Origin: Kordia zhangzhouensis
Lineage (GTDB): Bacteria; Bacteroidota; Bacteroidia; Flavobacteriales; Flavobacteriaceae
DNA length: 64,000 nt
Assembly: GCF_001005305.1 (NCBI RefSeq)
Contig: NZ_LBMH01000004.1
Span: forward strand, 434,001 to 498,000
Direction: 5' to 3'
A program made the position numbers and the translations under genes. Below are positions 1 through 64,000 of the stretch, in pieces. Numbering within the stretch: the stretch's first letter is position 1; the number at the start of each line of letters is the position of its first letter. Under the pieces are notes generated by a model. The model was given only the letters and a program-made list of their open reading frames with translations. It searched no databases and was not told the origin of the DNA.

Positions 1-1
1 A

Positions 2-2860
2 CAACAACAATATCAAAGTTCAGTAGGGAGTATTGCAGGAATTCGTTTAGAACGATCGGCAGATTATATGATTTACTTGTTAGGAGTATTAAAAACAAGA
101 GCTTGTTGTGCACCGATTAATGTCAATATTCCAATTGAAAAATTAGCGCACATCACGCAAAACACAACGTATGTAATCACTGAAAAAGAATTAGAAAAAT
201 TCAATCGTGAGAAAGAAACCTACAGTAAAGAAAATTTAGCAGAAACGTATAATATAGAAGACTTAGCGTATATAGTATATACTTCGGGATCAACAGGAGT
301 TCCTAAAGGATGTATGTTACAACACAAAGGAATTGTCAATCATATTTACAGTAAGATTGATTTATTAAATCTTCATGCAGACACCGTTATTTGCCATACT
401 TCTAAAATGTATTTTGTTGGCGGAATTTGGCAATTATGGACACCGTTATTTCTTGGAGGAAAAGTAATTCTTTCAACAATGGATGAATTGCAAAATATTC
501 CTTCATTGATTGATACTGCTATTCAGAATAAAGTTGAAGTGCTAGAAGTAATTCCTTCGCAACTGAATGCCTTATTTGCCATTCAGGAAGAAGAAAAATT
601 AAAAGCATTTAGAAAAATCATCCTTACAGGAGAAAAATTGACAGTAAGCTATGTGAACAAATTTTTTGACATTCATCCTACTATAGAACTTGTGAATACT
701 TACGGACAATCTGAATGTTCTGATGTAACAACGTACTATGAAATGAATTCGAAAATAGCGCAAGGAAAAATTCTGATTGGGAAACCAATTCGAAATACGA
801 AAATGTACGTATTAGATAAAAATCAGGAACTTTGTCCAATAGGAGTAGTTGGAGAATTGTGTACTTCAGGACTAGGAGTAAGCCCAGGCTATTTGAATCA
901 ACCTGAATTAACGGCTAAAAGCTTTGTTAAAAATCCATTCAACTCACAGGAACGATTATATAAAACTGGCGATTTAGGAAGATGGCTTCCTGATGGAAAC
1001 TTGGAGATTCTTGGAAGAAAAGATCATCAAATCAGTATTCGAGGATATCGAATTGAAATGGGCGAAATTGAAAGTACGCTACAAAAATATGAAAGTGTAC
1101 GACGAGCTGTTGTCCAAGCCAAAGAAATGCAAGAAGGAGAAACATTACTCATAGCATATTTGGAAACTAAAAAAGGTTTTCATCTGCCAAGTTTACGTAG
1201 ATATTTAAAAGCTCAACTGCAAGAATATATGATTCCGTCATATTTTATTGTACTAGATGAATTGCCATTAACACCTAACGGAAAGATTGATAAAAAAGCA
1301 TTACCGCATCCGACTACAGTTGAACTTCAAACAGGAAACTTGTTTGTAGCACCACAAACGGAAACGGAAATACAACTAGTAACTATTCTACAACAAGTAT
1401 TGAATGTAGAAAAAATAAGTATAAAAGATGGTTTTTATGATCTTGGAGGTGATTCAATCAAATTAATACAGCTGTTACATGAGCTCAAAAAAATAGGCTA
1501 TCAAATTCGCCCTGAACAAATTTTAAAAGCAACAGATATTGAAGAAATTGCACAAAAATTAGCGGAAATAGGTATTTCAAAAGCGAACACGAAAACAGAT
1601 ACATTTTGCAGTGTTACGGCATTTACAGGAAAAGAAAACGAATTTGTAGCCATTTCTGAAAATCAGAAACACATGTTGAATTATCCAGCATCGCAGGCCA
1701 TTGTTGGTCCGTTTGTGTTGCCACAAGGAGTTGATGAAATTCTATCACAAGAAATACAAGCTTTTTTGCGCCATTTTCCAGAACTCAATATTGATTTTAT
1801 TGAAAAAGAAGGAGCAATCTATCAACAACAAAGAACTCATGCTGATGTACAGGTAGAAACAATCTATAAAGAAGCCAATATCACTAATGAAACACTAGAA
1901 ACTTGGCAAGAAGAAATGTCAACTCAAAAATTTGACATTTTACATGAACCTTCAATTCGTTTGCAAATCTTAAAAGACAGTACGAGTGATCAAACTTGGT
2001 TTTGCTTGGCAATAAGTCATGTTTTGGTTGATTTGCATTCAGCATTAACTATTCATGAAATATTGCAAACATACATTTCCAAACGTGTAATCACTAAAAA
2101 AGAAGAAATCTATTCGAGTGTTCACTATGCGTTATGGCAACAGCATTTTCTAAAAAGTGAAGAAGGACAAAAATCAAGAAACTTTTGGACTACTTTTTTA
2201 AAAGAACATTTGTCAACAGCAAGTGTAGAAGCAACGGAAAAAGCCACATCATATGTATCACAAACGTACAGTATAATAGGCAAAGAATATGAAGCAATTC
2301 AACAATTTGCAAAGCGAATAAACGTATCAATATCTGTAGTATTTATGGCATACCATGAATATGTGATGGAACAACTTTTTAGTCATAAAATTCCTTTGCA
2401 ACTCATGTTAGTCAATGGTCGTGATACAAGCAATCAAGAATTTGATGCAACTAAGGTTTTAGGAGTAATCAACAATGTATTGCCGCTGCCTGTAAAAGCA
2501 AGCACAAAACTATCTTTTATAAAGCGATGTCAAGACAAGCAATTAACGTATATCAATGCGAGACAGCATCAAGAAGTTCCGTACGAGATTATACGAGAAG
2601 ATTTCTTGAATCTAAGCAAAATTGACATGAATATACTACCTAAAAGTGTAGTCAACTTTCAGCAATTACCCGGTACATTTACCAGATTAGAGAATGAATT
2701 TATACAAACTAAATCAATTACTATGAATAGAAAACTAAATTTTGACATGATCTGTAAAGCAAAACTAAATGGTGTTCAAGTTGAACTCATAAGCACTGAA
2801 AGTATCTCAAGAAAGATAAATGAAGACTTGCTTACACCAGCACACATACTAAAATTTTAA
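2..2860 (+). CDS. Non-ribosomal peptide synthetase, 5'-truncated by the window edge (A-T-C-like)
   Basis: The frame is open from base 2, so the gene begins before the window; its first visible residues are already adenylation (A) domain sequence (GIRLERSADYMIYLLG). Visible A-domain motifs in order: YTSGSTGVPKG (near base 280), NTYGQSE, YKTGDLGRW, GYRIEMGEIE and NGKIDKKALP. A carrier domain follows with LGGDSIKL (Ser near base 1455). A condensation-superfamily domain of about 430 residues closes the protein; its HHxxxDG motif reads SHVLVDL near base 2014, keeping the second His and the Asp but losing the first His and the Gly. Hand alignment to GrsA gives a specificity code of about VGWEITTDVK, which lacks the usual Asp235, so I do not assign a substrate. 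No thioesterase domain is present. It is the upstream partner of the second NRPS at 10960. Confidence 0.95.
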   Translation, partial: QQQYQSSVGSIAGIRLERSADYMIYLLGVLKTRACCAPINVNIPIEKLAHITQNTTYVITEKELEKFNREKETYSKENLAETYNIEDLAYIVYTSGSTGVPKGCMLQHKGIVNHIYSKIDLLNLHADTVICHTSKMYFVGGIWQLWTPLFLGGKVILSTMDELQNIPSLIDTAIQNKVEVLEVIPSQLNALFAIQEEEKLKAFRKIILTGEKLTVSYVNKFFDIHPTIELVNTYGQSECSDVTTYYEMNSKIAQGKILIGKPIRNTKMYVLDKNQELCPIGVVGELCTSGLGVSPGYLNQPELTAKSFVKNPFNSQERLYKTGDLGRWLPDGNLEILGRKDHQISIRGYRIEMGEIESTLQKYESVRRAVVQAKEMQEGETLLIAYLETKKGFHLPSLRRYLKAQLQEYMIPSYFIVLDELPLTPNGKIDKKALPHPTTVELQTGNLFVAPQTETEIQLVTILQQVLNVEKISIKDGFYDLGGDSIKLIQLLHELKKIGYQIRPEQILKATDIEEIAQKLAEIGISKANTKTDTFCSVTAFTGKENEFVAISENQKHMLNYPASQAIVGPFVLPQGVDEILSQEIQAFLRHFPELNIDFIEKEGAIYQQQRTHADVQVETIYKEANITNETLETWQEEMSTQKFDILHEPSIRLQILKDSTSDQTWFCLAISHVLVDLHSALTIHEILQTYISKRVITKKEEIYSSVHYALWQQHFLKSEEGQKSRNFWTTFLKEHLSTASVEATEKATSYVSQTYSIIGKEYEAIQQFAKRINVSISVVFMAYHEYVMEQLFSHKIPLQLMLVNGRDTSNQEFDATKVLGVINNVLPLPVKASTKLSFIKRCQDKQLTYINARQHQEVPYEIIREDFLNLSKIDMNILPKSVVNFQQLPGTFTRLENEFIQTKSITMNRKLNFDMICKAKLNGVQVELISTESISRKINEDLLTPAHILKF

Positions 2861-2949
2861 TCATAAAGCAATCAATAACTCGATAGAAAAGTAAGAAAAT
2901 AATACTTATTTTCGGCGGCAATTTAAACATCGTACAAACAACAATTATC

Positions 2950-5346
2950 ATGAAAAAAATATTTTTTAATACTAAAATAAACTGGGTTTTGCTCTTTATC
3001 ATGCTTCCTTTTGCGCTACTTGCTCAAGTAGAACTAACAGGTAGTATAAAAGATGATACTGGGCCATTGCCTTTTGCGAACGTAGTTTTGAAGGATAGTT
3101 CGGGAACGTTAGTTACTGGAACAATTTCTGATGAAAATGGCGCTTTCAAAATTAGTGTAGAAAAGGGAAGCTATGTGGTCGTTGTCAGTTTTATAGGAAG
3201 TAAAGACTGGACAAAAGAAATTGACTTACAAGAAAACATGTCGTTGGGCGAAATCACGTTAGAGTCTGATAAACTAGCAACTGTAGTCGTGGTAGCTAAG
3301 AAAAAACTTATCGATTACAAACCCGATCGTTTGGTACTAAATGTTGAAAACAACATCTCAACAAGTGGAGGAAATGCCATCAATGCATTAAGTGTTGCGC
3401 CAGGAATCATTATCCAAAACAACAATATTAGTATGTTAGGAAAAGGTTCTTCTCGTGTCATGGTTGATGATCGATTAATTGAATTATCAGGAGCTGAATT
3501 AGTAAATTATCTAAATTCAATTTCGGCAGATGATATCAAAAGTATCGAAGTAATTACCAATCCACCTGCAAAATATGATGCAGCTGGTGAAGGAGGATTG
3601 ATTAATATCATTCTAAAAAAAGGAAAAAGAGATTCTTGGAGAAATTCATCGACTCTAAGTTATGATCAGAACACATTTAACTTTTACACATTGCGAAACA
3701 ATTTTTTCTATAATAAGAACAAATTTAGATTTACTTTAAGTGCCAATGGGGTAGTAGGAGCTATGCGTAACAAAGCAGACTTAGACATCTTTTTTGATGA
3801 CGGTCCATGGAAGCTAAAAGGAGATGAAAAACAAGACAAAGATGATGTTAGCGGACGAGTAACGTTAGATTATGATATTTCAGACCGTGTAACTGTTGGT
3901 GTGCAATACCAAGGAAGTGCAAGTGATCCTGACAGAAAATATCAAAACATTACAACCGTTTTTGACAATAGTAACAATGTAGAATCTTTTGTAGTGAATA
4001 ACGGAAACGCAGATTTAAGTCGCGCAAGCCATTCATTAAACGCACACTTGGAATCAAGTTTAGATACTCTTGGTAAGAGATTGTTTTTTGATGTGGATTA
4101 TTTCAACTACGATTCAAGTACAGACAACCGATTTGTTGCAGAAAATTTTTCAGCTTCGCAAATGTTTACAGGAATTGACCAAGCGGCTCGAAATATTTCA
4201 AACCAAGAAATCAATAACGTAAGTGTTCGTGCCGATATGGAGCATCCTACAAAGTTTGCCAACTTATCATATGGGGTAAAATATAGTACCATCAAAACAG
4301 ATAGTGATATTGAGTTTTACGACGAAACTTCGGGAACACCCATATTCGATACCAATCAATCGAATGTATTTGAATATGAGGAAAATAACCAAGCATTGTA
4401 TTTTAGTGCAGCAAAAAATTTAAGTGAAAAATGGAGCATGCAAGTCGGATTACGATTTGAAGCTACTCAAACCACAGGATTTTCTAGAACGCTAAATCAG
4501 ACAAATGACAATGATTATTCAAAATTTTTCCCAACATTCTATCTAAGTTATGTAAAAGACGAAAAAAACACCTTTTACTTTAACTACGGAAAACGAATCA
4601 ATCGTCCAAGCTTTTCAGATTTGAATCCATTTAGAACATATATTAATAGTACGAGTTATTCTGAAGGGAATCCTTTTTTACAACCTTCATTCACTGATAA
4701 TTTTGAATTCAGCTATACGTATAAAAGAAAATGGAGAACATACGCTTTCTTAAACATTTTATCTGATGGCTATGGAGTTGTATTTACTGCGGATGAAGCT
4801 GCCAATAATCAAATCATTACGCGTCAAAATTACTATGACGAATATTTCTATGGAATTGGAGAAAGTTATTCAACCAACATTACATCGTGGTGGCAAAGTC
4901 AAAATTCAGTATACTTATTAGGATCTAAAAGTGATTTTGACAACTCTATTGCAGCGCAACCACAAAATGGGTTACAGTTTTATGCAACATCAAACAACAG
5001 TTTCTCATTGGGAGAACGTACTAAAATGCAAATTGACTACGTATTTAGCTCTAAGCACAAAAGAGGATTGTATGAATTTGGTCAAACACACGGATTAAAC
5101 ATTTCATTCCGACAAAATTTCTTAAACAAAAAATTAAATGCATCTGTTCTTTTTAATGATGTATTCAATACAAACTTCTTGAGAGATTATACGTCGGTAG
5201 TAAACAATATTAGACAAGTATATAATGAAAACAGCAGTAGCCGATTTGTACGTTTCTCTTTAACTTATAACTTCGGAAATGACGAAATCAATGTTAGAAA
5301 ACCAGGTTTCGGAAACGAAGAAGAAAAAGGTAGAAGTCAGCAATAA
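2950..5346 (+). CDS. Outer-membrane beta-barrel protein, TonB-receptor-like
   Basis: This 798-residue protein starts with a signal peptide (residues about 1-25, ending LLAQ). A carboxypeptidase-regulatory-like beta sandwich follows (about 27-110), then a plug-like region (about 120-225, with SIEVITNPPAKYDAAGEGG) and a long beta-barrel rich in aromatic and Asn residues. It ends in a typical barrel-type Phe-rich strand (SRFVRFSLTYNFG) plus a short charged tail. This order matches the Bacteroidota TonB-dependent / outer membrane beta-barrel family (OMP_b-brl_3 type). It lies 89 bp after the first NRPS and 30 bp before the thioesterase, so it probably belongs to the biosynthetic operon and may move the product or a related ligand across the outer membrane. 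That role is inference; this barrel family is not specifically siderophore-linked. Confidence 0.88.
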   Translation: MKKIFFNTKINWVLLFIMLPFALLAQVELTGSIKDDTGPLPFANVVLKDSSGTLVTGTISDENGAFKISVEKGSYVVVVSFIGSKDWTKEIDLQENMSLGEITLESDKLATVVVVAKKKLIDYKPDRLVLNVENNISTSGGNAINALSVAPGIIIQNNNISMLGKGSSRVMVDDRLIELSGAELVNYLNSISADDIKSIEVITNPPAKYDAAGEGGLINIILKKGKRDSWRNSSTLSYDQNTFNFYTLRNNFFYNKNKFRFTLSANGVVGAMRNKADLDIFFDDGPWKLKGDEKQDKDDVSGRVTLDYDISDRVTVGVQYQGSASDPDRKYQNITTVFDNSNNVESFVVNNGNADLSRASHSLNAHLESSLDTLGKRLFFDVDYFNYDSSTDNRFVAENFSASQMFTGIDQAARNISNQEINNVSVRADMEHPTKFANLSYGVKYSTIKTDSDIEFYDETSGTPIFDTNQSNVFEYEENNQALYFSAAKNLSEKWSMQVGLRFEATQTTGFSRTLNQTNDNDYSKFFPTFYLSYVKDEKNTFYFNYGKRINRPSFSDLNPFRTYINSTSYSEGNPFLQPSFTDNFEFSYTYKRKWRTYAFLNILSDGYGVVFTADEAANNQIITRQNYYDEYFYGIGESYSTNITSWWQSQNSVYLLGSKSDFDNSIAAQPQNGLQFYATSNNSFSLGERTKMQIDYVFSSKHKRGLYEFGQTHGLNISFRQNFLNKKLNASVLFNDVFNTNFLRDYTSVVNNIRQVYNENSSSRFVRFSLTYNFGNDEINVRKPGFGNEEEKGRSQQ

Positions 5347-5376
5347 ACAATTTTTTTTCATAATTAATTAATAGGT

Positions 5377-6117
5377 ATGATGCAAAAACGCAAAGTACAA
5401 TTGTTTCTATTGCACTTTGCTGGAGGAAGCAGATACTCTTTCGATTTTTTGAAAGAGTATCTGCAATATGAAGTGGAATTCATTCCACTTGAGCTACCTG
5501 GCAGAGGAAAAAGATTTGGAGAAACACTTGTAAAAGACAAAGAAGCTGCAATACAAGATTATTGTCAGCAAATACGAACCTTACGAAACAGTCAGCCATA
5601 CATAATTTACGGACACAGCATGGGAGCTACTCTAGGAATATCAGTAGCGTACGAAATGCAGCAAAAAGGAGATACACCAGAAGCATTGATTGTTTCAGGA
5701 AATTCGGGTCCTGGCACATTGCCTGTCGATAATGAAGGAAATGAAATTCCTAAAAAAACACGCTACTTGATGAGTACGCCCGATTTTAAGAATGAGTTAA
5801 TAGAACTAGGCGGCGCACCAGAAGAAGTACTAAATAATAAAGAGATTTTTGATTTTTTTGAACCCATTCTCAGAGCAGACTTTGAAATTCTTGAAAAAGG
5901 AACTGATTTCGTAGAGAAGGATATTTTAATCAATATACCCATTCATGCCTTGATGGGGACAGAAGAAAAAACAGCACATCAAGTGACTAACTGGCAACGA
6001 TTTACTACAGAAAAAATTCAGTATTCAATCGAAAAAGGCAATCATTTTTTTATTCATGAGCACGCAAAGAAACTTTCAGAGATCATTCTTGCTCATACTA
6101 GAGTAAGCATACTCTAA
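5377..6117 (+). CDS. Type II thioesterase (GrsT-like) of the NRPS locus
   Basis: This 246-residue alpha/beta hydrolase begins with the family signature FAGGSRYSF, followed by LELPGRGKRF and the nucleophile elbow GHSMG (Ser about residue 80). The probable catalytic His lies in GNHFFIHEH (about residue 221). The usual Asp position, in family members GxxD-like, reads GTEEKT here, so the acid may be Glu or lie elsewhere. Stand-alone enzymes of this type remove misprimed acyl groups from carrier proteins and keep assembly lines running. The position between the NRPS genes fits that role. ATG ATG occurs at the start; the first Met is used here and the second is equally possible. No other thioesterase is seen in the locus, so it might also take part in product release, which is speculative. 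Confidence 0.9.
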   Translation: MMQKRKVQLFLLHFAGGSRYSFDFLKEYLQYEVEFIPLELPGRGKRFGETLVKDKEAAIQDYCQQIRTLRNSQPYIIYGHSMGATLGISVAYEMQQKGDTPEALIVSGNSGPGTLPVDNEGNEIPKKTRYLMSTPDFKNELIELGGAPEEVLNNKEIFDFFEPILRADFEILEKGTDFVEKDILINIPIHALMGTEEKTAHQVTNWQRFTTEKIQYSIEKGNHFFIHEHAKKLSEIILAHTRVSIL

Positions 6118-6267
6118 TCCACACAAAAACAAACAAGAAGTACGTATTAAAATCGATACCATTCGCATCTTTCATTAGATGGGAACAGACCTGCTATTTA
6201 TCTAGTGTATATCCTACAGATAAAGTGTTGAAACTTATCCATTAACCAAAACAAAAAAGTTACTATT

Positions 6268-6645
6268 ATGAATCATATTAAAACCATTCCACAAGCTATT
6301 TACACAATCAAGAATGCACATGTGTATTTATTAGAGACTAAAACCAATGTGTGTTACGACGAAGAATTAGAGTTAGTAATTATTGATAATACGAGACTTT
6401 CAGAATCTTTATCAATGCGCTTTAAATATACACTAGGAAGTTTAAGCTTCTTATTTGAAGAAGTCTCTAAAAAAGTGAGTGATTTGAGTGAGAAAAACAG
6501 ATTGAGAGATCGTATTGTTCATCTTTTTGAAAACCTTCAAGATGAATTAGGAGTTATCACTTCAGAAAGCCACGTAGAAAGACTTATTGACTTTTTAAAT
6601 AGTGAAAAGAATAAGATCAAATCAGCAATTCCAAATTACCTATAA
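6268..6645 (+). CDS. Hypothetical protein, 125 residues, in NRPS locus
   Basis: I do not recognise this family. The protein is small and soluble-looking, with no signal peptide or membrane segment. The N-terminal 45 residues look beta-rich (YTIKNAHVYLLETKTNVCYDEE) and the rest is mainly charged helix (LSFLFEEVSKKVSDLSEKNRLRDRIVHLFENL). It starts at an ATG after an A-rich stretch, 150 bp downstream of the thioesterase gene and 35 bp before the ABC exporter gene, which suggests co-transcription with the exporter. The 150-bp gap before it holds no clear terminator. A function linked to export or regulation of the biosynthetic product is only suggested by position. Confidence 0.72.
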   Translation: MNHIKTIPQAIYTIKNAHVYLLETKTNVCYDEELELVIIDNTRLSESLSMRFKYTLGSLSFLFEEVSKKVSDLSEKNRLRDRIVHLFENLQDELGVITSESHVERLIDFLNSEKNKIKSAIPNYL

Positions 6646-6680
6646 ATAAAAAACGAGAACAATTTTAAAAACTAGAAAAC

Positions 6681-8312
6681 ATGTTTAACATTAAACCAAA
6701 AAACATTATTTATATCGTTCTTTACGCGTTGCCAAACACTGTATTGAGCTTTAGCATTGTATATATTATAAATAATGTACTTTCAGGAAATCCAGCATTT
6801 CTCAAAGGATACATGGGTATTGTCTTTATGGCCTTGGTTGTGTACACGTACTTATTGAATATCGTGTTTCAAAAATGGCTTAATAAATTCTCTTTTGACA
6901 TCCTTTACAGTAATGAGAAAAAAATCTTTAATCAAATTTTAAAAGCTCCAATGCTAAGTTTGGAAAAATTCGGACCCAAACGTTTCTTAACTGCTGTAGA
7001 AGACTTACGAACTTTTTCAACATTGCCATATACCGTAACACATACCGTAAATTCTGTATTAATGTTAGTACTGTGTTTGGTATACATGTTTACACTTTCA
7101 GCAGCTTCTGCATTAATCGTAATCGGTTTAATCTTAGTCGTAGCTGGTTGTTATTTCTTAGTCGTAAACTCTATGTCAAAACAAGTAGCAACTTTACGCG
7201 AGTATAATGAGCATTACTATCAGTATGTAGGAGATGTAATGGATGGGTTTAAAGAGTTGAAAATTAGTTTTTTCAGACGAGAAAACTTAATGAACAAATT
7301 TTTAGCTCCTAACCGTGACAAAGCAAAAGACTTGGATTTTAAAATTAACTATATCTTTTTGTCAATCAATTTAATAAGTCAATACGGATTATATTTTGTA
7401 ATAGCAGTAATTTTATTCTTATTGCCGGCATTTAACTTATTACCTAGAGCTGATGTGATTTCGTATGTAGTAATTGTTATGTTCATTTCAGGACCAATTA
7501 ACAACCTCATCAACTTACAACAAATGTACACGCGCTTTATGGTGGCAAATATTCGTATTAAAAACTTTTTGAGAGATTTTAAATTGTTAGATAATTATGA
7601 CCAACTTGAAGTGAACGAAGAAAATACTTTTGAATCGTTAAGCTTTCACAATGTACATTTTAACTACAATGAAGATCCAAACGCAGACTCATTTGCCTTA
7701 GGACCAATTAATTTGGAAATCAAAAAAGGAGAAGTCGTATTTATTGTTGGAGGAAATGGTTCAGGAAAAAGTACTTTTATCAACACGCTTACTGGAATTT
7801 ACAGTCCATCGAAAGGAGAAATTTGTTTAAATGGTGACTCTGACAATATAAAAGGAAAATTACAAAATCTCATATCAGCAGTTTTTACAGACAATCACAT
7901 CTTTACTCACAATTACGATAACTATAAACTTGAAGAGAATGCTATTTATAACGAATGGCTTAAAATCATGCAACTAGACAAAGTTATTGTTGATGATAAA
8001 GAAGAATCTGTACGAAGAAACTTCTCTAAAGGGCAAAGCAAACGTGTATCGCTCATCTTTGCAATGTTAGAAGACAAACCTTTATTGATTTTAGATGAAT
8101 GGGCAGCAGATCAAGATCCTCACTTTAGAAAATTCTTCTACGAAGAACTTATTCCAAAGTTTAGAGAAGCTGGTAAAACAGTAGTTGCCGTAACTCATGA
8201 TGATGCATATTTCCACAGTGCAGACCGAATCATTAAGTTTGATTATGGTAAAGTAGTGAAGGATGTAAAAGTGATGAGTAAACAAGAACTTACAGAAACT
8301 CTTTGGATATAA
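6681..8312 (+). CDS. Cyclic-peptide-type ABC exporter (SyrD/PvdE-like), membrane plus ATPase
   Basis: This 543-residue half-transporter has about six membrane segments in residues 1-285, then a nucleotide-binding domain. Walker A is GGNGSGKST (about residues 356-364), the signature loop is NFSKGQSKR, Walker B is PLLILDEWAAD, and the H-loop is AVTHDD. Spacing and wording match the PvdE/SyrD family, whose members export non-ribosomal peptides or their precursors across the inner membrane as homodimers. There is no N-terminal C39 peptidase domain, so this transporter cannot cleave a double-glycine leader as a PCAT-type exporter would. It sits between the unknown 125-residue gene and the GIN-domain gene, immediately upstream of the small peptide array. 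It is the probable exporter for the NRPS product. Confidence 0.93.
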   Translation: MFNIKPKNIIYIVLYALPNTVLSFSIVYIINNVLSGNPAFLKGYMGIVFMALVVYTYLLNIVFQKWLNKFSFDILYSNEKKIFNQILKAPMLSLEKFGPKRFLTAVEDLRTFSTLPYTVTHTVNSVLMLVLCLVYMFTLSAASALIVIGLILVVAGCYFLVVNSMSKQVATLREYNEHYYQYVGDVMDGFKELKISFFRRENLMNKFLAPNRDKAKDLDFKINYIFLSINLISQYGLYFVIAVILFLLPAFNLLPRADVISYVVIVMFISGPINNLINLQQMYTRFMVANIRIKNFLRDFKLLDNYDQLEVNEENTFESLSFHNVHFNYNEDPNADSFALGPINLEIKKGEVVFIVGGNGSGKSTFINTLTGIYSPSKGEICLNGDSDNIKGKLQNLISAVFTDNHIFTHNYDNYKLEENAIYNEWLKIMQLDKVIVDDKEESVRRNFSKGQSKRVSLIFAMLEDKPLLILDEWAADQDPHFRKFFYEELIPKFREAGKTVVAVTHDDAYFHSADRIIKFDYGKVVKDVKVMSKQELTETLWI

Positions 8313-8332
8313 ACCATTAACACTATTAAATC

Positions 8333-9100
8333 ATGAAAAAAAACAAAACACACACACTCAATAAAGTCTCAAAAACAGCACCTTCTATACTATTTTTTAG
8401 TTTTAAAAATGATTCGCCTACAGCTTCTCAAACAATAAAAGTGGATCATTTTGACAAAGTAGTGGTAAGCCCATACATTCAGGCTGTTTTTAAACAAGGC
8501 GAACAAGAATCGGTAAGCGTGGAAGCGCTAACTATTTCTTCAGAAAAAATGCATGTGGAAGTAGCTGACAATGTATTAAAAGTGTACTTACACAAAGCAG
8601 AAGCAGAAGTAAGTTTGGATGATGATCAATCTGTAAACTGGGAAGATCAATCAATTTATAATGGTACCATTGCAAAAGTGGTGATTACCTATAAAAGTTT
8701 AAAGAAACTAGCTTTAGTTGGAGAAGAAGAATTTACATTCCTAGATACTATAGCTGCACAAGATGTAAACTTAAAATTGATTGGAAAAACAAAAATTCAC
8801 ATCAAAGAAGCTATAATTGAAAATTTCAACATTACTTCATTTGGTAAAAATTATTTAGAAGTCAGTTCAGGAGTTGTTCCTTATCAAAGTATCACTGCTT
8901 TTGGCGAAGATCAATTGAACTTAGAAGGTGTGCAAAGCGAAATCACCGAAGTAAAATCATTAGGAAATAGTAAAATGAAACTCAATGTTTCCAAAAAACT
9001 TAGGGTTACAAGCATGGGCGATACGCATATCCTTTATAAAGGAGATGCTAAAGTGTCTAAAGGAATCGTGATGGGCAATTCACGTATTGAGCGCATGTAA
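8333..9100 (+). CDS. GIN-domain (DUF2807-like) beta-helical protein
   Basis: This 255-residue protein lies 20 bp after the exporter gene. From residue 40 on it reads as repeating short beta strands (VDHFDKVVVSPYIQAVFKQG, then LALVGEEEF, ITSFGKN, ITAFGEDQ, VKSLGNS, VTSMGDT). That periodic pattern is typical of head-GIN / DUF2807 proteins, which fold as right-handed beta helices and are usually exported. Here the N-terminus (MKKNKTHTLNKVSKTAPSIL) lacks a convincing signal peptide, so its location is unclear. Its tight spacing with the exporter places it in the biosynthetic operon, but I cannot assign a molecular function. It is followed by 148 bp without a gene and then the first small peptide gene. 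Confidence 0.8.
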   Translation: MKKNKTHTLNKVSKTAPSILFFSFKNDSPTASQTIKVDHFDKVVVSPYIQAVFKQGEQESVSVEALTISSEKMHVEVADNVLKVYLHKAEAEVSLDDDQSVNWEDQSIYNGTIAKVVITYKSLKKLALVGEEEFTFLDTIAAQDVNLKLIGKTKIHIKEAIIENFNITSFGKNYLEVSSGVVPYQSITAFGEDQLNLEGVQSEITEVKSLGNSKMKLNVSKKLRVTSMGDTHILYKGDAKVSKGIVMGNSRIERM

Positions 9101-9248
9101 TTCTTCTATCGCAACTTTATTACCAAAACTAGTTACCACTTAACATTTCGGAATATCACAACTATCTGACATAAAAGCATTTATTGTTTTTCATGCTCAG
9201 ATAGGTGGGATTCCTATGTCTATATGTAACATCTAAAAATAGTAACAT

Positions 9249-9410
9249 ATGAAAAAAACAACTCGTAAAATGGTTTTCACAAAGCAAGTCATTTCAGCAT
9301 TAAATATGCAACAAATTACTGGCGGATTAAGAGCCACACAAAGTGATCAGGCCCTAACAGGGTGTCATACCAATTGTCAAACAGACAATTGCTCAACCGC
9401 AAAGAAATAA
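9249..9410 (+). CDS. RiPP-type precursor peptide 1 of the array (53 residues)
   Basis: The gene starts at an ATG after the A-rich AGTAACAT. The peptide has a basic leader (MKKTTRKMVFTKQVISALNM), then QQITGG at residues 21-26, then a core rich in Cys, Thr and Ser (TGCHTNCQTDNCSTAKK). The leader pattern F-x-K-x-x-I-S-x-L-x(n)-GG is shared by its neighbours and by the peptides at 30, 44 and 56 kb. It resembles the leaders of Bacteroidota class I lanthipeptide-type precursors. The core HTNC is shared with the orphan at 30054. No lanthionine synthetase is encoded nearby, so the peptide may be unmodified or processed by enzymes elsewhere. Confidence 0.75.
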   Translation: MKKTTRKMVFTKQVISALNMQQITGGLRATQSDQALTGCHTNCQTDNCSTAKK

Positions 9411-9436
9411 GTGTAAAATCATTAAAAACAGGCAAA

Positions 9437-9589
9437 ATGAAATCAATAAAAAAACTTGCTTTAAAAAAAGCAACCGTTTCTCAATTAAAAAAGATGCAAG
9501 GTGGAGGCGAAGGATCACAATCAATCACGATGTGTGAAACCATGTATTGTCCAAGCAGGTATGGTTTCTGTCCACCACCACATGAATAA
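9437..9589 (+). CDS. RiPP-type precursor peptide 2 of the array (50 residues)
   Basis: Leader MKSIKKLALKKATVSQLKKM is followed by QGGGEG (double-glycine region, residues 21-26) and a core with three Cys (SITMCETMYCPSRYGFCPPP). The chosen ATG gives a leader aligned with the other members; the same frame opens further upstream but without leader-like sequence. It lies 26 bp after peptide 1. The K-K-A-T-x-S-x-L-K block is nearly the same as in the peptide at 10074 (KKATISNLK). Core residues Thr/Ser preceding Cys would suit lanthionine rings, but no cyclase gene is visible here. Confidence 0.75.
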   Translation: MKSIKKLALKKATVSQLKKMQGGGEGSQSITMCETMYCPSRYGFCPPPHE

Positions 9590-9620
9590 GTACAGTATAA
9601 CCATTTAAAAAACACAAAAC

Positions 9621-9797
9621 ATGAAAAAAAGCAATAACAGAAACCAAAACAACAAGTCTTTACACTTACAAAAAAATGTAGTATCAAGATTAAATCAAAA
9701 AACCATTACTGGAGGAATTGTAGCTTCAAATATATCTGCAAATCTAACGCAATGTTTATCTGATGCTACATATTGCCATGCATGTAAAGAACAGTAA
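9621..9797 (+). CDS. RiPP-type precursor peptide 3 of the array (58 residues)
   Basis: The ATG follows AAAACACAAAAC. The leader contains LHLQKNVVSRLNQKTITGG (GG at residues 31-32), matching the L-x-L-x-K-x-x-x-S-x-L-x(n)-GG pattern of the array. The core is rich in Ser/Thr and ends CLSDATYCHACKEQ with three Cys. The N-terminus has an unusual Asn-rich insertion (SNNRNQNNK) not seen in its neighbours. It lies 31 bp downstream of peptide 2. As for the others, maturation enzymes are not apparent in this locus. Confidence 0.72.
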   Translation: MKKSNNRNQNNKSLHLQKNVVSRLNQKTITGGIVASNISANLTQCLSDATYCHACKEQ

Positions 9798-9888
9798 TAA
9801 ATATTTCATAAAAGTACTCTTTTCTCAAAAAGACTAAACTGCTTTTTAGAAACACACACAATACAAACCCATTAAAACTTTAACAGTT

Positions 9889-10041
9889 ATGAAAACAAAA
9901 TCATTCAACAAATTCAATTTCAAAAAAGTAACCATTACCAATTTAAAAAATAGTAAAGGTGGATTACAAGAACCGCTACGAGCTGGGCAATCAGCAGATA
10001 ATACCACATGCATGAGCATGTCTGCATGTGATACGTATTAA
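9889..10041 (+). CDS. RiPP-type precursor peptide 4 of the array (50 residues)
   Basis: The leader MKTKSFNKFNFKKVTITNLK is followed by NSKGG (GG at residues 24-25) and the core LQEPLRAGQSADNTTCMSMSACDTY with two Cys. The block FKKVTITNLK aligns with FKKATISNLK of the next gene, so these are recent paralogues in the leader with divergent cores. It lies 91 bp after peptide 3, at an ATG preceded by TTTAACAGTT. Conserved leaders with fast-changing cores are the usual pattern of RiPP precursor families; here that is seen directly by comparing the array members. Confidence 0.73.
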   Translation: MKTKSFNKFNFKKVTITNLKNSKGGLQEPLRAGQSADNTTCMSMSACDTY

Positions 10042-10073
10042 TAAAAAAACAATAACATATAAAAAAAGAAACC

Positions 10074-10256
10074 ATGAAAAAAAGGACTTTAAAACAATTG
10101 GTATTCAAAAAGGCGACCATCTCAAATTTAAAAACTGTTAATGGAGGGATGTTGAAAAGTAGTGTTTCAAACTGCTACTGCCATTCTGATCTTTGTGAAA
10201 CTAAAATAACTTGCCCTGATGATAAAATAACAAATCAGCAAGATCAAAAAATATAA
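10074..10256 (+). CDS. RiPP-type precursor peptide 5 of the array (60 residues)
   Basis: The leader MKKRTLKQLVFKKATISNLK is followed by TVNGGM (GG at residues 24-25) and a core with five Cys (SVSNCYCHSDLCETKITC) before a hydrophilic tail. It is the clearest match in the array to the leader consensus. It lies 32 bp after peptide 4 and is followed by a strong hairpin with a T-run at 10282-10312. That terminator probably ends the transcript of peptides 1-5, or attenuates it before the remaining array and the second NRPS. Confidence 0.8.
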   Translation: MKKRTLKQLVFKKATISNLKTVNGGMLKSSVSNCYCHSDLCETKITCPDDKITNQQDQKI

Positions 10257-10281
10257 AAAAACTTAATAGTTACTCATTTTG

Positions 10282-10312
10282 CGTTCTCAGAATTCATTTC
10301 TGAGAACGTTTT
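10282..10312 (+). terminator. Hairpin terminator or attenuator after peptide 5
   Basis: Arms CGTTCTCAGA (10282-10291) and TCTGAGAACG (10299-10308) are perfectly complementary over 10 bp with a 7-base loop and are followed by TTTT. It lies 25 bp after the stop of peptide 5. It separates the five well-formed array members from the three less regular ones, so it may split the locus into two transcripts or reduce read-through into the second NRPS. Confidence 0.7.
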
Positions 10313-10358
10313 CCAATCAATTATTTCTCTTTTTAACTAACCATTAAAATTAACCATT

Positions 10359-10493
10359 ATGAAAAGCAAGTCATGTAAAGTGTTTGCATTTAAAAGTCAA
10401 ACTATTGCAAACTTTCAACCGCAACTTATAGTAAAGGCACGAAGCTGGGAATTTTCATGCTTTACAGGAACCAAACATAATTTTGAAAACTAA
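10359..10493 (+). CDS. Degenerate precursor-like peptide 6 of the array (44 residues)
   Basis: The gene starts ATGAAAAGCAAG after TTAACCATT, like its neighbours. The leader-like start MKSKSCKVFAFKSQTIANFQ follows the array pattern (F-K-x-x-T-I-x-N-F), but no GG is present where one is expected (PQLIVKARSWEF). The core has only one Cys (SWEFSCFTGTKH). It looks like a decayed or diverged array member; whether it is still made cannot be told from sequence. Confidence 0.55.
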   Translation: MKSKSCKVFAFKSQTIANFQPQLIVKARSWEFSCFTGTKHNFEN

Positions 10494-10512
10494 GTAAAAA
10501 TAGAAATCATAA

Positions 10513-10671
10513 AAAAAGTCATTCCATAAATTAATTATTAGAAAAGTAAATATTTCTGGTTTGACTATAAAAATAGGAGGAGTGAGTCATACACATTTTC
10601 CAGAAGCTGGTTTACAAGAATCAACTATTTGTTATAGCCTTGAATGTGAGATGAAAGATAAAGAATCCTAA
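10513..10671 (+). pseudogene. Precursor peptide 7 of the array, start codon lost
   Basis: From 10513 one frame reads KKSFHKLIIRKVNISGLT, then IKIGGVS, then a core ending ESTICYSLECEMKDKES, with a stop at 10669-10671. This is a full leader-GG-core layout (GG about 27 residues from the start of the frame). Where the ATG should be, the DNA reads ATCAT followed by seven A and a G, giving TCA TAA AAA AAG in this frame. A small deletion around an original ATG-plus-A-run would explain it. No in-frame ATG exists before the GG; a TTG or ATT start inside the leader would remove most of it. I therefore call it a pseudogene, with a sequencing error in the A-run as the alternative. Confidence 0.6.
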
Positions 10672-10744
10672 ACCCATTCCTTTTTTAAACCTTTTTTTAG
10701 AAGCGTTTTCTACTACAATACAACATATACGTTACTAAATACTT

Positions 10745-10897
10745 ATGAAAAATAATATAGCAACAAATATACATCTCAGTAAAACTACTGTTGCTGATCT
10801 TACTCAATTACAAGGGAATACCATTAGAAGTTGGAGTTCAATAGCGTTAAAAGCTATGAAACAACAAATACTTCAGCAAGCAGAAAAGATGCAGTAA
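10745..10897 (+). CDS. Precursor-like peptide 8 of the array (50 residues), next to NRPS 2
   Basis: The ATG follows TACTAAATACTT. The leader-like part MKNNIATNIHLSKTTVADLT aligns with the array consensus (L-S-K-T-T-V-x-D-L), but the GG position reads QGNT and the remainder (IRSWSSIALKAMKQQILQQA) has no Cys. It is 50 residues long, like peptides 2 and 4. It ends 62 bp before the ATG of the second NRPS gene. It may be a decayed precursor, or a leader ORF whose translation affects the NRPS message; the sequence alone does not decide. Confidence 0.45.
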   Translation: MKNNIATNIHLSKTTVADLTQLQGNTIRSWSSIALKAMKQQILQQAEKMQ

Positions 10898-10959
10898 TTT
10901 CTGAGGAATGTTCAACTGAATTAGACTCAATTCTTAGAGTCTTTAAACACAAAAGCATT

Positions 10960-13900
10960 ATGAAACTAACACTTCCACAACAGGATATCTATTTTGAACA
11001 ATTAGTATATCCTAACGAACCTATATATAATATTGGTGCAGATATTCGTATTGACGGACAGGTAAATTACGATATTCTCAATCAAGCATACATTGCACTA
11101 ATTAACCAACATGATGCCTACAGAAGTATTCTAAAAGGAGATCTATTATCCACAGCAATAGAAATTCTTCCTTCATATAATACGGCTTTAGAATATGTAG
11201 ATTTTTCTTCGGATCCACAACCAGAGAAAGCTGCTGCAAATTTCATGCAAGCCGATTTTAAAGAAGCATTTGATATTACTTCTGAAAAAGTTTTGTTCAA
11301 ATTTGTTTTAATCAAAGTAACCGAAACTTCGTATCATTTATATTCCAAATATCATCATATCATTACAGATGGTTGGGGAACCTCGGTAATGTTTCAACGT
11401 TTGGTAAAAAATTATAACGAACTGATAGAATTTGGAAAAATTACTTCTGACTACCCATTTACCTATGAAGAATTTGTAAAAGATGACGAAGCATACCAAA
11501 CATCAGAAGCGTTTGAAAACGATAAAGCATATTGGACAGATAAATTTAAAAGCTTGCCCAATACGCTTTTCCAAAGAAAAAATCCGAAAGCTCGAACAAA
11601 CAAGAGCAATCGAAAAACCTTAGTGCTTACACGTTCTTTTTACAATACTTTAAACGAAGTATCCAAAACATGTAAAGCCACCACATTACATACTATTTTA
11701 GCAGCATTGAATGTATACTTTGCACGAAAACATCAAAACAATGATATCGTAATTGGGTTACCTGTACTAAATAGATCATCGGCAAAATTCAAGAAAACGG
11801 TAGGATTGTTCATGGGAATTTCAGCATTACGTATGCAAGTAAACTTTGAAGATTCTTTTGAAACTCTAGTACAACAAATTCGTCAGCAATTACGCCAAGA
11901 TTATCGATATCAACGTTTTCCTTTAGGTAAACTGGTACAAGAATTAGAACTATTTCATGAAAAAGAAGGTTTGTTCAACATTACCCTTTCGTATGAAAAG
12001 CAAAATTATGCAGACCATTTTGCAAATACGCATACGGAAGTAATCCCAATGACGCATGGAGCAGAACGTGTTGCCTTGGCTCTATATATCAGAGAATTTG
12101 ACGAAACTGAAGATGTCCGAATAGATTTTGATTACAACACAAACTATTTTTCTGAAGAAGAAATTACGCAAGTAGTACATCACATAGAAACACTACTTAC
12201 AAGCATAGTTGCCAATCCAACAAAAAAGTTAACAGCATACACGTATCTTTCAAAAGAAGAAAAAGAAACTTTAGCAGCGTTTAATGATACCAAAATTGCT
12301 TTACCAAAAAGTAAAACATTTTTAGATGTATTTGCAGACAATTCGGAAGATTATACCAATAAAATAGCTGTTAAAGATGGCGAGAAGACTTATACATACG
12401 ATGCCTTAGAAATTACATCCAATGCAATTGCACAAGCACTGCAAAAACAGCAAATAGCGATAGACAATACTCCAATCGCAATCATGATGGATCGTTCCGC
12501 AGATATGGTAGCTGTATTACTAGGAGTTATGAAAGCAGGAAGTGCTTACATTCCATTAGATCCTTCTTTTCCAAAAGAACGATTAGAATATATTATAGAG
12601 CATAGCGGAGTGCATGGAATTATTGGAGATGTAAAATATAAAGGAGTATTAAATTCAAGAGCAACGTTTATAGATGCAAAAGAAGTATTGACAGCAAAAA
12701 ATACTGGCGAAGTACTTCAAGAAGTTACACCAGAAGATAGCGCATATATTATTTACACATCAGGATCAACAGGAAATCCTAAAGGTGTTGAAATAGGGCA
12801 CAAATCATTATTCAATTTCTTGTCGAGTATGATTGACCGTCCAGAAATCAAACAAACAGATACATTATTTTCGGTAACAACGATTTCATTTGACATTTCT
12901 ATTCTGGAATTGTTTGCACCATTAATGGCAGGAGCAACCTTATATGTGGCAAATAACGAAACACTAAGCAATCCAACAGAAATTGCTAAGGCAATACAGG
13001 AAGTGCAGCCTACAATACTACAAGCAACTCCAAGCTTTTATCAAATGTTGTTCAATGATGGTTGGACAGGAGATAAAAGGTTAAAAATTTTATGTGGAGG
13101 CGATGTGTTAGGAACCGCTTTAGCCGAAAAGTTATTACACACGTGCGATAGTTTGTGGAATATGTATGGGCCAACAGAAACAACTATTTGGTCTAGTGTT
13201 AAACACATTCAAAATCCAGCAGAAGCTACCAATATAGGAACACCAATATACAATACAGAATTCTTTATTCTTGATGAAGCAATGCAAATGCAACCTATAG
13301 GAGCGGCAGGAGCCATTTATATAGGTGGCGATGGATTGGCAAAAGGATATTATAAAAATGAAGAGTTAACTGCAGAACGTTTTATAAAAAATCCATTCAA
13401 TCCAAACACACGATTATACAACACAGGAGATCTTGGAAAGTGGACAAAAGAAGGTGAAATAGAGTTCCTAGGACGAAATGATTTTCAAGTAAAAATTCGT
13501 GGTTTCCGCATTGAATTGGGTGATATAGAAACTAAACTGAATGCTATCAGTGGAATAAAAGATGCAGTAGTTGTTAAAAAGAGCATCCAGGAAGAAGCAA
13601 TGTTAGTTGGTTATGTAATGATGGACGCTTCCGCAGAATTTGACGCAAAAACAATTACAAATGCATTGCGCAATCAGCTTCCTGCATACATGATTCCTAA
13701 TGCAATTGTTCCTGTAGACGATTTTCCACTGACACCTAATAAAAAAGTGAATCGTAAAGCTTTGGCTGAAAAATCATTGGAAGTAGCAAGCTCTTTACAA
13801 AGTGATAACAAAGCTATGACAGCAACTGAAGAGAAAATTTATCAATTTTTTAAACAAATACTAAAAATAAATGATGACTTCAGTATTGATAGTAGCTTCT

Positions 13901-15396
13901 TCATGTTAGGTGGACATTCGCTTAATGCAGTTCGATTGATTGGACTCATAGAAAATGAATTTGGTTGCCGTTTAACGCTAAGAGATATGTTTGATCGTCC
14001 AGATGTTCGTTCAATAGCACATCAACTAGATAGTAAAGAATGTGATGAACGACAGATGATTGTTCCGGTAGAAACACAAGAATTTTATCCGGTTACATTT
14101 CCACAATACGCTATCTGGTTAGCATCACTGCAAGCAGAAAAGTCTATAGCTTACAACATGTTTTCAGCATATGAAGTACAAGGGAAAATTGACAAACATA
14201 TCATGGAAACAGCTTTTAAAGGGTTGGTAAAGAAGTTTGAAATATTACGAACCAACTTTGTGGAACATGACGGACATGCATATCAAAAAGTAAAAGCGTT
14301 TGAAAATGTTCAGTTTAAAGTTGATGAAGTACAAACAACATTAACAAACTATGAAGAAACTCTTAAAAAATATACAAACAAAGAATTTGATTTAGCAAAC
14401 GATTTACTAATCAAAATAGCCATTTTCAATATTGAAGGTCAGGCAGATAGATTGGTTTTTTCAACACATCATGTCATTATGGACGGCTGGTCTTTAGAAT
14501 TAATGATTCAAGAAACAACAAATCGTTATCGTACCATTTTGGCAGGGGAAACATACCAAGAAGAAACGTTAAGTTTCCAGTTTAAAGACTTTGTTGTGTG
14601 GCAAAACCAAAAAGAGCAAGACAATTTAGCAATCAATAAAAAATTCTGGAGCGAATATATAAGTGATTATCAATGGAAACAATTAGTTCCATACGATACA
14701 GAATATGCAGAAGCGCACTACAAAGGGGAATTTTACCACTTTCGGTGGGATCGAGAGTTCATGGATGCATTAAATACACTAGCTGTTCAAAACAAAGTGA
14801 CTTTACATACCTTGCTTATGGGAACGTACAATACGTTGCTCTATAAAATGTATGGACAAGATGATTTGTGTGTGGGAACCATCAATTCAGGAAGGACATT
14901 CTCAGAGTTAAACAAACATTTGGGGATGTTTGTAAAAACACTTCCGCTACGCACACACATTCAACCAGAAACATCGTATGCAAGTTTCTTACAGCAAATG
15001 CATGAAAACTTAATGAATGTAGATTCACATCAAGACGTACCTGAAGAAGTATTAAATACACTGCGCTTTGAGGCTATTATGGTGTTGCAAAATCAAACAT
15101 TCAACTACAAAGAAATCAACATAACAGAAGATTTAAAATTAGTATCTAAACCTGCTATTGCAGAATTTAACAGGTTGCCAATGCTTATTGATTTCTCTGT
15201 TGATACTGAAGCAATTCAAGGATGTGTACTCTATGACACCAGTAAATATCATAGAGAAACCATCGAGATTTTAATGCTAAAATTTGAAAAACTATTACAA
15301 CAAATTCTAACAAATGTGCACGCTTCAATTCATGAATACGACATCAGTCTCGAATTCGAACAACAAGAAGTAGTAGACATTGACTTTAATTTTTAA
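10960..15396 (+). CDS. Non-ribosomal peptide synthetase, one module plus terminal condensation domain (C-A-T-C)
   Basis: The first in-frame ATG is at 10960 (MKLTLPQQDIYF), exactly where a C domain normally begins; the frame is open back to a TTG at 10831, which I reject. The protein has 1478 residues. Domains: C (HHIITDG at about 132-138), A (SGSTGNPKG about 600, NMYGPTETT, YNTGDLGKW, GFRIELGDIE), carrier (LGGHSLNA, Ser 987), and a second C (HHVIMDG about 1169). Hand alignment to GrsA gives a code of about DILQLGMIWK, one residue from the known glycine code DILQLGLIWK, so glycine is the predicted substrate. The terminal C domain has an intact motif and there is no thioesterase domain, so it either passes the chain to another protein or releases it onto a free nucleophile. 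It shares the locus with the partial NRPS at base 2. Confidence 0.93.
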   Translation: MKLTLPQQDIYFEQLVYPNEPIYNIGADIRIDGQVNYDILNQAYIALINQHDAYRSILKGDLLSTAIEILPSYNTALEYVDFSSDPQPEKAAANFMQADFKEAFDITSEKVLFKFVLIKVTETSYHLYSKYHHIITDGWGTSVMFQRLVKNYNELIEFGKITSDYPFTYEEFVKDDEAYQTSEAFENDKAYWTDKFKSLPNTLFQRKNPKARTNKSNRKTLVLTRSFYNTLNEVSKTCKATTLHTILAALNVYFARKHQNNDIVIGLPVLNRSSAKFKKTVGLFMGISALRMQVNFEDSFETLVQQIRQQLRQDYRYQRFPLGKLVQELELFHEKEGLFNITLSYEKQNYADHFANTHTEVIPMTHGAERVALALYIREFDETEDVRIDFDYNTNYFSEEEITQVVHHIETLLTSIVANPTKKLTAYTYLSKEEKETLAAFNDTKIALPKSKTFLDVFADNSEDYTNKIAVKDGEKTYTYDALEITSNAIAQALQKQQIAIDNTPIAIMMDRSADMVAVLLGVMKAGSAYIPLDPSFPKERLEYIIEHSGVHGIIGDVKYKGVLNSRATFIDAKEVLTAKNTGEVLQEVTPEDSAYIIYTSGSTGNPKGVEIGHKSLFNFLSSMIDRPEIKQTDTLFSVTTISFDISILELFAPLMAGATLYVANNETLSNPTEIAKAIQEVQPTILQATPSFYQMLFNDGWTGDKRLKILCGGDVLGTALAEKLLHTCDSLWNMYGPTETTIWSSVKHIQNPAEATNIGTPIYNTEFFILDEAMQMQPIGAAGAIYIGGDGLAKGYYKNEELTAERFIKNPFNPNTRLYNTGDLGKWTKEGEIEFLGRNDFQVKIRGFRIELGDIETKLNAISGIKDAVVVKKSIQEEAMLVGYVMMDASAEFDAKTITNALRNQLPAYMIPNAIVPVDDFPLTPNKKVNRKALAEKSLEVASSLQSDNKAMTATEEKIYQFFKQILKINDDFSIDSSFFMLGGHSLNAVRLIGLIENEFGCRLTLRDMFDRPDVRSIAHQLDSKECDERQMIVPVETQEFYPVTFPQYAIWLASLQAEKSIAYNMFSAYEVQGKIDKHIMETAFKGLVKKFEILRTNFVEHDGHAYQKVKAFENVQFKVDEVQTTLTNYEETLKKYTNKEFDLANDLLIKIAIFNIEGQADRLVFSTHHVIMDGWSLELMIQETTNRYRTILAGETYQEETLSFQFKDFVVWQNQKEQDNLAINKKFWSEYISDYQWKQLVPYDTEYAEAHYKGEFYHFRWDREFMDALNTLAVQNKVTLHTLLMGTYNTLLYKMYGQDDLCVGTINSGRTFSELNKHLGMFVKTLPLRTHIQPETSYASFLQQMHENLMNVDSHQDVPEEVLNTLRFEAIMVLQNQTFNYKEINITEDLKLVSKPAIAEFNRLPMLIDFSVDTEAIQGCVLYDTSKYHRETIEILMLKFEKLLQQILTNVHASIHEYDISLEFEQQEVVDIDFNF

Positions 15397-15426
15397 CAAA
15401 CAACTCATCTGAAATAATAAAAAATC

Positions 15427-17379
15427 ATGAATACTAAAAAAACAATCATCAGTATACTTTGTGCTTTTGTAATGACTACATTCTTTACGCTTACGCATGC
15501 ACAAGACGTAACATTTGAAACCACAGACTCTTTCTATGAAGGTGTGAAGTCATTAGAAAAGGAAGATATAACTTGGGCAGTATTAACCATTCCTGAAAAT
15601 TGGGATGCTCCTAAAAAACGAAAAATTCAACTTGCGGTATCAATCTTGAAAAATAAATCAGGAAAAAAAGAAGCAGACGCTGTTGTATTTATTCAAGGAG
15701 GACCAGGCGATAAAAGTGTAGAAAATTTGTGGTCATGGTTAGATCATCCTTTGCGAGAAACAAATGATATCGTGCTTTTTGATTTACGTGGAACAGGATT
15801 ATCTAAACCTAGATTATGTAAAAACCTGGGAGAAGAATTCTTTCAAATTCTCTCAAAAGATCAATCACCTGCAGAAGATGAACAACAAAAAATAGCAGCA
15901 GTATTAGAATGCAAAGAAGATCTTATCAATCGAGGAATTGATATTGAAGCCTATAATAGCACCTCTATTGCCAAGGATATTCATGCGTTAAAACAATCAT
16001 TACCTTACCAAAAGTGGAATGTATATGGCGTTTCTTATGGTACATACATGTCACAAGTATATGCAAGTATGTTTCCTGAAGATATCAATTCATTGATTCT
16101 AGACTCTTCAATATCAGATATCAAAACTTATTATGCAGAAAATACAAGCAATTACATGCAAAGCTTATCCAAAGTATTCAGCGCATGCGAAAATGATGAA
16201 GCTTGTAACAAAGCATACCCAGATATTGAAAAAACGTATTATGAAGTTATCGCTGATTTAGAAAAACAACCTTTAACAGTACCGGTTTCTAAAGAAATAT
16301 TGGCAAGCGGACAATTTACTTTTAATGCAGAAGATTTTAAGATTGCCATTCAACAAGCGTTATACAACAAAAAATTTGTAGAAGTATTGCCATTATTAAT
16401 CTATGAGTTTAAAAACAGAAATGAAACAGTATTAGGAAACTTAATACCATCATTCTCAAGTATGTTGTCTATGGATTATGGAATGTACTACTGTGTAAGT
16501 TGTACGGAAACATTACCCAACAATAGTTTAGACGCTTACAAAAAAGATGTGGCAAAGTATGGCAAACTAGCAAATGGATTGGCTTTTTACAAATCAGATT
16601 TCTCAGTATGTGACAAATGGAATACGGGAAAAGTTGACTCATTATATAGTTCACATGACCTTTCAAACTTAAAAGAAGCAGCCTATCCAGTATTGGTTTT
16701 TGCAGGGGCATATGATCCAATTACACCAGCATCCAATGGAAAAGCAACGGTAAGTAAGTTTGCCAATGGATATGAAGTAAAAGCTAATGCATATGGACAC
16801 GTACCGAGTTTATCAAACATAGGAGATCAAGTTGTTGCAAACTTTATCAAAGATCCTTCAAAAGCACCAAAAGCTGATATGTTTGAAAGTGATGCAAGTT
16901 TAACTATGGTACAAGGGATCACTTCAAACAAAGGTGTTGCCAACATGGGAACTATGTTTAGCCAATGGGATCCAATGTTATGGCTTCCGCTAGCATTGGC
17001 AGTTGGACTCATGATCTCTTTCATCATAGCACATAGCATACGATTGATGAAGCAACGTCAAATGAAACTATCAGACAAAGTGATTCGTATTTTGAATGTC
17101 ATTACTTCTACTTTAGGAATCATAACATTTGGCGGATTATTATATGCCATTATGGACATGTCGGGAAGCAACTCATTTGCTCTTGCTTTTGGACTACCTG
17201 AACGATATGACTTTTTATTTACCATTATGTTGGTTTTTGTAGTCATACTAGCCATTTCAACATTGTACTTTTTTATCAGTATGAAAAAACTAAAAGATAG
17301 AAGCATCCTATTTTCTGTTCTTTTCTCAAATATGCTGATAGCAACTTATTTCTTTTACTGGGGAATGATTTCTCTTTAA
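15427..17379 (+). CDS. Secreted/membrane-anchored alpha/beta hydrolase (peptidase S33 / TAP-like)
   Basis: This 650-residue protein has a signal peptide (ending THAQ, about residue 26), a hydrolase domain, and four predicted C-terminal membrane segments from about residue 515. The hydrolase shows FIQGGPGDKS (oxyanion region), FDLRGTGLSKP, the nucleophile elbow GVSYGTYM, an acid in FAGAYDPITP and the His in YGHVPSL. That is the pattern of tripeptidyl/prolyl aminopeptidase-like S33 enzymes. The combination with a C-terminal membrane bundle would hold the catalytic domain on the periplasmic face. It lies 30 bp after the second NRPS and 35 bp before an ATP-grasp-like gene, so it may trim or hydrolyse the peptide product after export. 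The substrate is unknown. Confidence 0.85.
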   Translation: MNTKKTIISILCAFVMTTFFTLTHAQDVTFETTDSFYEGVKSLEKEDITWAVLTIPENWDAPKKRKIQLAVSILKNKSGKKEADAVVFIQGGPGDKSVENLWSWLDHPLRETNDIVLFDLRGTGLSKPRLCKNLGEEFFQILSKDQSPAEDEQQKIAAVLECKEDLINRGIDIEAYNSTSIAKDIHALKQSLPYQKWNVYGVSYGTYMSQVYASMFPEDINSLILDSSISDIKTYYAENTSNYMQSLSKVFSACENDEACNKAYPDIEKTYYEVIADLEKQPLTVPVSKEILASGQFTFNAEDFKIAIQQALYNKKFVEVLPLLIYEFKNRNETVLGNLIPSFSSMLSMDYGMYYCVSCTETLPNNSLDAYKKDVAKYGKLANGLAFYKSDFSVCDKWNTGKVDSLYSSHDLSNLKEAAYPVLVFAGAYDPITPASNGKATVSKFANGYEVKANAYGHVPSLSNIGDQVVANFIKDPSKAPKADMFESDASLTMVQGITSNKGVANMGTMFSQWDPMLWLPLALAVGLMISFIIAHSIRLMKQRQMKLSDKVIRILNVITSTLGIITFGGLLYAIMDMSGSNSFALAFGLPERYDFLFTIMLVFVVILAISTLYFFISMKKLKDRSILFSVLFSNMLIATYFFYWGMISL

Positions 17380-17414
17380 AAAACGTATGTAAACATTAAC
17401 AACAGCCAAATGCC

Positions 17415-18791
17415 ATGAAAAATACCATTTTATTTGATCATTATGATAGTTTTGTAAACGCTGAAAAAAAAGAACTTCCATACGCTTTAAATACGAATAG
17501 TGAATTAGTATCTGAATTTTTTAGAGATTTCAAATATCCAATATCCTCTTGGCCAATTATACTACCAGAAAAACTTACCAATGAATTGCAACAAGTGAGT
17601 GTTGAAATTCCAAGATTACTGAACAAAATTCCATCACTATATTTTGAGAATGATGCCAAACGCATTGCCGATTTCTATTTTGATGGAAATGTTCAGATGG
17701 CAGAATTTTATATGCTTTGTGTTCAAAAACAAACACCAATCAGTTGCCGATTGGATTTGAGCTACACAACCGAAGGTTTTAAAGTACTTGAAGTCAATGC
17801 AGGCTCTTCTATAGGAGGAATGGAATTCCAACATTTTGAACCTCTGATTGAAAATGTTCACTCTGAATTATCGGGAACACCGCAAGTAAATTTCAAAGCA
17901 AAACAAACACAAGATATTTACATGAAGTTCCTACTACAACAAATTGGAAATGTGGGAAATCAAGTAAATGTATTTTTAGCGGGAAGAGCTGACGAAAATG
18001 AAGCAAGCAAACAAGCTCAAAAGAAGTTTTTTAATGAATTACTAGCAAAAGAATTAAACAATAAAGGGAAAAAAGGATCAGTATATATAGATACTATTGC
18101 TTCATTAACATACAAAGACAATGCATTGTACTATAAAGACACTGTAATACATTCTGTGCTAATTCTTGACCATTCACTTAGTAGTATGTCTCCCGATCTT
18201 TTTAGAGCATTATTAATGGACCAAGTATATTTTCCTGATCATTTAGGAACCATGTTCTTGGGAGACAAAAGAAATCTTGGCATACTTAGAAAATTGGCAC
18301 AAGCAAAAGCATTTAGCGAAGAAGAAAACAAACTGATTCTGAATCACATTCCTTGGACAGAGATTATAACAGATACAGAAGTAACCTATCAAGGAAAAAG
18401 AGAACCATTAGTACCATTGCTTAAATATCGAAAAGATGACTTTGTCATAAAAGTAGCTAATGGAATGCAAGGCGACGATGTTTTTATAGGAAGATATCTA
18501 TCGGATGAAGCATGGGATAAAGCAATCACAAAAGCATTAGCACATCAAAAATTTGTTGCGCAAGAATTTAGTGATTCTATAAACTTACTAGCACCAGATA
18601 ATACCAATCAGTGGTCACCACACAAATTAATATGGGGATCGTTCGGATTTGGAAAAACATATGGAGGCGTTTGGGTACGCATGTCTGCCTTAAAAAACAC
18701 TTCAGGAGTTATTAACTCAGCCACTGGTGCAGTAGAAGCGATCGTATATGAGTCACATCCAAAAGCGAAAGCACATGTACTCATGATCTAA
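17415..18791 (+). CDS. ATP-grasp-like ligase A (possibly circularly permuted), 458 residues
   Basis: I do not recognise a named family, but the fold class can be suggested. The N-terminal half has FKVLEVNAGSSIGGM, an E-x-N pair like the metal-binding end of ATP-grasp enzymes. The C-terminal half has DDFVIKVANGMQGDDVFIG, like the Lys plus Gly-rich nucleotide loop, followed by KFVAQEF. This inverted order is that of circularly permuted ATP-grasp proteins. It is a clear paralogue of the protein at 19828 (shared IADFYF, DQVYFPDHL, GDKRNLG, NHIPW/QHIPW, HKLIWG and GVINSATGAVEAIVYE). The pair flanks a CmcI-like gene. ATP-grasp ligases join a carboxylate to an amine or thiol, so peptide tailoring is a reasonable inference. 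No signal peptide is seen. Confidence 0.8.
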   Translation: MKNTILFDHYDSFVNAEKKELPYALNTNSELVSEFFRDFKYPISSWPIILPEKLTNELQQVSVEIPRLLNKIPSLYFENDAKRIADFYFDGNVQMAEFYMLCVQKQTPISCRLDLSYTTEGFKVLEVNAGSSIGGMEFQHFEPLIENVHSELSGTPQVNFKAKQTQDIYMKFLLQQIGNVGNQVNVFLAGRADENEASKQAQKKFFNELLAKELNNKGKKGSVYIDTIASLTYKDNALYYKDTVIHSVLILDHSLSSMSPDLFRALLMDQVYFPDHLGTMFLGDKRNLGILRKLAQAKAFSEEENKLILNHIPWTEIITDTEVTYQGKREPLVPLLKYRKDDFVIKVANGMQGDDVFIGRYLSDEAWDKAITKALAHQKFVAQEFSDSINLLAPDNTNQWSPHKLIWGSFGFGKTYGGVWVRMSALKNTSGVINSATGAVEAIVYESHPKAKAHVLMI

Positions 18792-18823
18792 AAAAACTAT
18801 TAGCAACATTAAAATAACGAACT

Positions 18824-19774
18824 ATGGACACATTAGATATGAACATACAGCATGAAAAGGTAATGGAAAAGCTAGATGGAACAATGCTACGTAAAATTTA
18901 TGAGCAGTTTTCAAGTGCATGGGCACAAAAGCTTCAAACACAGGGAAATGTACCTACATTTTACGATCATGTGATAAAAGATGGATTGACGCTTTTTTCA
19001 ATGAATATTGAATCCATTCCTTGGGAGAAAGATTTAGAAGATATCATACTGTCCGTAGAACATTTTGCATCTCGACAAGGTATTGAAATGTTTATCTCTC
19101 AAATGGTAAATTGGTACTATGGAAGATACGTTTTGTACGACCTTCGAGTTCAACCAAACGAAATGATTCAGAGTAGTTTAGATATTGATTTTCTCAAAAA
19201 ATCAGCTAGAGATACAACCTTCTCAATGAGTCAGGGCTATTTTGACTGTTTGCAATGGAAAGACACAATTTTATTTAAGACCGTTTATGATCTAGCCATC
19301 TATCAGATGCTCATGTGGGAGCTGAAACCGAAAACAATCATCGAAATTGGTTCGGGAACTGGAGGAAGTGCAGTTTGGATGGCAGATCTAATGGCTTCTT
19401 ACGGAATAGAAAGCAAAATTATTTCATTTGACATTATAGCACCCAAAATTAGATATGACAATGTAACCTTTTTGCAAGGCGATTGTAATCATATAGATCA
19501 AATAATGAAAGTAGCGATTTTAGAAAAAATGCCAAAACCTTGGTTGCTCATAGAAGATGCACATGTGAACGTTTATGGCGTCTTGCAACATTTTCATCCC
19601 TTATTACAAGAAGGAGATTATCTAATTGTAGAAGATAGTGAAAACAAGCAAAAAGAGATCAATCGCTTCTTAAAAGATACAAATAAAAGCTATCTAGTTG
19701 ATGCGCAATATTGTGACTTCTTTGGTCATAATATGACTTGTTCTTACGATTCAATATTTCGTAAGATGAAGTAA
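18824..19774 (+). CDS. CmcI-like SAM-dependent enzyme (cephalosporin hydroxylase / methyltransferase family)
   Basis: This 316-residue protein has a helical N-terminal part of about 150 residues and a Rossmann methyltransferase-like domain. The SAM-site motif is IIEIGSGTGGSAVWMADLM (about residue 172). Later come SFDI, FLQGDCNHI, LLIEDAHVN and GDYLIVEDSEN. Those blocks match the CmcI family (PF04989-type), which includes enzymes tied to cephamycin 7-hydroxylation/methylation and to rhamnosyl O-methylation. It sits 32 bp after ATP-grasp-like A and 53 bp before ATP-grasp-like B. The arrangement suggests a three-enzyme tailoring cassette acting on the non-ribosomal product or on the small peptides. 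The reaction itself is not predictable from sequence. Confidence 0.8.
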   Translation: MDTLDMNIQHEKVMEKLDGTMLRKIYEQFSSAWAQKLQTQGNVPTFYDHVIKDGLTLFSMNIESIPWEKDLEDIILSVEHFASRQGIEMFISQMVNWYYGRYVLYDLRVQPNEMIQSSLDIDFLKKSARDTTFSMSQGYFDCLQWKDTILFKTVYDLAIYQMLMWELKPKTIIEIGSGTGGSAVWMADLMASYGIESKIISFDIIAPKIRYDNVTFLQGDCNHIDQIMKVAILEKMPKPWLLIEDAHVNVYGVLQHFHPLLQEGDYLIVEDSENKQKEINRFLKDTNKSYLVDAQYCDFFGHNMTCSYDSIFRKMK

Positions 19775-19827
19775 ATACTTCTCACAAAAAATAAAAAACA
19801 ACAACACACGAGTTATTTAAAAACATC

Positions 19828-21222
19828 ATGGAACCAATACAATTTGAACCAGCAATAAAAAATTCGATTCTATCAAATAAAGAAGCACAATTTGAAAGCA
19901 ATCGTATCAAAGAAATTCCGACGCTAATTGAGCCAACTCAATATAAACTACCAGCAATTATGCAAAATTATGCATATCCGGTAAGTACTTGGCCTGTAGT
20001 AATATCAGAAAAAATGCAGGAAACACTAGCGCAATTATGTGTTAGAATTCCCCAATTAATCAAAGCAATCCCTGAATTATATTTTAAAAATGATGAAAAA
20101 CGAATTGCCGATTTCTACTTTAAAGGAAACGAAATGGTCACGCAATTTGCTATGATTTGTCATCAAAAAAATGTAGAAACTGGTTGCCGACTCGATTTAA
20201 CATATTCAAAAGATGATTTTAAAATTTTAGAGGTCAATGTAGGCTCATCAATTGGTGGTTGGCAAGTACAAAGCTTTGAAAAGATTATTCGAAGTTTTCA
20301 TCCACAGTTAACAGATCCTGTAACAGCTACTACGTACGAGTCACGCAACTCGCAAGCCATTTATATGAAATTCTTGGTTGACAAAATTTTAGCTCAAGTT
20401 CAACCAACAGATGAAATGATAAATGTTTTTGTAGGTGTAGGACATATTGAAAGTGAAAAAATCAAACAAGATGTAATTGACTTTTTTGGCGGTTTATTGA
20501 AAAAGGAATTTGCGGCTAGAGGGCTCAAAGGACAAGCACATACGGGAAAATTTGCATCATTAACACTTAAAAATAGCAAACTATACCATAAAGATGAAGT
20601 AATGCATGGAGTCGTAGCGTTTAAAGTTGAAGAAGATGAGCAAGTTCCTGCCGATGTTTTTCGAGCATTTATTATGGATCAAGTTTACTTTCCTGATCAT
20701 TTGGCAACTGGAATATACGGAGATAAAAGAAATTTAGGACTATTGCGAGAATTGGCAGAACAACAGGCTTTTTCAGCAGAAGATAATGAATTGATTTTAC
20801 AACACATTCCTTGGTCATCTGAGATAACACCCAAAAATGTAAGCTATGCAGGAGAAACCTCATCAATTGTAAACATACTGCGAAAGTATAAAGACAAGTT
20901 GGTAATAAAAGCAGCTCAAGGCTATCAAGGAAAAGATGTTTTTATTGGAAAATTTTCTTCTGAAGAAGAATGGGAAGAAGCCATCAAAATTGCATTAACT
21001 GCGGCTGATTTTATTGCACAAGAATACAACGAATCAATCAATTTTTTAGCGCCTAATGGACAACAAGAATGGACAGACCATAAATTGATTTGGGGCGCAT
21101 TTGGATTTGGACCTCATTATGGAGGTGTTTGGGTACGACTCTCTGAAGTTGCCAATGACGTTGGTGTCATCAATTCGGCAACGGGAGCGGTAGAAGCTAT
21201 TGTATACGAAATTAAAAAATAG
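19828..21222 (+). CDS. ATP-grasp-like ligase B, paralogue of the 17415 protein (464 residues)
   Basis: It aligns with the 17415 protein along its whole length. Shared blocks include ISEKMQ/LPEKLT regions, RIADFYF, CRLDLTY, FKILEVNVGSSIGGWQ, DQVYFPDHL, GDKRNLG, HIPW, KLVIKAAQGYQGKDVFIG, FIAQEYNESINFLAP and HKLIWGAFGFG, ending at the GVINSATGAVEAIVYE block. The presumed nucleotide-binding Lys and E-x-N residues are retained in both copies, so both look active. The N-terminal 25 residues differ from copy A. It is 7 bp upstream of the phosphopantetheinyl transferase gene and clearly co-transcribed with it. Two active paralogues suggest two successive ligations or two substrates; this is inference. 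Confidence 0.8.
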   Translation: MEPIQFEPAIKNSILSNKEAQFESNRIKEIPTLIEPTQYKLPAIMQNYAYPVSTWPVVISEKMQETLAQLCVRIPQLIKAIPELYFKNDEKRIADFYFKGNEMVTQFAMICHQKNVETGCRLDLTYSKDDFKILEVNVGSSIGGWQVQSFEKIIRSFHPQLTDPVTATTYESRNSQAIYMKFLVDKILAQVQPTDEMINVFVGVGHIESEKIKQDVIDFFGGLLKKEFAARGLKGQAHTGKFASLTLKNSKLYHKDEVMHGVVAFKVEEDEQVPADVFRAFIMDQVYFPDHLATGIYGDKRNLGLLRELAEQQAFSAEDNELILQHIPWSSEITPKNVSYAGETSSIVNILRKYKDKLVIKAAQGYQGKDVFIGKFSSEEEWEEAIKIALTAADFIAQEYNESINFLAPNGQQEWTDHKLIWGAFGFGPHYGGVWVRLSEVANDVGVINSATGAVEAIVYEIKK

Positions 21223-21229
21223 AAAAGTC

Positions 21230-21922
21230 ATGATACATATATTTTACGCATACACATCAGAAAAAGATCATAATGCTTTGTTGTGTAAATATTTACCGGT
21301 ATTACCACCAAGTTATCGTGAAAAAATATTACGTTTTCGCAATTGGAAAGACGCACAATTATCCTTATTAGGACGCTTATTATTGGATCATGGTATAAAA
21401 ACTAAGTTTCCACAATATGCTGACTCTATGGAAATAGCATACACATCACATAGAAAGCCTTACTTTAAGAATAATAACTTGAAATTCAATATTTCGCATT
21501 CAAAAAATATGGCTATTTGTGTAATATCTGATGGCGCAGATATGGGAATTGATGTAGAAGGAAATGCACCTGTCAATATTGATGATTTTAAAGAGTATAT
21601 GACTCCTTTTGAATGGCAGCAAGTAATATCTGCTCCTAAAAAAGAAAATGCTTTTTATAAGTATTGGACAAAAAAAGAAGCAGTCATCAAAGCTGATGGA
21701 AGAGGTTTATCAATTCCGTTAAAAAGTTTCGAAGTCAAAGAAGAAATTGCGAATATTGAAAATAGTGCATATGTATTGAAAGAGGTATTCTTAGACTCTG
21801 AATATACTTGCTATATCGCTTTAAAAAAGCAAAAAAACATTGCTACACAACCTCAATTTGACGAAAAAGTAGTGCTTAATCAAGTACATATTTCGTCAGA
21901 GATGAAAGTGGCAATGGTGTAA
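21230..21922 (+). CDS. 4'-phosphopantetheinyl transferase (Sfp type)
   Basis: This 230-residue protein carries the Sfp-family signatures: MGIDVEG (metal-binding Asp/Glu) in the middle and FYKYWTKKEAVIKADGRGL about 45 residues later. An N-terminal IFYAY start and a LLGRLLLDHG segment also fit. It transfers the phosphopantetheine arm from CoA to the carrier-domain Ser of the NRPSs, here the Ser near base 1455 and Ser987 of the second NRPS. The ATG at 21230 is chosen because it follows the upstream stop by 7 bp and opens directly into the family N-terminus. It is the last gene of the locus before a terminator. Confidence 0.93.
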   Translation: MIHIFYAYTSEKDHNALLCKYLPVLPPSYREKILRFRNWKDAQLSLLGRLLLDHGIKTKFPQYADSMEIAYTSHRKPYFKNNNLKFNISHSKNMAICVISDGADMGIDVEGNAPVNIDDFKEYMTPFEWQQVISAPKKENAFYKYWTKKEAVIKADGRGLSIPLKSFEVKEEIANIENSAYVLKEVFLDSEYTCYIALKKQKNIATQPQFDEKVVLNQVHISSEMKVAMV

Positions 21923-22019
21923 ATACAAGAACACTTTATGTGTTTTTTGGAAGAAAGAAAAACAATTTTAGTTTTTAAAATCTCAGATTGTTAGTTTGTA
22001 CTCAGTTTTTTATTATTTG

Positions 22020-22050
22020 AAAGTCTCTCATTTTTTGAGAGACTTTTTTT
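22020..22050 (+). terminator. Strong Rho-independent terminator ending the NRPS locus
   Basis: Arms AAAGTCTCTCA (22020-22030) and TGAGAGACTTT (22036-22046) are perfectly complementary over 11 bp with a 5-base loop, followed by further T. It lies about 100 bp after the phosphopantetheinyl transferase stop and just before the convergent minus-strand lipoprotein gene, so it marks the boundary between the two regions. Confidence 0.85.
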
Positions 22051-22063
22051 ATATCTACAAATT

Positions 22064-22708
22064 CTACTTTTTCTTATTTTTTTTAGCAACCAAACGCTCT
22101 TTTTCTAAAGACTTGATGATGTTTTGAATGAACTCATCCGTTGTTTTATTCATGTCATTCGGATCTATAATATCATGAGAAGCAAACCATATTAAGTGTT
22201 TTTCTTGATCTTCTTTTACTTCGTATATAGATGTTTCTACATAAAAAATCTCATACTTACTATAATCATTTTGATTAAAATAATCATCACGTGATGCTAA
22301 ATAACCTCCTAAAAAGCGCTGCAATTTATAGTCAAATTTAGGAGAAGCACCAGAGCGCGACTCATTTTTAGAAACTCCTTTAATTGCTGATACAAATATA
22401 GTTTCAAAACCATTGGTAAGTAGTTTGTTAATTTGTGCTTCAATTTCGGCTTCCGTCTTTGTAGGATCTTGAAACAGTTTTTCAAATACAACACTACTTT
22501 GTATGGCATTAATATTTCGTGCATTTAGTTCTCGAACCAATGCAAATTCAAAATTACTTCTCGCTTTTAAATCAGGCGTTACTCCAATAACCAATACATT
22601 TTTAGGATTAAAATCAGTAATATCTGGATTTTTCCAGGTTTCGTGAAGTTGTATGGAAGAACAGCTAGTTGCTAGTATAGTGAGCAATAATAGGTATAGG
22701 TTTTTCAT
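22064..22708 (-). CDS. Lipoprotein with WKNPDI motif, copy 1
   Basis: This 214-residue protein begins MKNLYLLLLTILATSCSS, a lipoprotein signal with Cys 16 as the lipidation site. After it comes HETWKNPDI and a Rossmann-like start (NVLVIGVTPDLKARSNFE), a charged helical middle and FETIFVSAIKGV. It is a paralogue of the next gene upstream (DHWKNPDID, KVLIVGLTSNIEARQKFE, FDTIFFTKIIGV). I know no function for this family. It is the last of five tightly spaced minus-strand genes that begin with a universal stress protein gene at 25148, so expression probably follows the FNR-like box at 25206. Confidence 0.82.
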   Translation of the reverse strand: MKNLYLLLLTILATSCSSIQLHETWKNPDITDFNPKNVLVIGVTPDLKARSNFEFALVRELNARNINAIQSSVVFEKLFQDPTKTEAEIEAQINKLLTNGFETIFVSAIKGVSKNESRSGASPKFDYKLQRFLGGYLASRDDYFNQNDYSKYEIFYVETSIYEVKEDQEKHLIWFASHDIIDPNDMNKTTDEFIQNIIKSLEKERLVAKKNKKK

Positions 22709-22714
22709 GAAATT

Positions 22715-23389
22715 TTAATTAACCAATTCGTCTTTCTCTTTTTTTATTTGGTTTGTCTTTGGTAAAATTAATTGCTCATGTTCTAACACAGCAATTGCTA
22801 AATTTATGTAATCCGTTACCGATTCATTAATCGAAGTAGGGTCAACCACATCAATATAGCCTTTCCATAATAATTCTCTTTCTTTTGTAGGACAAATACA
22901 ATACATAGAAGTCTCACAATGATAAATGGTATATGATTCGTAGTACGAAGGATTGTAAAAAACATCTTGATACATTAAATACTCATCCGCAAATTTTCGG
23001 TAGGTCTCGTCGTACTCATGATAGTTTTCTTTGTATTGGATTTTATCTTCAACTCCAATAATTTTTGTAAAAAAGATTGTATCAAAACCGTCATCTACCA
23101 ATTTTTTCTCAATTTGTTGTAGTTCTTCTTTTGTCATTTTTTCTGGATGCAGCGATGGGTCAAATAATGATAAACTGGTCATGGCTACACTTCCACGAGC
23201 TTCAAACTCTTTTTTAAGTTGTGTTTCAAACTTTTGCCGCGCTTCAATATTTGAAGTCAGTCCTACAATAAGTACTTTTTGCGGTTCGTAATAGTCAATG
23301 TCAGGATTTTTCCAATGATCAATAAGTTGTGTAGTAGTACAAGCGGAATACAGAAATAATAACGGAAGTAATAAAAAAAGTCGTTTCAT
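22715..23389 (-). CDS. Lipoprotein with WKNPDI motif, copy 2
   Basis: The start at 23389 gives MKRLFLLLPLLFLYSACTTT, a clear lipoprotein signal; a longer frame upstream would overlap the neighbouring gene and hide the signal, so I reject it. The 224-residue protein shares the DHWKNPDID motif and LIVGLTSNIEARQKFE block with the 22064 gene, 6 bp downstream. The C-terminal half has a Tyr-rich section (YLMYQDVFYNPSYYESY). Two tandem paralogues in a stress operon suggest an envelope role under low oxygen or stress; the activity is unknown. Confidence 0.82.
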   Translation of the reverse strand: MKRLFLLLPLLFLYSACTTTQLIDHWKNPDIDYYEPQKVLIVGLTSNIEARQKFETQLKKEFEARGSVAMTSLSLFDPSLHPEKMTKEELQQIEKKLVDDGFDTIFFTKIIGVEDKIQYKENYHEYDETYRKFADEYLMYQDVFYNPSYYESYTIYHCETSMYCICPTKERELLWKGYIDVVDPTSINESVTDYINLAIAVLEHEQLILPKTNQIKKEKDELVN

Positions 23390-23399
23390 TTGGGTAGGT

Positions 23400-23852
23400 T
23401 TAATGTTTTTTGTCAAATAAAAAGCGTTGTTTCTCTTCTTTGCGAATAGTTGTAATGATTGCAAATAATTGAGTTTTTAAAGCGTGATACTCATGTAAAA
23501 ATCCAACAACTTCAACAGCTAATTTTCGATGAGTTTCTTTATATTTTTTTTCATCTTTTGGTTGATCAATACCGTCAACCATAATTTGCAGTGCAGTTTG
23601 GTGCGCAGTTACTTCGGCAAGTAATTGAAGATTTTTTTTAAAAGACCTGTTAATTGTATCGACAAGTTCTTTATCACTTGAAAAATCTTTAAATGCGAGT
23701 AATTGACTCGTGTATGTAGTAATTACATGTTCAAAAAATAAATGTTCATCCTTAGCAAATTCTAGCTGTGAAGCCCATTCTGTAGAATCAGTATGCATAT
23801 CTTCGGCACTGATCCATTCAATATATTTTGGAGATGATTGTGTTGTTTTCAT
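23400..23852 (-). CDS. Hypothetical helical protein, 150 residues
   Basis: I do not recognise the family. It has no signal peptide or membrane segment and looks almost wholly alpha-helical. Several His and Glu/Asp are spaced along helices (KDEHLFFEHVITTY, AEVTAHQTALQ, FLHEYHALKTQ), so a four-helix bundle is likely. It lies 10 bp upstream of the WKNPDI lipoprotein copy 2 start and 27 bp after the 23880 gene. It belongs to the universal-stress-protein operon. A metal-binding bundle is possible from the His/Glu pattern but not shown. Confidence 0.75.
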   Translation of the reverse strand: MKTTQSSPKYIEWISAEDMHTDSTEWASQLEFAKDEHLFFEHVITTYTSQLLAFKDFSSDKELVDTINRSFKKNLQLLAEVTAHQTALQIMVDGIDQPKDEKKYKETHRKLAVEVVGFLHEYHALKTQLFAIITTIRKEEKQRFLFDKKH

Positions 23853-23879
23853 AATTTGTTGATTGAGGAATATTTTTAT

Positions 23880-24287
23880 TTATTCAGATTTAAAAAAATC
23901 TCGTACCCAAGCTTTTGCCTGGTTTGTTGTCATACTATCAGCTTTGCGAATAGCTCTGATTTTTGCGCTAATCTCTTTATGATGTAATTGTAATTCTTTG
24001 CTTAGTTTTTCGTTGGTTTCAGCTGGACCAAAAATGACCAAAGCATCTGTATCTTTAATCTCTGAAGTTATTTCTGTAAAATATTTTTTTAATTGCTGTT
24101 TTTCTCGTTCTAAGAATGTTCGATCTTGAACTACATCTTGTGGTCCGCCTTTTAAGCGTGTTCCAGAACCACCTTTTGGATGAAAATGCTCAACATTTGA
24201 AGTAATGGTTTGTAATGTTTCTTGATTATTTTCAAGGGTAACAATCCATGCTTTGTCCATATCGAGCCAAATACCTGTTTTTTTCAT
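23880..24287 (-). CDS. Small stress-operon protein, possibly eRF1-domain/host-attachment-like (135 residues)
   Basis: The protein begins KKTGIWLDMDKAWIVTLENN and contains HFHPKGGSGTRLKGGPQD, then DALVIFGPAETNEKLSKEL and a basic C-terminal helix. A strand with GIWLD...A-W-I at the start and a loop GPAE(T)K late in the domain recall bacterial eRF1-like / host-attachment-type domains; I hold that only as a weak suggestion. It is 12 bp downstream of the universal stress protein gene 24300-25148, so it is co-transcribed with it. In several Bacteroidota such small proteins lie next to stress protein genes, but the function is unknown. Confidence 0.72.
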   Translation of the reverse strand: MKKTGIWLDMDKAWIVTLENNQETLQTITSNVEHFHPKGGSGTRLKGGPQDVVQDRTFLEREKQQLKKYFTEITSEIKDTDALVIFGPAETNEKLSKELQLHHKEISAKIRAIRKADSMTTNQAKAWVRDFFKSE

Positions 24288-24299
24288 GAGAGTAAGTTT

Positions 24300-25148
24300 T
24301 TAATTTCGTAAATCATGCAAAGCCAGTACAGGCACATTAAGGAATGTCACTTCTTTTACTAACGGATTTGTAAAAACACTTCCAAAAAAAGAATGTTTTG
24401 TATTGATAAAAGCAATCATATCACTATTTCTACTTTCTATAAAAATTCCAATAGAATCATTAACAGCACTTGAGTGTAATTGATGTAATGAGTACGCGTT
24501 TTCTTGAAATATTTCTTTAAGAAGTTGTTGCTGTTCTTGTTGTTCTTTGTTGAGAGTATGATTTGAAACATGTAATACAGCAATATTGGCGTCACATTTT
24601 TTTGCGATATCTGTGAGATATACCAATTCTTTTCGTTTAAAACTAGTTTGATAGTCCGTAGGAAACACAATTTCTTTAGGGAGTTCACTTGGAGCATTTT
24701 CAGGAACAGCCAATACAGGACAATTACGTACTTTTTCCATAGCATAAATGGCGGTGCTTCCATACACTGCATCAGGACTATTGGTTTCTCCTTTTGTTCC
24801 CATCACAACAATCTCAATGTCTTTTTTATCTACTACCTCTTTTACCGCTTCAATAGTGTCGTTAAACATGGCTATGGGATGAAATGTGTGATTCGAATTT
24901 TCGGTGTCACTAGCACATACGAGGTCAATTACCTCGTTAAGTTTTTTCTCTGAAGTTGCCTTGGCTGTTTCGTATGGTTCACTTCCTTTTACCATGGTAA
25001 ACAAACTACCTACTAGGTTTTGGGAAGCAGAAAAAACATTCAATAGATAAAAATCACAAGCTTCATCTGCGTATAAACGTGTTGCATATTTGAGGGCAAA
25101 CCAAGCATTTTTAGAAAAGTCTGTGGGGATTAATATTTTACGTTTCAT
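24300..25148 (-). CDS. Tandem-domain universal stress protein 1
   Basis: This 282-residue protein has two UspA domains. The first opens KILIPTDFSKNAWFALKYA and carries the ATP-binding loop GTKGETNSPDAVYGST (G-x2-G-x9-G-S), ending with NCPVLAVPE. The second opens EIVFPTDYQTSF and lacks that glycine loop. Such proteins bind ATP in the first domain and act as stress mediators; specific partners are unknown. It is first in a five-gene minus-strand operon running to 22064. Its promoter holds an FNR-like box at 25206-25217 and TATTTTTA at 25175-25182. Confidence 0.92.
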   Translation of the reverse strand: MKRKILIPTDFSKNAWFALKYATRLYADEACDFYLLNVFSASQNLVGSLFTMVKGSEPYETAKATSEKKLNEVIDLVCASDTENSNHTFHPIAMFNDTIEAVKEVVDKKDIEIVVMGTKGETNSPDAVYGSTAIYAMEKVRNCPVLAVPENAPSELPKEIVFPTDYQTSFKRKELVYLTDIAKKCDANIAVLHVSNHTLNKEQQEQQQLLKEIFQENAYSLHQLHSSAVNDSIGIFIESRNSDMIAFINTKHSFFGSVFTNPLVKEVTFLNVPVLALHDLRN

Positions 25149-25174
25149 GGTAGTAGGTTTTTAAGTTTATGTGT

Positions 25175-25217
25175 TAAAAATAAGTTAGTTACGATAAAAT
25201 TACTATGATATTTATCA
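25175..25217 (-). promoter_or_regulatory. FNR-like box plus -7 element of universal stress protein 1
   Basis: Read on the minus strand, TGATAAATATCA (25206-25217) is an exact inverted repeat TGAT-N4-ATCA of FNR/CRP type. TATTTTTA (25175-25182) is a near-consensus Bacteroidota -7 box. The centres are 33 bp apart and 23 bp separate the two elements, placing the box near -41, where class II activators bind. The same geometry recurs before three other genes of this region. The start codon is 57 bp from the box. Confidence 0.75.
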
Positions 25218-25219
25218 GC

Positions 25220-26047
25220 TTATTCAGGAATTACTAGAAAAGGAACTTTTATATGAAATCCAATCTTTTTAATAACAGGCTCTCTAAAAATGCGTTCCAT
25301 AAAGTTGTGGGAATAATTAACCATAGCAAGCATTTCAATTTCGAGTTCTTCAATAAAATCATGAATAGCAGTTTCCTTGTCAGCATAATTTGGAACCCAA
25401 TGGAATGAATGGTCATAATCTTTTAAATATTGCTGCAATATGGACATATTTTGCTCTTGCGTTTCGCTCAATTTCTTTTCCTCGTTGATATGGATAATTC
25501 GGATTTTAGAATTGTGAAGATCAGCTAAGTTTTTTAAATATTGCAATTCTTTAGCGTCGCACAAACGATTAAAATCACTTGGAAAAGCAATTTGTGTAGG
25601 TACCACAAACTCATAATTATTCGGAATGGCTAGCACAGGACAGCTTCTTACTTTGGTAAACATTTTTGTGGTGTTGCTTCCAAAAAGAACTTCTTTAGCG
25701 CCTGTAGCTCCTTTAGTTCCCATTACAACAAGGTCAATAGTATATTTTTCTAAAACTGTATCAATTGCATCATCTAAATCTTCTAAGCTTAAAATTGTTT
25801 CAAAAGTATGCTTGCTATTTTCGTTTAGGGTTTCCAGTTCTTCTTTTAATTTTTGAAGATCTCTAAGCGAATTATCTCGCATTGTGGTCAACAATTTATT
25901 CGAAAAACTTGAAATTCTTGAAGCTTTTAATTGATTTGAATTTAAAATGTAAAAAGTACATTCTTGCTCACTATACAAAGCAAGTGTATACAAAATAGCA
26001 CTTTTAGCATTCTCTGAAAAGTCGGTTGGAAGAAGTATGTGTGTCAT
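25220..26047 (-). CDS. Tandem-domain universal stress protein 2
   Basis: This 275-residue protein opens HILLPTDFSENAKSAILYTL and has the ATP-binding loop GTKGATGAKEVLFGSN in the first UspA domain, followed by SCPVLAIPN. The second domain starts QIAFPSDFNRL and is degenerate. It is a paralogue of its two neighbours. It ends just beside the FNR-like box of stress protein 1, and its own promoter lies at 26071-26113. It appears to be a single-gene transcript or to read into the next operon. Confidence 0.92.
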   Translation of the reverse strand: MTHILLPTDFSENAKSAILYTLALYSEQECTFYILNSNQLKASRISSFSNKLLTTMRDNSLRDLQKLKEELETLNENSKHTFETILSLEDLDDAIDTVLEKYTIDLVVMGTKGATGAKEVLFGSNTTKMFTKVRSCPVLAIPNNYEFVVPTQIAFPSDFNRLCDAKELQYLKNLADLHNSKIRIIHINEEKKLSETQEQNMSILQQYLKDYDHSFHWVPNYADKETAIHDFIEELEIEMLAMVNYSHNFMERIFREPVIKKIGFHIKVPFLVIPE

Positions 26048-26070
26048 GTGTTCTGTTTTTAATTACATTT

Positions 26071-26113
26071 TAAAAATACAGACAGAAAAGACACTAAACT
26101 ATGATATTTATCA
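26071..26113 (-). promoter_or_regulatory. FNR-like box plus -7 element of universal stress protein 2
   Basis: The minus-strand box TGATAAATATCA (26102-26113) is identical over 12 bp to that of stress protein 1, and the flanks match too (CTGATAAATATCATAG). The -7 element TATTTTTA (26071-26078) is also identical, with the same 23-bp separation and 33-bp centre spacing. The start codon is 54 bp from the box. Confidence 0.75.
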
Positions 26114-26138
26114 GTTAGAAATGAGTTAATTACAGCAA

Positions 26139-26921
26139 TTATTCATGCATAATTAAGAAAGGAATCTTTGTGTGGTAATTGATGTTGGCAACGTTAGAAT
26201 GGAATAAGATTTTCTTAAAATAATTTAAATTTTTTGCCGCCATAATCATCAGGTCAATATCTTTATTTTGAACAAAATCTTCTACAGCGTTTTCGGTATT
26301 GTGATGAGTTAAAAAATGAAAACTATACTCGTAATTATCTAAAAAATCTTCAAGTAATGCTTTGTTTGCTTGTTGCTGATGGTTTAACTGATGCGAAACT
26401 TTGTTAATATACAAAACACGTAATGCAGTAATGTCATGTAAAAGTGTTGTAATAGGAGATAGGGTACGAATGTCTGTCGATAATGTAAAATCAGTTGGGA
26501 AAGCAACCTCATTAAAGGTTTTATAAGTTACATTTTCAGGAATAATAAGTACATTACATTTCACTTTTGTGATTATATTTTCTGCAAAATTGCCTACAAT
26601 ATGCGCTTGCGAATCAGAGATGCCTTTGGCACCAATAATCATCATATCAATTTCCTTATCTTCTACTTCGTGGCGTACAGCTTGTATGCAAGAAGAGTTG
26701 TTTGTAAGTGTGATGTACTTATGAAGTATATTTTTAGGAAAAGTTTGAGAAATACGAGCAGTGAGTTGTTGAAATTTATCTTTAATAGTTGAGCAATCAT
26801 CAGTAGTATTGACATGTAAAATATAAAAATGACACCTCGTATTTTCTAGGAAACGAATGGCGAACTCAATGGCGTTCCATGAGTTTTCAGAGAAATCGGT
26901 TGGCAACAATATATTTTTCAT
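26139..26921 (-). CDS. Tandem-domain universal stress protein 3
   Basis: This 260-residue protein opens NILLPTDFSENSWNAIEFAI, with the nucleotide loop GAKGISDSQAHIVGN (G-x2-G-x9-G-N) and CNVLIIPE closing the first domain. The second domain starts EVAFPTDFTLST. The ATP loop ends in GN rather than GS, still compatible with binding. It lies directly downstream of the Crp/Fnr-type response regulator gene (87 bp gap) and has its own FNR-like box in that gap. It is the most diverged of the three copies. Confidence 0.9.
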   Translation of the reverse strand: MKNILLPTDFSENSWNAIEFAIRFLENTRCHFYILHVNTTDDCSTIKDKFQQLTARISQTFPKNILHKYITLTNNSSCIQAVRHEVEDKEIDMMIIGAKGISDSQAHIVGNFAENIITKVKCNVLIIPENVTYKTFNEVAFPTDFTLSTDIRTLSPITTLLHDITALRVLYINKVSHQLNHQQQANKALLEDFLDNYEYSFHFLTHHNTENAVEDFVQNKDIDLMIMAAKNLNYFKKILFHSNVANINYHTKIPFLIMHE

Positions 26922-26941
26922 CTAGAGATACCTTATAGAGG

Positions 26942-26984
26942 CAAATCTAAAATGAATGACAAATAAAAAACATGATATTTGTCA
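26942..26984 (-). promoter_or_regulatory. FNR-like box plus -7 element of universal stress protein 3
   Basis: The minus-strand box TGACAAATATCA (26973-26984) differs from the other two stress-protein boxes by one base. The -7 element TAGATTTG (26942-26949) is a perfect TAnnTTTG. Separation is again 23 bp and centre spacing 33 bp. The start codon is 51 bp from the box. A further inverted copy, ATGACAAAT at 26956-26964, pairs with ATTTGTCAT at 26977-26985. Confidence 0.75.
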
Positions 26985-27008
26985 TATTAGCTAGTTGCTC
27001 CTTTAGAA

Positions 27009-28067
27009 TTAGTACATTTCTTGTAACTGTTGGTAATCGACAATTTTGATATTTCTACCTTCTATTTCAATAATACCTTCTTTTTTAAATCGAGAAAGTG
27101 TTCTGATAAGTGTTTCTGTAGCAATTCCAGCGACACTTGCGAGATCATGTCTTGAAATTTTAATTGGATCTTCAGGTTTGCGATTAAGTTTTTCGGCAAA
27201 CTTCAAAATGGTGTTGGCTGTTTTTCGATGCACCGAACTATAAGCCATTTGTAATAATTGTTCTTTAATACCAGAAATATTGTCAGTGAGCAACTGAATC
27301 AATTCGAGTGTTACTTTGTGATTTTTATTCAATACTGCTGTTAACTCACTTTTGGAAAGAGCGACTACTTCTGTGGTTTGAATGGCAGTTGCCGTTTCTT
27401 GATACGGAATATTTTGTGTAAACGAAGTATACCCGAACAAATCATCTTCTTTATGCAAAGCAGTTGTTAGCTCTTTTCCTTGTTCATCCAACTTGTTGCA
27501 TTTTACCACACCTTTTACAATTAAATAAATATAGTTGGCAGGATGTCCTTCTTCATAAATAATAGCATCTTTAGAATATGAAAAAACAGTTCCGTTATCA
27601 TCAAAAAAGTTTTTTAAATCATTCAGTGTTCGCAATTCATTTTCTTCATCATCTTCGGTAAGTTGCTGTTGATTCGCTTCGCGCTCGTCTTTTAAAATAG
27701 CAGCTTTTGCGATACGACTTTCAATGGCACTGATTAATTCTTCTTCTTCAAAAGGTTTGGTAATATAATCATCAGCTCCTAAATCCATTCCTTTTCGTAC
27801 ATCTTGACGTTCTGTTTTGGCAGATAAAAATATAAAAGGAATATACTTTGTTTGATTGTTTTTTGATAGGTTTTCCAACACACCATAGCCATCAAGTTCA
27901 GGCATCATGATATCACAAACAATAATGTCTGGCGAATGTTCAATAGCAGCATTTACGCCCAATCGGCCATTAGAGGCAGTCACTACTTCATAGTCAGATA
28001 ACTCTAATAATTCTGCTGTATTCTCTCGTAAAATGGTATCATCTTCTATCAATAATACTTTTTTCAT
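27009..28067 (-). CDS. Response regulator with Crp/Fnr-type output (receiver, cNMP-fold, HTH)
   Basis: This 352-residue protein has a receiver domain (LIEDDTILRE, phospho-acceptor Asp52 in VCDIMMPELDG, FLSAKTE, DYITKPF), a linker, then a cyclic-nucleotide-fold sensor domain (about 150-265, with GHPANYIYLIVKG and FGYTSF). It ends in a Crp-type helix-turn-helix (HDLASVAGIATETLIRTLSRF). The recognition helix E-T-x-x-R resembles FNR (ETISR), which fits the TGAT-N4-ATCA boxes in this region. There is no N-terminal Cys cluster, so it is not an iron-sulfur oxygen sensor; the signal would come by phosphorylation. It overlaps the kinase gene by 4 bp, a translationally coupled two-component pair. It is the likely activator of the adjacent stress genes. 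Confidence 0.93.
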   Translation of the reverse strand: MKKVLLIEDDTILRENTAELLELSDYEVVTASNGRLGVNAAIEHSPDIIVCDIMMPELDGYGVLENLSKNNQTKYIPFIFLSAKTERQDVRKGMDLGADDYITKPFEEEELISAIESRIAKAAILKDEREANQQQLTEDDEENELRTLNDLKNFFDDNGTVFSYSKDAIIYEEGHPANYIYLIVKGVVKCNKLDEQGKELTTALHKEDDLFGYTSFTQNIPYQETATAIQTTEVVALSKSELTAVLNKNHKVTLELIQLLTDNISGIKEQLLQMAYSSVHRKTANTILKFAEKLNRKPEDPIKISRHDLASVAGIATETLIRTLSRFKKEGIIEIEGRNIKIVDYQQLQEMY

Positions 28068-29287
28068 ATCGTGGCTTTATTGGGTATTTGTATGGTAAAA
28101 GTAGTTCCTTCATTTTCTATACTTTCAAAAGAAATACTTCCGTGTAGGTTTTCTAAATGACTCTTCACAATATTTAGTCCAATACCAGTTCCTTGTACCA
28201 GTAAGGCATTTTCGGCTCTAAAATAGCGATTAAAAATATTTTTTTGCTCTTTTTCCGGGATTCCAATTCCGTTATCCTTAATGCGAAAAGTTGTTATTGT
28301 GTCATTTTGCGTAATAAAAATATCTATCTGTGTATTTTCTGAAGAATATTTTATGGCATTATTGACAATGTTTGAGAGCGCTAATTCAATAATCTTTTCA
28401 TCTTGATACAATGAATATCCATCAATATCGTCCGGATAATTGATATACTGCCCGTCTTTAAGTAGCATATTGGCATTATATACAACTTCATTGATAACCT
28501 TACTCACTTTGAACGTGCTTAATTTATAATTAACTTTTCCTTTTTCGAGTTTTTCAACAGATAAGAAATCGTTTAGAATGTTGTTCAAATAATGAACTTT
28601 ATCAGAAATGATTTTAATGTGTCGATCACGTTTGGCTTGTTGTTCTGTGAGTTTATATTTTCCAAGCAACATAGATGAAGTTAAAATACTACTTAGAGGT
28701 GTTTTGAATTCATGAGAAACTAACGATAAAAATTTTGTTTTTAATTCATTGAGTTCTTGTTCTTTTTTAAGTGCGGCTTTAGCATCTTTTTCAGCTTGAA
28801 TTCTTAATTTGTTCTCAGCTTCAAGTTCTGCAATTGTTATACTTAACTCTTTAGTACGCAACACAACTTTTTTTTCTAAGTCTTCGTAAAGTTCTTGGAT
28901 TTTTGCTTCTTGTTGTTTTCGGATGGTAATATCAATTACAAGAGCCATTACATAGTTATTTTCCTTAACGGAAAATGGATTCAATCCCGCTTCTACAGGA
29001 AACGTACTTCCATCTTTTCGCGCACCATGTAAGTCACGACCGTGTCCCATTTGACGGCTTTCTTGTTTCTCCATAAAACCAGACACATGCGCATGATGTT
29101 CTCCTTTATATTTTTTAGGAATAAGAAGATTCAGTGGTTTTTCTAATAATTCTTCTCTTTCATAGCCAAACATATTGGCTGCAGAAATATTAGCATCAAC
29201 AATTTGTTGTTGTTCATTTACAATAATAACACCTTCGGAAACAGCATTTAAAAGTATATTAAAAATATCTATGTCTTTTGGAAACAT
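28064..29287 (-). CDS. PAS-domain sensor histidine kinase, partner of the Crp/Fnr-type regulator
   Basis: From the ATG at 29287 the 407-residue protein opens directly into a PAS domain (FNILLNAVSEGVIIV, ANMFGYEREEL, ARKDGSTFPVE, ending VIDIT). A coiled-coil of about 55 residues follows, then the dimerisation/phospho-acceptor helix LVSHEFKTPLSSIL (His) and an ATPase domain (NNAIKYS, DNGIGIPE, GTGIGLNIV). A TTG further upstream (29353) would extend the frame but adds unlike sequence, so I reject it. No membrane segment is present, so it senses a cytoplasmic signal. The PAS wording is FixL-like, but heme-binding residues cannot be confirmed. It overlaps its regulator gene by 4 bp. Confidence 0.92.
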   Translation of the reverse strand: MFPKDIDIFNILLNAVSEGVIIVNEQQQIVDANISAANMFGYEREELLEKPLNLLIPKKYKGEHHAHVSGFMEKQESRQMGHGRDLHGARKDGSTFPVEAGLNPFSVKENNYVMALVIDITIRKQQEAKIQELYEDLEKKVVLRTKELSITIAELEAENKLRIQAEKDAKAALKKEQELNELKTKFLSLVSHEFKTPLSSILTSSMLLGKYKLTEQQAKRDRHIKIISDKVHYLNNILNDFLSVEKLEKGKVNYKLSTFKVSKVINEVVYNANMLLKDGQYINYPDDIDGYSLYQDEKIIELALSNIVNNAIKYSSENTQIDIFITQNDTITTFRIKDNGIGIPEKEQKNIFNRYFRAENALLVQGTGIGLNIVKSHLENLHGSISFESIENEGTTFTIQIPNKATI

Positions 29288-29407
29288 TCTAAAATCACGG
29301 TTATGTATGCGGCGCAATAAAACTACAAAAAATATCACTGTTTCACGTGTCAAGCAGCGAGTATTTAAAACACTTTTTTAAGAATTTGTTTGTAGATGTT
29401 TTAGAAC

Positions 29408-29450
29408 TGATGAATGTCATGTTTTTTTGTCTTATCAGTACCTACCTTGT
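29408..29450 (+). promoter_or_regulatory. FNR-like box plus -7 element of the PNPOx-like gene
   Basis: On the plus strand TGATGAATGTCA (29408-29419) follows TGAT-N4-aTCA with one mismatch. TACCTTGT (29443-29450) is a near -7 box. The separation is 23 bp and the centre spacing 33 bp, the same as in the three minus-strand stress-protein promoters. The start codon is 55 bp from the box. It lies in the divergent gap with the kinase gene, but no matching -7 element is found in the kinase direction. Confidence 0.65.
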
Positions 29451-29474
29451 GTGCATCAAGTAAATTAGTATATC

Positions 29475-29930
29475 ATGATCAAAACATTAGATAGTACAGA
29501 AAACACACAAGTTTTAGAACGAAACTATATAGGGCATTTAGCATATGTTTACAAAGACGAACCTTATATAGCGCCTATTACGTATTATTTTGATAAAGAA
29601 CGGAATATAATTATTGGATATTCTGCGGAAGGGCATAAAGTTACAGCTATGCGCAAAAAAAACGAAGTTGCTATGGAAGTATCAGAGATTACGTCTGTTA
29701 ATCATTGGAATTGTGTCGTAGTGCATGGAAAATTTCATGAGTTGAATGGAAGTGAAGCCAAAGCGTATTTGCATGATTTTTCACTAGGTGTTAAAGATTT
29801 GATTATACAAAAAGAGCAACGAAAACTAGATTTTATAAACGAATTTTCTAGTAAAATTTATAAAGATGATCTTCCAGTTGTTTTTTTAATTCACGTAGAA
29901 GAAGTTACTGGAAGAATGCGAAGAAACTAA
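29475..29930 (+). CDS. PNPOx-like (pyridoxamine 5'-phosphate oxidase family) flavin-binding protein
   Basis: This 151-residue protein shows the split-barrel pattern of the small flavin-binding Pyridox_ox_2 family: an N-terminal GHLAYVYKDEPYIAPITYYF, the strand NIIIGYSAEGHKVTAMRKK, and HWNCVVVHGKFHEL. Members bind FMN, F420 or heme and often appear in nitrosative or oxidative stress regulons; which cofactor is used here is unknown. It is divergent from the PAS kinase and carries an FNR-like box at 29408, so it probably belongs to the same regulon as the three stress proteins. Confidence 0.85.
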   Translation: MIKTLDSTENTQVLERNYIGHLAYVYKDEPYIAPITYYFDKERNIIIGYSAEGHKVTAMRKKNEVAMEVSEITSVNHWNCVVVHGKFHELNGSEAKAYLHDFSLGVKDLIIQKEQRKLDFINEFSSKIYKDDLPVVFLIHVEEVTGRMRRN

Positions 29931-30053
29931 CTTGACTCAAAGATTCCCGTATCTCAAGAATGGTTCTTATAGTACTTCAAAGCGGGTAATTCCGTAATAG
30001 ATTTTCAGCGAGATTGAGTATTTTGAAAACATAACCAAAAAATCTTCAAGATC

Positions 30054-30197
30054 ATGAAAAAACAAAATTTACAATCGCTGAAACTTCGCAAACAATTGAT
30101 TTCTAAAGTACAAGAAATTTCTATAAAAGGAGGCGGACATACACAATTACATACCAATTGTGTAACGCTGTGTATTTCTTGTCACGATCCAAGATAA
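30054..30197 (+). CDS. Orphan RiPP-type precursor peptide (47 residues)
   Basis: The leader MKKQNLQSLKLRKQLISKVQ is followed by EISIKGGG (GG at residues 26-27) and the core HTQLHTNCVTLCISCHDPR with three Cys, each preceded by Thr or Ser at short distance. The pattern L-x-L-x-K-x-x-I-S-x-(L/V) plus GG is that of the array at 9-11 kb, and the core shares HTNC with array peptide 1. It stands alone, followed by a strong terminator, with no modification or transport genes beside it. Confidence 0.75.
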   Translation: MKKQNLQSLKLRKQLISKVQEISIKGGGHTQLHTNCVTLCISCHDPR

Positions 30198-30209
30198 GTG
30201 TATAAAAAC

Positions 30210-30240
30210 AAAAAGCGAACTAAAACAAGTTCGCTTTTTT
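30210..30240 (+). terminator. Terminator between the orphan peptide and the GH64-like gene
   Basis: Arms AAAAAGCGAACT (30210-30221) and AGTTCGCTTTTT (30228-30239) are complementary over 12 bp with a 6-base loop. With A-run before and T-run after, it can work in both directions, serving the peptide gene (plus) and the convergent GH64-like gene (minus). Confidence 0.88.
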
Positions 30241-30266
30241 AATTAGTAAATTGTAAATAATTGAAT

Positions 30267-31406
30267 CTAGCTCCAGCTAGATAAGGTAATATTAAAATTG
30301 GTAGGATTCGTAATATCAATCAACGGATTATTTTTACTACATACATCTGCAAATGGAAATGCATAAATTCCTGACTCGTAATTGTCAACAACAGCTTTAG
30401 CATATTCATTAGTTACACCATCTACCACTTGATAAAAAGAAGATCGATCACAATTAGGTTGTGTATCATTTGCCTTAGTGCTTAAAGTGGTTCTATTTAA
30501 TGCTGCTCCTAATATTGCAGCAATTTCACCTAATGGAGTGTCATTTGGCGCAGCAAGTGTACCAACACAACCAAAAATATCAAAAGCTTTTCCAGGACCA
30601 GGTTTTTGAATTGTAACATCTGCTTTGTCCGTTTGAGAAAAAACAAATTCATCATTTGCATTTACTTTTCCTGTATATGTTCCAAATTTTGGGCAATGTA
30701 CGGTAAGTGTATTGGTTTTAAAGTTTTTCCAACAAGCATTTACATAGGAGTCATAAATTGTGTTAGCTAATAAGTTGGGATTTGTGGTTTGTACCCCATG
30801 TTGCGGACCTAGAACACGAATATTATTTCCATTACTATCTTTCATGATTAAGTTACTCCATGGTTTTCCTAAAGCATCAATGGCATTAAAAATAGAATCT
30901 CTTGTGCTTGTGGATTTCATAATTCCATTCGTTTTGCTATCAGACTTTCCTATAACTTCAATGGAAACCGGAGCAGAGAAATAATCAACAATAGTACAGT
31001 CGGCAAAAATTTCAGAACCAATATTGGTAAATTCAACTACGACAAATAACGTGTCAGCATCTGCAGTGCCAGGTGTATATGGAGGTGTTTGTACACCGAG
31101 TCCGTTTTGCGCTCCTTTTACAATATTAAATACATTTGGGAGTTTTTTAAATGAAAACAAAAATTGCCCAGACCACATTTCAGGCAATCCTTTAAATGAA
31201 TTTAACTCATCTACAGTTTTAAAAAGAGAAGCACAATCTTGTCCTTTAGTAAATTTTTTTAAAGAAGCGTTGCCTTTATTATCTACATCTACATAAGACC
31301 AATCTGGAGAACTTGTTTGTGGATTACCATTCAATCCAAAACAAATCCAATATACTTCACTTGATTTAATTCCGCTATTATTAGTAATGCTTACTTGTAT
31401 ACTCAT
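30267..31406 (-). CDS. GH64-type beta-1,3-glucanase-like protein without signal peptide
   Basis: The 379-residue protein starts IQVSITNNSGIKSSEVYWIC and ends with blocks typical of the GH64 / thaumatin-like superfamily (NPTNFNITLSSW after FPFADVCSKNNPLIDI). Between these are YDSYVNACWKNF, LTVHCPKFGTYTG and GCVGTLAAPND. GH64 enzymes cleave beta-1,3-glucans such as laminarin, a common algal polysaccharide. No signal peptide is visible, which is unusual for a secreted glycanase; it may leave the cell by another route or act inside. I did not identify the catalytic acid pair with certainty. It is a single gene between terminators, unrelated to the neighbouring loci. Confidence 0.82.
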   Translation of the reverse strand: MSIQVSITNNSGIKSSEVYWICFGLNGNPQTSSPDWSYVDVDNKGNASLKKFTKGQDCASLFKTVDELNSFKGLPEMWSGQFLFSFKKLPNVFNIVKGAQNGLGVQTPPYTPGTADADTLFVVVEFTNIGSEIFADCTIVDYFSAPVSIEVIGKSDSKTNGIMKSTSTRDSIFNAIDALGKPWSNLIMKDSNGNNIRVLGPQHGVQTTNPNLLANTIYDSYVNACWKNFKTNTLTVHCPKFGTYTGKVNANDEFVFSQTDKADVTIQKPGPGKAFDIFGCVGTLAAPNDTPLGEIAAILGAALNRTTLSTKANDTQPNCDRSSFYQVVDGVTNEYAKAVVDNYESGIYAFPFADVCSKNNPLIDITNPTNFNITLSSWS

Positions 31407-31601
31407 GATTAAGAAGGGTTTTTAATGAATCATAAAAATAGAGTATTGAACAATTGGTTCTAACAGTTGAATTACGTGTCTTTAAAAATCACGCAAAAAT
31501 ACTTAGTGGAAATACGTTAATAGAAGTGGCGAAAATTGTTATAAAAATCATAAATATTTAGTTGTAAGGCTTTCAAAGTGAGATTGAGAGCAAACTTTTT
31601 G

Positions 31602-31609
31602 TACATTTG
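31602..31609 (+). promoter_or_regulatory. -7 promoter element of the metal-efflux operon
   Basis: TACATTTG is a perfect TAnnTTTG -7 box ending 6 bp before the ATG at 31616. The start site would fall at or almost at the start codon, so the transcript is predicted to be leaderless or nearly so. No clear -33 TTG is present at the normal distance. Confidence 0.55.
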
Positions 31610-31615
31610 TATTGC

Positions 31616-32026
31616 ATGAAAAATCGATTAAAACATACAATGTCATTATTGTTAGCACTTTTGGTGCTATTCTCTACATGTTCATTTACAATTAATGAAC
31701 ATATTTGTGGAGGAGAATCGATTAGTTATGCAATTGGTGTACAAGCAGACACCTGCGGTATGGAAATGACTACAGCCGATCATGATAAAACCATGTTCGA
31801 ACAAGTGCCATGTTGTGATGATATAACTTCTTTTGTGCAGGGACAAGATGAGCTTTCTTCTTCTAAAGAAAAACTGATTTCTACACAACAGTTCATCAAA
31901 GCATTTGTATATAGTTTTATTTATATTCTTCCTAAAGAAGATCAAGAAAAGGCAGTATACAAACCATATGCGCCACCGCCTTTGATAAAGGATATTCATG
32001 TTTTAGACGAAACATACCTCATTTGA
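31616..32026 (+). CDS. HYC_CC_PP family protein, first gene of the metal-efflux operon
   Basis: The ATG at 31616 gives a 136-residue protein with a signal peptide (LLLALLVLFSTCSF). The family motifs are visible in order: EHICGGE, PCCDD and YAPPPLIKDI, which give the family its name. An upstream TTG in the same frame is not needed. Members are short secreted proteins found before RND heavy-metal pumps in Bacteroidota; the paired Cys and His suggest metal binding, but the role is not established. It lies 95 bp before the CzcA/CusA gene. Confidence 0.85.
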   Translation: MKNRLKHTMSLLLALLVLFSTCSFTINEHICGGESISYAIGVQADTCGMEMTTADHDKTMFEQVPCCDDITSFVQGQDELSSSKEKLISTQQFIKAFVYSFIYILPKEDQEKAVYKPYAPPPLIKDIHVLDETYLI

Positions 32027-32121
32027 TATATATTTTTTGAATTGATTTCCTGTGAATTTTTCATTAGGAAACATATCGCTGTAAGCTTTATTTAAATCAT
32101 TCATTAAATATATCAACAATT

Positions 32122-35100
32122 ATGCTCAATAAAAGCATTCAATTTTTTATACAACACAAACTAGTTTCCGTATTATTACTCGCTACGATTATAGGTTTTG
32201 GACTGAGTTATGCCCCTTTTGATTGGAATCTAGGAACTTTTCCTAAAAGTTCAATAGCAGTTGATGCTATTCCAGATATTGGAGAAAATCAACAAATCGT
32301 CTTTACAGAGTGGAAAGGGCAATCTCCTAAAGACATTGAAGATCAAATTACATATCCTCTAACAACTACACTCATGGGAATTCCAGGAGTGAAAACGGTA
32401 CGAAGCTCGTCCATGTTTGGTTTTTCCAGTATTTATATCATTTTTGATGATGCTATTGATTTTTACTGGAGTAGAAGCAGGATATTAGAAAAACTAAATG
32501 CTTTACCTAGTACATTATTACCTGAAAATGTGCAGCCAACGCTAGGTCCTGACGCTACTGGATTAGGACAAATATTTTGGTACACTCTAGAAGGAAGAGA
32601 CGAAAATGGTCAAGTAATAGGTGGTTGGGATTTACAAGAATTACGAAGTATTCAAGATTATTACGTCAAACCAGCGTTGTCAGGAGCTTCAGATGTTTCT
32701 GAAGTGTCTTCCATTGGTGGATATGTACAAGAATATCAAATAGATGTTCAACCAGATATTTTACAAAAGTATAATTTGACGCTTTCTCAAGTAGTACAAG
32801 CTATTCGTAATACCAATCAAGAAATAGGAGCGAAGACAATCGAGATTAATCGTGCTGAATATGTAGTACGTGGATTGGGATATGTAAAATCAATTTCAGA
32901 TATAGAAAATACTTCAATTGTTTCTGAAAATTTCACTCCTGTATTAGTAAAAGATGTTGCTAATGTAACACTCGGCCCTGCAGAACGTCGTGGGATATTA
33001 GATAAAGAAGGGGCAGAAGTTGTGGGAGGAGTTGTAGTAGCTCGTTATGGAGCCAATCCGATGCAAGTAATTAGTAATGTAAAAGAACAAATACAGACAA
33101 TTGCTAGTGGACTTCCTTCAAAAACGTTACAAGATGGACGTACATCACAATTAACGATTGTTCCTTTTTATGACCGTACAGAACTCATACAAGAAACAAT
33201 CCACACGTTAGAAGAAGCACTGTCACTTGAAATTTTGATTACTTTACTTATTATTGTAGTGATGGTTCTAAACCTTAGAGCCTCTTTTCTTATAGCTAGT
33301 ATTTTACCTGTAGCAGTTTTATTGGTTTTTATCGCAATGAAATTAGGTAAGGTAGATGCTAATATTGTAGCTCTTTCTGGAATAGCTATCGCAATCGGAA
33401 CAATGGTCGATATGGGAATTGTTCTAATAGAAAATATCACACGGCATATAGAAGAAGATACAGAGAACCTATCAATCAATACCATTGTATATAATGCAAC
33501 TTCAGAAGTTTCAGGGGCAATCCTAACCGCAGTATTAACAACAATTGTAAGTTTTATTCCTGTATTTATGCTAATTGGTGCCGAAGGGAAATTATTTAGT
33601 CCATTAGCGTATACAAAAACAATGGCTTTGGCTTCGGCTATTGTAGTAACACTTTTTATACTTCCTGCGCTAGCCGCGTGGTTATTTGGCTGGAAAAGTA
33701 GCAAAAGACAAACAAACTTGATTGTGTACAGCATACTGGTTTTCGTTGGTTTGCTAGCTGTTTTTTATGGAATTTATCTAGGGATTGTATTAATCATTTT
33801 TAGTATAATCTCTCTTTTATACCACCTACAAACAATTTCTCAAGCGCAAAAAACACGAGGTCATATCATAATAGCTGTTGCTACATTAATTATACTCTTA
33901 ACAGTGTACTGGAGACCATTGGGATACACCAATAATATGACAATGAATTTTATATTTGTAAGTATCACATGTGTTGTTGTGTTAGGAACCTTTGCACTGT
34001 TCATAAAGTTTTACGAGCAATTACTCCGTTGGGCATTACAAAATAAAATTCTTTTTCTATGTATTCCTTTGCTTATTCTCATAACAGGAATTCAAATTTG
34101 GAGACAAACAGGAAAAGAATTCATGCCAGCACTCAATGAAGGTTCTTTCTTATTGATGCCAACGTCATTACCACATGCGGGTATTGAGCAAAATAAAGAA
34201 GTCCTACAAAAGCTTGACATGGCGGTAGCTAGTATTCCAGAAATTGAAACGGTTGTTGGAAAAGCGGGACGTGTAGAAAGTGCGCTAGATCCTGCACCGT
34301 TGTCTATGTATGAAAATGTAATTCATTACAAATCAGAATATATTTTGGATGAAAGCGGTAATCCAAAACGTTTTCAAGTAACAGATGATGGTTTATTTGT
34401 ATTAAAAGATGGTTCTAAAATTTCTATGGAAGATAAATTGATTGATGCAAACCAATTAATTCCTGACGAAAATGGAGCATTGTATAGAAATTGGCGTTCT
34501 CATATTCAATCGCCTGATGATATTTGGAATGAAATAGTTCAAAAAACAAAACTTCCTAGTGTAACCTCTGCGCCAAAATTACAACCCATTGAAACAAGGC
34601 TGATTATGTTGCAAACAGGAATGCGTTCTCCAATGGGAATTAAAGTAAAAGGTCAAGATCTTGCTCAAATCGAAGCATTTGGCTTACAATTAGAAAGCAT
34701 ACTACAAGGAGTTCCTGAAGTAAAAAAAGAAACTGTTTTTGCAGAACGTTTGATTGGTAAGCCGTATTTAATCATGTCAATAAATCGTGAAAAAATTGCT
34801 CGCTACGGATTGTCGGTCAAAGCTGTACAAGAAACCTTGGAAGTAGCCATTGGAGGAAAAGTGGTGTCACAAACTATTGAAGGTCGTGAACGATACAATG
34901 TGCGAGTTCGATACCCAAGAGCCTTGCGTGGTCATCCAAGTGATCTTGAAAATATATATATTCCACTAGCCAATGGCGCCGAAATCTTACTTAAAGAAGT
35001 GGTTGATATTTCCTATGAAAAAGGGCCACAAATGATTAAAAGTGAAGATACGTTTCTAGTAAGTTATGTATTGTTTAACAAACAATCTGATATAGCAGAA

Positions 35101-35814
35101 GTCACCTTAGTAGAAAAATTACAAAACCTATTACAAAAACGTGTCGCTGATGGTAGTTTAGTTGTGCCAAAAGGAATCAGCTATGAATTTTCAGGAACTT
35201 ATGAGCAACAAGTACGAGCAGAAAAAACATTGTCAATCATCGTTCCAATTGTATTCTTAATTATATTTCTGATTCTATATTTTCAATTCAAATCCATAGC
35301 AACTTCTCTCTTTATATTTGTAGGAATAGCGGTAGCTTTTGCAGGTGGTTTTATCATGATTTGGTTATATGGACAATCGTGGTTTCTTAATTTTTCCATT
35401 TTTGGAAGTAACCTTAGAGAACTATTTCAAATAGAGACAGTCAATCTAAGTGTGGCCGTTTGGGTAGGTTTTATTGCTCTTTTTGGTATCGCTACAGATG
35501 ATGGTGTGATAATGGCAACTTATCTTACTCAGAATTTTAACAAAACACGTCCTAAAAACAAGGAAGCAATTCAAAATGCTGTGATAGAAGCTGGTAAAAA
35601 AAGAATTCGTCCTTGTTTAATGACCACAGCTACGACTTTGCTGGCATTATTGCCAATTTTAACCTCAACAGGACGAGGAAGTGATATCATGATTCCAATG
35701 GCAATTCCAAGCTTTGGGGGAATGCTTATTGCTTTAATCACACTCTTTGTAGTACCAGTTTTATATTGTTGGAATCAAGAAATTCAACTCAAAAGAAAAG
35801 CAAATGAAGCATAA
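32122..35814 (+). CDS. Heavy-metal RND efflux pump, inner-membrane subunit (CzcA/CusA family)
   Basis: This 1230-residue protein starts with the single N-terminal helix and DAIPDIGENQQIVFTEW characteristic of metal-type (HME) RND pumps. The transmembrane proton-relay segment reads GTMVDMGIVLIENITRH (about residue 435). The second transmembrane block has GIATDDGVIMATYL and the periplasmic lobes contain MPALNEGSFLLMP. An extra stretch of membrane sequence (about 535-620) makes it longer than the usual 1030-1050 residues. It uses proton import to drive metal ions out through the adaptor and the TolC channel encoded next. Copper/silver versus zinc/cobalt specificity is not settled; the HMA and HMBD neighbours favour copper. 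It overlaps the TolC gene by 11 bp. Confidence 0.95.
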   Translation: MLNKSIQFFIQHKLVSVLLLATIIGFGLSYAPFDWNLGTFPKSSIAVDAIPDIGENQQIVFTEWKGQSPKDIEDQITYPLTTTLMGIPGVKTVRSSSMFGFSSIYIIFDDAIDFYWSRSRILEKLNALPSTLLPENVQPTLGPDATGLGQIFWYTLEGRDENGQVIGGWDLQELRSIQDYYVKPALSGASDVSEVSSIGGYVQEYQIDVQPDILQKYNLTLSQVVQAIRNTNQEIGAKTIEINRAEYVVRGLGYVKSISDIENTSIVSENFTPVLVKDVANVTLGPAERRGILDKEGAEVVGGVVVARYGANPMQVISNVKEQIQTIASGLPSKTLQDGRTSQLTIVPFYDRTELIQETIHTLEEALSLEILITLLIIVVMVLNLRASFLIASILPVAVLLVFIAMKLGKVDANIVALSGIAIAIGTMVDMGIVLIENITRHIEEDTENLSINTIVYNATSEVSGAILTAVLTTIVSFIPVFMLIGAEGKLFSPLAYTKTMALASAIVVTLFILPALAAWLFGWKSSKRQTNLIVYSILVFVGLLAVFYGIYLGIVLIIFSIISLLYHLQTISQAQKTRGHIIIAVATLIILLTVYWRPLGYTNNMTMNFIFVSITCVVVLGTFALFIKFYEQLLRWALQNKILFLCIPLLILITGIQIWRQTGKEFMPALNEGSFLLMPTSLPHAGIEQNKEVLQKLDMAVASIPEIETVVGKAGRVESALDPAPLSMYENVIHYKSEYILDESGNPKRFQVTDDGLFVLKDGSKISMEDKLIDANQLIPDENGALYRNWRSHIQSPDDIWNEIVQKTKLPSVTSAPKLQPIETRLIMLQTGMRSPMGIKVKGQDLAQIEAFGLQLESILQGVPEVKKETVFAERLIGKPYLIMSINREKIARYGLSVKAVQETLEVAIGGKVVSQTIEGRERYNVRVRYPRALRGHPSDLENIYIPLANGAEILLKEVVDISYEKGPQMIKSEDTFLVSYVLFNKQSDIAEVTLVEKLQNLLQKRVADGSLVVPKGISYEFSGTYEQQVRAEKTLSIIVPIVFLIIFLILYFQFKSIATSLFIFVGIAVAFAGGFIMIWLYGQSWFLNFSIFGSNLRELFQIETVNLSVAVWVGFIALFGIATDDGVIMATYLTQNFNKTRPKNKEAIQNAVIEAGKKRIRPCLMTTATTLLALLPILTSTGRGSDIMIPMAIPSFGGMLIALITLFVVPVLYCWNQEIQLKRKANEA

Positions 35815-37024
35815 TATTATTTACATAGTAAGCATCTGTTGGTTTTCAATAATCAATGGACAAACCTTAGAAAATTATTTGCAAGAAGCAGAACAAAATA
35901 GTTCGGAAATTCTAGCCAAACAATTACAATACGAAAGTGCTATTGAAAAGGTAAATGAAGTAGGAAGTCTTCCTAATACTCAACTAGGTGTTGGCGTATT
36001 TGCTCAAGCTGTAGAAACTAGAGTTGGTCCGCAACGAATGCGTTTCTCGGCGAGTCAGCAAATTCCTTGGTTTGGAATACTAAAAGCTCGAAAAGAAAAT
36101 GCACTATCGTTAGCGAATGCTAAAGAGAGTGAAGTAGAATTTGTAAAGCGTCAACTTGCATTAGATGTGAAATTAGCTTACTACGAATTATATCTTTTAC
36201 AAGAAAAACAAAGTATAACCAAAACACATGTGGATATTTTAGATACGTATGAAAAACTCGCATTGAATGAACTAGAAAACAATCGCAGTACGATGGTAGA
36301 TGTATTAAGGATAAAAATGAAAAAAAACTCTTTAGTACAGCAATTGCAAACTATACAGGAAAGCATACGCACTAAAAAAACAACATTTAATTTGTTATTA
36401 AATAAACCAGTAGAAGCAGAAGTAGTAATTTTAGATTCATTAGCTATAAAAAATACAGTGATTCTTGAATCTCAAGAAACAATTAATAATAATCCGAAAT
36501 TGCAACAATTGGAATATATGGAAACTGCCTTACAACAGTCTGAAATTGTTGCTCGAAAAGAAGGAAATCCATCCTTAGGTGTAGGATTGGATTATGTATT
36601 GGTTGCTGAACGTTCGGGTATTTCTATGCCAGATAATGGAAAAGATGTTCTCATGCCAATGGTTACACTGTCCATTCCGTTGTTTTCAAAGAAACATGTG
36701 TCAAAGCAACAACAATTGCGACTTCAGCAAGAAGCTGTTCAACAAAATAAAACAACCGTTAAAAATCAATTATTGATTGCGTTAGAAAATGCAAAAAATA
36801 CACTAAAAAATGCACAAGAAAGCATAAAAACGCAAGAAGAAAATATAGCACAAGCAAATCAAGCCAAAGAGGTAATTCTTGCAGCATATCAAACCGCAAA
36901 AATGGATTTTGAACAATTGTTAGCAATCGATCAATTAAAGTTAGAGTATGAAATGCAAAAGGAAAAGGACATACACGCATACTTTTCAAATGTTGCAATT
37001 GTCGAATTTTTATTAAAAAACTAA
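35804..37024 (+). CDS. TolC-family outer-membrane efflux channel
   Basis: This 406-residue protein has a short signal sequence (ending INGQ) and two long alpha-helical repeats with alternating hydrophobic heptads (for example AYYELYLLQEKQSITKTHVDIL and KNTLKNAQESIKTQEENIAQ). This is the outer-membrane factor pattern. It forms the exit duct for the metal pump. Its start overlaps the end of the pump gene (ATGAAGC within the last codons), showing translational coupling. It is slightly short for the family (usually 420-460), with no visible truncation. Confidence 0.9.
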   Translation: MKHNIIYIVSICWFSIINGQTLENYLQEAEQNSSEILAKQLQYESAIEKVNEVGSLPNTQLGVGVFAQAVETRVGPQRMRFSASQQIPWFGILKARKENALSLANAKESEVEFVKRQLALDVKLAYYELYLLQEKQSITKTHVDILDTYEKLALNELENNRSTMVDVLRIKMKKNSLVQQLQTIQESIRTKKTTFNLLLNKPVEAEVVILDSLAIKNTVILESQETINNNPKLQQLEYMETALQQSEIVARKEGNPSLGVGLDYVLVAERSGISMPDNGKDVLMPMVTLSIPLFSKKHVSKQQQLRLQQEAVQQNKTTVKNQLLIALENAKNTLKNAQESIKTQEENIAQANQAKEVILAAYQTAKMDFEQLLAIDQLKLEYEMQKEKDIHAYFSNVAIVEFLLKN

Positions 37025-37030
37025 GATCAA

Positions 37031-37756
37031 ATGAAACAAACATATACAGTAACTGGGATGACCTGTAATGGTTGCCGAACCAGTGTAGAAGATACTTTAA
37101 ACGCGCTTGCGCAAGTAAAGCATGCGAGTGTAAATTTGGAAACTTCAGAAGCAATTGTGGAGTCTGAAAACAAACTTGACATCAGTGTTTTACAAAAAGC
37201 GTTGCCAGAAAAATACACCATTCAACCCAAAACATCCGCTACTATTTTTGAATCGGTTGCAACAGATCAAAAAGAAGAAAGTGAATTGAAACAACTATTT
37301 CCTCTATTCCTAATCTTCTTTTATATCACAACAGCTAGCATCTTATTACAATTAAAAAATGGAACAATGGCTGACTTTATGTTAGATTTCATGGGGCTTT
37401 TTTATATAGTTTTCAGTTTTTTCAAATTCTTAGATTACAAAGGATTTCCAGAATCATTTCAAATGTATGATCCGCTAGCAAAGCGAGTTCCAATATATGG
37501 TTGGGTATATCCATTTATAGAAGTAGGATTAGGGCTCCTGTTTTTATTCCGATTTGAACTTTTGATGGCTCTTATTCTTACCATTGTCATCTTAGGAATT
37601 ACCACTATAGGCGTTACCCGTGCTTTATTTAGTAAAAAAGCTATACAATGTGCCTGTTTAGGTACAGCACTCAAACTACCAATGACCAAAGCAACATTTA
37701 TTGAAAACAGTATCATGTTGATTATGGCAATTTGGATGATTACAACCTATATATAA
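37031..37756 (+). CDS. HMA-domain plus membrane (MauE/DoxX-like) heavy-metal protein
   Basis: This 241-residue protein has an N-terminal heavy-metal-associated domain with TGMTCNGCRTSVEDTL (CxxC metal site) and four membrane segments from about residue 93. The third cytoplasmic or periplasmic link contains QCACLGTALKLPMTKATF, a Cys motif conserved in Bacteroidota metal-handling membrane proteins. The layout suggests hand-over of copper or another soft metal to or across the inner membrane. It is 6 bp after the TolC gene and 18 bp before the adaptor gene. Confidence 0.88.
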   Translation: MKQTYTVTGMTCNGCRTSVEDTLNALAQVKHASVNLETSEAIVESENKLDISVLQKALPEKYTIQPKTSATIFESVATDQKEESELKQLFPLFLIFFYITTASILLQLKNGTMADFMLDFMGLFYIVFSFFKFLDYKGFPESFQMYDPLAKRVPIYGWVYPFIEVGLGLLFLFRFELLMALILTIVILGITTIGVTRALFSKKAIQCACLGTALKLPMTKATFIENSIMLIMAIWMITTYI

Positions 37757-37774
37757 ATCGAAAAAGAGTAAAAA

Positions 37775-39472
37775 ATGAAAAAAACTAATATATTTTTTTA
37801 TATAGGAATACTTATCATAGGTATTCTCATAGGTTGGTTGCTATTTGGAGGCCAACAAGAAGCGCATGTGCATGAACAGGTTACAGAAACAACTAAAAAA
37901 CCGAAAATGTGGACATGTTCCATGCACCCTCAAATTATGCAACCTGAACCAGGCGATTGTCCTATTTGTGGGATGGATTTAATTCCTGCTCAAGAAAATG
38001 GAGAAGCATTAGCTGCTAATGAATTTAAAATGACAGAAAATGCTATGGCTTTAGCTAATATAGAAACGATTAAAGTTTCTGAAGAAGCGAAGAATCATTC
38101 TTCGTTAAAATTAACAGGTACAATTGAAGCCAACGAAAAAACAAATGCAATACAAACGGCTCATTTTGGAGGACGAATTGAAAAACTGTTTGTAAATTTT
38201 ACGGGAGAAGAAGTGCACTACGGACAAAAACTGGCACTCATCTATGCGCCAGAATTAGTAACTACTCAACAAGAGTTACTAACGGCAGCACGCATGAAAA
38301 CTTCACAGCCAGAATTGTACAAAGCAGTTCGCAACAAGCTAAAGTTATGGAAGCTTAGCGAAGCACAAATTCAGCAAATAGAAAATTCGCAACAAGTTAT
38401 TACACAGTTTCCAATTTATGCAAACGTTTCAGGAGTTGTGACCGAAAAAATGGTTGAAGAAGGAAATCATGTAAAGGAAGGAGCAGCCTTATTTAAAGTG
38501 TCTAATTTGCAAACAGTTTGGGCAAGCTTTGATGCGTATGAAGACCAGCTAACTCAGTTACAAACAGGTGATAAAATTACGATTACAGTCAATGCGTTTC
38601 CTAATGAAGAAATACCTGCAAAAATCACTTTTATAGATCCAGTATTAAACGCAAAAACTCGTACAGTCGATGTAAAAGTGGTATTAAATAACAAGAATGA
38701 CAAACTCAAGCCAGGTATGTTTGTTACAGGTGTTTTAGCGAAAGAAGTAAAGCAAACAGATGTATTAATCATTCCTAAATCGGCTGTTTTATGGACAGGA
38801 AAACGTTCGTTAGTCTATGTAAAAACATCTCCAACCTTACCTGTATTTGAAGCCAGAGAAGTAGTATTGGGAGCAATTATGAATGATAGTTATGAAGTAG
38901 TTTCTGGTGTATCAGCTTCTGACGAAATTGTAGTAAATGGAACCTTTACTGTAGATGCTGCGGCACAATTACAAGGGAAAAAATCTATGATGAATACAAC
39001 AGATAAAACACGTAATACACTTGCGCATAGTATTCAAATAGATACAAACGTTGAAAAAGCACTACAACCAGTAATAAGTGCATATTTTGAATTAAAAGAC
39101 GCTTTGGTAGCAAGTGAAACTTCTTTAGCATTCCAAAAAAATGTAAAACTTCAAAAAGCTTTAGAAAATATGCAGGCACAGCACCGAAAAAAAATTGAAG
39201 AATACTGGCTTACCATGCATAAAAGTTCAAAAAGTATTAATGAGAGCACATCTTTAGAGCAACAACGCAAAAGCTTTGAAATAATCTCAGCACATCTCAT
39301 CGCGTTGGTGCAACAGTTTGAAAAATATCCGCAGACATTTTTTGTTCAATTCTGCCCTATGGCGAATAATGACAAAGGAGCATATTGGTTGAGTACTGAA
39401 GCGGAAATTAGAAACCCGTATTTTGGAGAGGCGATGTTAACTTGTGGAAATGTCAGCAAAGTATTAGAGTAA
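37775..39472 (+). CDS. RND periplasmic adaptor (CusB-like) with HMBD and DUF3347 domains
   Basis: This 565-residue protein has one N-terminal membrane anchor and then a heavy-metal-binding domain (WTCSMHPQIM followed by CPICGMDLIP, about 45-75). The barrel-sandwich adaptor body follows (GRIEKLFVNFTGEEVHYGQ, ASFDAYEDQLTQLQTGD, IDPVLNAKTRTVDVKV). The C-terminal 150 residues match the DUF3347 pattern, with CPMAN and a final CGNVSKVLE. It links pump and TolC channel and takes metal from periplasmic chaperones. The extra N- and C-terminal metal domains are common in Bacteroidota copies. Confidence 0.93.
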   Translation: MKKTNIFFYIGILIIGILIGWLLFGGQQEAHVHEQVTETTKKPKMWTCSMHPQIMQPEPGDCPICGMDLIPAQENGEALAANEFKMTENAMALANIETIKVSEEAKNHSSLKLTGTIEANEKTNAIQTAHFGGRIEKLFVNFTGEEVHYGQKLALIYAPELVTTQQELLTAARMKTSQPELYKAVRNKLKLWKLSEAQIQQIENSQQVITQFPIYANVSGVVTEKMVEEGNHVKEGAALFKVSNLQTVWASFDAYEDQLTQLQTGDKITITVNAFPNEEIPAKITFIDPVLNAKTRTVDVKVVLNNKNDKLKPGMFVTGVLAKEVKQTDVLIIPKSAVLWTGKRSLVYVKTSPTLPVFEAREVVLGAIMNDSYEVVSGVSASDEIVVNGTFTVDAAAQLQGKKSMMNTTDKTRNTLAHSIQIDTNVEKALQPVISAYFELKDALVASETSLAFQKNVKLQKALENMQAQHRKKIEEYWLTMHKSSKSINESTSLEQQRKSFEIISAHLIALVQQFEKYPQTFFVQFCPMANNDKGAYWLSTEAEIRNPYFGEAMLTCGNVSKVLE

Positions 39473-39523
39473 AAACAAATAAATTCAAAACAAATAAGTA
39501 TTAATTTTTAAAAATGTAAACCG

Positions 39524-39928
39524 ATGAAAAAAATAATCGTAAGCGCATTACTAATAGCTTCTGTTACTTTTGTAAGCTGTAACGGAGAAGCTAAAAAAGA
39601 AGAAAAAACAACGACAATAGCTACTACACAATCAAAAGAATTGTCGATGGCAAATTTTGGAGTACGTGGAAACTGTGGTATGTGCAAAACAACAATTGAA
39701 AAAGCCGCTACAAGTCTAAATGGAGTTTCTACAGCAACTTGGGACGTAAAGAAAAAAAGCATTGAAGTAGCATATGATGAAAACGTAGTAAATGAAGAAA
39801 CAATTCATAAAGCTATTGCAGCAGCAGGGTACGATACAGAAAAAGCTACTGGTGACAAAGAAGCTTATAAAAAATTGCCAAAATGCTGTCAGTATGATAA
39901 TTCTATGGAAATGAACCAAGAGTTATAG
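39524..39928 (+). CDS. HMA-domain lipoprotein (periplasmic metal chaperone)
   Basis: This 134-residue protein has a lipoprotein signal with lipidation Cys in TFVSCNGE (about residue 19), a charged linker and a heavy-metal-associated domain carrying GNCGMCKTTIEKA (CxxC). The domain ends at GYDTEKAT, and a tail with KCCQYDN adds a second Cys pair. It is likely to catch copper or a similar metal in the periplasm and pass it to the adaptor. It is the last gene of the efflux operon; the next gene has its own promoter. Confidence 0.87.
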   Translation: MKKIIVSALLIASVTFVSCNGEAKKEEKTTTIATTQSKELSMANFGVRGNCGMCKTTIEKAATSLNGVSTATWDVKKKSIEVAYDENVVNEETIHKAIAAAGYDTEKATGDKEAYKKLPKCCQYDNSMEMNQEL

Positions 39929-39935
39929 ATTTAAT

Positions 39936-39943
39936 TACCTTTG
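39936..39943 (+). promoter_or_regulatory. -7 promoter element of the DUF423 gene
   Basis: TACCTTTG is a perfect TAnnTTTG box ending 4 bp before the ATG at 39948, again predicting a leaderless or near-leaderless transcript. It sits 7 bp after the stop of the metal chaperone gene. Confidence 0.55.
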
Positions 39944-39947
39944 CGTC

Positions 39948-40322
39948 ATGAAAACAATAGTACTTATTGCAGCTACTTTTTATGGCGCATCGGGAATTAT
40001 AGTAGGTGCTTTTGGAGCACATGCTCTCAAAAAAATCTTTTCAGACGATTTACAAAAAAGTTTTGAAACAGGAGTCAAATATCAATTGTATCACGCAATA
40101 GTACTGCTTATTTTAGGATTTGAACTTTCTTTTGTAACAGACGTGCAAAAAAGTGTTGCTTGGTGTTTTATTATCGGAACTTTTTTGTTTTCGTTTAGTA
40201 TTTATGGATTATGTATCAGTAGTGTAAAAGGAAAAAAACTACGCTTTTTAGGTCCAATCACACCTTTAGGAGGTTTGTTACTTGTGGTAGCGTGGATATT
40301 ATTAGGAATTTCTTTTAGTTAA
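39948..40322 (+). CDS. DUF423 family small membrane protein
   Basis: This 124-residue protein has four membrane segments and the family signatures GAFGAHALKKIF near the N-terminus, YQLYHAIVLLILG after the first loop, and a C-terminal ITPLGGLLLVVAW. These match the DUF423 (YgdD-like) family, whose role is unknown. It has its own promoter and is not coupled to the efflux operon. It converges on the 40340 gene with only 17 bp between stops. Confidence 0.88.
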   Translation: MKTIVLIAATFYGASGIIVGAFGAHALKKIFSDDLQKSFETGVKYQLYHAIVLLILGFELSFVTDVQKSVAWCFIIGTFLFSFSIYGLCISSVKGKKLRFLGPITPLGGLLLVVAWILLGISFS

Positions 40323-40339
40323 TCGAATATTTACATACT

Positions 40340-40897
40340 TTACTCAAGAAAAGTTTCGTAACTGTTTTTTAACTCATGAAGAGGTTTCTTTGAAGTAATG
40401 AGCCCATTAATCAAGTAGCTCCGTAAATCTTCAATATCATTATGAATAACATATTTTGCCCAACTTGTTTCTGTAGATAAAGTCTTTATTTGACGTAATA
40501 TTTTCCGTGTTTCGGGGGCAGTTCGAAGAATGAAACGTTCCTCAAAAAAAGGTTCGTCTTTATGAAAGTATTCGTACGCTTCAGAATAGGGATTTTTATC
40601 AATAAAATACAGAGGTTCAACGTCATTGTCTGTATAAAATTGAGCCCATTTGGCAAAACCTATTTTCTGCCCGTACTCTGCACTTTCTATGTTTACACGT
40701 AATCGCCAACGACAGGTAGCTGCACGTCCCCAATGTGAGGATATGCGAAATACACCTTCGTTTGTATAAAAGTATTGACTGCCAGAGCGACTTGTATAAT
40801 CAGGAGTTTTTTTAGGTAATAAGGAAGCGTCAACAGCATCAAAAATACAATACGTATTTTTAAAAAAGTTGCGTTTATGAAATATTAGTTTCTTCAC
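40340..40897 (-). CDS. Hypothetical protein, 185 residues, GTG start
   Basis: I do not recognise the family by name. The frame has no ATG; the best start is GTG at 40897 (KKLIFHKRN), preceded by an equally possible TTG one codon earlier. Visible features are a basic Trp-rich block (FRISSHWGRAATCRWRLR), a Tyr/Phe-rich middle and charged C-terminal helices. No signal peptide or membrane segment is present, so it is probably cytoplasmic. It is a single gene, convergent with the DUF423 gene and divergent from the DUF3108 gene. Confidence 0.75.
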   Translation of the reverse strand: MKKLIFHKRNFFKNTYCIFDAVDASLLPKKTPDYTSRSGSQYFYTNEGVFRISSHWGRAATCRWRLRVNIESAEYGQKIGFAKWAQFYTDNDVEPLYFIDKNPYSEAYEYFHKDEPFFEERFILRTAPETRKILRQIKTLSTETSWAKYVIHNDIEDLRSYLINGLITSKKPLHELKNSYETFLE

Positions 40898-41031
40898 CAA
40901 TTGATATTAATGTATTTTTGTCAAAGCTACAAAAAGTGGTTAAAAAGCTTTATCATTTAAATATAGTTTGGCACAATAAGTGCTTAATTGTACGTTAAGA
41001 ATAAAGAATCAATAATTAAACAATAGATATT

Positions 41032-41811
41032 ATGAGAAAGATTGTATGTGTACTAGTCGTAGCTTACATGTTTCACTTCACTGCCAATGCACAGCAACGA
41101 GTAGCGTTTAAGGATGGTGAAAAACTTACCTATACGGCTTCATACAAAATGTCGGGATTTATGACAGAACTTGCACAAGTAAGCATGGAAACTTCTGAAG
41201 TAGAAACTTCTTCAAGCACATTATTACATTTTAAGTGTAGAGCAAACACGTATAGAAAATTCGATTTTTTCTTTAAAATTCGTGATATGTATGAGTCTTA
41301 CGTAAGTAAAACCTCTTTATTACCTGTGTTATATCGTAGAGATATTCAAGAAGGGAACTATGAGAAAAAAATGAAATATGTGTACAATCAAAGTAAAAGA
41401 ATAATAAAAAGTACACAAACCAAGCGTAGAGCAAACGGAACAGATTGGGTAGTTAATAAAAACTTCACATTTAGTAATGGTGCTATGGATGTCGTATCTA
41501 CCATGTATAACTTGCGTAATCTTCCTATTGAGAATGCACGAGTAGGTGATTCAAAAACCTTCTCTATCATTTTTGACAGACAAGAAACTCCTATCACTGT
41601 AAAATATGTTGGTAAAGAAACAATTGAAGCCGGAAATTTAGGGCAAAAAGAATGCTACAAACTTGAAATTCTTACTTCAGGAGACTTCTTAAAGTCTGGA
41701 ACACTTTGGCTTACTGCCGATGGAAACAAAGTGCCAGTTTTGGCACGTTTTACCATTCCTGTAGGGAGTGGAATTTTACAATTGACCAATGCTAGAGGAT
41801 TAGCCAATTAA
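41032..41811 (+). CDS. DUF3108-like exported protein
   Basis: This 259-residue protein has a signal peptide (ending TANAQ, about residue 21) and then the DUF3108 pattern: FKDGEKLTYTASYKM, RDMYESYVSK, LPVLYRRDIQEGNYEKK, and a C-terminal SGTLWLTADGNKVPVLA. The family is predicted beta-rich and periplasmic; no activity is known. The 41839 gene follows after 27 bp and the two probably share a transcript ending at the 42223 hairpin. Confidence 0.82.
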   Translation: MRKIVCVLVVAYMFHFTANAQQRVAFKDGEKLTYTASYKMSGFMTELAQVSMETSEVETSSSTLLHFKCRANTYRKFDFFFKIRDMYESYVSKTSLLPVLYRRDIQEGNYEKKMKYVYNQSKRIIKSTQTKRRANGTDWVVNKNFTFSNGAMDVVSTMYNLRNLPIENARVGDSKTFSIIFDRQETPITVKYVGKETIEAGNLGQKECYKLEILTSGDFLKSGTLWLTADGNKVPVLARFTIPVGSGILQLTNARGLAN

Positions 41812-41838
41812 CTAAAAACGTAATCAAAAAAACATAAC

Positions 41839-42195
41839 ATGAGAACCACAAGTATCATTTTAGGAAGTATAGCTGCTGTATTAGGCTTTTTACTATCCTT
41901 CTTTTTAGACAGCTTTGCTTTTATTCCTGTAGTTGCAGGACTAATTTTAGGAGTTGTCGCTTTAACAATATCTAAAAGAAATGGACTAAGAGAGAGTGTG
42001 CCAAAACTTATCATTGCGCTTTCTTTTTTGGCAGGAGCCATTACCACCATGAATTTATTTGGAGAAAATAAAGTGGCAGAAGATGTTAAGCAAACGGTTG
42101 AAGAAAAACAGGAACAAGAGCAAAAAGACATCAAAGAAATTGAAGAACTTGAAAAGGAGATAGAAGGCATTGATGAAGAACTCAAAGGCATATAA
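41839..42195 (+). CDS. Small membrane protein with C-terminal coiled coil
   Basis: This 118-residue protein has two or three membrane segments in residues 5-75 (SIAAVLGFLLSFFLDSF, VVAGLILGVVALTI) and a strongly acidic coiled coil at the end (EEKQEQEQKDIKEIEELEKE). The membrane part resembles the DUF4190-type hydrophobic proteins. It is the second gene of a pair with the DUF3108-like gene. Function unknown. Confidence 0.75.
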   Translation: MRTTSIILGSIAAVLGFLLSFFLDSFAFIPVVAGLILGVVALTISKRNGLRESVPKLIIALSFLAGAITTMNLFGENKVAEDVKQTVEEKQEQEQKDIKEIEELEKEIEGIDEELKGI

Positions 42196-42222
42196 TCTTT
42201 TTTGCTATAGAAAAATTAAAGA

Positions 42223-42253
42223 AGTCTGTTAAAACCATTTAGCAGACTTTTTT
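42223..42253 (+). terminator. Terminator after the DUF3108-like operon
   Basis: Arms AGTCTGTTAAA (42223-42233) and TTTAGCAGACT (42238-42248) pair over 11 bp with one G-T wobble and a 4-base loop, followed by a run of T. It lies 27 bp after the stop of the coiled-coil membrane protein. Confidence 0.85.
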
Positions 42254-42321
42254 ATGCGCATAAATTGACATATTTTATATTTTTTAAGAATTCTATAACA
42301 AAAATACGAATGCTATTTCAA

Positions 42322-42329
42322 TACCTTTG
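42322..42329 (+). promoter_or_regulatory. -7 promoter element upstream of the M28 peptidase gene
   Basis: TACCTTTG matches TAnnTTTG exactly. It lies 88 bp before the ATG at 42418. No TTG occurs at the normal -33 distance, so support is partial. Confidence 0.4.
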
Positions 42330-42417
42330 TTTCGCTTAGAAAATTCACGATATCGTAACGACCATACATTATACCATATCCTGTACTAAATAGGCAAATA
42401 AAAATACTCAACCACAA

Positions 42418-43971
42418 ATGAAGAAAATTGTACTTTTATCCCTTTTAACGCTTGCTGCTTGCGGCACAAAACAAAACACAGCTCAATCCAAAGCGGCTAA
42501 TTACGATCCTATTCCTTATGGAAATACAATTACAGAAGCAGAACTTAAAACACACTTATATACGTATGCTTCTGATGAATTTGAAGGCAGAAACACAGGA
42601 GATGCCGGGCAGAAAAAAGCGGTTGCTTATCTTAGAGATGAATATAAAAATTTGCAAATTCCTGCAGCTCAAAAAGATGGAGACTATTTTCAAAAAGTAC
42701 CATTACAAAAAGGAAGCAATTTACATTCTGAACTAACAATAAATGAGACAGAATTTACATTTGCTGAAGATTTTGTAACATTTACTTCCAATACAAACGG
42801 AACAACAAGCATTGATGAGATTGTATATCTTGGTTATGGGATTGATGATGAAAAATATTCAGATTATCAAGGGAAAGATGTAGATGGGAAAATCGTTTTA
42901 ATAAAAGTCGGGGAGCCTAAAAATGCAGAAGGAAATTATGTGATTACAGGAAGCGAGGAAAATAGTATGTGGTCAGGAAATATCCGTCAAGAATTTGGAG
43001 CTAAATTAACAGCGGCTAAAGAAAACAATGTAAAAGGGATTCTTTTTTATGTAGATGAATACTATCCGCGTTTTAAAATGCAATATGAATTTGTTAAAAA
43101 AAGCAGCAGAATATCGTTAAAAGCAGATGAGAGTGAAAGTTTTTTCTATTATATGATTAATGATAAACTTGCAACTGCAATTCTACCAACAATTAAAGAT
43201 ACAGCAGAGAGTAGAATCTTAAATGTTAATGCAACTTTAGTCAACAAAGACAAAAGTAATGATGTAGATTCTGAAAATGTGGTGGCAATTATTAAAGGTT
43301 CTGAAAAACCAGAAGAATACGTGGTTATCTCTGCACATTTAGATCATGAAGGAATAAAAAATGGTGAAATATATAACGGAGCAGATGATGATGGCTCAGG
43401 AACTGTTGCAATTTTAGAAATTGCAGAGGCTTTTAAAAAAGCACAAGAAGAAGGGAATGGTCCTAAACGTTCCGTTGTATTTTTGCATGTAACTGGAGAA
43501 GAGAAAGGCTTATTGGGATCTAAATACTATACAGACAATCCAATTTTTCCTCTAGAGAACACAGTTGCAGATTTGAATATTGATATGATTGGGCGAATTG
43601 ATCCTAAACGAACAGAAGGCAATCGTAATTATGTATATTTAATTGGTTCGGATAAATTAAGTAGCGAATTACACAATATCTCTGAAGAGGTAAATAAAAA
43701 ATACAGCAATATTGAGTTAGATTACACTTATAATGATGAAAATGATCCTAATCGTTATTATTATCGCTCTGACCATTACAATTTTGCTAAAAACAATGTC
43801 CCTGTCATCTTTTATTTTAATGGTACGCATGATGACTATCACAGACCATCAGATACTCCAGATAAAATCAATTATGATTTGCTTACAAATAGAACACGAT
43901 TAATTTTCTATACGGCATGGGAACTTGCGAATAGAGATCAACGAATTGCAGTTGATAAAGTAGCAAAATAG
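42418..43971 (+). CDS. M28-family metallopeptidase lipoprotein
   Basis: This 517-residue protein begins with a lipoprotein signal (SLLTLAACGTK, Cys about residue 15). A protease-associated domain insertion (about 130-290) precedes the catalytic block. Zinc-site motifs are VISAHLDHEG, NGADDDGSG, VTGEEKGLLGS, NIDMIGR and FNGTHDDYHRPSDTPDK, all intact. M28 enzymes are aminopeptidases or carboxypeptidases using two zinc ions; here the enzyme is anchored in the envelope and likely degrades peptides outside the cytoplasm. It stands as a single gene with its own terminator. Confidence 0.93.
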   Translation: MKKIVLLSLLTLAACGTKQNTAQSKAANYDPIPYGNTITEAELKTHLYTYASDEFEGRNTGDAGQKKAVAYLRDEYKNLQIPAAQKDGDYFQKVPLQKGSNLHSELTINETEFTFAEDFVTFTSNTNGTTSIDEIVYLGYGIDDEKYSDYQGKDVDGKIVLIKVGEPKNAEGNYVITGSEENSMWSGNIRQEFGAKLTAAKENNVKGILFYVDEYYPRFKMQYEFVKKSSRISLKADESESFFYYMINDKLATAILPTIKDTAESRILNVNATLVNKDKSNDVDSENVVAIIKGSEKPEEYVVISAHLDHEGIKNGEIYNGADDDGSGTVAILEIAEAFKKAQEEGNGPKRSVVFLHVTGEEKGLLGSKYYTDNPIFPLENTVADLNIDMIGRIDPKRTEGNRNYVYLIGSDKLSSELHNISEEVNKKYSNIELDYTYNDENDPNRYYYRSDHYNFAKNNVPVIFYFNGTHDDYHRPSDTPDKINYDLLTNRTRLIFYTAWELANRDQRIAVDKVAK

Positions 43972-44014
43972 ATTGAATTTTAAGATATCAATTATTAAAA
44001 TTCTGTAGAAATAA

Positions 44015-44041
44015 AAAAGCGAATCATTATGATTCGCTTTT
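44015..44041. terminator. Bidirectional terminator between the M28 peptidase and the peptide genes
   Basis: Arms AAAAGCGAATC (44015-44025) and GATTCGCTTTT (44031-44041) are perfectly complementary with a 5-base loop. With A-run and T-run on the two sides, it can end both the plus-strand peptidase message and the minus-strand peptide message. Confidence 0.85.
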
Positions 44042-44064
44042 AGTTTTTAATAGCGGTTGCTTTT

Positions 44065-44292
44065 TTAGCAAATAGGAAGTGTATTCCCGTCAACTTCATT
44101 AGTTTTACAACGCTCTCTTGAATTATAAGTACAATCCAATCCGTTGGTCGGGCATCCATAAATAGTCAATGGACCTGTTCCACAAATTGTATAATACGTT
44201 CTAATTGCCAATCCTGCTAGGATTTCATCTTTATTCAAATTAGAAATTGTTGATTTTTTTACGCTTAAGCTTTTTAAACTCTTTTTTTTCAT
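44065..44292 (-). CDS. RiPP-type precursor peptide (75 residues)
   Basis: Leader MKKKSLKSLSVKKSTISNLN shows the array pattern L-x-V-K-K-x-T-I-S-x-L. The cleavage region reads DEILAGLA, so AG replaces GG. The core is long and has five Cys (ICGTGPLTIYGCPTNG, DCTYNSRERC, final C). It is the most typical class I lanthipeptide-like member in the window. It lies 30 bp downstream of a second precursor gene on the same strand and shares its terminator with the M28 gene. No lanB/lanC gene is nearby. Confidence 0.82.
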   Translation of the reverse strand: MKKKSLKSLSVKKSTISNLNKDEILAGLAIRTYYTICGTGPLTIYGCPTNGLDCTYNSRERCKTNEVDGNTLPIC

Positions 44293-44322
44293 GATTATAA
44301 GATTTTGATTTTTATAAAGTAA

Positions 44323-44484
44323 TTAACAACTCATATAAGTACCACATGGATAGGTTTTATCAATCCAGCAACAAATAGTACAATCTGTACGCTGTGTATC
44401 ATTTCCTCCAGAAATTTTTTCATAAGAGAATGAAGAAATGGCTCTTTTATTAAGTATTAGCGTGTCGATTTTTCTTTTTTTCAT
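44323..44484 (-). CDS. RiPP-type precursor peptide (53 residues)
   Basis: From the minus-strand ATG the peptide reads MKKRKIDTLILNKRAISSFS, then YEKISGG (GG at residues 26-27), and a core with five Cys (DCTICCWIDKTYPCGTYMSC). The leader block L-I-L-N-K-R-A-I-S-S-F matches the family. It is paired with the 44065 gene (30 bp apart), probably one transcript from a promoter in the 200-bp gap up to the tRNA gene. That gap otherwise shows only a perfect inverted repeat TACGGTTTTACCGTA (44532-44546). Confidence 0.75.
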   Translation of the reverse strand: MKKRKIDTLILNKRAISSFSYEKISGGNDTQRTDCTICCWIDKTYPCGTYMSC

Positions 44485-44652
44485 AATGATTTATTTAAAA
44501 AATAAGTTAAAAAGAAACAAGTTGATCAGAGTACGGTTTTACCGTAAAAAATAAGTATACTATAAATGCAACAAAAACAATAGGTTACTGTTGATACTTA
44601 AAAAAGTCGTAAAAAAACCGTAAAATTTGTTTTAAGAATAAAAAAAGGTTTC

Positions 44653-44660
44653 TATATTTG
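44653..44660 (+). promoter_or_regulatory. -7 promoter element of tRNA-Ser
   Basis: TATATTTG is a perfect TAnnTTTG box, 36 bp before the tRNA 5' end. A TTTG at 44626-44629 is a possible -33 element but with a rather long 23-bp spacer. Confidence 0.5.
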
Positions 44661-44696
44661 CATCCGCAATCAGGGAAATACCTTGAGGAGACACTT

Positions 44697-44781
44697 GGAG
44701 AAATGGCAGAGTGGTCGAATGCGGCAGTCTTGAAAACTGTTGACTGTAACAGGTCCGGGGGTTCGAATCCCTCTTTCTCCG
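44697..44781 (+). tRNA. tRNA-Ser (anticodon TGA)
   Basis: The acceptor stem GGAGAAA (44697) pairs with TTTCTCC (44774-44780), with discriminator G at 44781. The anticodon loop CTTGAAA carries TGA at 44731-44733, which reads UCA serine codons. A long variable arm and the T-loop GTTCGAATCC are present, as expected for class II serine tRNA. The CCA end is not encoded. A terminator follows directly. Confidence 0.95.
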
Positions 44782-44783
44782 CT

Positions 44784-44817
44784 AAAAAAAAGCTTCATCG
44801 TACGATGAAGCTTTTTT
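44784..44817. terminator. Terminator after tRNA-Ser
   Basis: A near-perfect palindrome built on AAGCTTCATCG and CGATGAAGCTT (around 44790-44812) with flanking A- and T-runs. It can serve the tRNA gene (plus) and the convergent thioesterase gene (minus). Confidence 0.88.
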
Positions 44818-44830
44818 GTTTTCAGTATTT

Positions 44831-45223
44831 TTAATCAATAATTTTAATTGGTGTTTTAGAATCATCAATAGCAACAAACGTGAAAAAGCCAGTTACAGCT
44901 TTTTTTCGCCCTTCCTCATACATATTTTCCATATAAATATCTACTTGAACCACACAACTTGTTGTGCCTACTTTTACAACTTTAGCAATAAGTTCTACTA
45001 ATGTCCCTTGTGGAATAGGTTCAGTAAAATCAATCTTGTCTGTAGAAACAGTAACGACTTTTTTTCTGCTAAATCTAGTTGCACAAATAAAAGAAGCTTC
45101 ATCCATCATATGCAAAGCAGTTCCACCAAATAAGGTGTCGTAGTGATTGGTTGTATTAGGAAAAACAGCTTTAAATATATGTGTTTCTGAATTTTTTATG
45201 CGAGTTTGTAATTGAGTATTCAT
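44831..45223 (-). CDS. Acyl-CoA thioesterase, hotdog fold (YciA/BACH-like)
   Basis: This 130-residue single hotdog domain has the family signature TNHYDTLFGGTALHMMDEASFICATRF, which contains the helix with the catalytic acid. KIDFTEPIPQGTLVELIAKVVKVG and VDIYMENMYEE follow. Enzymes of this group hydrolyse short- and medium-chain acyl-CoA in the cytoplasm. It is a single gene, convergent with the tRNA gene. Confidence 0.88.
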   Translation of the reverse strand: MNTQLQTRIKNSETHIFKAVFPNTTNHYDTLFGGTALHMMDEASFICATRFSRKKVVTVSTDKIDFTEPIPQGTLVELIAKVVKVGTTSCVVQVDIYMENMYEEGRKKAVTGFFTFVAIDDSKTPIKIID

Positions 45224-45349
45224 AAAAGGAAATTGAAAATTTTAATAAATAAATAGTATCGTAAATGATTGAAGTTTTTCATAGAATATACTTTACAAGC
45301 CATTAATTTAATTTATACAAAAGAGGATTATTTCTTCTTTCGTATTCCG

Positions 45350-45357
45350 TACTTTTG
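45350..45357 (+). promoter_or_regulatory. -7 promoter element of the nitroreductase gene
   Basis: TACTTTTG matches TAnnTTTG and lies 34 bp before the ATG at 45392. No good TTG is present at the -33 position. Confidence 0.4.
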
Positions 45358-45391
45358 ACTTATAAAGTATAACATCTCAAAGATACACTAT

Positions 45392-46021
45392 ATGCAAATA
45401 TTAGACGCTCTCAAATGGAGATATGCTACGAAAAAATTTGATGCAGCCCGTTTTTTAAGCACAGAAAAGATTGAAGTTTTAAAAGAGGCATTCAATTTGA
45501 CAGCTACCTCATATGGATTGCAGCCGATACGTTTGGTAGTTATAAAAAACAAAGAACTTCAAGAACAATTATTAAAACATTCATGGAATCAGCGACAAGT
45601 AGTTGATGCTTCTCATTTGTTAGTTCTTTGTGTCGATACGACAATCAATAAGGAAACGATAGAAGCCTATTTTACTCGTGTTAAAGACATTCGTGATACT
45701 CCAGATGAAATATTGACTCCATTTAAGGACTTTATGATTGAAACATTTTCAAAAAAAAGTGATGAAGAGTTGAAAAATTGGGCAACAAAGCAAGCTTATA
45801 TAGCCTTAGGAAACCTTCTTACTGTTTGTGGTGCTGAACAAATAGATGCTTGTCCAATGGAAGGGTTTACACCAGAAAAATATGACGAAATTTTAAATTT
45901 GTCTGCCCATGGACTTTCTTCTGTATTGGTATTGCCAGTTGGTTACCGAGCGGAAGACGATATGTTTGCTAATTTTAAGAAAGTACGAAAAACTACCTCA
46001 CAAAGTGTATTGGAATTGTAA
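45392..46021 (+). CDS. NAD(P)H-dependent nitroreductase-family oxidoreductase (NfsB-like)
   Basis: This 209-residue protein opens LKWRYATKKFDAARFLS, the FMN-binding Arg/Lys start of the nitroreductase family. Next come SYGLQPIRLVVIKN, HLLVLCVDT and a C-terminal DACPMEGFTPEKYDEIL with HGLSSVLVLPVGYRAEDD. Length and motifs match NfsB-type FMN enzymes that reduce nitro compounds and quinones with NAD(P)H. It is a single gene with its own promoter. Confidence 0.9.
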   Translation: MQILDALKWRYATKKFDAARFLSTEKIEVLKEAFNLTATSYGLQPIRLVVIKNKELQEQLLKHSWNQRQVVDASHLLVLCVDTTINKETIEAYFTRVKDIRDTPDEILTPFKDFMIETFSKKSDEELKNWATKQAYIALGNLLTVCGAEQIDACPMEGFTPEKYDEILNLSAHGLSSVLVLPVGYRAEDDMFANFKKVRKTTSQSVLEL

Positions 46022-46037
46022 TATTTTGGCAGGATTA

Positions 46038-46067
46038 TTGTTTTAAAAGTAGAAACTTATATATTTG
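46038..46067 (+). promoter_or_regulatory. Complete Bacteroidota-type promoter of the thioredoxin-like gene
   Basis: TTG (46038-46040) is followed by a 19-bp spacer and TATATTTG (46060-46067). This is the standard -33/-7 pair with ideal spacing. The ATG lies 24 bp downstream of the -7 element. Confidence 0.75.
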
Positions 46068-46091
46068 TTAAGTACCTAATAGTGTATACAG

Positions 46092-46547
46092 ATGAGAAAA
46101 CTACTTTTTTTAGCCGTTTTTTGTATAGGACTTTCAGCAATTGCGCAAGAAGAAATAACGCTCAATTGGCTAACAGATTTTGAAGAAGCCAAGAAAGTTT
46201 CTAAAAAAACAAACAAGCCAATTCTAATCTACTTTACGGGGAGTGATTGGTGTCCTCCTTGTAAAATGTTGAAAGAAGATTTCTTCTATACTGAAAAATT
46301 CAAGGAAAAATCAAAAGATTTTGTATTGGTAATGGCTGATTTTCCAAGAAGACAAGACATCATAACCCAAGAGCAATTTGCAGAAAATGTTGCACTCGGA
46401 AAAAAATACAATACACAAAATAAATTCCCCAACATTGTAGCTGTTGATTATAAAGGAAAAAAAATTGATAATATTACCTCTTATAACATGTTACGAGATC
46501 CTTCAAGACATTATAAGTTTCTTGAAAAAATATTAAAAAACTATTAA
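46092..46547 (+). CDS. Exported thioredoxin-family protein (CPPC)
   Basis: This 151-residue protein has a signal peptide (ending SAIAQ, about residue 19) and a thioredoxin fold with the active site FTGSDWCPPCKMLKEDFF. The remainder has VLVMADFPRRQD and KYNTQNKFPNIVAVDYKGK. This is the short Bacteroidota periplasmic thioredoxin-like type. CPPC is intermediate in redox potential; a reductase or isomerase role toward envelope proteins is likely but untested. Confidence 0.9.
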   Translation: MRKLLFLAVFCIGLSAIAQEEITLNWLTDFEEAKKVSKKTNKPILIYFTGSDWCPPCKMLKEDFFYTEKFKEKSKDFVLVMADFPRRQDIITQEQFAENVALGKKYNTQNKFPNIVAVDYKGKKIDNITSYNMLRDPSRHYKFLEKILKNY

Positions 46548-46580
46548 TACGATTCACATAAACGATACACCTCTTTTCTA

Positions 46581-46588
46581 TACTTTTG
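46581..46588 (+). promoter_or_regulatory. -7 promoter element of the DegT-type aminotransferase gene
   Basis: TACTTTTG matches TAnnTTTG, 68 bp before the ATG at 46657. The -33 position has no TTG, so the support is modest. Confidence 0.35.
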
Positions 46589-46656
46589 TAAGAAGGAAAG
46601 AGGTGTTGTTTTTATATAACTACTCAACTTTAATCATCAAAAGACACGAATAAATT

Positions 46657-47853
46657 ATGCCTGGATTTGAACTTTTTAGTGAAGCAGAACGAAAAGAAGT
46701 AAATGATGTACTAGCCAGTGGCGTGCTAATGCGTTATGGATTTGACGGAATGCGTAATGGCCATTGGAAAGCTAAGGAACTTGAGCATGCGTTGCAAAAA
46801 CAATTAAATGTAAAGCATGCACAATTAGTATCTAGCGGAACTGCAGCTGTTTCGGTAGCATTGGCGATTGCTGGAGTAGGAGCCGGTGATGAGGTTATCA
46901 TGCCAACGTTTACTTTTGTGGCAAGTTTTGAAGCAATAATGATGTTAGGAGCTATTCCTATTCTTGTAGATATTGATGACACACTTACGTTAGATCCTGA
47001 AGCGGTTAAAAAAGCCATTACACCAAAAACAAAAGCTGTAATGCCAGTTCACATGTGTGGCAGTATGGCAAATCTTGATGCATTGAAAACTCTCTGTGAT
47101 GAGCATAAATTATTATTAATAGAAGATGCTTGTCAAGCCATTGGAGGAACCTACAAAGGAAAAGCTTTGGGTACAATAGGTGATGTAGGTTGTTTTTCAT
47201 TTGACTTTGTAAAAACGATGACTTGTGGTGAAGGTGGCGCAATCATTACGAATAACAGTAACTATGCACTGAATGCAGATCACTACATCGATCACGGTCA
47301 CGATCATATGGGGAATGACAGAGGAGCTGAAACTCATCCTTTCTTAGGATACAACTTTCGTATTTCTGAACTAAACGCAGCTGTTGGATTGGCACAAGTA
47401 CGACGATTGCCTGAATTTTTAGCAATCCAAAAAAAGCATTATACAATCTTGCGTAATGCATTAGAAGATATTCCACAAGTTACATTTAGAACTGTACCCG
47501 AAGGAGGAGAAGAAAGTTATGCCTTTTTAAACTTTTTCATGCCAAACCTAGAAACAGCACGTAATATAATGCTAGGATTTAAAGAAAATGGAGTTGATGC
47601 ATGCTTTCATTATTATGACAATAATTGGCATTATGTTCGCAAATGGGCGCATTTGAAAGAACTAAAATCTCTATATCCAATTACAGAAGAAGTAAAAAAA
47701 GGCATGCAATACCTGCAAACTCAAACATTTGATCAATCCGATCATTATATTGCGAGAAACATTTCATGTCTAATTAAATTATCATGGACAGAAGAAGAGG
47801 TAAATACTAGAGCACAGAAAATGCGAGATGTGATTTTGACAAATGTAAATTAA
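46657..47853 (+). CDS. DegT/DnrJ/EryC1/StrS-family PLP aminotransferase
   Basis: This 398-residue protein has the family blocks SSGTAAVSVALAIAGVGAGDEVIMPTFTF, PVHMCGSM, LIEDACQAIGGTYKGKALGTIGD, and the PLP Lys in FSFDFVKTMTCGEGGAI. A C-terminal NFRISELNAAVGLAQ also matches. Such enzymes transfer an amino group to nucleotide keto-sugars or related ketones. No sugar-biosynthesis genes are adjacent, so the substrate cannot be inferred from context. Confidence 0.92.
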   Translation: MPGFELFSEAERKEVNDVLASGVLMRYGFDGMRNGHWKAKELEHALQKQLNVKHAQLVSSGTAAVSVALAIAGVGAGDEVIMPTFTFVASFEAIMMLGAIPILVDIDDTLTLDPEAVKKAITPKTKAVMPVHMCGSMANLDALKTLCDEHKLLLIEDACQAIGGTYKGKALGTIGDVGCFSFDFVKTMTCGEGGAIITNNSNYALNADHYIDHGHDHMGNDRGAETHPFLGYNFRISELNAAVGLAQVRRLPEFLAIQKKHYTILRNALEDIPQVTFRTVPEGGEESYAFLNFFMPNLETARNIMLGFKENGVDACFHYYDNNWHYVRKWAHLKELKSLYPITEEVKKGMQYLQTQTFDQSDHYIARNISCLIKLSWTEEEVNTRAQKMRDVILTNVN

Positions 47854-47950
47854 TAATTCTATATTTTTAGTGATTTGGCATGATGTTAAAAAACTTCTGA
47901 TTTTTTTAATCATCCAATTCGATTCAATTTTGACATAAAAGAATTTTACT

Positions 47951-47996
47951 ATGTAACATGAGTTACATTCTTATGTTGTAAAACCTTTATTTTTAG
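47951..47996 (+). promoter_or_regulatory. Dyad operator plus -7-like element upstream of sqr
   Basis: ATGTAAC (47951-47957) and GTTACAT (47962-47968) form a perfect inverted repeat with 4 central bases, TGTAACATGAGTTACA, the size of a CRP/FNR-family site but with different half-sites from the stress-gene boxes. TATTTTAG at 47989-47996 is a weak -7 box. The centres are 33 bp apart, the same geometry as the FNR-like promoters at 25-29 kb. The start codon is 50 bp from the dyad. Confidence 0.55.
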
Positions 47997-48018
47997 CATA
48001 TTAAAATCAGCTAAAAAC

Positions 48019-49326
48019 ATGTCAAAACATTATCAAATTCTCATTATAGGTGGTGGAACTGCAGGAATTATGACTGCTGCTCAACTCTTAAAACAAAAGA
48101 AATCTAATAGCATTGCAATCATTGAGCCGGCAGATACACATTATTATCAGCCTGCATGGACACTGGTTGGAGCGGGAACTTATTCATTCAATAAAACCGC
48201 TAAACCAATGGCTTCAGTAATACCAGATGGAGTTACTTGGATAAAAGACAAAGCTACTGGATTTGATGCAGATATGAACACTGTGCAAACGGCATCAAAT
48301 GGTGCTATAAAATATGATTATCTTGTAGTAGCTCCTGGATTAGCGTATGACTTTAGTTTGGTGCCAGGCTTAGGGGAAGCAATGGACAAAGGCGTTGTGT
48401 GTAGTAATTATACCAATCCCAACCATACGTGGAATGTTGTCAAGAATTTTAAAGGAGGAACAGCTTTATTCACGCAACCCGCAACACCTATAAAATGTGG
48501 TGGTGCGCCTCAAAAAATTATGTATTTAGCTGAAAGTTACTGGAGGAAAAATGGTGTACGAACCAATACAAATGTAGTTTTTGCTACTGCAGGAAGTGTC
48601 ATTTTTGGGGTAAAAGAAATTGCCAAAACATTAATGGAAGTAGTGGATAGAAAAGACATCAACTTGCGATTCTTTCATAAGTTAGTGGCGGTTGATGCTG
48701 AAAAACAAATTGCATGGTACGAACTCACCAAAGATGTAAAGGCAAGTGGTTGTGTAGTGATGTCTGAAGAGAATGACCGAGATGATCTTGATGAAAATTT
48801 TCAACATAATTACAAAAACGTACAAGTAACAATAGAAGGAGACCGTTATGGGATTCATTTTGATATGTTGCATACTGCACCACCGTCAGTTGCACCAAAG
48901 TTTATACAAGAATCAAATTTGGTCAATGCAGACAAATGGTTAGATGTTGATATCCATACCATGCAGCATAAAAAATACCCTAATATTTTTGGATTGGGTG
49001 ATGTTGCCGCTTTACCAACTGCCAAAACAGGAGCTGCCATACGAAAACAAGTGCCTGTAGTCGTTGATAATATTGGGAGAATGTTAGAATTTGATGAAAT
49101 TGGAACAAAATCGTACAATGGCTATTCTTCATGTCCATTAGTAACTGATTATGGTAAAATGGTCCTTGCAGAATTTGATTATGATAAAAAATTCACTCCC
49201 GACCCTAAATTAAAACAGTTGTTCATTCAAGACAGCTCAAAAGAACATTGGCGACTTTGGATGCTCAAAAAATATATGCTTCCTTATTTATATTGGAATA
49301 AAATGCTAAAAGGAAAAGATGTTTAG
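48019..49326 (+). CDS. sqr: Sulfide:quinone oxidoreductase, eukaryotic SQOR-like (type II)
   Basis: This 435-residue flavoprotein opens with an FAD Rossmann motif (IIGGGTAGIMTAAQLL). It keeps the two redox Cys of type II SQRs: PIKCGGAPQKIMYLAE (about residue 160) and NGYSSCPLVTDYGKM (about 372). The C-terminus (LPYLYWNKMLKGKD) also matches mitochondrial SQOR-type enzymes. The enzyme oxidises sulfide at the membrane and passes electrons to quinone. Its promoter holds a CRP/FNR-size dyad at 47951. It has its own terminator at 49368 and is not part of an operon with sulfur genes in this window. Confidence 0.88.
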   Translation: MSKHYQILIIGGGTAGIMTAAQLLKQKKSNSIAIIEPADTHYYQPAWTLVGAGTYSFNKTAKPMASVIPDGVTWIKDKATGFDADMNTVQTASNGAIKYDYLVVAPGLAYDFSLVPGLGEAMDKGVVCSNYTNPNHTWNVVKNFKGGTALFTQPATPIKCGGAPQKIMYLAESYWRKNGVRTNTNVVFATAGSVIFGVKEIAKTLMEVVDRKDINLRFFHKLVAVDAEKQIAWYELTKDVKASGCVVMSEENDRDDLDENFQHNYKNVQVTIEGDRYGIHFDMLHTAPPSVAPKFIQESNLVNADKWLDVDIHTMQHKKYPNIFGLGDVAALPTAKTGAAIRKQVPVVVDNIGRMLEFDEIGTKSYNGYSSCPLVTDYGKMVLAEFDYDKKFTPDPKLKQLFIQDSSKEHWRLWMLKKYMLPYLYWNKMLKGKDV

Positions 49327-49367
49327 TTTAACGTAGTTGTGTAATAGGTTTGGTAATGAGCACAACA

Positions 49368-49398
49368 AAAAAACTTGCGGTTTTACTGCAAGTTTTTT
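49368..49398. terminator. Bidirectional terminator between sqr and the ribB-type gene
   Basis: Arms AAAAAACTTGCGGT (49368-49381) and ACTGCAAGTTTTTT (49385-49398) pair over 14 bp with one G-T wobble and a 3-base loop. A- and T-runs allow action for both convergent genes. Confidence 0.85.
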
Positions 49399-49410
49399 AT
49401 TGTTATAAAT

Positions 49411-50559
49411 TTAGTAGGTAACATACTCTACAATTTCTAATCCGTAGCCTATCATACCTACACGCTTTTCTTGGTGAGAATTTGTTACCAAACGAATTTT
49501 GCTAATATTGATATCATGTAAGATTTGTGCCCCAATTCCAAAATCCTTGGAATCCATTTTAATTTTTGGCGCTTTGTATTCGCCTTCACTTTGCAAAACT
49601 TTTAGTTCTTTGATACGGTGCAAAAGGTTCAACGAACTATTATCTTGATTAATAAAAACTATTGCCCCTTTTCCTTCATCATTGATTAAACGGAACATAT
49701 CGTCTAATTTTTTATCTGCATTATTAGTCAACGTTCCAAGAATATCATCATTTACTAAAGTAGAATTGATTCGTGTTACTACGGGTTCATTATTTGCCCA
49801 GCTTCCTTTTGTGAGGGCAATATGTACTTGATTGTTTGTTGTTTGTAAATAAGCACGCATACGAAATTCTCCAAAACGTGTTTGTACGTTAAAATCTTCT
49901 TTCTTTTCAATTAGTGAATCATGTTCCATTCGATAAGCCACCAAATCTTCAATTGAAACGATTTTTAAGTCAAAATTTTTAGCAACTTCAAGTAATTGTG
50001 GCAAACGAGCCATCGTACCATCTTCATTCATGATTTCAACAATAACACCTGCAGGTTCTAAACCAGCCAACCGTGCAAAATCAATCGCCGCTTCGGTATG
50101 ACCTGTTCTACGAAGTACACCGCCTTCTTTAGCTTTTAATGGGAAAATATGTCCTGGTCGCGCCAAGTCAAAAGGTCTTGTGTTTTTGTTAATTAGTGCT
50201 TGAATGGTTTTAGAACGATCGGAAGCAGAAATTCCTGTTGTAACTCCGCTTCCTTTTAAGTCTACAGAAATAGTAAACGCTGTTTCCATAGGATCGGTAT
50301 TGTTACTTACCATCATGCCTAATTGAAGCTCTTTACAACGGTTTTCAGTCAATGGAGCACAGATTAATCCGCGTCCATGAGTGGCCATGAAGTTGATCAT
50401 TTCAGGAGTAACTTTTTCAGCAGCAGCTAAAAAATCACCTTCATTTTCACGATTTTCATCATCTACTACAATAATTACTTTTCCTTGGCGAATATCTTCA
50501 ATAGCTTCGTGAATACTATCTAATTGCGTTTGCGTTTTCACTTTTGTTGTTGGAGTCAT
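49411..50559 (-). CDS. ribB: 3,4-dihydroxy-2-butanone-4-phosphate synthase fused to a degenerate GTP cyclohydrolase II domain
   Basis: The ATG at 50559 gives 382 residues. Residues 1-210 are RibB with intact motifs: [22 protein letters not shown] and [18 protein letters not shown]. It forms the four-carbon unit of riboflavin from ribulose 5-phosphate. The C-terminal half follows RibA order, but the zinc Cys block of GTP cyclohydrolase II (family wording HSECLTGD..CDCG) reads [17 protein letters not shown], and the catalytic GRGIG reads GKGAI. All three zinc Cys are absent, so the RibA activity is almost surely lost. A RibA enzyme must be encoded elsewhere. It lies 90 bp after the LptF/G gene. 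Confidence 0.92.
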
Positions 50560-50649
50560 GTTGTCTGAACAATTTGAGTGCAAAAATAAGGATTCTTATG
50601 TAAAAAAGATTCATGAATGAAGGTCAAATTGACATGTAACTAGAATCGC

Positions 50650-52659
50650 TTATAAAATGCGTTTAATCTCTTGTTTGATACGGTTCTTTTGCAAGAAATA
50701 AATTATAAAATAGATTGGAATTCCTAAAATAACTAATAAAGAACCAAAAAGCTTATTTGTGTGTTGATTTGCCGTAACGTCTGTAATATTTTTATAAAAA
50801 ATTTGGGTGCGAATGTAGTGATATAAAAATAAAGCGCTAAATAGTACTACCATTGTTATGAGCCCTATCTTCATCCAAGATTCCATTTTCATATTATTAT
50901 TTAAGATAGGTAGGGCAAGTCCTGTAATTAAAAAAGGGATGTAGTAATAGAAAGCTACTTTTGAAGAAGTAGTATAGGCTGCATAATCTTTTTTAGCGGT
51001 TTGATATTTTTTATCATCAAATGCGCCTAAAATATGCAAACGTTCTTCGTTAACACCTCTTTCTGCTAGCATTTCTACTAAAAGAGAACGTTCTCCTTCT
51101 GTGTAATTATATTTTTGATAATTACGAACAACATCAATTAGTTGTTGCTCGCTGAGAGAACTGAATTTTTCTCTACTTTCACGATCTGTTGCTGTAATTT
51201 CAGCTTTTTCATATGTAGAAGCGAACTCATCTTCATTCCTAGGTTTTACAAATAAATTTTTAAGGGTAATGAAGAATCCGTCAAAGCTAAATAACCCTTG
51301 ATCGGAAGTAGCTCTGCGTGTGAAATAAATACTCAAAGGGAGCATAATCATAGTAGAAAGCCATGTGCCAAGCCATGGTGGAATACTGCCATCTTCAGCA
51401 CTGTTTTTTCCAAAAATTCCAATAAAGTGATACACTAAGAATAAGCATATAGCGACAACCATTGGTAATCCAATACCACCTTTGCGAATGATAGCTCCTA
51501 AAGGTGCCCCCACAAAAAATAGAATAATACACGCAATAGCTACCGCAAATTTGTCATGCATAAATATTTTGTGGTGATTGATCTTTTTTTCCATTCGTTT
51601 GAAACGAATTTGAGTGTTTTCAAGTGTAGTGCGTCGTCCTTTTATGTTGGTTATTGAAATGTCTAATGCACGTTTTTTATTTTGAAGAGAAAGAATATCC
51701 AATATGCTTTCTTTTCCCGCAACAGAATCTTTGGAAAATTTGTGAGTAGAATCTCTTTCTATGATTACGATACCTGTTCGCTTGTACATGTTTTCACCAA
51801 AGCCAACTTTATCTTGTGTATACATGCGTTCATAAACGGCAGTAGTGTCAATTAGCTGCCTGACGTTGAACATTTTGTAAGTTCCGTTGCTCTCGTCGTT
51901 AAAATCAACCTTATTTACTTCCCGCAAGTCAACATTCATAATGTATTTTTCAAACGACACTTTGGCGTGTTGCATGCGAAGATAATCTTGTGGGTCACTT
52001 GATTTTACATCTTCATAACGATTTCCATCAAATAAAACCATTTGTAAGATATCAGAGTCAGGACTACTTTTCAGTTCTCCCTTTTTTGATTTCATTACAA
52101 TACGATTCTTTTTATCGTTTGACTTTTGATGAATAATCACTTTGTCTAGCAATTGATCGTTCTCACCATATTTTTTGTCAACTTTAATGTTGATATTTCC
52201 AATATCATTAAAAACGCCTTCGCCAATAGCTAATGCAGGTTTTTTCTTCGCTAAATTTTTACGAAGATTAAATTGTTTGAATTCAGCCCACGGAATCACA
52301 TTGTTATTAAAGAAAAAGGTGCCAATTCCGAGCAAAACAATGAAAACGATTAAGCTTCGCATGGCACGTTGCAATGAAATTCCAGTAGATTTCATAGCTG
52401 CAAACTCATAACTTTCGGCAAAACGCCCAAAAGTCATAATTGAAGAAACCAAAATACTTAATGGTAATACTAGCGGAATTAGTTTTGGAGTGGTATATAA
52501 AAGAAATTTAAAAATAATTCCTGCATCCAATCCTTTTCCAGCCAATTCTCCTATAAAAAGCCAAACGGTCTGTAATATAAATATGCACATAAATATTACA
52601 AAAACCGTTAAAAAAGTAAAGAGATAACTCTTAAGTATGTATCTGTCAAGTATTTTCAA
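50650..52659 (-). CDS. LptF/LptG (YjgP/YjgQ) family LPS-export permease, extended form
   Basis: This 669-residue protein begins MKILDRYILKSYLFTF, the hallmark start of LptF/LptG. That start is a TTG codon at 52659; no ATG occurs until residue 24, and the family N-terminus begins exactly at the TTG. Three N-terminal membrane segments, a periplasmic beta-jellyroll (about 110-340) and three C-terminal segments follow (IACIILFFVGAPLGAIIRKGG). About 200 further residues, with two extra membrane segments, extend the C-terminus. It takes part in lipopolysaccharide transport from the inner membrane. It lies 5 bp after the LolA-like gene. Confidence 0.92.
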   Translation of the reverse strand: MKILDRYILKSYLFTFLTVFVIFMCIFILQTVWLFIGELAGKGLDAGIIFKFLLYTTPKLIPLVLPLSILVSSIMTFGRFAESYEFAAMKSTGISLQRAMRSLIVFIVLLGIGTFFFNNNVIPWAEFKQFNLRKNLAKKKPALAIGEGVFNDIGNINIKVDKKYGENDQLLDKVIIHQKSNDKKNRIVMKSKKGELKSSPDSDILQMVLFDGNRYEDVKSSDPQDYLRMQHAKVSFEKYIMNVDLREVNKVDFNDESNGTYKMFNVRQLIDTTAVYERMYTQDKVGFGENMYKRTGIVIIERDSTHKFSKDSVAGKESILDILSLQNKKRALDISITNIKGRRTTLENTQIRFKRMEKKINHHKIFMHDKFAVAIACIILFFVGAPLGAIIRKGGIGLPMVVAICLFLVYHFIGIFGKNSAEDGSIPPWLGTWLSTMIMLPLSIYFTRRATSDQGLFSFDGFFITLKNLFVKPRNEDEFASTYEKAEITATDRESREKFSSLSEQQLIDVVRNYQKYNYTEGERSLLVEMLAERGVNEERLHILGAFDDKKYQTAKKDYAAYTTSSKVAFYYYIPFLITGLALPILNNNMKMESWMKIGLITMVVLFSALFLYHYIRTQIFYKNITDVTANQHTNKLFGSLLVILGIPIYFIIYFLQKNRIKQEIKRIL

Positions 52660-52664
52660 GCAAC

Positions 52665-53315
52665 CTAATTTTTATCTATATAATAGTCCTCGTATTTCGA
52701 TTCGTCAAATATAAATAAGCTTTTTGATAAAGGCTGATTCGTTTTAAAAGAATTAACAGTTAAGGTCGTGATTGTACCATTTTTTCCTGTTTCTATAAGA
52801 TTGTAGATGTGCTTTGTTTTTATATCAATACCTAATAGTACACTTTTAATGTCTGAAGACTCACTGGTTGGAGTCAACTTTACATATTGAATTTTTCTAC
52901 CACGTACATTTTGTAAAATATCCCAAGCATAGGAGTATCCTTTTTTGTAAAATGTAAGCATGTCTGATGGTGACAATGCAGTTTCATCTTCATCAGCATC
53001 AGCAATAGTCACTTCTTCATTTGCAGGGACAATTGTATATACTTTTTTAGTATCGTATATTTTCGTGAAACCTAAAAAGTTCAATAAATATTTGTCTCCT
53101 TCTAAGGTTACATTTCCTTTAGATTCTTGCTTAGTATTTGCTTCTTTATTATTTAATTGATATTTAAATTCAATTTGAATGTTGTCGTAGCTATTTACTT
53201 TTGCAGAAACTTCATCTAATAGTTTTTTTGCCTTATCTGCATTTTGAGCATTTGCTGCAAAAATGGCAAATACACCTAATACCAACACTAAAACTAATTT
53301 TTTCATTGTACTCAT
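52665..53315 (-). CDS. lolA: LolA-like outer-membrane lipoprotein carrier
   Basis: This 216-residue protein has a signal peptide (ending FAANAQ) and LolA family blocks: LLDEVSAKVNSYDNIQIEF, GNVTLEGDKYLLNFLGFTKI and YTIVPANEEVTIAD. It carries lipoproteins across the periplasm. Its start overlaps the ftsK stop (ATGA), showing coupling; a second ATG at 53306 is also possible. Chain order ftsK-lolA-lptF/G-ribB is a known conserved arrangement in this phylum. Confidence 0.92.
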   Translation of the reverse strand: MSTMKKLVLVLVLGVFAIFAANAQNADKAKKLLDEVSAKVNSYDNIQIEFKYQLNNKEANTKQESKGNVTLEGDKYLLNFLGFTKIYDTKKVYTIVPANEEVTIADADEDETALSPSDMLTFYKKGYSYAWDILQNVRGRKIQYVKLTPTSESSDIKSVLLGIDIKTKHIYNLIETGKNGTITTLTVNSFKTNQPLSKSLFIFDESKYEDYYIDKN

Positions 53316-55777
53316 TGTTTTTCGTTATCTAATAATTGATCTAAAGCTATAATATCTGGAATAAGCACTTGGCGTGCTTTACTTCCTTCAAATGGACCTA
53401 CAATTCCTGCAGCTTCTAATTGATCTATAATGCGACCTGCGCGGTTATATCCTAATTTTAACTTTCGTTGTAATAAAGATGCCGATCCTTGTTGTGCTGT
53501 GACAATAACTTCAGCAGCTTGCCGGAAAAGTTTATCTCGATCCTCTATATCTATATCAAGACTTGTGCCACTTTCTTCACCAACATATTCTGGCAGAATA
53601 AATGCTTCAGGATATGCTTTTTGCGCGCCGATATAATCCGTAATTTTTTCAACTTCTGGAGTGTCTACAAACGCACATTGAATACGAATTAAGTCATTTC
53701 CTTGTGTGTAGAGCATATCTCCACGACCAATCAATTGATCGGCTCCTGAATTGTCTAAAATTGTTCTAGAGTCAATTTTAGACATTACTCGGAAGGCAAC
53801 TCTGGCAGGGAAGTTGGCTTTAATCATTCCTGTAATTACATTTACAGAAGGTCTTTGAGTGGCAATAATCAAGTGAATTCCAATGGCACGTGCTAATTGA
53901 GCCAAACGAGCAATAGGAGTTTCTACTTCTTTTCCAGCAGTCATAATCAAATCTGCAAATTCATCTACCACTAAGACAATATATGGCAAAAATTTGTGCC
54001 CGTCGTTAGGATTCAATTTACGAGCTCTAAACTTTGCATTGTATTCAACAATGTTACGACACATTGCTTCTTTAAGCATGTCATATCGTTGATCCATCTC
54101 AATACAAAGTGAGTTCAACGTGTTGATTACTTTGGAGTTATCAGTAATAATTGCATCTTCAGAATCAGGTAGTTTTGCCAAATAGTGACGTTCAATTTTA
54201 TTAAAAAGAGTCAATTCTACTTTTTTAGGATCTACCAATACAAATTTTACTTCTGAAGGATGCTTCTTGTATAAAATTGAGGTTAAGATACAATTTAGTC
54301 CTACCGATTTTCCTTGTCCTGTAGCTCCTGCCATTAACAAGTGAGGCATTTTAGCAAGATCAACCACCAAAGTTTCGTTACTAATGGTTTTTCCAAACGC
54401 AATAGGTAATTGCATTTCAGCCTCTTGAAATTTTTTGGAAGCAATTGCCGATCGCATAGAAACAATTGCCGGTTTTTTGTTAGGAACTTCAATACCGATT
54501 GTTCCTTTTCCTGGCATAGGAGCGATAATACGAATGCCTAATGCGGCAAGCGAAAGAGCAATGTCATCTTCTAAGTTTTTAATTTTTGAAATCCGAACAC
54601 CCGCTTCAGGGATAATTTCATAAAGTGTAACTGTTGGGCCAACAGTCGCTTTGATGCTAGCAATTTCGATTTTATAATTTCGTAGAGTCGTAACGATTTG
54701 ATTTTTATTTTCTTCAAGTTCTTCTTGATTAATCGTAATCGAACTTCCATTAGTATAATCTTTGAGCAATTCAATAGTTGGGAATCGAAAATTGCCGAGT
54801 TCCAATCGCGGATCAAACTCTCCATGTTCACGGACTAATTTGTCTGAAAGATTTTCGGTAACGGTTTTTTCTTCAATAATTTTTTCTACTTGAATTTCTG
54901 TTTCATCTTCATCTTTGGCAATTTCTACTTCAAAAGAAGTGTCTGGAATATCAGAAACTTCATCTTCTGAAATTGTTCGGTCTGAATAATTTTTAATTGT
55001 AGGTTGTAAATTTTCAACAGAAAGCTCAAATTCAGATTTCTGAGTCTTGATTTCTATTTCAGATGTTTCGTTTTCTTCATGGGATTCTTCAGAAGAAGAA
55101 ATAGGATCTGTAGAAATATCAGTAGAATCAAGAGAAGATTCAATAATAGTTTCCTCTGTATTAAAATCTTCTTTTACTGCTTTTGCTTTTTTATTGAAAT
55201 ATTCTGCGACATTTTCTGGAGTTAGTTTTAAACGAACAACTGCATAAATAATAAATCCAAAAAGCAATACTAAACCAATGCCAATTTTTCCAATATAATC
55301 ATGTAGAAAGGAATTCAACTCAAAACCTATAGTTCCTCCTAGTAAGGGAAATGAGCTAAAAAAGAAACCAAGAAATATAGAAACCCAGATGACGATAATG
55401 CTTCCCCAAAACCATTGTGGGAACATGTTTTTTTGAGTATCCAAAAATAAATGAAGTCCAGAAAGGAATAATAATCCTGTAAATAGGAGCGAAGCAATTC
55501 CAAATCCTTGATATATAAAGAAATGACTTATGTTTGCGCCAAAAATTTGCATCCAATTTTTAGTTTCTGTGTCACGAGACAATTGACCTACTTCGCTTTG
55601 ATCAACCTCCCATGTAAAGAAAAAAGAAATAAACGCTATAAATAAGGCAATAGAAAGAAGCATCAATAAGCTACCCAACACAATACGATGTTGTCTAGTT
55701 AATGTAAAGTCAGGCTTTTTGAATTTAGGGACTCTCGGAGTTTTTTTAGTCTTCTTTACGGTTTTTTTCTTTGCCAT
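53312..55777 (-). CDS. ftsK: FtsK/SpoIIIE-family DNA translocase
   Basis: This 821-residue protein has a basic N-terminus, four membrane segments (about 30-190), an acidic Ser/Glu-rich linker (about 210-310) and a motor domain. Motor motifs are Walker A AGATGQGKSVGLN and Walker B IVLVVDEFADLIM. Next come LARAIGIHLIIATQRPSVNVITGMIKAN and a C-terminal winged helix (KLKLGYNRAGRIIDQLEAAGIVG) that reads orienting DNA sites. It couples chromosome segregation with division. It is first in the operon with lolA, lptF/G and ribB. Confidence 0.95.
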   Translation of the reverse strand: MAKKKTVKKTKKTPRVPKFKKPDFTLTRQHRIVLGSLLMLLSIALFIAFISFFFTWEVDQSEVGQLSRDTETKNWMQIFGANISHFFIYQGFGIASLLFTGLLFLSGLHLFLDTQKNMFPQWFWGSIIVIWVSIFLGFFFSSFPLLGGTIGFELNSFLHDYIGKIGIGLVLLFGFIIYAVVRLKLTPENVAEYFNKKAKAVKEDFNTEETIIESSLDSTDISTDPISSSEESHEENETSEIEIKTQKSEFELSVENLQPTIKNYSDRTISEDEVSDIPDTSFEVEIAKDEDETEIQVEKIIEEKTVTENLSDKLVREHGEFDPRLELGNFRFPTIELLKDYTNGSSITINQEELEENKNQIVTTLRNYKIEIASIKATVGPTVTLYEIIPEAGVRISKIKNLEDDIALSLAALGIRIIAPMPGKGTIGIEVPNKKPAIVSMRSAIASKKFQEAEMQLPIAFGKTISNETLVVDLAKMPHLLMAGATGQGKSVGLNCILTSILYKKHPSEVKFVLVDPKKVELTLFNKIERHYLAKLPDSEDAIITDNSKVINTLNSLCIEMDQRYDMLKEAMCRNIVEYNAKFRARKLNPNDGHKFLPYIVLVVDEFADLIMTAGKEVETPIARLAQLARAIGIHLIIATQRPSVNVITGMIKANFPARVAFRVMSKIDSRTILDNSGADQLIGRGDMLYTQGNDLIRIQCAFVDTPEVEKITDYIGAQKAYPEAFILPEYVGEESGTSLDIDIEDRDKLFRQAAEVIVTAQQGSASLLQRKLKLGYNRAGRIIDQLEAAGIVGPFEGSKARQVLIPDIIALDQLLDNEKQ

Positions 55778-55796
55778 TCAGGAATTGCTATTTATG

Positions 55797-55825
55797 CAAA
55801 AATACAAATTACGCTTAATCCGCAA
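55797..55825 (-). promoter_or_regulatory. Promoter of the ftsK operon
   Basis: Minus-strand TTG (55823-55825), an 18-bp spacer and TATTTTTG (55797-55804) form a good -33/-7 pair. The ATG of ftsK is 19 bp downstream. The rest of 55805-55965 shows only the terminator of the upstream peptide gene. Confidence 0.65.
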
Positions 55826-55932
55826 GATATTTAAAATAATCTTTCCCCGAAAAGATTTAGCTAAAAATACTTTCCTTGTTTTAAAGGATAAAATGGAGAA
55901 GTTGATTAGGTATTATGATGCCTATAAAAAGA

Positions 55933-55958
55933 AAAAGCGGGAAATCTTTCCCGCTTTG
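55933..55958 (-). terminator. Terminator of the orphan precursor gene at 56 kb
   Basis: Arms AAAGCGGGAAA and TTTCCCGCTTT within 55934-55957 pair perfectly with a short loop. On the minus strand it is followed by a T-rich stretch. It lies about 8 bp beyond the stop of the precursor gene. Confidence 0.82.
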
Positions 55959-55965
55959 TTTATGA

Positions 55966-56145
55966 CTAACTTTCTTCTTTTGTTAAATTGCAATTAATAA
56001 TACCACAAGTATGTTGTACAGGACCTACACAACCTGTGTTAGCACAACCGTCAATAGTTTTAATAGCTCCACCAACTACTTTATTTTCAAGGGTGGAAAT
56101 GCATTTTTTGTTCAGTGCTAAGTTTTTTAATGCTCTTTTTTTCAT
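55966..56145 (-). CDS. Orphan RiPP-type precursor peptide (59 residues)
   Basis: From the minus-strand ATG the peptide reads MKKRALKNLALNKKCISTLE, then NKVVGGA (GG at residues 25-26), and a core with four Cys (DGCANTGCVGPVQHTCGIINC). The leader fits L-x-L-x-K-x-x-I-S-x-L. An extra Cys lies in the leader at residue 15, unusual for the family. It is followed by a strong terminator and has no modification gene next to it. Confidence 0.77.
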   Translation of the reverse strand: MKKRALKNLALNKKCISTLENKVVGGAIKTIDGCANTGCVGPVQHTCGIINCNLTKEES

Positions 56146-56240
56146 GATTACTGATTTTGTTGTTAATAATTACAACAAGGTAAGAAAAAAATGAATGTAA
56201 TTGTTTGCTTTTTTTTAAAAACTACAGATTTTACAGTACT

Positions 56241-56603
56241 TTATTGTATGATTTTGGGCAAGTAAATAATAAGACCAATAATAATGGCTGCAATCGCAAA
56301 AATGAAAACTGCTCCGGCAGCAATATCTTTAATGATGCCAATCTTTTTATGGTGTTCTGGATGAATAAAATCAGCAATTTTTTCTACAGCAGTATTCATT
56401 CCTTCCAAACCAATAATCAATCCAATAGTTAGTGTTTGTAGTAACCATTCCGTAACGGAAATTTCAAAATAGAAACCAGCAAATGTTACTAAAATGGCAA
56501 TAAAAAATTGAGCTTTAGCACTGGCTTCGGTAGTAATGAGTAGATATGCGCCTTTAAACGCATATCCTATAGCTCGTATCCTGCCTGTTATGAATTTAAT
56601 CAT
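56241..56603 (-). CDS. dgkA: Diacylglycerol kinase, prokaryotic DgkA type
   Basis: This 120-residue integral membrane protein has three membrane segments and the family signature GLEGMNTAVEKIADFIHPEHHKKIGIIKDIAAGAV, which holds the catalytic and metal-binding acids. It phosphorylates diacylglycerol in the inner membrane. Its start overlaps the end of the tpx gene by 8 bp, so the two are coupled. Confidence 0.93.
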   Translation of the reverse strand: MIKFITGRIRAIGYAFKGAYLLITTEASAKAQFFIAILVTFAGFYFEISVTEWLLQTLTIGLIIGLEGMNTAVEKIADFIHPEHHKKIGIIKDIAAGAVFIFAIAAIIIGLIIYLPKIIQ

Positions 56604-57102
56604 CCATTAATGCTTCTAAAGCAGCTTTATAATTAGGTTCTTCTGCAATTTCGGTGATGTGTTCAGTATACGTTACCGTTCCATTTTCATCAAGAACAAC
56701 AATTGCACGTGAGTGTAAAGTTTCCATCGGACCTTCTGTCATAGCAACGCCATACGTATTTCCAAAACTACCATCTTTAAAATCAGATAAAGTTTCTACA
56801 TTTTTTAATCCTTCAGCAGCACAAAAACGAGACTGTGCAAAAGGTAAGTCGCGAGAAATACATAGTACTTTTGTATTGTCTAACTCACTTGCTTCTTCAT
56901 TGAAAGTTCTTACAGAAGTTGCACATACACCCGTATCAATGCTAGGGAAAATATTCATTATTACTTTTGAACCTTTATAATCGCTTAGTTTTTTCGTGTT
57001 TAAATCTGTCGTAGTTAATGTAAAATCAGGAGCTTTTTCACCAATATTAGGTAAATTTCCAGTGGTCTTAAAAGCTGTTCCGTGTAAAGTAACTGTTGCC
57101 AT
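56596..57102 (-). CDS. tpx: Thiol peroxidase (atypical 2-Cys peroxiredoxin)
   Basis: The ATG at 57102 opens MATVTLHGTAFKTTGNLPNI, the Tpx N-terminus; earlier frame start sequence (to 57141) does not fit. The 168-residue protein has the peroxidatic Cys in PSIDTGVCATSVRTF and the resolving Cys in LPFAQSRFCAAEG, the atypical 2-Cys layout. It reduces alkyl hydroperoxides and hydrogen peroxide with thioredoxin. catG lies divergently upstream. Confidence 0.94.
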   Translation of the reverse strand: MATVTLHGTAFKTTGNLPNIGEKAPDFTLTTTDLNTKKLSDYKGSKVIMNIFPSIDTGVCATSVRTFNEEASELDNTKVLCISRDLPFAQSRFCAAEGLKNVETLSDFKDGSFGNTYGVAMTEGPMETLHSRAIVVLDENGTVTYTEHITEIAEEPNYKAALEALMDD

Positions 57103-57259
57103 TTTTTGTTTTTTTTTGGTTTGTTCAGTAAAATTAAGCAATAATGATATCTATTAAAATATAGTTTGCGAAATTTTATGAAATAATTTTAAATTATACT
57201 TTGTGGTAGTTTTTATAATCAAAAACTATTATCAAATAGTAACAATCAATTTGTTAACC

Positions 57260-57289
57260 TTGAAAATCGCAAATTAATAAGTAATTTTA
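57260..57289 (+). promoter_or_regulatory. Promoter of catG
   Basis: TTG (57260-57262), a 19-bp spacer and TAATTTTA (57282-57289) form a near-consensus Bacteroidota promoter. The ATG is 37 bp downstream. Confidence 0.6.
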
Positions 57290-57314
57290 GTACAACTAAG
57301 AAATCCAAAACTAA

Positions 57315-59558
<2,244 letters not shown>

Positions 59559-59569
59559 TTTTACTAACT

Positions 59570-59603
59570 AAAAAAGGTCACTTAATTTAAGTGACCTTTT
59601 TTT
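59570..59603. terminator. Terminator after katG, convergent with the DUF6952 gene
   Basis: The palindrome GGTCACTTAA / TTAAGTGACC (59576-59596), flanked by A-run and T-run, forms a strong hairpin. It can end both katG and the convergent minus-strand operon. Confidence 0.88.
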
Positions 59604-59623
59604 ATAAAGTTAAAAAAAAACAA

Positions 59624-59881
59624 TTACCTATCAATAGAACCCATAACGCGTCCCATAAAACTATTAAGAGCTTCTTTTCTTGGTGTGCCATCTTTTTCCA
59701 TCTTATGTACCTCAATAGCTCCGTACATATTAGAGATGAGTTCACCAATAACATCAAGTTCTTCATCTTTCAAAGAAGGAACTTCTGTTAAAGCTTCTAA
59801 AGTTTCAATAGTTTCTACTACATAATCTTCGTCATTGTCGGCGATAAACTGTGTTAAATGTTTTATTACAGGTAATTTCAT
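59624..59881 (-). CDS. DUF6952-like small protein
   Basis: This 85-residue protein is helical and acidic (FIADNDEDYVVETIETLEALTEVPSLKDEE) with no signal peptide or Cys. It lies 18 bp downstream of a thioredoxin gene, which is 9 bp downstream of ahpC. This three-gene order is one I know from other Flavobacteriaceae, where the small protein is placed in DUF6952. A role in peroxide reduction is inferred only from that conserved order. Confidence 0.8.
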   Translation of the reverse strand: MKLPVIKHLTQFIADNDEDYVVETIETLEALTEVPSLKDEELDVIGELISNMYGAIEVHKMEKDGTPRKEALNSFMGRVMGSIDR

Positions 59882-59899
59882 ATTTTTTCTTTTTATTAA

Positions 59900-60208
59900 T
59901 TAAATAACTTCTTCCACTAATTCTTTTAATACATCGAATTTGTTTGTTTGCACTTGGTTTACAAAAGAACCATTTTTGAAAGTAGCAAACGTTGGCAAGT
60001 TATCTACAGTTGCTAATTTTCTTGACTCTGGAAATTTTTCAGCATCAGCAATCACAAAAGTTACATTTGTTAACTCACTTGCTAACTTTTTTACTTTTGG
60101 TTTCATGATGCGACAATTTCCACACCAAGTGGCAGAATATTGCACAACAACTGTTTCATTTTCTTTTACAAGTTCTGTTAAATTGTCTTGATTTAATTCT
60201 TGAACCAT
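59900..60208 (-). CDS. Thioredoxin-like protein (CGNC)
   Basis: This 102-residue cytoplasmic thioredoxin fold has the active site ATWCGNCRIMKPKVKKL, with a CGNC in place of the usual CGPC. The cis-Pro motif NLPTFATFKNG is present. It lies 9 bp after ahpC, so it is a good candidate for the electron donor of that peroxiredoxin. Confidence 0.9.
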   Translation of the reverse strand: MVQELNQDNLTELVKENETVVVQYSATWCGNCRIMKPKVKKLASELTNVTFVIADAEKFPESRKLATVDNLPTFATFKNGSFVNQVQTNKFDVLKELVEEVI

Positions 60209-60217
60209 GGTAAAAAA

Positions 60218-60862
60218 TTAATTTACATGTGCTGCTAAATATTCAGCAACACCATTTCTATTTGCGTTCATTGCGTCTTTTCCTTCTTCCCAATTAGCTG
60301 GACAAACTTCTCCTTTTTCTTGAACGTGTGTATACGCATCAATCAAACGAAGGTATTCATTTACGTTTCTACCAACAGGCATATGATTGATTCCTTCATG
60401 GAAAACAGTTCCTTCCTCATCAATTAAATAAGTAGCTCTGTAAGTAACATTGTCACCTTCTACTTGAACTGTTCCGGTTTCTTCATCATATACTTCGTTA
60501 GTTATATCTAAAATTCCTAAGATGCTAGATAAGTTACGGTTGCTATCTGCTAATAGAGGATAGGTTACTCCTTCAATTCCTCCGTTATCTTTTGCTGTAT
60601 TTAACCATGCAAAGTGAACTTCAGGAGTATCACAAGAAGCACCAATAACGATTGTATTTCTTTTTTCAAACTCAGCTAAAGCAGCTTGGAAAGCATGTAA
60701 TTCTGTTGGACAAACAAAAGTAAAGTCTTTTGGATACCAAAAAAGCAATACTTTTTTATTGTTTTTTTGAGCTTCTTCTAGAACGTTTACTTTAAAAGTA
60801 TCGCCCATTTCATTCATTGCGTCTACACTTAAATTCGGAAATTTTTTTCCTACAAATGCCAT
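60218..60862 (-). CDS. ahpC: Peroxiredoxin, AhpC/typical 2-Cys
   Basis: This 214-residue protein has the peroxidatic Cys in KDFTFVCPTELHAFQ and the resolving Cys in GEVCPANWEEGKDAM, the typical 2-Cys arrangement. The middle segment IGASCDTPEVHFAWL and IEGVTYPLLADSNRNLS match. No AhpF is nearby; the adjacent thioredoxin may reduce it. A TATATTTG box lies at 60899-60906 on the same strand. Confidence 0.94.
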   Translation of the reverse strand: MAFVGKKFPNLSVDAMNEMGDTFKVNVLEEAQKNNKKVLLFWYPKDFTFVCPTELHAFQAALAEFEKRNTIVIGASCDTPEVHFAWLNTAKDNGGIEGVTYPLLADSNRNLSSILGILDITNEVYDEETGTVQVEGDNVTYRATYLIDEEGTVFHEGINHMPVGRNVNEYLRLIDAYTHVQEKGEVCPANWEEGKDAMNANRNGVAEYLAAHVN

Positions 60863-60898
60863 AATTATATTGTTTTTATGAATTATTTATTTCGGTCG

Positions 60899-60906
60899 CA
60901 AATATA
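60899..60906 (-). promoter_or_regulatory. -7 promoter element of ahpC operon
   Basis: Minus-strand TATATTTG is a perfect TAnnTTTG box, 36 bp before the ahpC ATG. No TTG is found at the expected -33 position. Confidence 0.5.
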
Positions 60907-61064
60907 GCTAAGTCATAGATAGTTTTTTGTGAAGAAAATTTTAATTTTTTATTGAATAATAGATAATTCTTATCTCGTATTTTTTAGAAAATAAGATTGA
61001 ATTATAGCAAAAAAATATGCAATCATAGATTGCATATTTTAAAGATTTTGTATGTAATTGAAAA

Positions 61065-62558
61065 CTAAGCTGTTTTGCTCGTAAGTTGTTTGATTTTAAT
61101 TTTAAATGCCGCAAAAATCAATGTTGTAAAAGGACTTAAATAATTGAAAAAGGCATATCCCATGTATGATAAAGTATCAACACCCAACACACTTGATTGA
61201 TACGCTCCGCAAGTATTCCAAGGAACTAAAACCGAAGTAACGGTTCCTGAATCTTCTAGAGTTCTACTTAAATTTTCAGGAGCTAAACCTTTATCTTCAA
61301 ACGCTTTTTTATACATTCTCCCAGGAATTACAATTGCTAAATATTGATCAGAAGCCAATACATTCAATCCTAAACAACTAATTACGGTACTGGCAAATAA
61401 TCCAAAAATAGAATCAAATAAATTTAAAACAGATCTACTAATTCTTGATAATGCGCCAATTGCGTCCATCACACCTCCAAAAACCATTGCGCAAATAATC
61501 AACCAAATTGTACCCAACATACCATTCATTCCGCCTGAACTAAATAAATCGTTTAAGTCTGCATTAGTGGTTTCTACAGCAGTGTCAACAGTCATCGCAT
61601 TCATAATACCTTTGTATGCATTGTTGAAGGTTAGGCTTTCACCTCCGCCAATTTTCGTAACAATTTCAGGTTGAAAAATTACTGCAAAAATTCCGCCAAG
61701 CAATGTTCCGATTAATAAAGCAACTAAAGGCGGTGTTTTTTTGATAATCAAGAATATAACTACGACTGGCACTAAAAATAGCCAAGGAGATATATTGAAT
61801 GAACTTTTAATCGCAGCGAGCATTGCGCTCGTATCTGTATTTCCTGTTACATCAATTGATAAACTAATGATGACAAAAATAATTAGGGTAACAATAATTG
61901 TAGGAATTGTTGTGTATGTCATGTATTTAATATGTGAAAACAATTCGCCACCAGCCATTGCAGGAGCTAAGTTTGTTGTATCACTTAAGGGAGACATTTT
62001 ATCTCCAAAATATGCGCCTGAGATAACGGCTCCAGCTGTCATTCCTGTGTGAATTCCCAAGGCATTTCCAATTCCAATCAACGCAATACCAACGGTAGCA
62101 GAGGTTGTCCAGCTACTTCCAGTGGCAACAGAAATGATTGCACAAATGATGACGCAGGCAGGTAAAAATATCGTTGGATTTAAGATTTGTAAACCATAAT
62201 AAATCATGGACGGAATGATACCACTAATAAGCCATGTTCCTGCAAGCGAACCTACAAAAAGTAAAATCAGCAATGCACCTGTGGTAGATTTTACATTTTC
62301 GGAAACTTCTTCAATCATTCGTTTGTATGAAACTTTATTGTAAAAACCTACAATTGCAGCTACTGCAGCTCCAAGGAGAAGCACAAATTGATTACTTCCA
62401 CTTAAAGCGTCATCTCCAAAGGCAAATTTTACATTGTAAAAAAGCATTCCTACTAGCGCAATTACAGGAATCAACGCTTCCCAAATGCTTAATTCTTTAT
62501 TATTGATGATTTTTTGATTACCGATTTTAGTTTCGGAAATATTATTTTCTTCTTGCAT
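61065..62558 (-). CDS. nhaC: Na+/H+ antiporter, NhaC family
   Basis: The ATG at 62558 gives a 497-residue membrane protein with about 11-12 segments. Family motifs include TGSSWTTSATVGIALIGIG, GAVISGAYFGDKMSPLSDTTNLAPA and TLEDSGTVTSVLVPWNTCGAYQ, which hold the ion-binding residues. A longer start upstream (to 62618) would add non-family sequence. It exchanges sodium for protons, fitting a marine organism. It is a single gene, divergent from the 62658 gene. Confidence 0.93.
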   Translation of the reverse strand: MQEENNISETKIGNQKIINNKELSIWEALIPVIALVGMLFYNVKFAFGDDALSGSNQFVLLLGAAVAAIVGFYNKVSYKRMIEEVSENVKSTTGALLILLFVGSLAGTWLISGIIPSMIYYGLQILNPTIFLPACVIICAIISVATGSSWTTSATVGIALIGIGNALGIHTGMTAGAVISGAYFGDKMSPLSDTTNLAPAMAGGELFSHIKYMTYTTIPTIIVTLIIFVIISLSIDVTGNTDTSAMLAAIKSSFNISPWLFLVPVVVIFLIIKKTPPLVALLIGTLLGGIFAVIFQPEIVTKIGGGESLTFNNAYKGIMNAMTVDTAVETTNADLNDLFSSGGMNGMLGTIWLIICAMVFGGVMDAIGALSRISRSVLNLFDSIFGLFASTVISCLGLNVLASDQYLAIVIPGRMYKKAFEDKGLAPENLSRTLEDSGTVTSVLVPWNTCGAYQSSVLGVDTLSYMGYAFFNYLSPFTTLIFAAFKIKIKQLTSKTA

Positions 62559-62657
62559 AATTTTGTGGTTAGTTTCCCAGCGTAATGTTACGATTTTGTT
62601 AACTTCTATGCAAATCAATTTGGTTGCGTACCTTTACATAATTATTATCAATTGTAT

Positions 62658-63689
62658 ATGGATTCACTTACACAAATTGTGCTTGGCGCTGCCTGTGGCG
62701 AAATCGCAATGGGCAAAAAAATAGGAAACAAAGCATTATTGTTTGGTGCTATTGGCGGAACTATTCCTGACTTGGATGTGTTTGTTGGCGATTGGATTTA
62801 TGATAATAATATTGACGCGATGCTGTTTCATAGAGGTTTTATGCATTCCATTACCTTTGCCATTATTGCTTCGCTTTTGTTGGGATTGCTCGTGTATAAA
62901 TTGTACGATAAAGGAAAACGAAAAGATACGACTATCCAAAAAGATTGGACTTGGCTGTTTTTTCTATCGATATTTACGCATCCTATTTTAGATTGTTTTA
63001 CAGGTTACGGAACGCAACTCTTTTTACCGTTTAGCGATTATCGTGTTGCTTTTAGTAACATTGCTGTAGTAGATCCTTTATACACAATTCCTTTTTTGTT
63101 GTGCTTAATTATTTTAATGTTTTATCATAGAAAAGATACCAAACGAAAAAAATGGTTGTTTCTTGGTTTGGGAATTAGTAGTATGTATATGTTATTTACT
63201 GTTGGTAATAAATTATATATAAATTCTGTCTTTACACGTTCATTGAATGCCGAAAAAATTGTGTATACTCGATACAGTACAGAGCCATCCATGTTCAATA
63301 ATATTTTATGGTATGGTATTGCAGAAACAGAAAATGCATATCATATAGGTTTTTATTCGTTATTTGACACCAAAGATGTATTTATTGAATGGAAAACGTT
63401 AGAAAAAAATCATGAATTGATTCCTAAAACGAATCCTAATTTGGCAAAACTTGCATGGTTTAGTGATGACTATTATAACTTATCTTTACAAGAAAAAGGC
63501 ACCTATTTATACAATGATCTTAGATATCCATTGGTCGATCTTGGAAATGGTAAGCAGCCAGTATTTAGTTTCCAATTATTTAATGAAAAAGGAAAACTCA
63601 ATATGAAACCTTTTGAACCAAAGTTTGAAAACGGAAATGATATGAAAAAAGTGCTAGCTGTTTTTTGGGAACGTATTAAAGGAATTTAA
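62658..63689 (+). CDS. Metal-dependent hydrolase, YdjM/DUF457-like membrane protein
   Basis: The ATG at 62658 gives 343 residues; a TTG two codons earlier is rejected. The N-terminus DSLTQIVLGAACGEIAMG, PDLDVFVGDW and HRGFMHSITFAII hold the conserved Asp/His set of the membrane-bound metal-dependent hydrolase family (LexA-regulated YdjM and kin). Four to five membrane segments occur in residues 60-185. The C-terminal 160 residues form a soluble domain. Substrate unknown. The stop overlaps the convergent 63686 gene by 4 bp. Confidence 0.88.
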   Translation: MDSLTQIVLGAACGEIAMGKKIGNKALLFGAIGGTIPDLDVFVGDWIYDNNIDAMLFHRGFMHSITFAIIASLLLGLLVYKLYDKGKRKDTTIQKDWTWLFFLSIFTHPILDCFTGYGTQLFLPFSDYRVAFSNIAVVDPLYTIPFLLCLIILMFYHRKDTKRKKWLFLGLGISSMYMLFTVGNKLYINSVFTRSLNAEKIVYTRYSTEPSMFNNILWYGIAETENAYHIGFYSLFDTKDVFIEWKTLEKNHELIPKTNPNLAKLAWFSDDYYNLSLQEKGTYLYNDLRYPLVDLGNGKQPVFSFQLFNEKGKLNMKPFEPKFENGNDMKKVLAVFWERIKGI

Positions 63690-63937
63690 ATAGAATCCAT
63701 ATACAAGTGACTAACACAATTTACACACATTTTTCTACCTACTTTAGCACATTGTGTTCGGGCTCTGTCCTCTGGTTGACAAGCAAATATTGTGCGTGAG
63801 TTTTCTTCAATATCCATCTGTCCGCAAATAGATTTTTGCTGTGATCTACATTCGTTTTCGTCTGTTTTGTTTGCTGCAAATAGGTGGAGTTCTCCATTTT
63901 CTTTCCGCTCTCTTAATATATAAACATGTTTGCTCAT
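63686..63937 (-). CDS. Small Cys-containing hypothetical protein, 83 residues
   Basis: I do not recognise the family. The protein is soluble-looking with six Cys spread over two thirds of its length (ECRSQQKSICGQ, IFACQPEDRARTQC, RKMCVNCVSH), which suggests metal binding, possibly zinc. It converges with and overlaps the 62658 gene by 4 bp. The remaining 63 bases to the window end hold no feature I can see. Confidence 0.65.
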   Translation of the reverse strand: MSKHVYILRERKENGELHLFAANKTDENECRSQQKSICGQMDIEENSRTIFACQPEDRARTQCAKVGRKMCVNCVSHLYMDSI

Positions 63938-64000
63938 ACAGTCTATGTAATGGTTTAGGTTTTATGGGGTTCAATAATACTGAAAATGTAATGGAAGGCT

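Follow-up and report, generated by a model that had tools for sequence, protein, structure and literature searches.

A tandem array of putative class I lanthipeptide precursors between an exporter and an NRPS in Kordia

The array and its surroundings

The window, i.e. the whole stretch of 64,000 nucleotides of Kordia zhangzhouensis DNA analysed here, carries on its forward strand a nonribosomal peptide synthetase (NRPS) locus that encloses a series of very small genes (9249–10897). The location given by the initial annotation is borne out: on one side lie a cyclic peptide export ABC transporter (6681–8312; TIGR01194, 319 bits for a cut-off of 286.2) and a GIN/DUF2807 protein (8333–9100; PF10988, 83.6 bits), and on the other an NRPS of C-A-T-C organisation (10960–15396; two stretches of PF00668, with PF00501 and PF00550). 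Further downstream, and still on the forward strand, come a TAP-like alpha/beta hydrolase belonging to the conserved NRPS locus (15427–17379), a first ATP-grasp-like protein (17415–18791), which the NRPS locus retains whether peptides are there or not, a CmcI-like methyltransferase (18824–19774; PF04989, 68.1 bits, which confirms the first assignment), a second ATP-grasp-like protein (19828–21222) and a 4'-phosphopantetheinyl transferase (21200–21922; PF01648). Both proteins described at the outset as ATP-grasp-like are indeed there, but their Pfam ATP-grasp matches fall below the cut-offs; for the ATP-grasp protein no PDB relative is found by sequence at E≤1, and its AlphaFold model is poor (mean pLDDT 54.5). 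Among the 13 loci compared, tblastn finds the GIN/DUF2807 protein only in the window and in another genome, G008, and these two (L036 for G008) are also those in which the CmcI-like methyltransferase is present.

The small genes were scored with a leader profile (A1) made from 30 seed peptides, all taken from outside NRPS arrays (24 of them from the window genome, and one of the 30 a precursor of the LanB/LanC locus itself, G000:C12:22389); A1 E-values refer to small ORF sets in local scans and to whole genomes in the genus and family surveys. Eight related precursor genes had been announced. The small same-strand genes are real, but complete precursors, with a leader, a GG and a Cys-rich core, are limited to p1–p5, and p6, p7 and p8 deviate. 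The first, p1 (9249–9410; E 4e-8), has the core RATQSDQALTGCHTNCQTDNCSTAKK. It is followed by p2 (9437–9589; E 1.7e-6) and p3 (9621–9797; E 8e-8), both with a strict LxLxKx5L leader, GG and a Cys core, by p4 (9889–10041; E 8.2e-6), whose leader ends in GG in the window and in AG in its G008 counterpart, and by p5 (10074–10256; E 1.6e-10), with GG and a Cys core, which also appears among the whole-genome A1 matches. The LxLxKx5L motif has other hydrophobic residues in p1, p4, p5 and p8, and is absent from p6. The latter (10359–10493) has a leader-like start, no GG, an SWxxSCFT core and a non-significant A1 score (E 2.9), while p8 (10745–10897; E 0.0025) combines a leader-like start with an SWSSIAL core and lacks both GG and Cys. 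Between them, the p7 frame (about 10513–10671; E 0.13) is leader-like and has GG and Cys, with no ATG, GTG or TTG ahead of the leader, so that it reads as a decayed precursor or one with a non-standard start. Altogether, p6–p8 do not fit a GG-cleaved lanthipeptide.

An inverted-repeat element (9150–9222; GGAAT..ATTCC and CTATCTG..CAGATAG) precedes p1; a block of 25 nt is identical in G008, the upper stem differs, and an exact 17-mer from the element occurs in four of 136 compared loci, all being this site in the window genome or G008. After p5, a hairpin of 12 pairs (11 standard and one G-T) followed by TTT (10281–10309; −17.9 kcal/mol for a fold of 50 nt) is a possible terminator; it was spotted by eye and then folded, and is not among the sites listed by the terminator scan. 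Rfam gave three matches up to E 1 on 8000–11200, all far under their gathering scores. A Bacteroidetes-type promoter pattern, searched on the forward strand of 1–26000, has no match near the array and two overlapping ones at 13961 and 13965; a sigma-70 scan returned 15 sites for 12.7 (sd 3.3) in shuffles.

Leader kinship and the lanthipeptide machinery

Against the 336 ORFs of the window, A1 detects p1–p5 at E 8.2e-6 to 1.6e-10, whereas the best of 295 ORFs in the reversed window reaches E 0.17. Detection by a profile built outside NRPS arrays supports the proposal that these genes form a RiPP-type precursor family. At E≤0.01, each of the 11 Kordia genomes has from 117 to at least 150 A1 matches; these counts are lower bounds, no more than 150 candidates per genome having been scored. 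Two or more core Cys are present in 49 of 51 A1-matching ORFs from window-genome loci, and in a fraction of 0.33 of 291 control ORFs (scored as two Cys after residue 27), a comparison that is partly circular given the 24 window-genome seeds; the LxLxKx5L motif is found in the same 51 ORFs 24 times in strict and 48 times in relaxed form, and in the 291 controls once and 40 times, respectively.

The initial annotation had stressed that no lan genes are nearby. This holds around the array, where none was recognised, but LanB, LanC and a C39 (GG-cleaving) exporter are encoded on another contig of the same genome. The machinery locus groups LanC, the N- and C-terminal parts of a split LanB, two precursor-like genes, an HlyD protein and the C39 exporter; its domains (PF04738, PF14028 and a separate LanC) are not those of a class II LanM, and NisB is among the best solved relatives of the LanB N-part. 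LanB is found once in the window genome and LanC-like matches three times, none of them on the contig of the window, so that the array shares a cluster with neither enzyme (two of the LanC-like genes are additional to the LanC of the machinery locus). LanB is single-copy in 11 of 11 Kordia genomes, each with a C39 exporter match on the LanB contig within 12 kb. Over the genus LanB is 86–98% identical (96–99% for an rpoB fragment), and LanC, both LanB parts and the exporter are 88–96% identical in G008 and G007, with 82–83% for HlyD. As far as can be told from genes alone, the content of a system with one enzyme and many precursors is thus present: a single LanB alongside leader matches that number between 117 and 150 or more. 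Likewise, p1–p5 have GG and the genome encodes a C39 exporter, in the LanB locus; p6 and p8 lack GG.

Beyond the genus, A1 matches seven of 149 Flavobacteriaceae genera at E≤0.001, and all seven are among the 15 genera with LanB (hypergeometric p 2e-8, uncorrected for kinship); in the remaining eight genera with LanB, A1 finds nothing at this threshold. All five genera with NF038153 have LanB as well (p 5e-6). The seven array ORFs scanned with this model (p1–p6 and p8) stay under its curated cut-off of 22 bits, with 16.6 bits for p1, 13.0 for p2, 14.7 for p4, 14.0 for p5 and no match for p3, p6 and p8.

We think it unlikely that the peptides undergo some other modification, by radical SAM or ATP-grasp enzymes (the latter giving graspetides), or leave through the C39 exporter as unmodified disulfide peptides. 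ATP-grasp-like proteins are close by, the Cys pairs would suit disulfides, p2 has a weak match to the radical SAM leader model TIGR04149, and the account of TrRiPP credits Kordia with rSAM-modified peptides as well as with lanthipeptides (PMC11118758). However, the p2 match (10.2 bits) is far below the cut-off of 25, the other six scanned ORFs having none, and leader and LanB occur together in seven genera out of seven. The ATP-grasp genes are kept in 10 of 11 Kordia genomes whether or not the junction has peptides, which disfavours a dedicated peptide modifier.

The junction and the NRPS

The NRPS locus is present in 10 of the 11 Kordia genomes. Peptides occupy the exporter/NRPS junction in four of 13 loci, in four genomes, and the junction is without them in the other nine (eight of 12 when only loci having this NRPS are considered). 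A joint ribosomal and non-ribosomal system had been suggested initially, with the proviso that NRPS loci free of such peptides would speak against it; since such loci exist, a required joint RiPP-NRPS pathway is rejected. In a lipolanthine-like RiPP-NRPS hybrid, RiPP enzymes and assembly line belong to one conserved cluster. Here no RiPP enzyme is recognised in the NRPS locus, and nine of 13 loci have no array. Three antisense ORFs (L064, L067, L072) that match A1 at E≤0.01 and lack GG were excluded from the peptide counts, and G005 has one peptide immediately downstream of its NRPS locus (L035, 13579–13806), outside the stretch scanned for junction peptides.

A looser association, in which array peptides and NRPS product would be made or act together, either joined or as co-secreted partners, is in our opinion improbable. 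It could account for a junction shared by four loci, for an array on the same strand as the exporter and NRPS that flank it, for the p1-type core (ATQSDQ..TGC.TNC) found at this junction in the window, G008 and G007, and for the joint grouping of NRPS and array from the window and G008, which departs from the rpoB tree. It fits poorly with nine junctions without peptides, with p1-type cores that sit away from the NRPS locus in G003, G005, G007 and G009, beside genes judged VanX-like or AlkB-like by eye from their translations, and with a locus exporter (6681–8312) whose best family matches include no C39 domain, unlike the exporter of the machinery locus. A mixed scenario, with one promiscuous LanB/LanC/C39 machine for all peptides and an NRPS-linked subset (the p1-type) kept and transferred with the NRPS through joint deployment of both products, appears to us just as improbable.

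The opposite view, chance adjacency, was only partly sustained. On the NRPS tree the junction-peptide label needs three changes, a number as low being reached in 210 of 500 label shuffles, so that its clustering does not exceed that of random labels; on the other hand, the same junction recurs in four genomes, and the window and G008 share both locus and array. The recurrence and the joint grouping allow some link between array and NRPS, the recurrence resting on few cases.

Comparison with G008 bears on the claim that leaders are conserved while cores diverge. This can be seen by eye within the array, but between the two genomes pooled cores (dN 0.34) are constrained about as much as leaders (dN 0.39; pairs p1, p3, p4, p6 and p8, dS saturated; p2 and p5 were left out, their pairings being uncertain at 38–39% identity). 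The core of p1 is more conserved than its leader and that of p4 less so. The G008 counterparts are 54% identical for p3, 58% for p4, 43% for p6 (with A-x-SWxxSCFT retained) and 57% for p8, the last directly ahead of the NRPS, and the corresponding junction holds 15 A1-matching ORFs (E≤0.01). In all seven computed pairs, including p6 and p8 (p7 being outside the set), dN is below dS, dS being saturated. Together with the A1 scores and the reversed-window control, this rules out chance ORFs. It is also very improbable that the array is a decaying remnant, heading for loss and without product, as the missing start of p7 and the missing GG of p6 and p8 might suggest, because p1–p5 are intact, G008 has its 15 ORFs at the matching place and even p6 and p8 have dN below dS.

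A probable dispersed precursor set and its known relatives

We favour the interpretation, with a probability of roughly two in three, that the array consists of orphan class I lanthipeptide (LanA) precursors, modified in trans and lodged in a recurrent slot of the NRPS locus. The NRPS is likely not needed for these peptides, since the lanthipeptide enzyme set elsewhere in the genome probably processes them. Judging from gene content, the array probably belongs to a collection of over 100 scattered precursors that is found throughout the genus, with one conserved enzyme set as processor. The LxLxKx5L-type leader would be bound by the sole LanB of the genome, whose two proteins, for glutamylation and elimination, would dehydrate Ser and Thr of the core; LanC would then close thioether rings onto core Cys, and the C39 peptidase-exporter of the distant LanB locus would cut after GG and secrete a presumably active product. 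One core-genome enzyme set may in this way serve more than 100 dispersed precursors, a prochlorosin-like arrangement that relies on class I enzymes. The exporter/NRPS junction would be a recurrent landing site for peptide genes, and the segment that carries both array and NRPS has apparently moved between Kordia lineages.

If this is true, Kordia offers a natural library on the tolerance of a dehydratase to unrelated cores and on the roles of dozens of peptides in a marine bacterium. Orphan precursor arrays inside other gene clusters would find an explanation, and mining that is bound to clusters would undercount precursors and could suggest false hybrids.

The precursor richness of Kordia is already in print. 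The TrRiPP work cites Kordia to illustrate how rich in RiPPs Flavobacteriaceae can be, counts as many as 176 precursors for a Bacteroidota genome, and notes class I lanthipeptide enzymes alongside one of its predicted rSAM clusters; neither a single LanB for dispersed precursors nor arrays at NRPS junctions were found stated there (PMC11118758). No description of one LanB serving dispersed class I precursors was found in open-licence PMC text. The NRPS locus too has a published relative, the 225-kb PKS-NRPS cluster of Kordia antarctica (802–1027 kb; PMC7477175), which, on our supposition that G003 is K. antarctica, contains both loci of G003 (816–836 and 912–932 kb on a contig of 5.5 Mb); unlike the window, these two loci lack junction peptides.

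The closest relatives of the peptides themselves are the Bacteroidetes class I lanthipeptides described by Walker et al. 2020 (PMC7268733), for which pinensins are named as the isolated example. Leaders with LxLxKx5L, many of them ending in GG, a C39 protease often in the cluster, and LanB and LanC are common to these systems and Kordia. That study looked for precursors no farther than seven genes from LanC, whereas in Kordia the leader matches are spread across the genome and the array, inside an NRPS locus, is on a different contig from LanC. In gene content Kordia also resembles the prochlorosins and synechococsins, in which scattered and tandem precursors share a solitary promiscuous enzyme; for one Synechococcus system the number of putative precursors is given as 79 (PMC10783134). 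The enzyme is there a class II LanM of the ProcM group, and in Kordia it would be a split class I LanB with LanC, each genome having leader matches that number from 117 up to 150 or more; if the single LanB handles all of them, Kordia would be the class I counterpart of the prochlorosins, with more precursors than those 79.

Architecture of the array and its leaders

The peptide array is flanked by a cyclic-peptide-type ABC exporter and a GIN protein on one side and by a C-A-T-C NRPS on the other. Each of p1-p5 (9249-10256) is composed of a Lys-rich leader, GG and a Cys-rich core. The small genes p6 (10359-10493) and p8 (10745-10897) lack GG, have an SW motif in common and have counterparts in G008, another Kordia genome; perhaps they escape C39 cleavage or serve another purpose. 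The remaining member, p7, located after p5, is a reading frame without the usual start codon. A 12-pair hairpin (one G-T pair) followed by TTT stands directly after p5, and is absent from the output of the terminator scan. Before p1, an inverted repeat is common to the window (9150-9222) and G008 (8720-8841 of its locus L063), with a conserved lower stem, an identical 25-nt block and a different upper stem; it is possibly a regulatory RNA or attenuator.

The leader profile A1, made of 30 leaders all taken from outside NRPS arrays, was scored against 336 window ORFs and recovered p1 (E = 4e-8), p2 (1.7e-6), p3 (8e-8), p4 (8.2e-6) and p5 (1.6e-10), with weaker values for p8 (0.0025), the p7 frame (0.13) and p6 (2.9); the best value among 295 ORFs of the reversed window was 0.17. 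Beyond the NRPS locus, the window has four further A1-matching Cys-rich peptide genes; three carry GG (30054-30197, 44323-44484 and 55966-56145) and one carries AG (44065-44292).

The initial annotation held that leaders are conserved while cores diverge. Between the window and G008, dN is below dS in all seven computed pairs (p1-p6 and p8), dS being saturated and the pairings of p2 and p5 uncertain. Pooled dN, which rests on p1, p3, p4, p6 and p8, is 0.34 for cores and 0.39 for leaders; pair by pair, the core is more conserved in p1 and p8, the leader in p3 and p4, and neither in p6. The proposed pattern therefore holds, by eye, among members of one array, but not clearly between counterparts of two species.

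The NRPS locus in relatives

Thirteen loci were compared (the window and 12 fetched ones). Peptides occupy the exporter/NRPS junction in four (window, G008, G007 and contig 15 of G009), those of G007 adjoining an aspartokinase-like gene; the other junctions are gaps of 26-116 bp in seven loci and another protein gene in two. At one junction, in G003 (L066, 9328-10185), sits a lipoprotein with an STFK motif that by eye resembles a class D beta-lactamase or penicillin-binding protein. In the rest of the 12 fetched loci, the only ORFs to reach E<=0.01 with A1 are three antisense ones that lack GG. In L072, the hydrolase directly follows the exporter, without such an NRPS in between, and the ATP-grasp protein of the NRPS locus is found in 10 of 11 Kordia genomes. 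One leader-matching Cys-rich peptide gene lies about 1.5 kb downstream of the PPTase gene of the locus in Kordia periserrulae (G005; L035, 13579-13806).

The NRPS tree groups the window with G008 (100/100), whereas the rpoB tree separates the two, placing the window genome with G007 and G005 (100/100) and G008 with G009 (84/92); we therefore infer that the GIN-array-NRPS stretch was transferred between lineages. G008 also pairs with G009 in the LanB tree (98/97). The junction-peptide label requires three changes on the NRPS tree, its clustering being no stronger than with shuffled labels, and these changes may represent one gain and two losses.

Cores of the p1 type (ATQSN...TGC.TNC) are also present at sites other than the NRPS locus in G003, G005, G007 and G009. 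In four genomes (L130-L133), p1-type peptide genes are similarly placed beside genes named by eye as VanX-like and AlkB-like.

A single LanB and a dispersed precursor family

With no more than 150 candidates scored in any genome, the window genome has at least 117 A1 matches at E<=0.01, and the ten other Kordia genomes have from at least 125 to at least 150. All 11 Kordia genomes have one LanB match each, with a C39 match within 12 kb on the same contig. A single locus of the window genome encodes LanC, the N- and C-parts of LanB, an AraC-like regulator, two precursor-like genes, HlyD and a C39 exporter; by sequence, the LanB N-part has NisB among its solved relatives, and a match to a solved bacteriocin peptidase-transporter runs the length of the exporter. 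Compared with G008 and G007, LanC, both LanB parts and the exporter show 88-96% identity, and HlyD 82-83%. Genus-wide, identity is 86-98% for LanB and 96-99% for an rpoB fragment, and the NRPSs of relatives are 46-76% identical to that of the window. Elsewhere in the window genome (L127, contig 1, 6065-10480), a LanC-like protein lies near a repetitive Thr/Gly/Cys-rich protein and an LxmK-like protein (NF038156, 61.7 bits, under the cut-off of 315), possibly a second lanthipeptide system.

One genome from each of 149 genera of Flavobacteriaceae was surveyed. A1 was found in 7, the NCBIfam precursor model NF038153 in 5 and LanB in 15, and all A1 genera (7/7) and NF038153 genera (5/5) fall within the LanB genera (p = 2e-8 and 5e-6, respectively, uncorrected for kinship). 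Eight of the 15 LanB genera, each represented by one genome, have no A1 match at threshold; one genus (G049) has NF038153 matches, yet none to A1. As the likeliest route, we suggest that the cores of the array would be dehydrated in trans by LanB and then cyclised by LanC, before cleavage after GG and export by the C39 exporter.

Comparison with known systems

PMC7268733 gives LxLxKx5L as the leader motif of several class I precursors from Bacteroidetes, many with a GG end and often with a C39 protease within the cluster. The leaders of p2 and p3 fit this motif strictly; p1, p4, p5 and p8 do so with other hydrophobic residues. The survey, as described there, extends only to seven genes around LanC, so that an array of the present kind would escape it. 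No description of a single-LanB, dispersed class I precursor arrangement was found in the literature searched. The wealth of RiPP precursors in Kordia is already in print, in a text that gives up to 176 for a Bacteroidota genome (PMC11118758), and for the prochlorosins, PMC10783134 describes scattered precursors served by a single LanM and cites 79 of them for one system.
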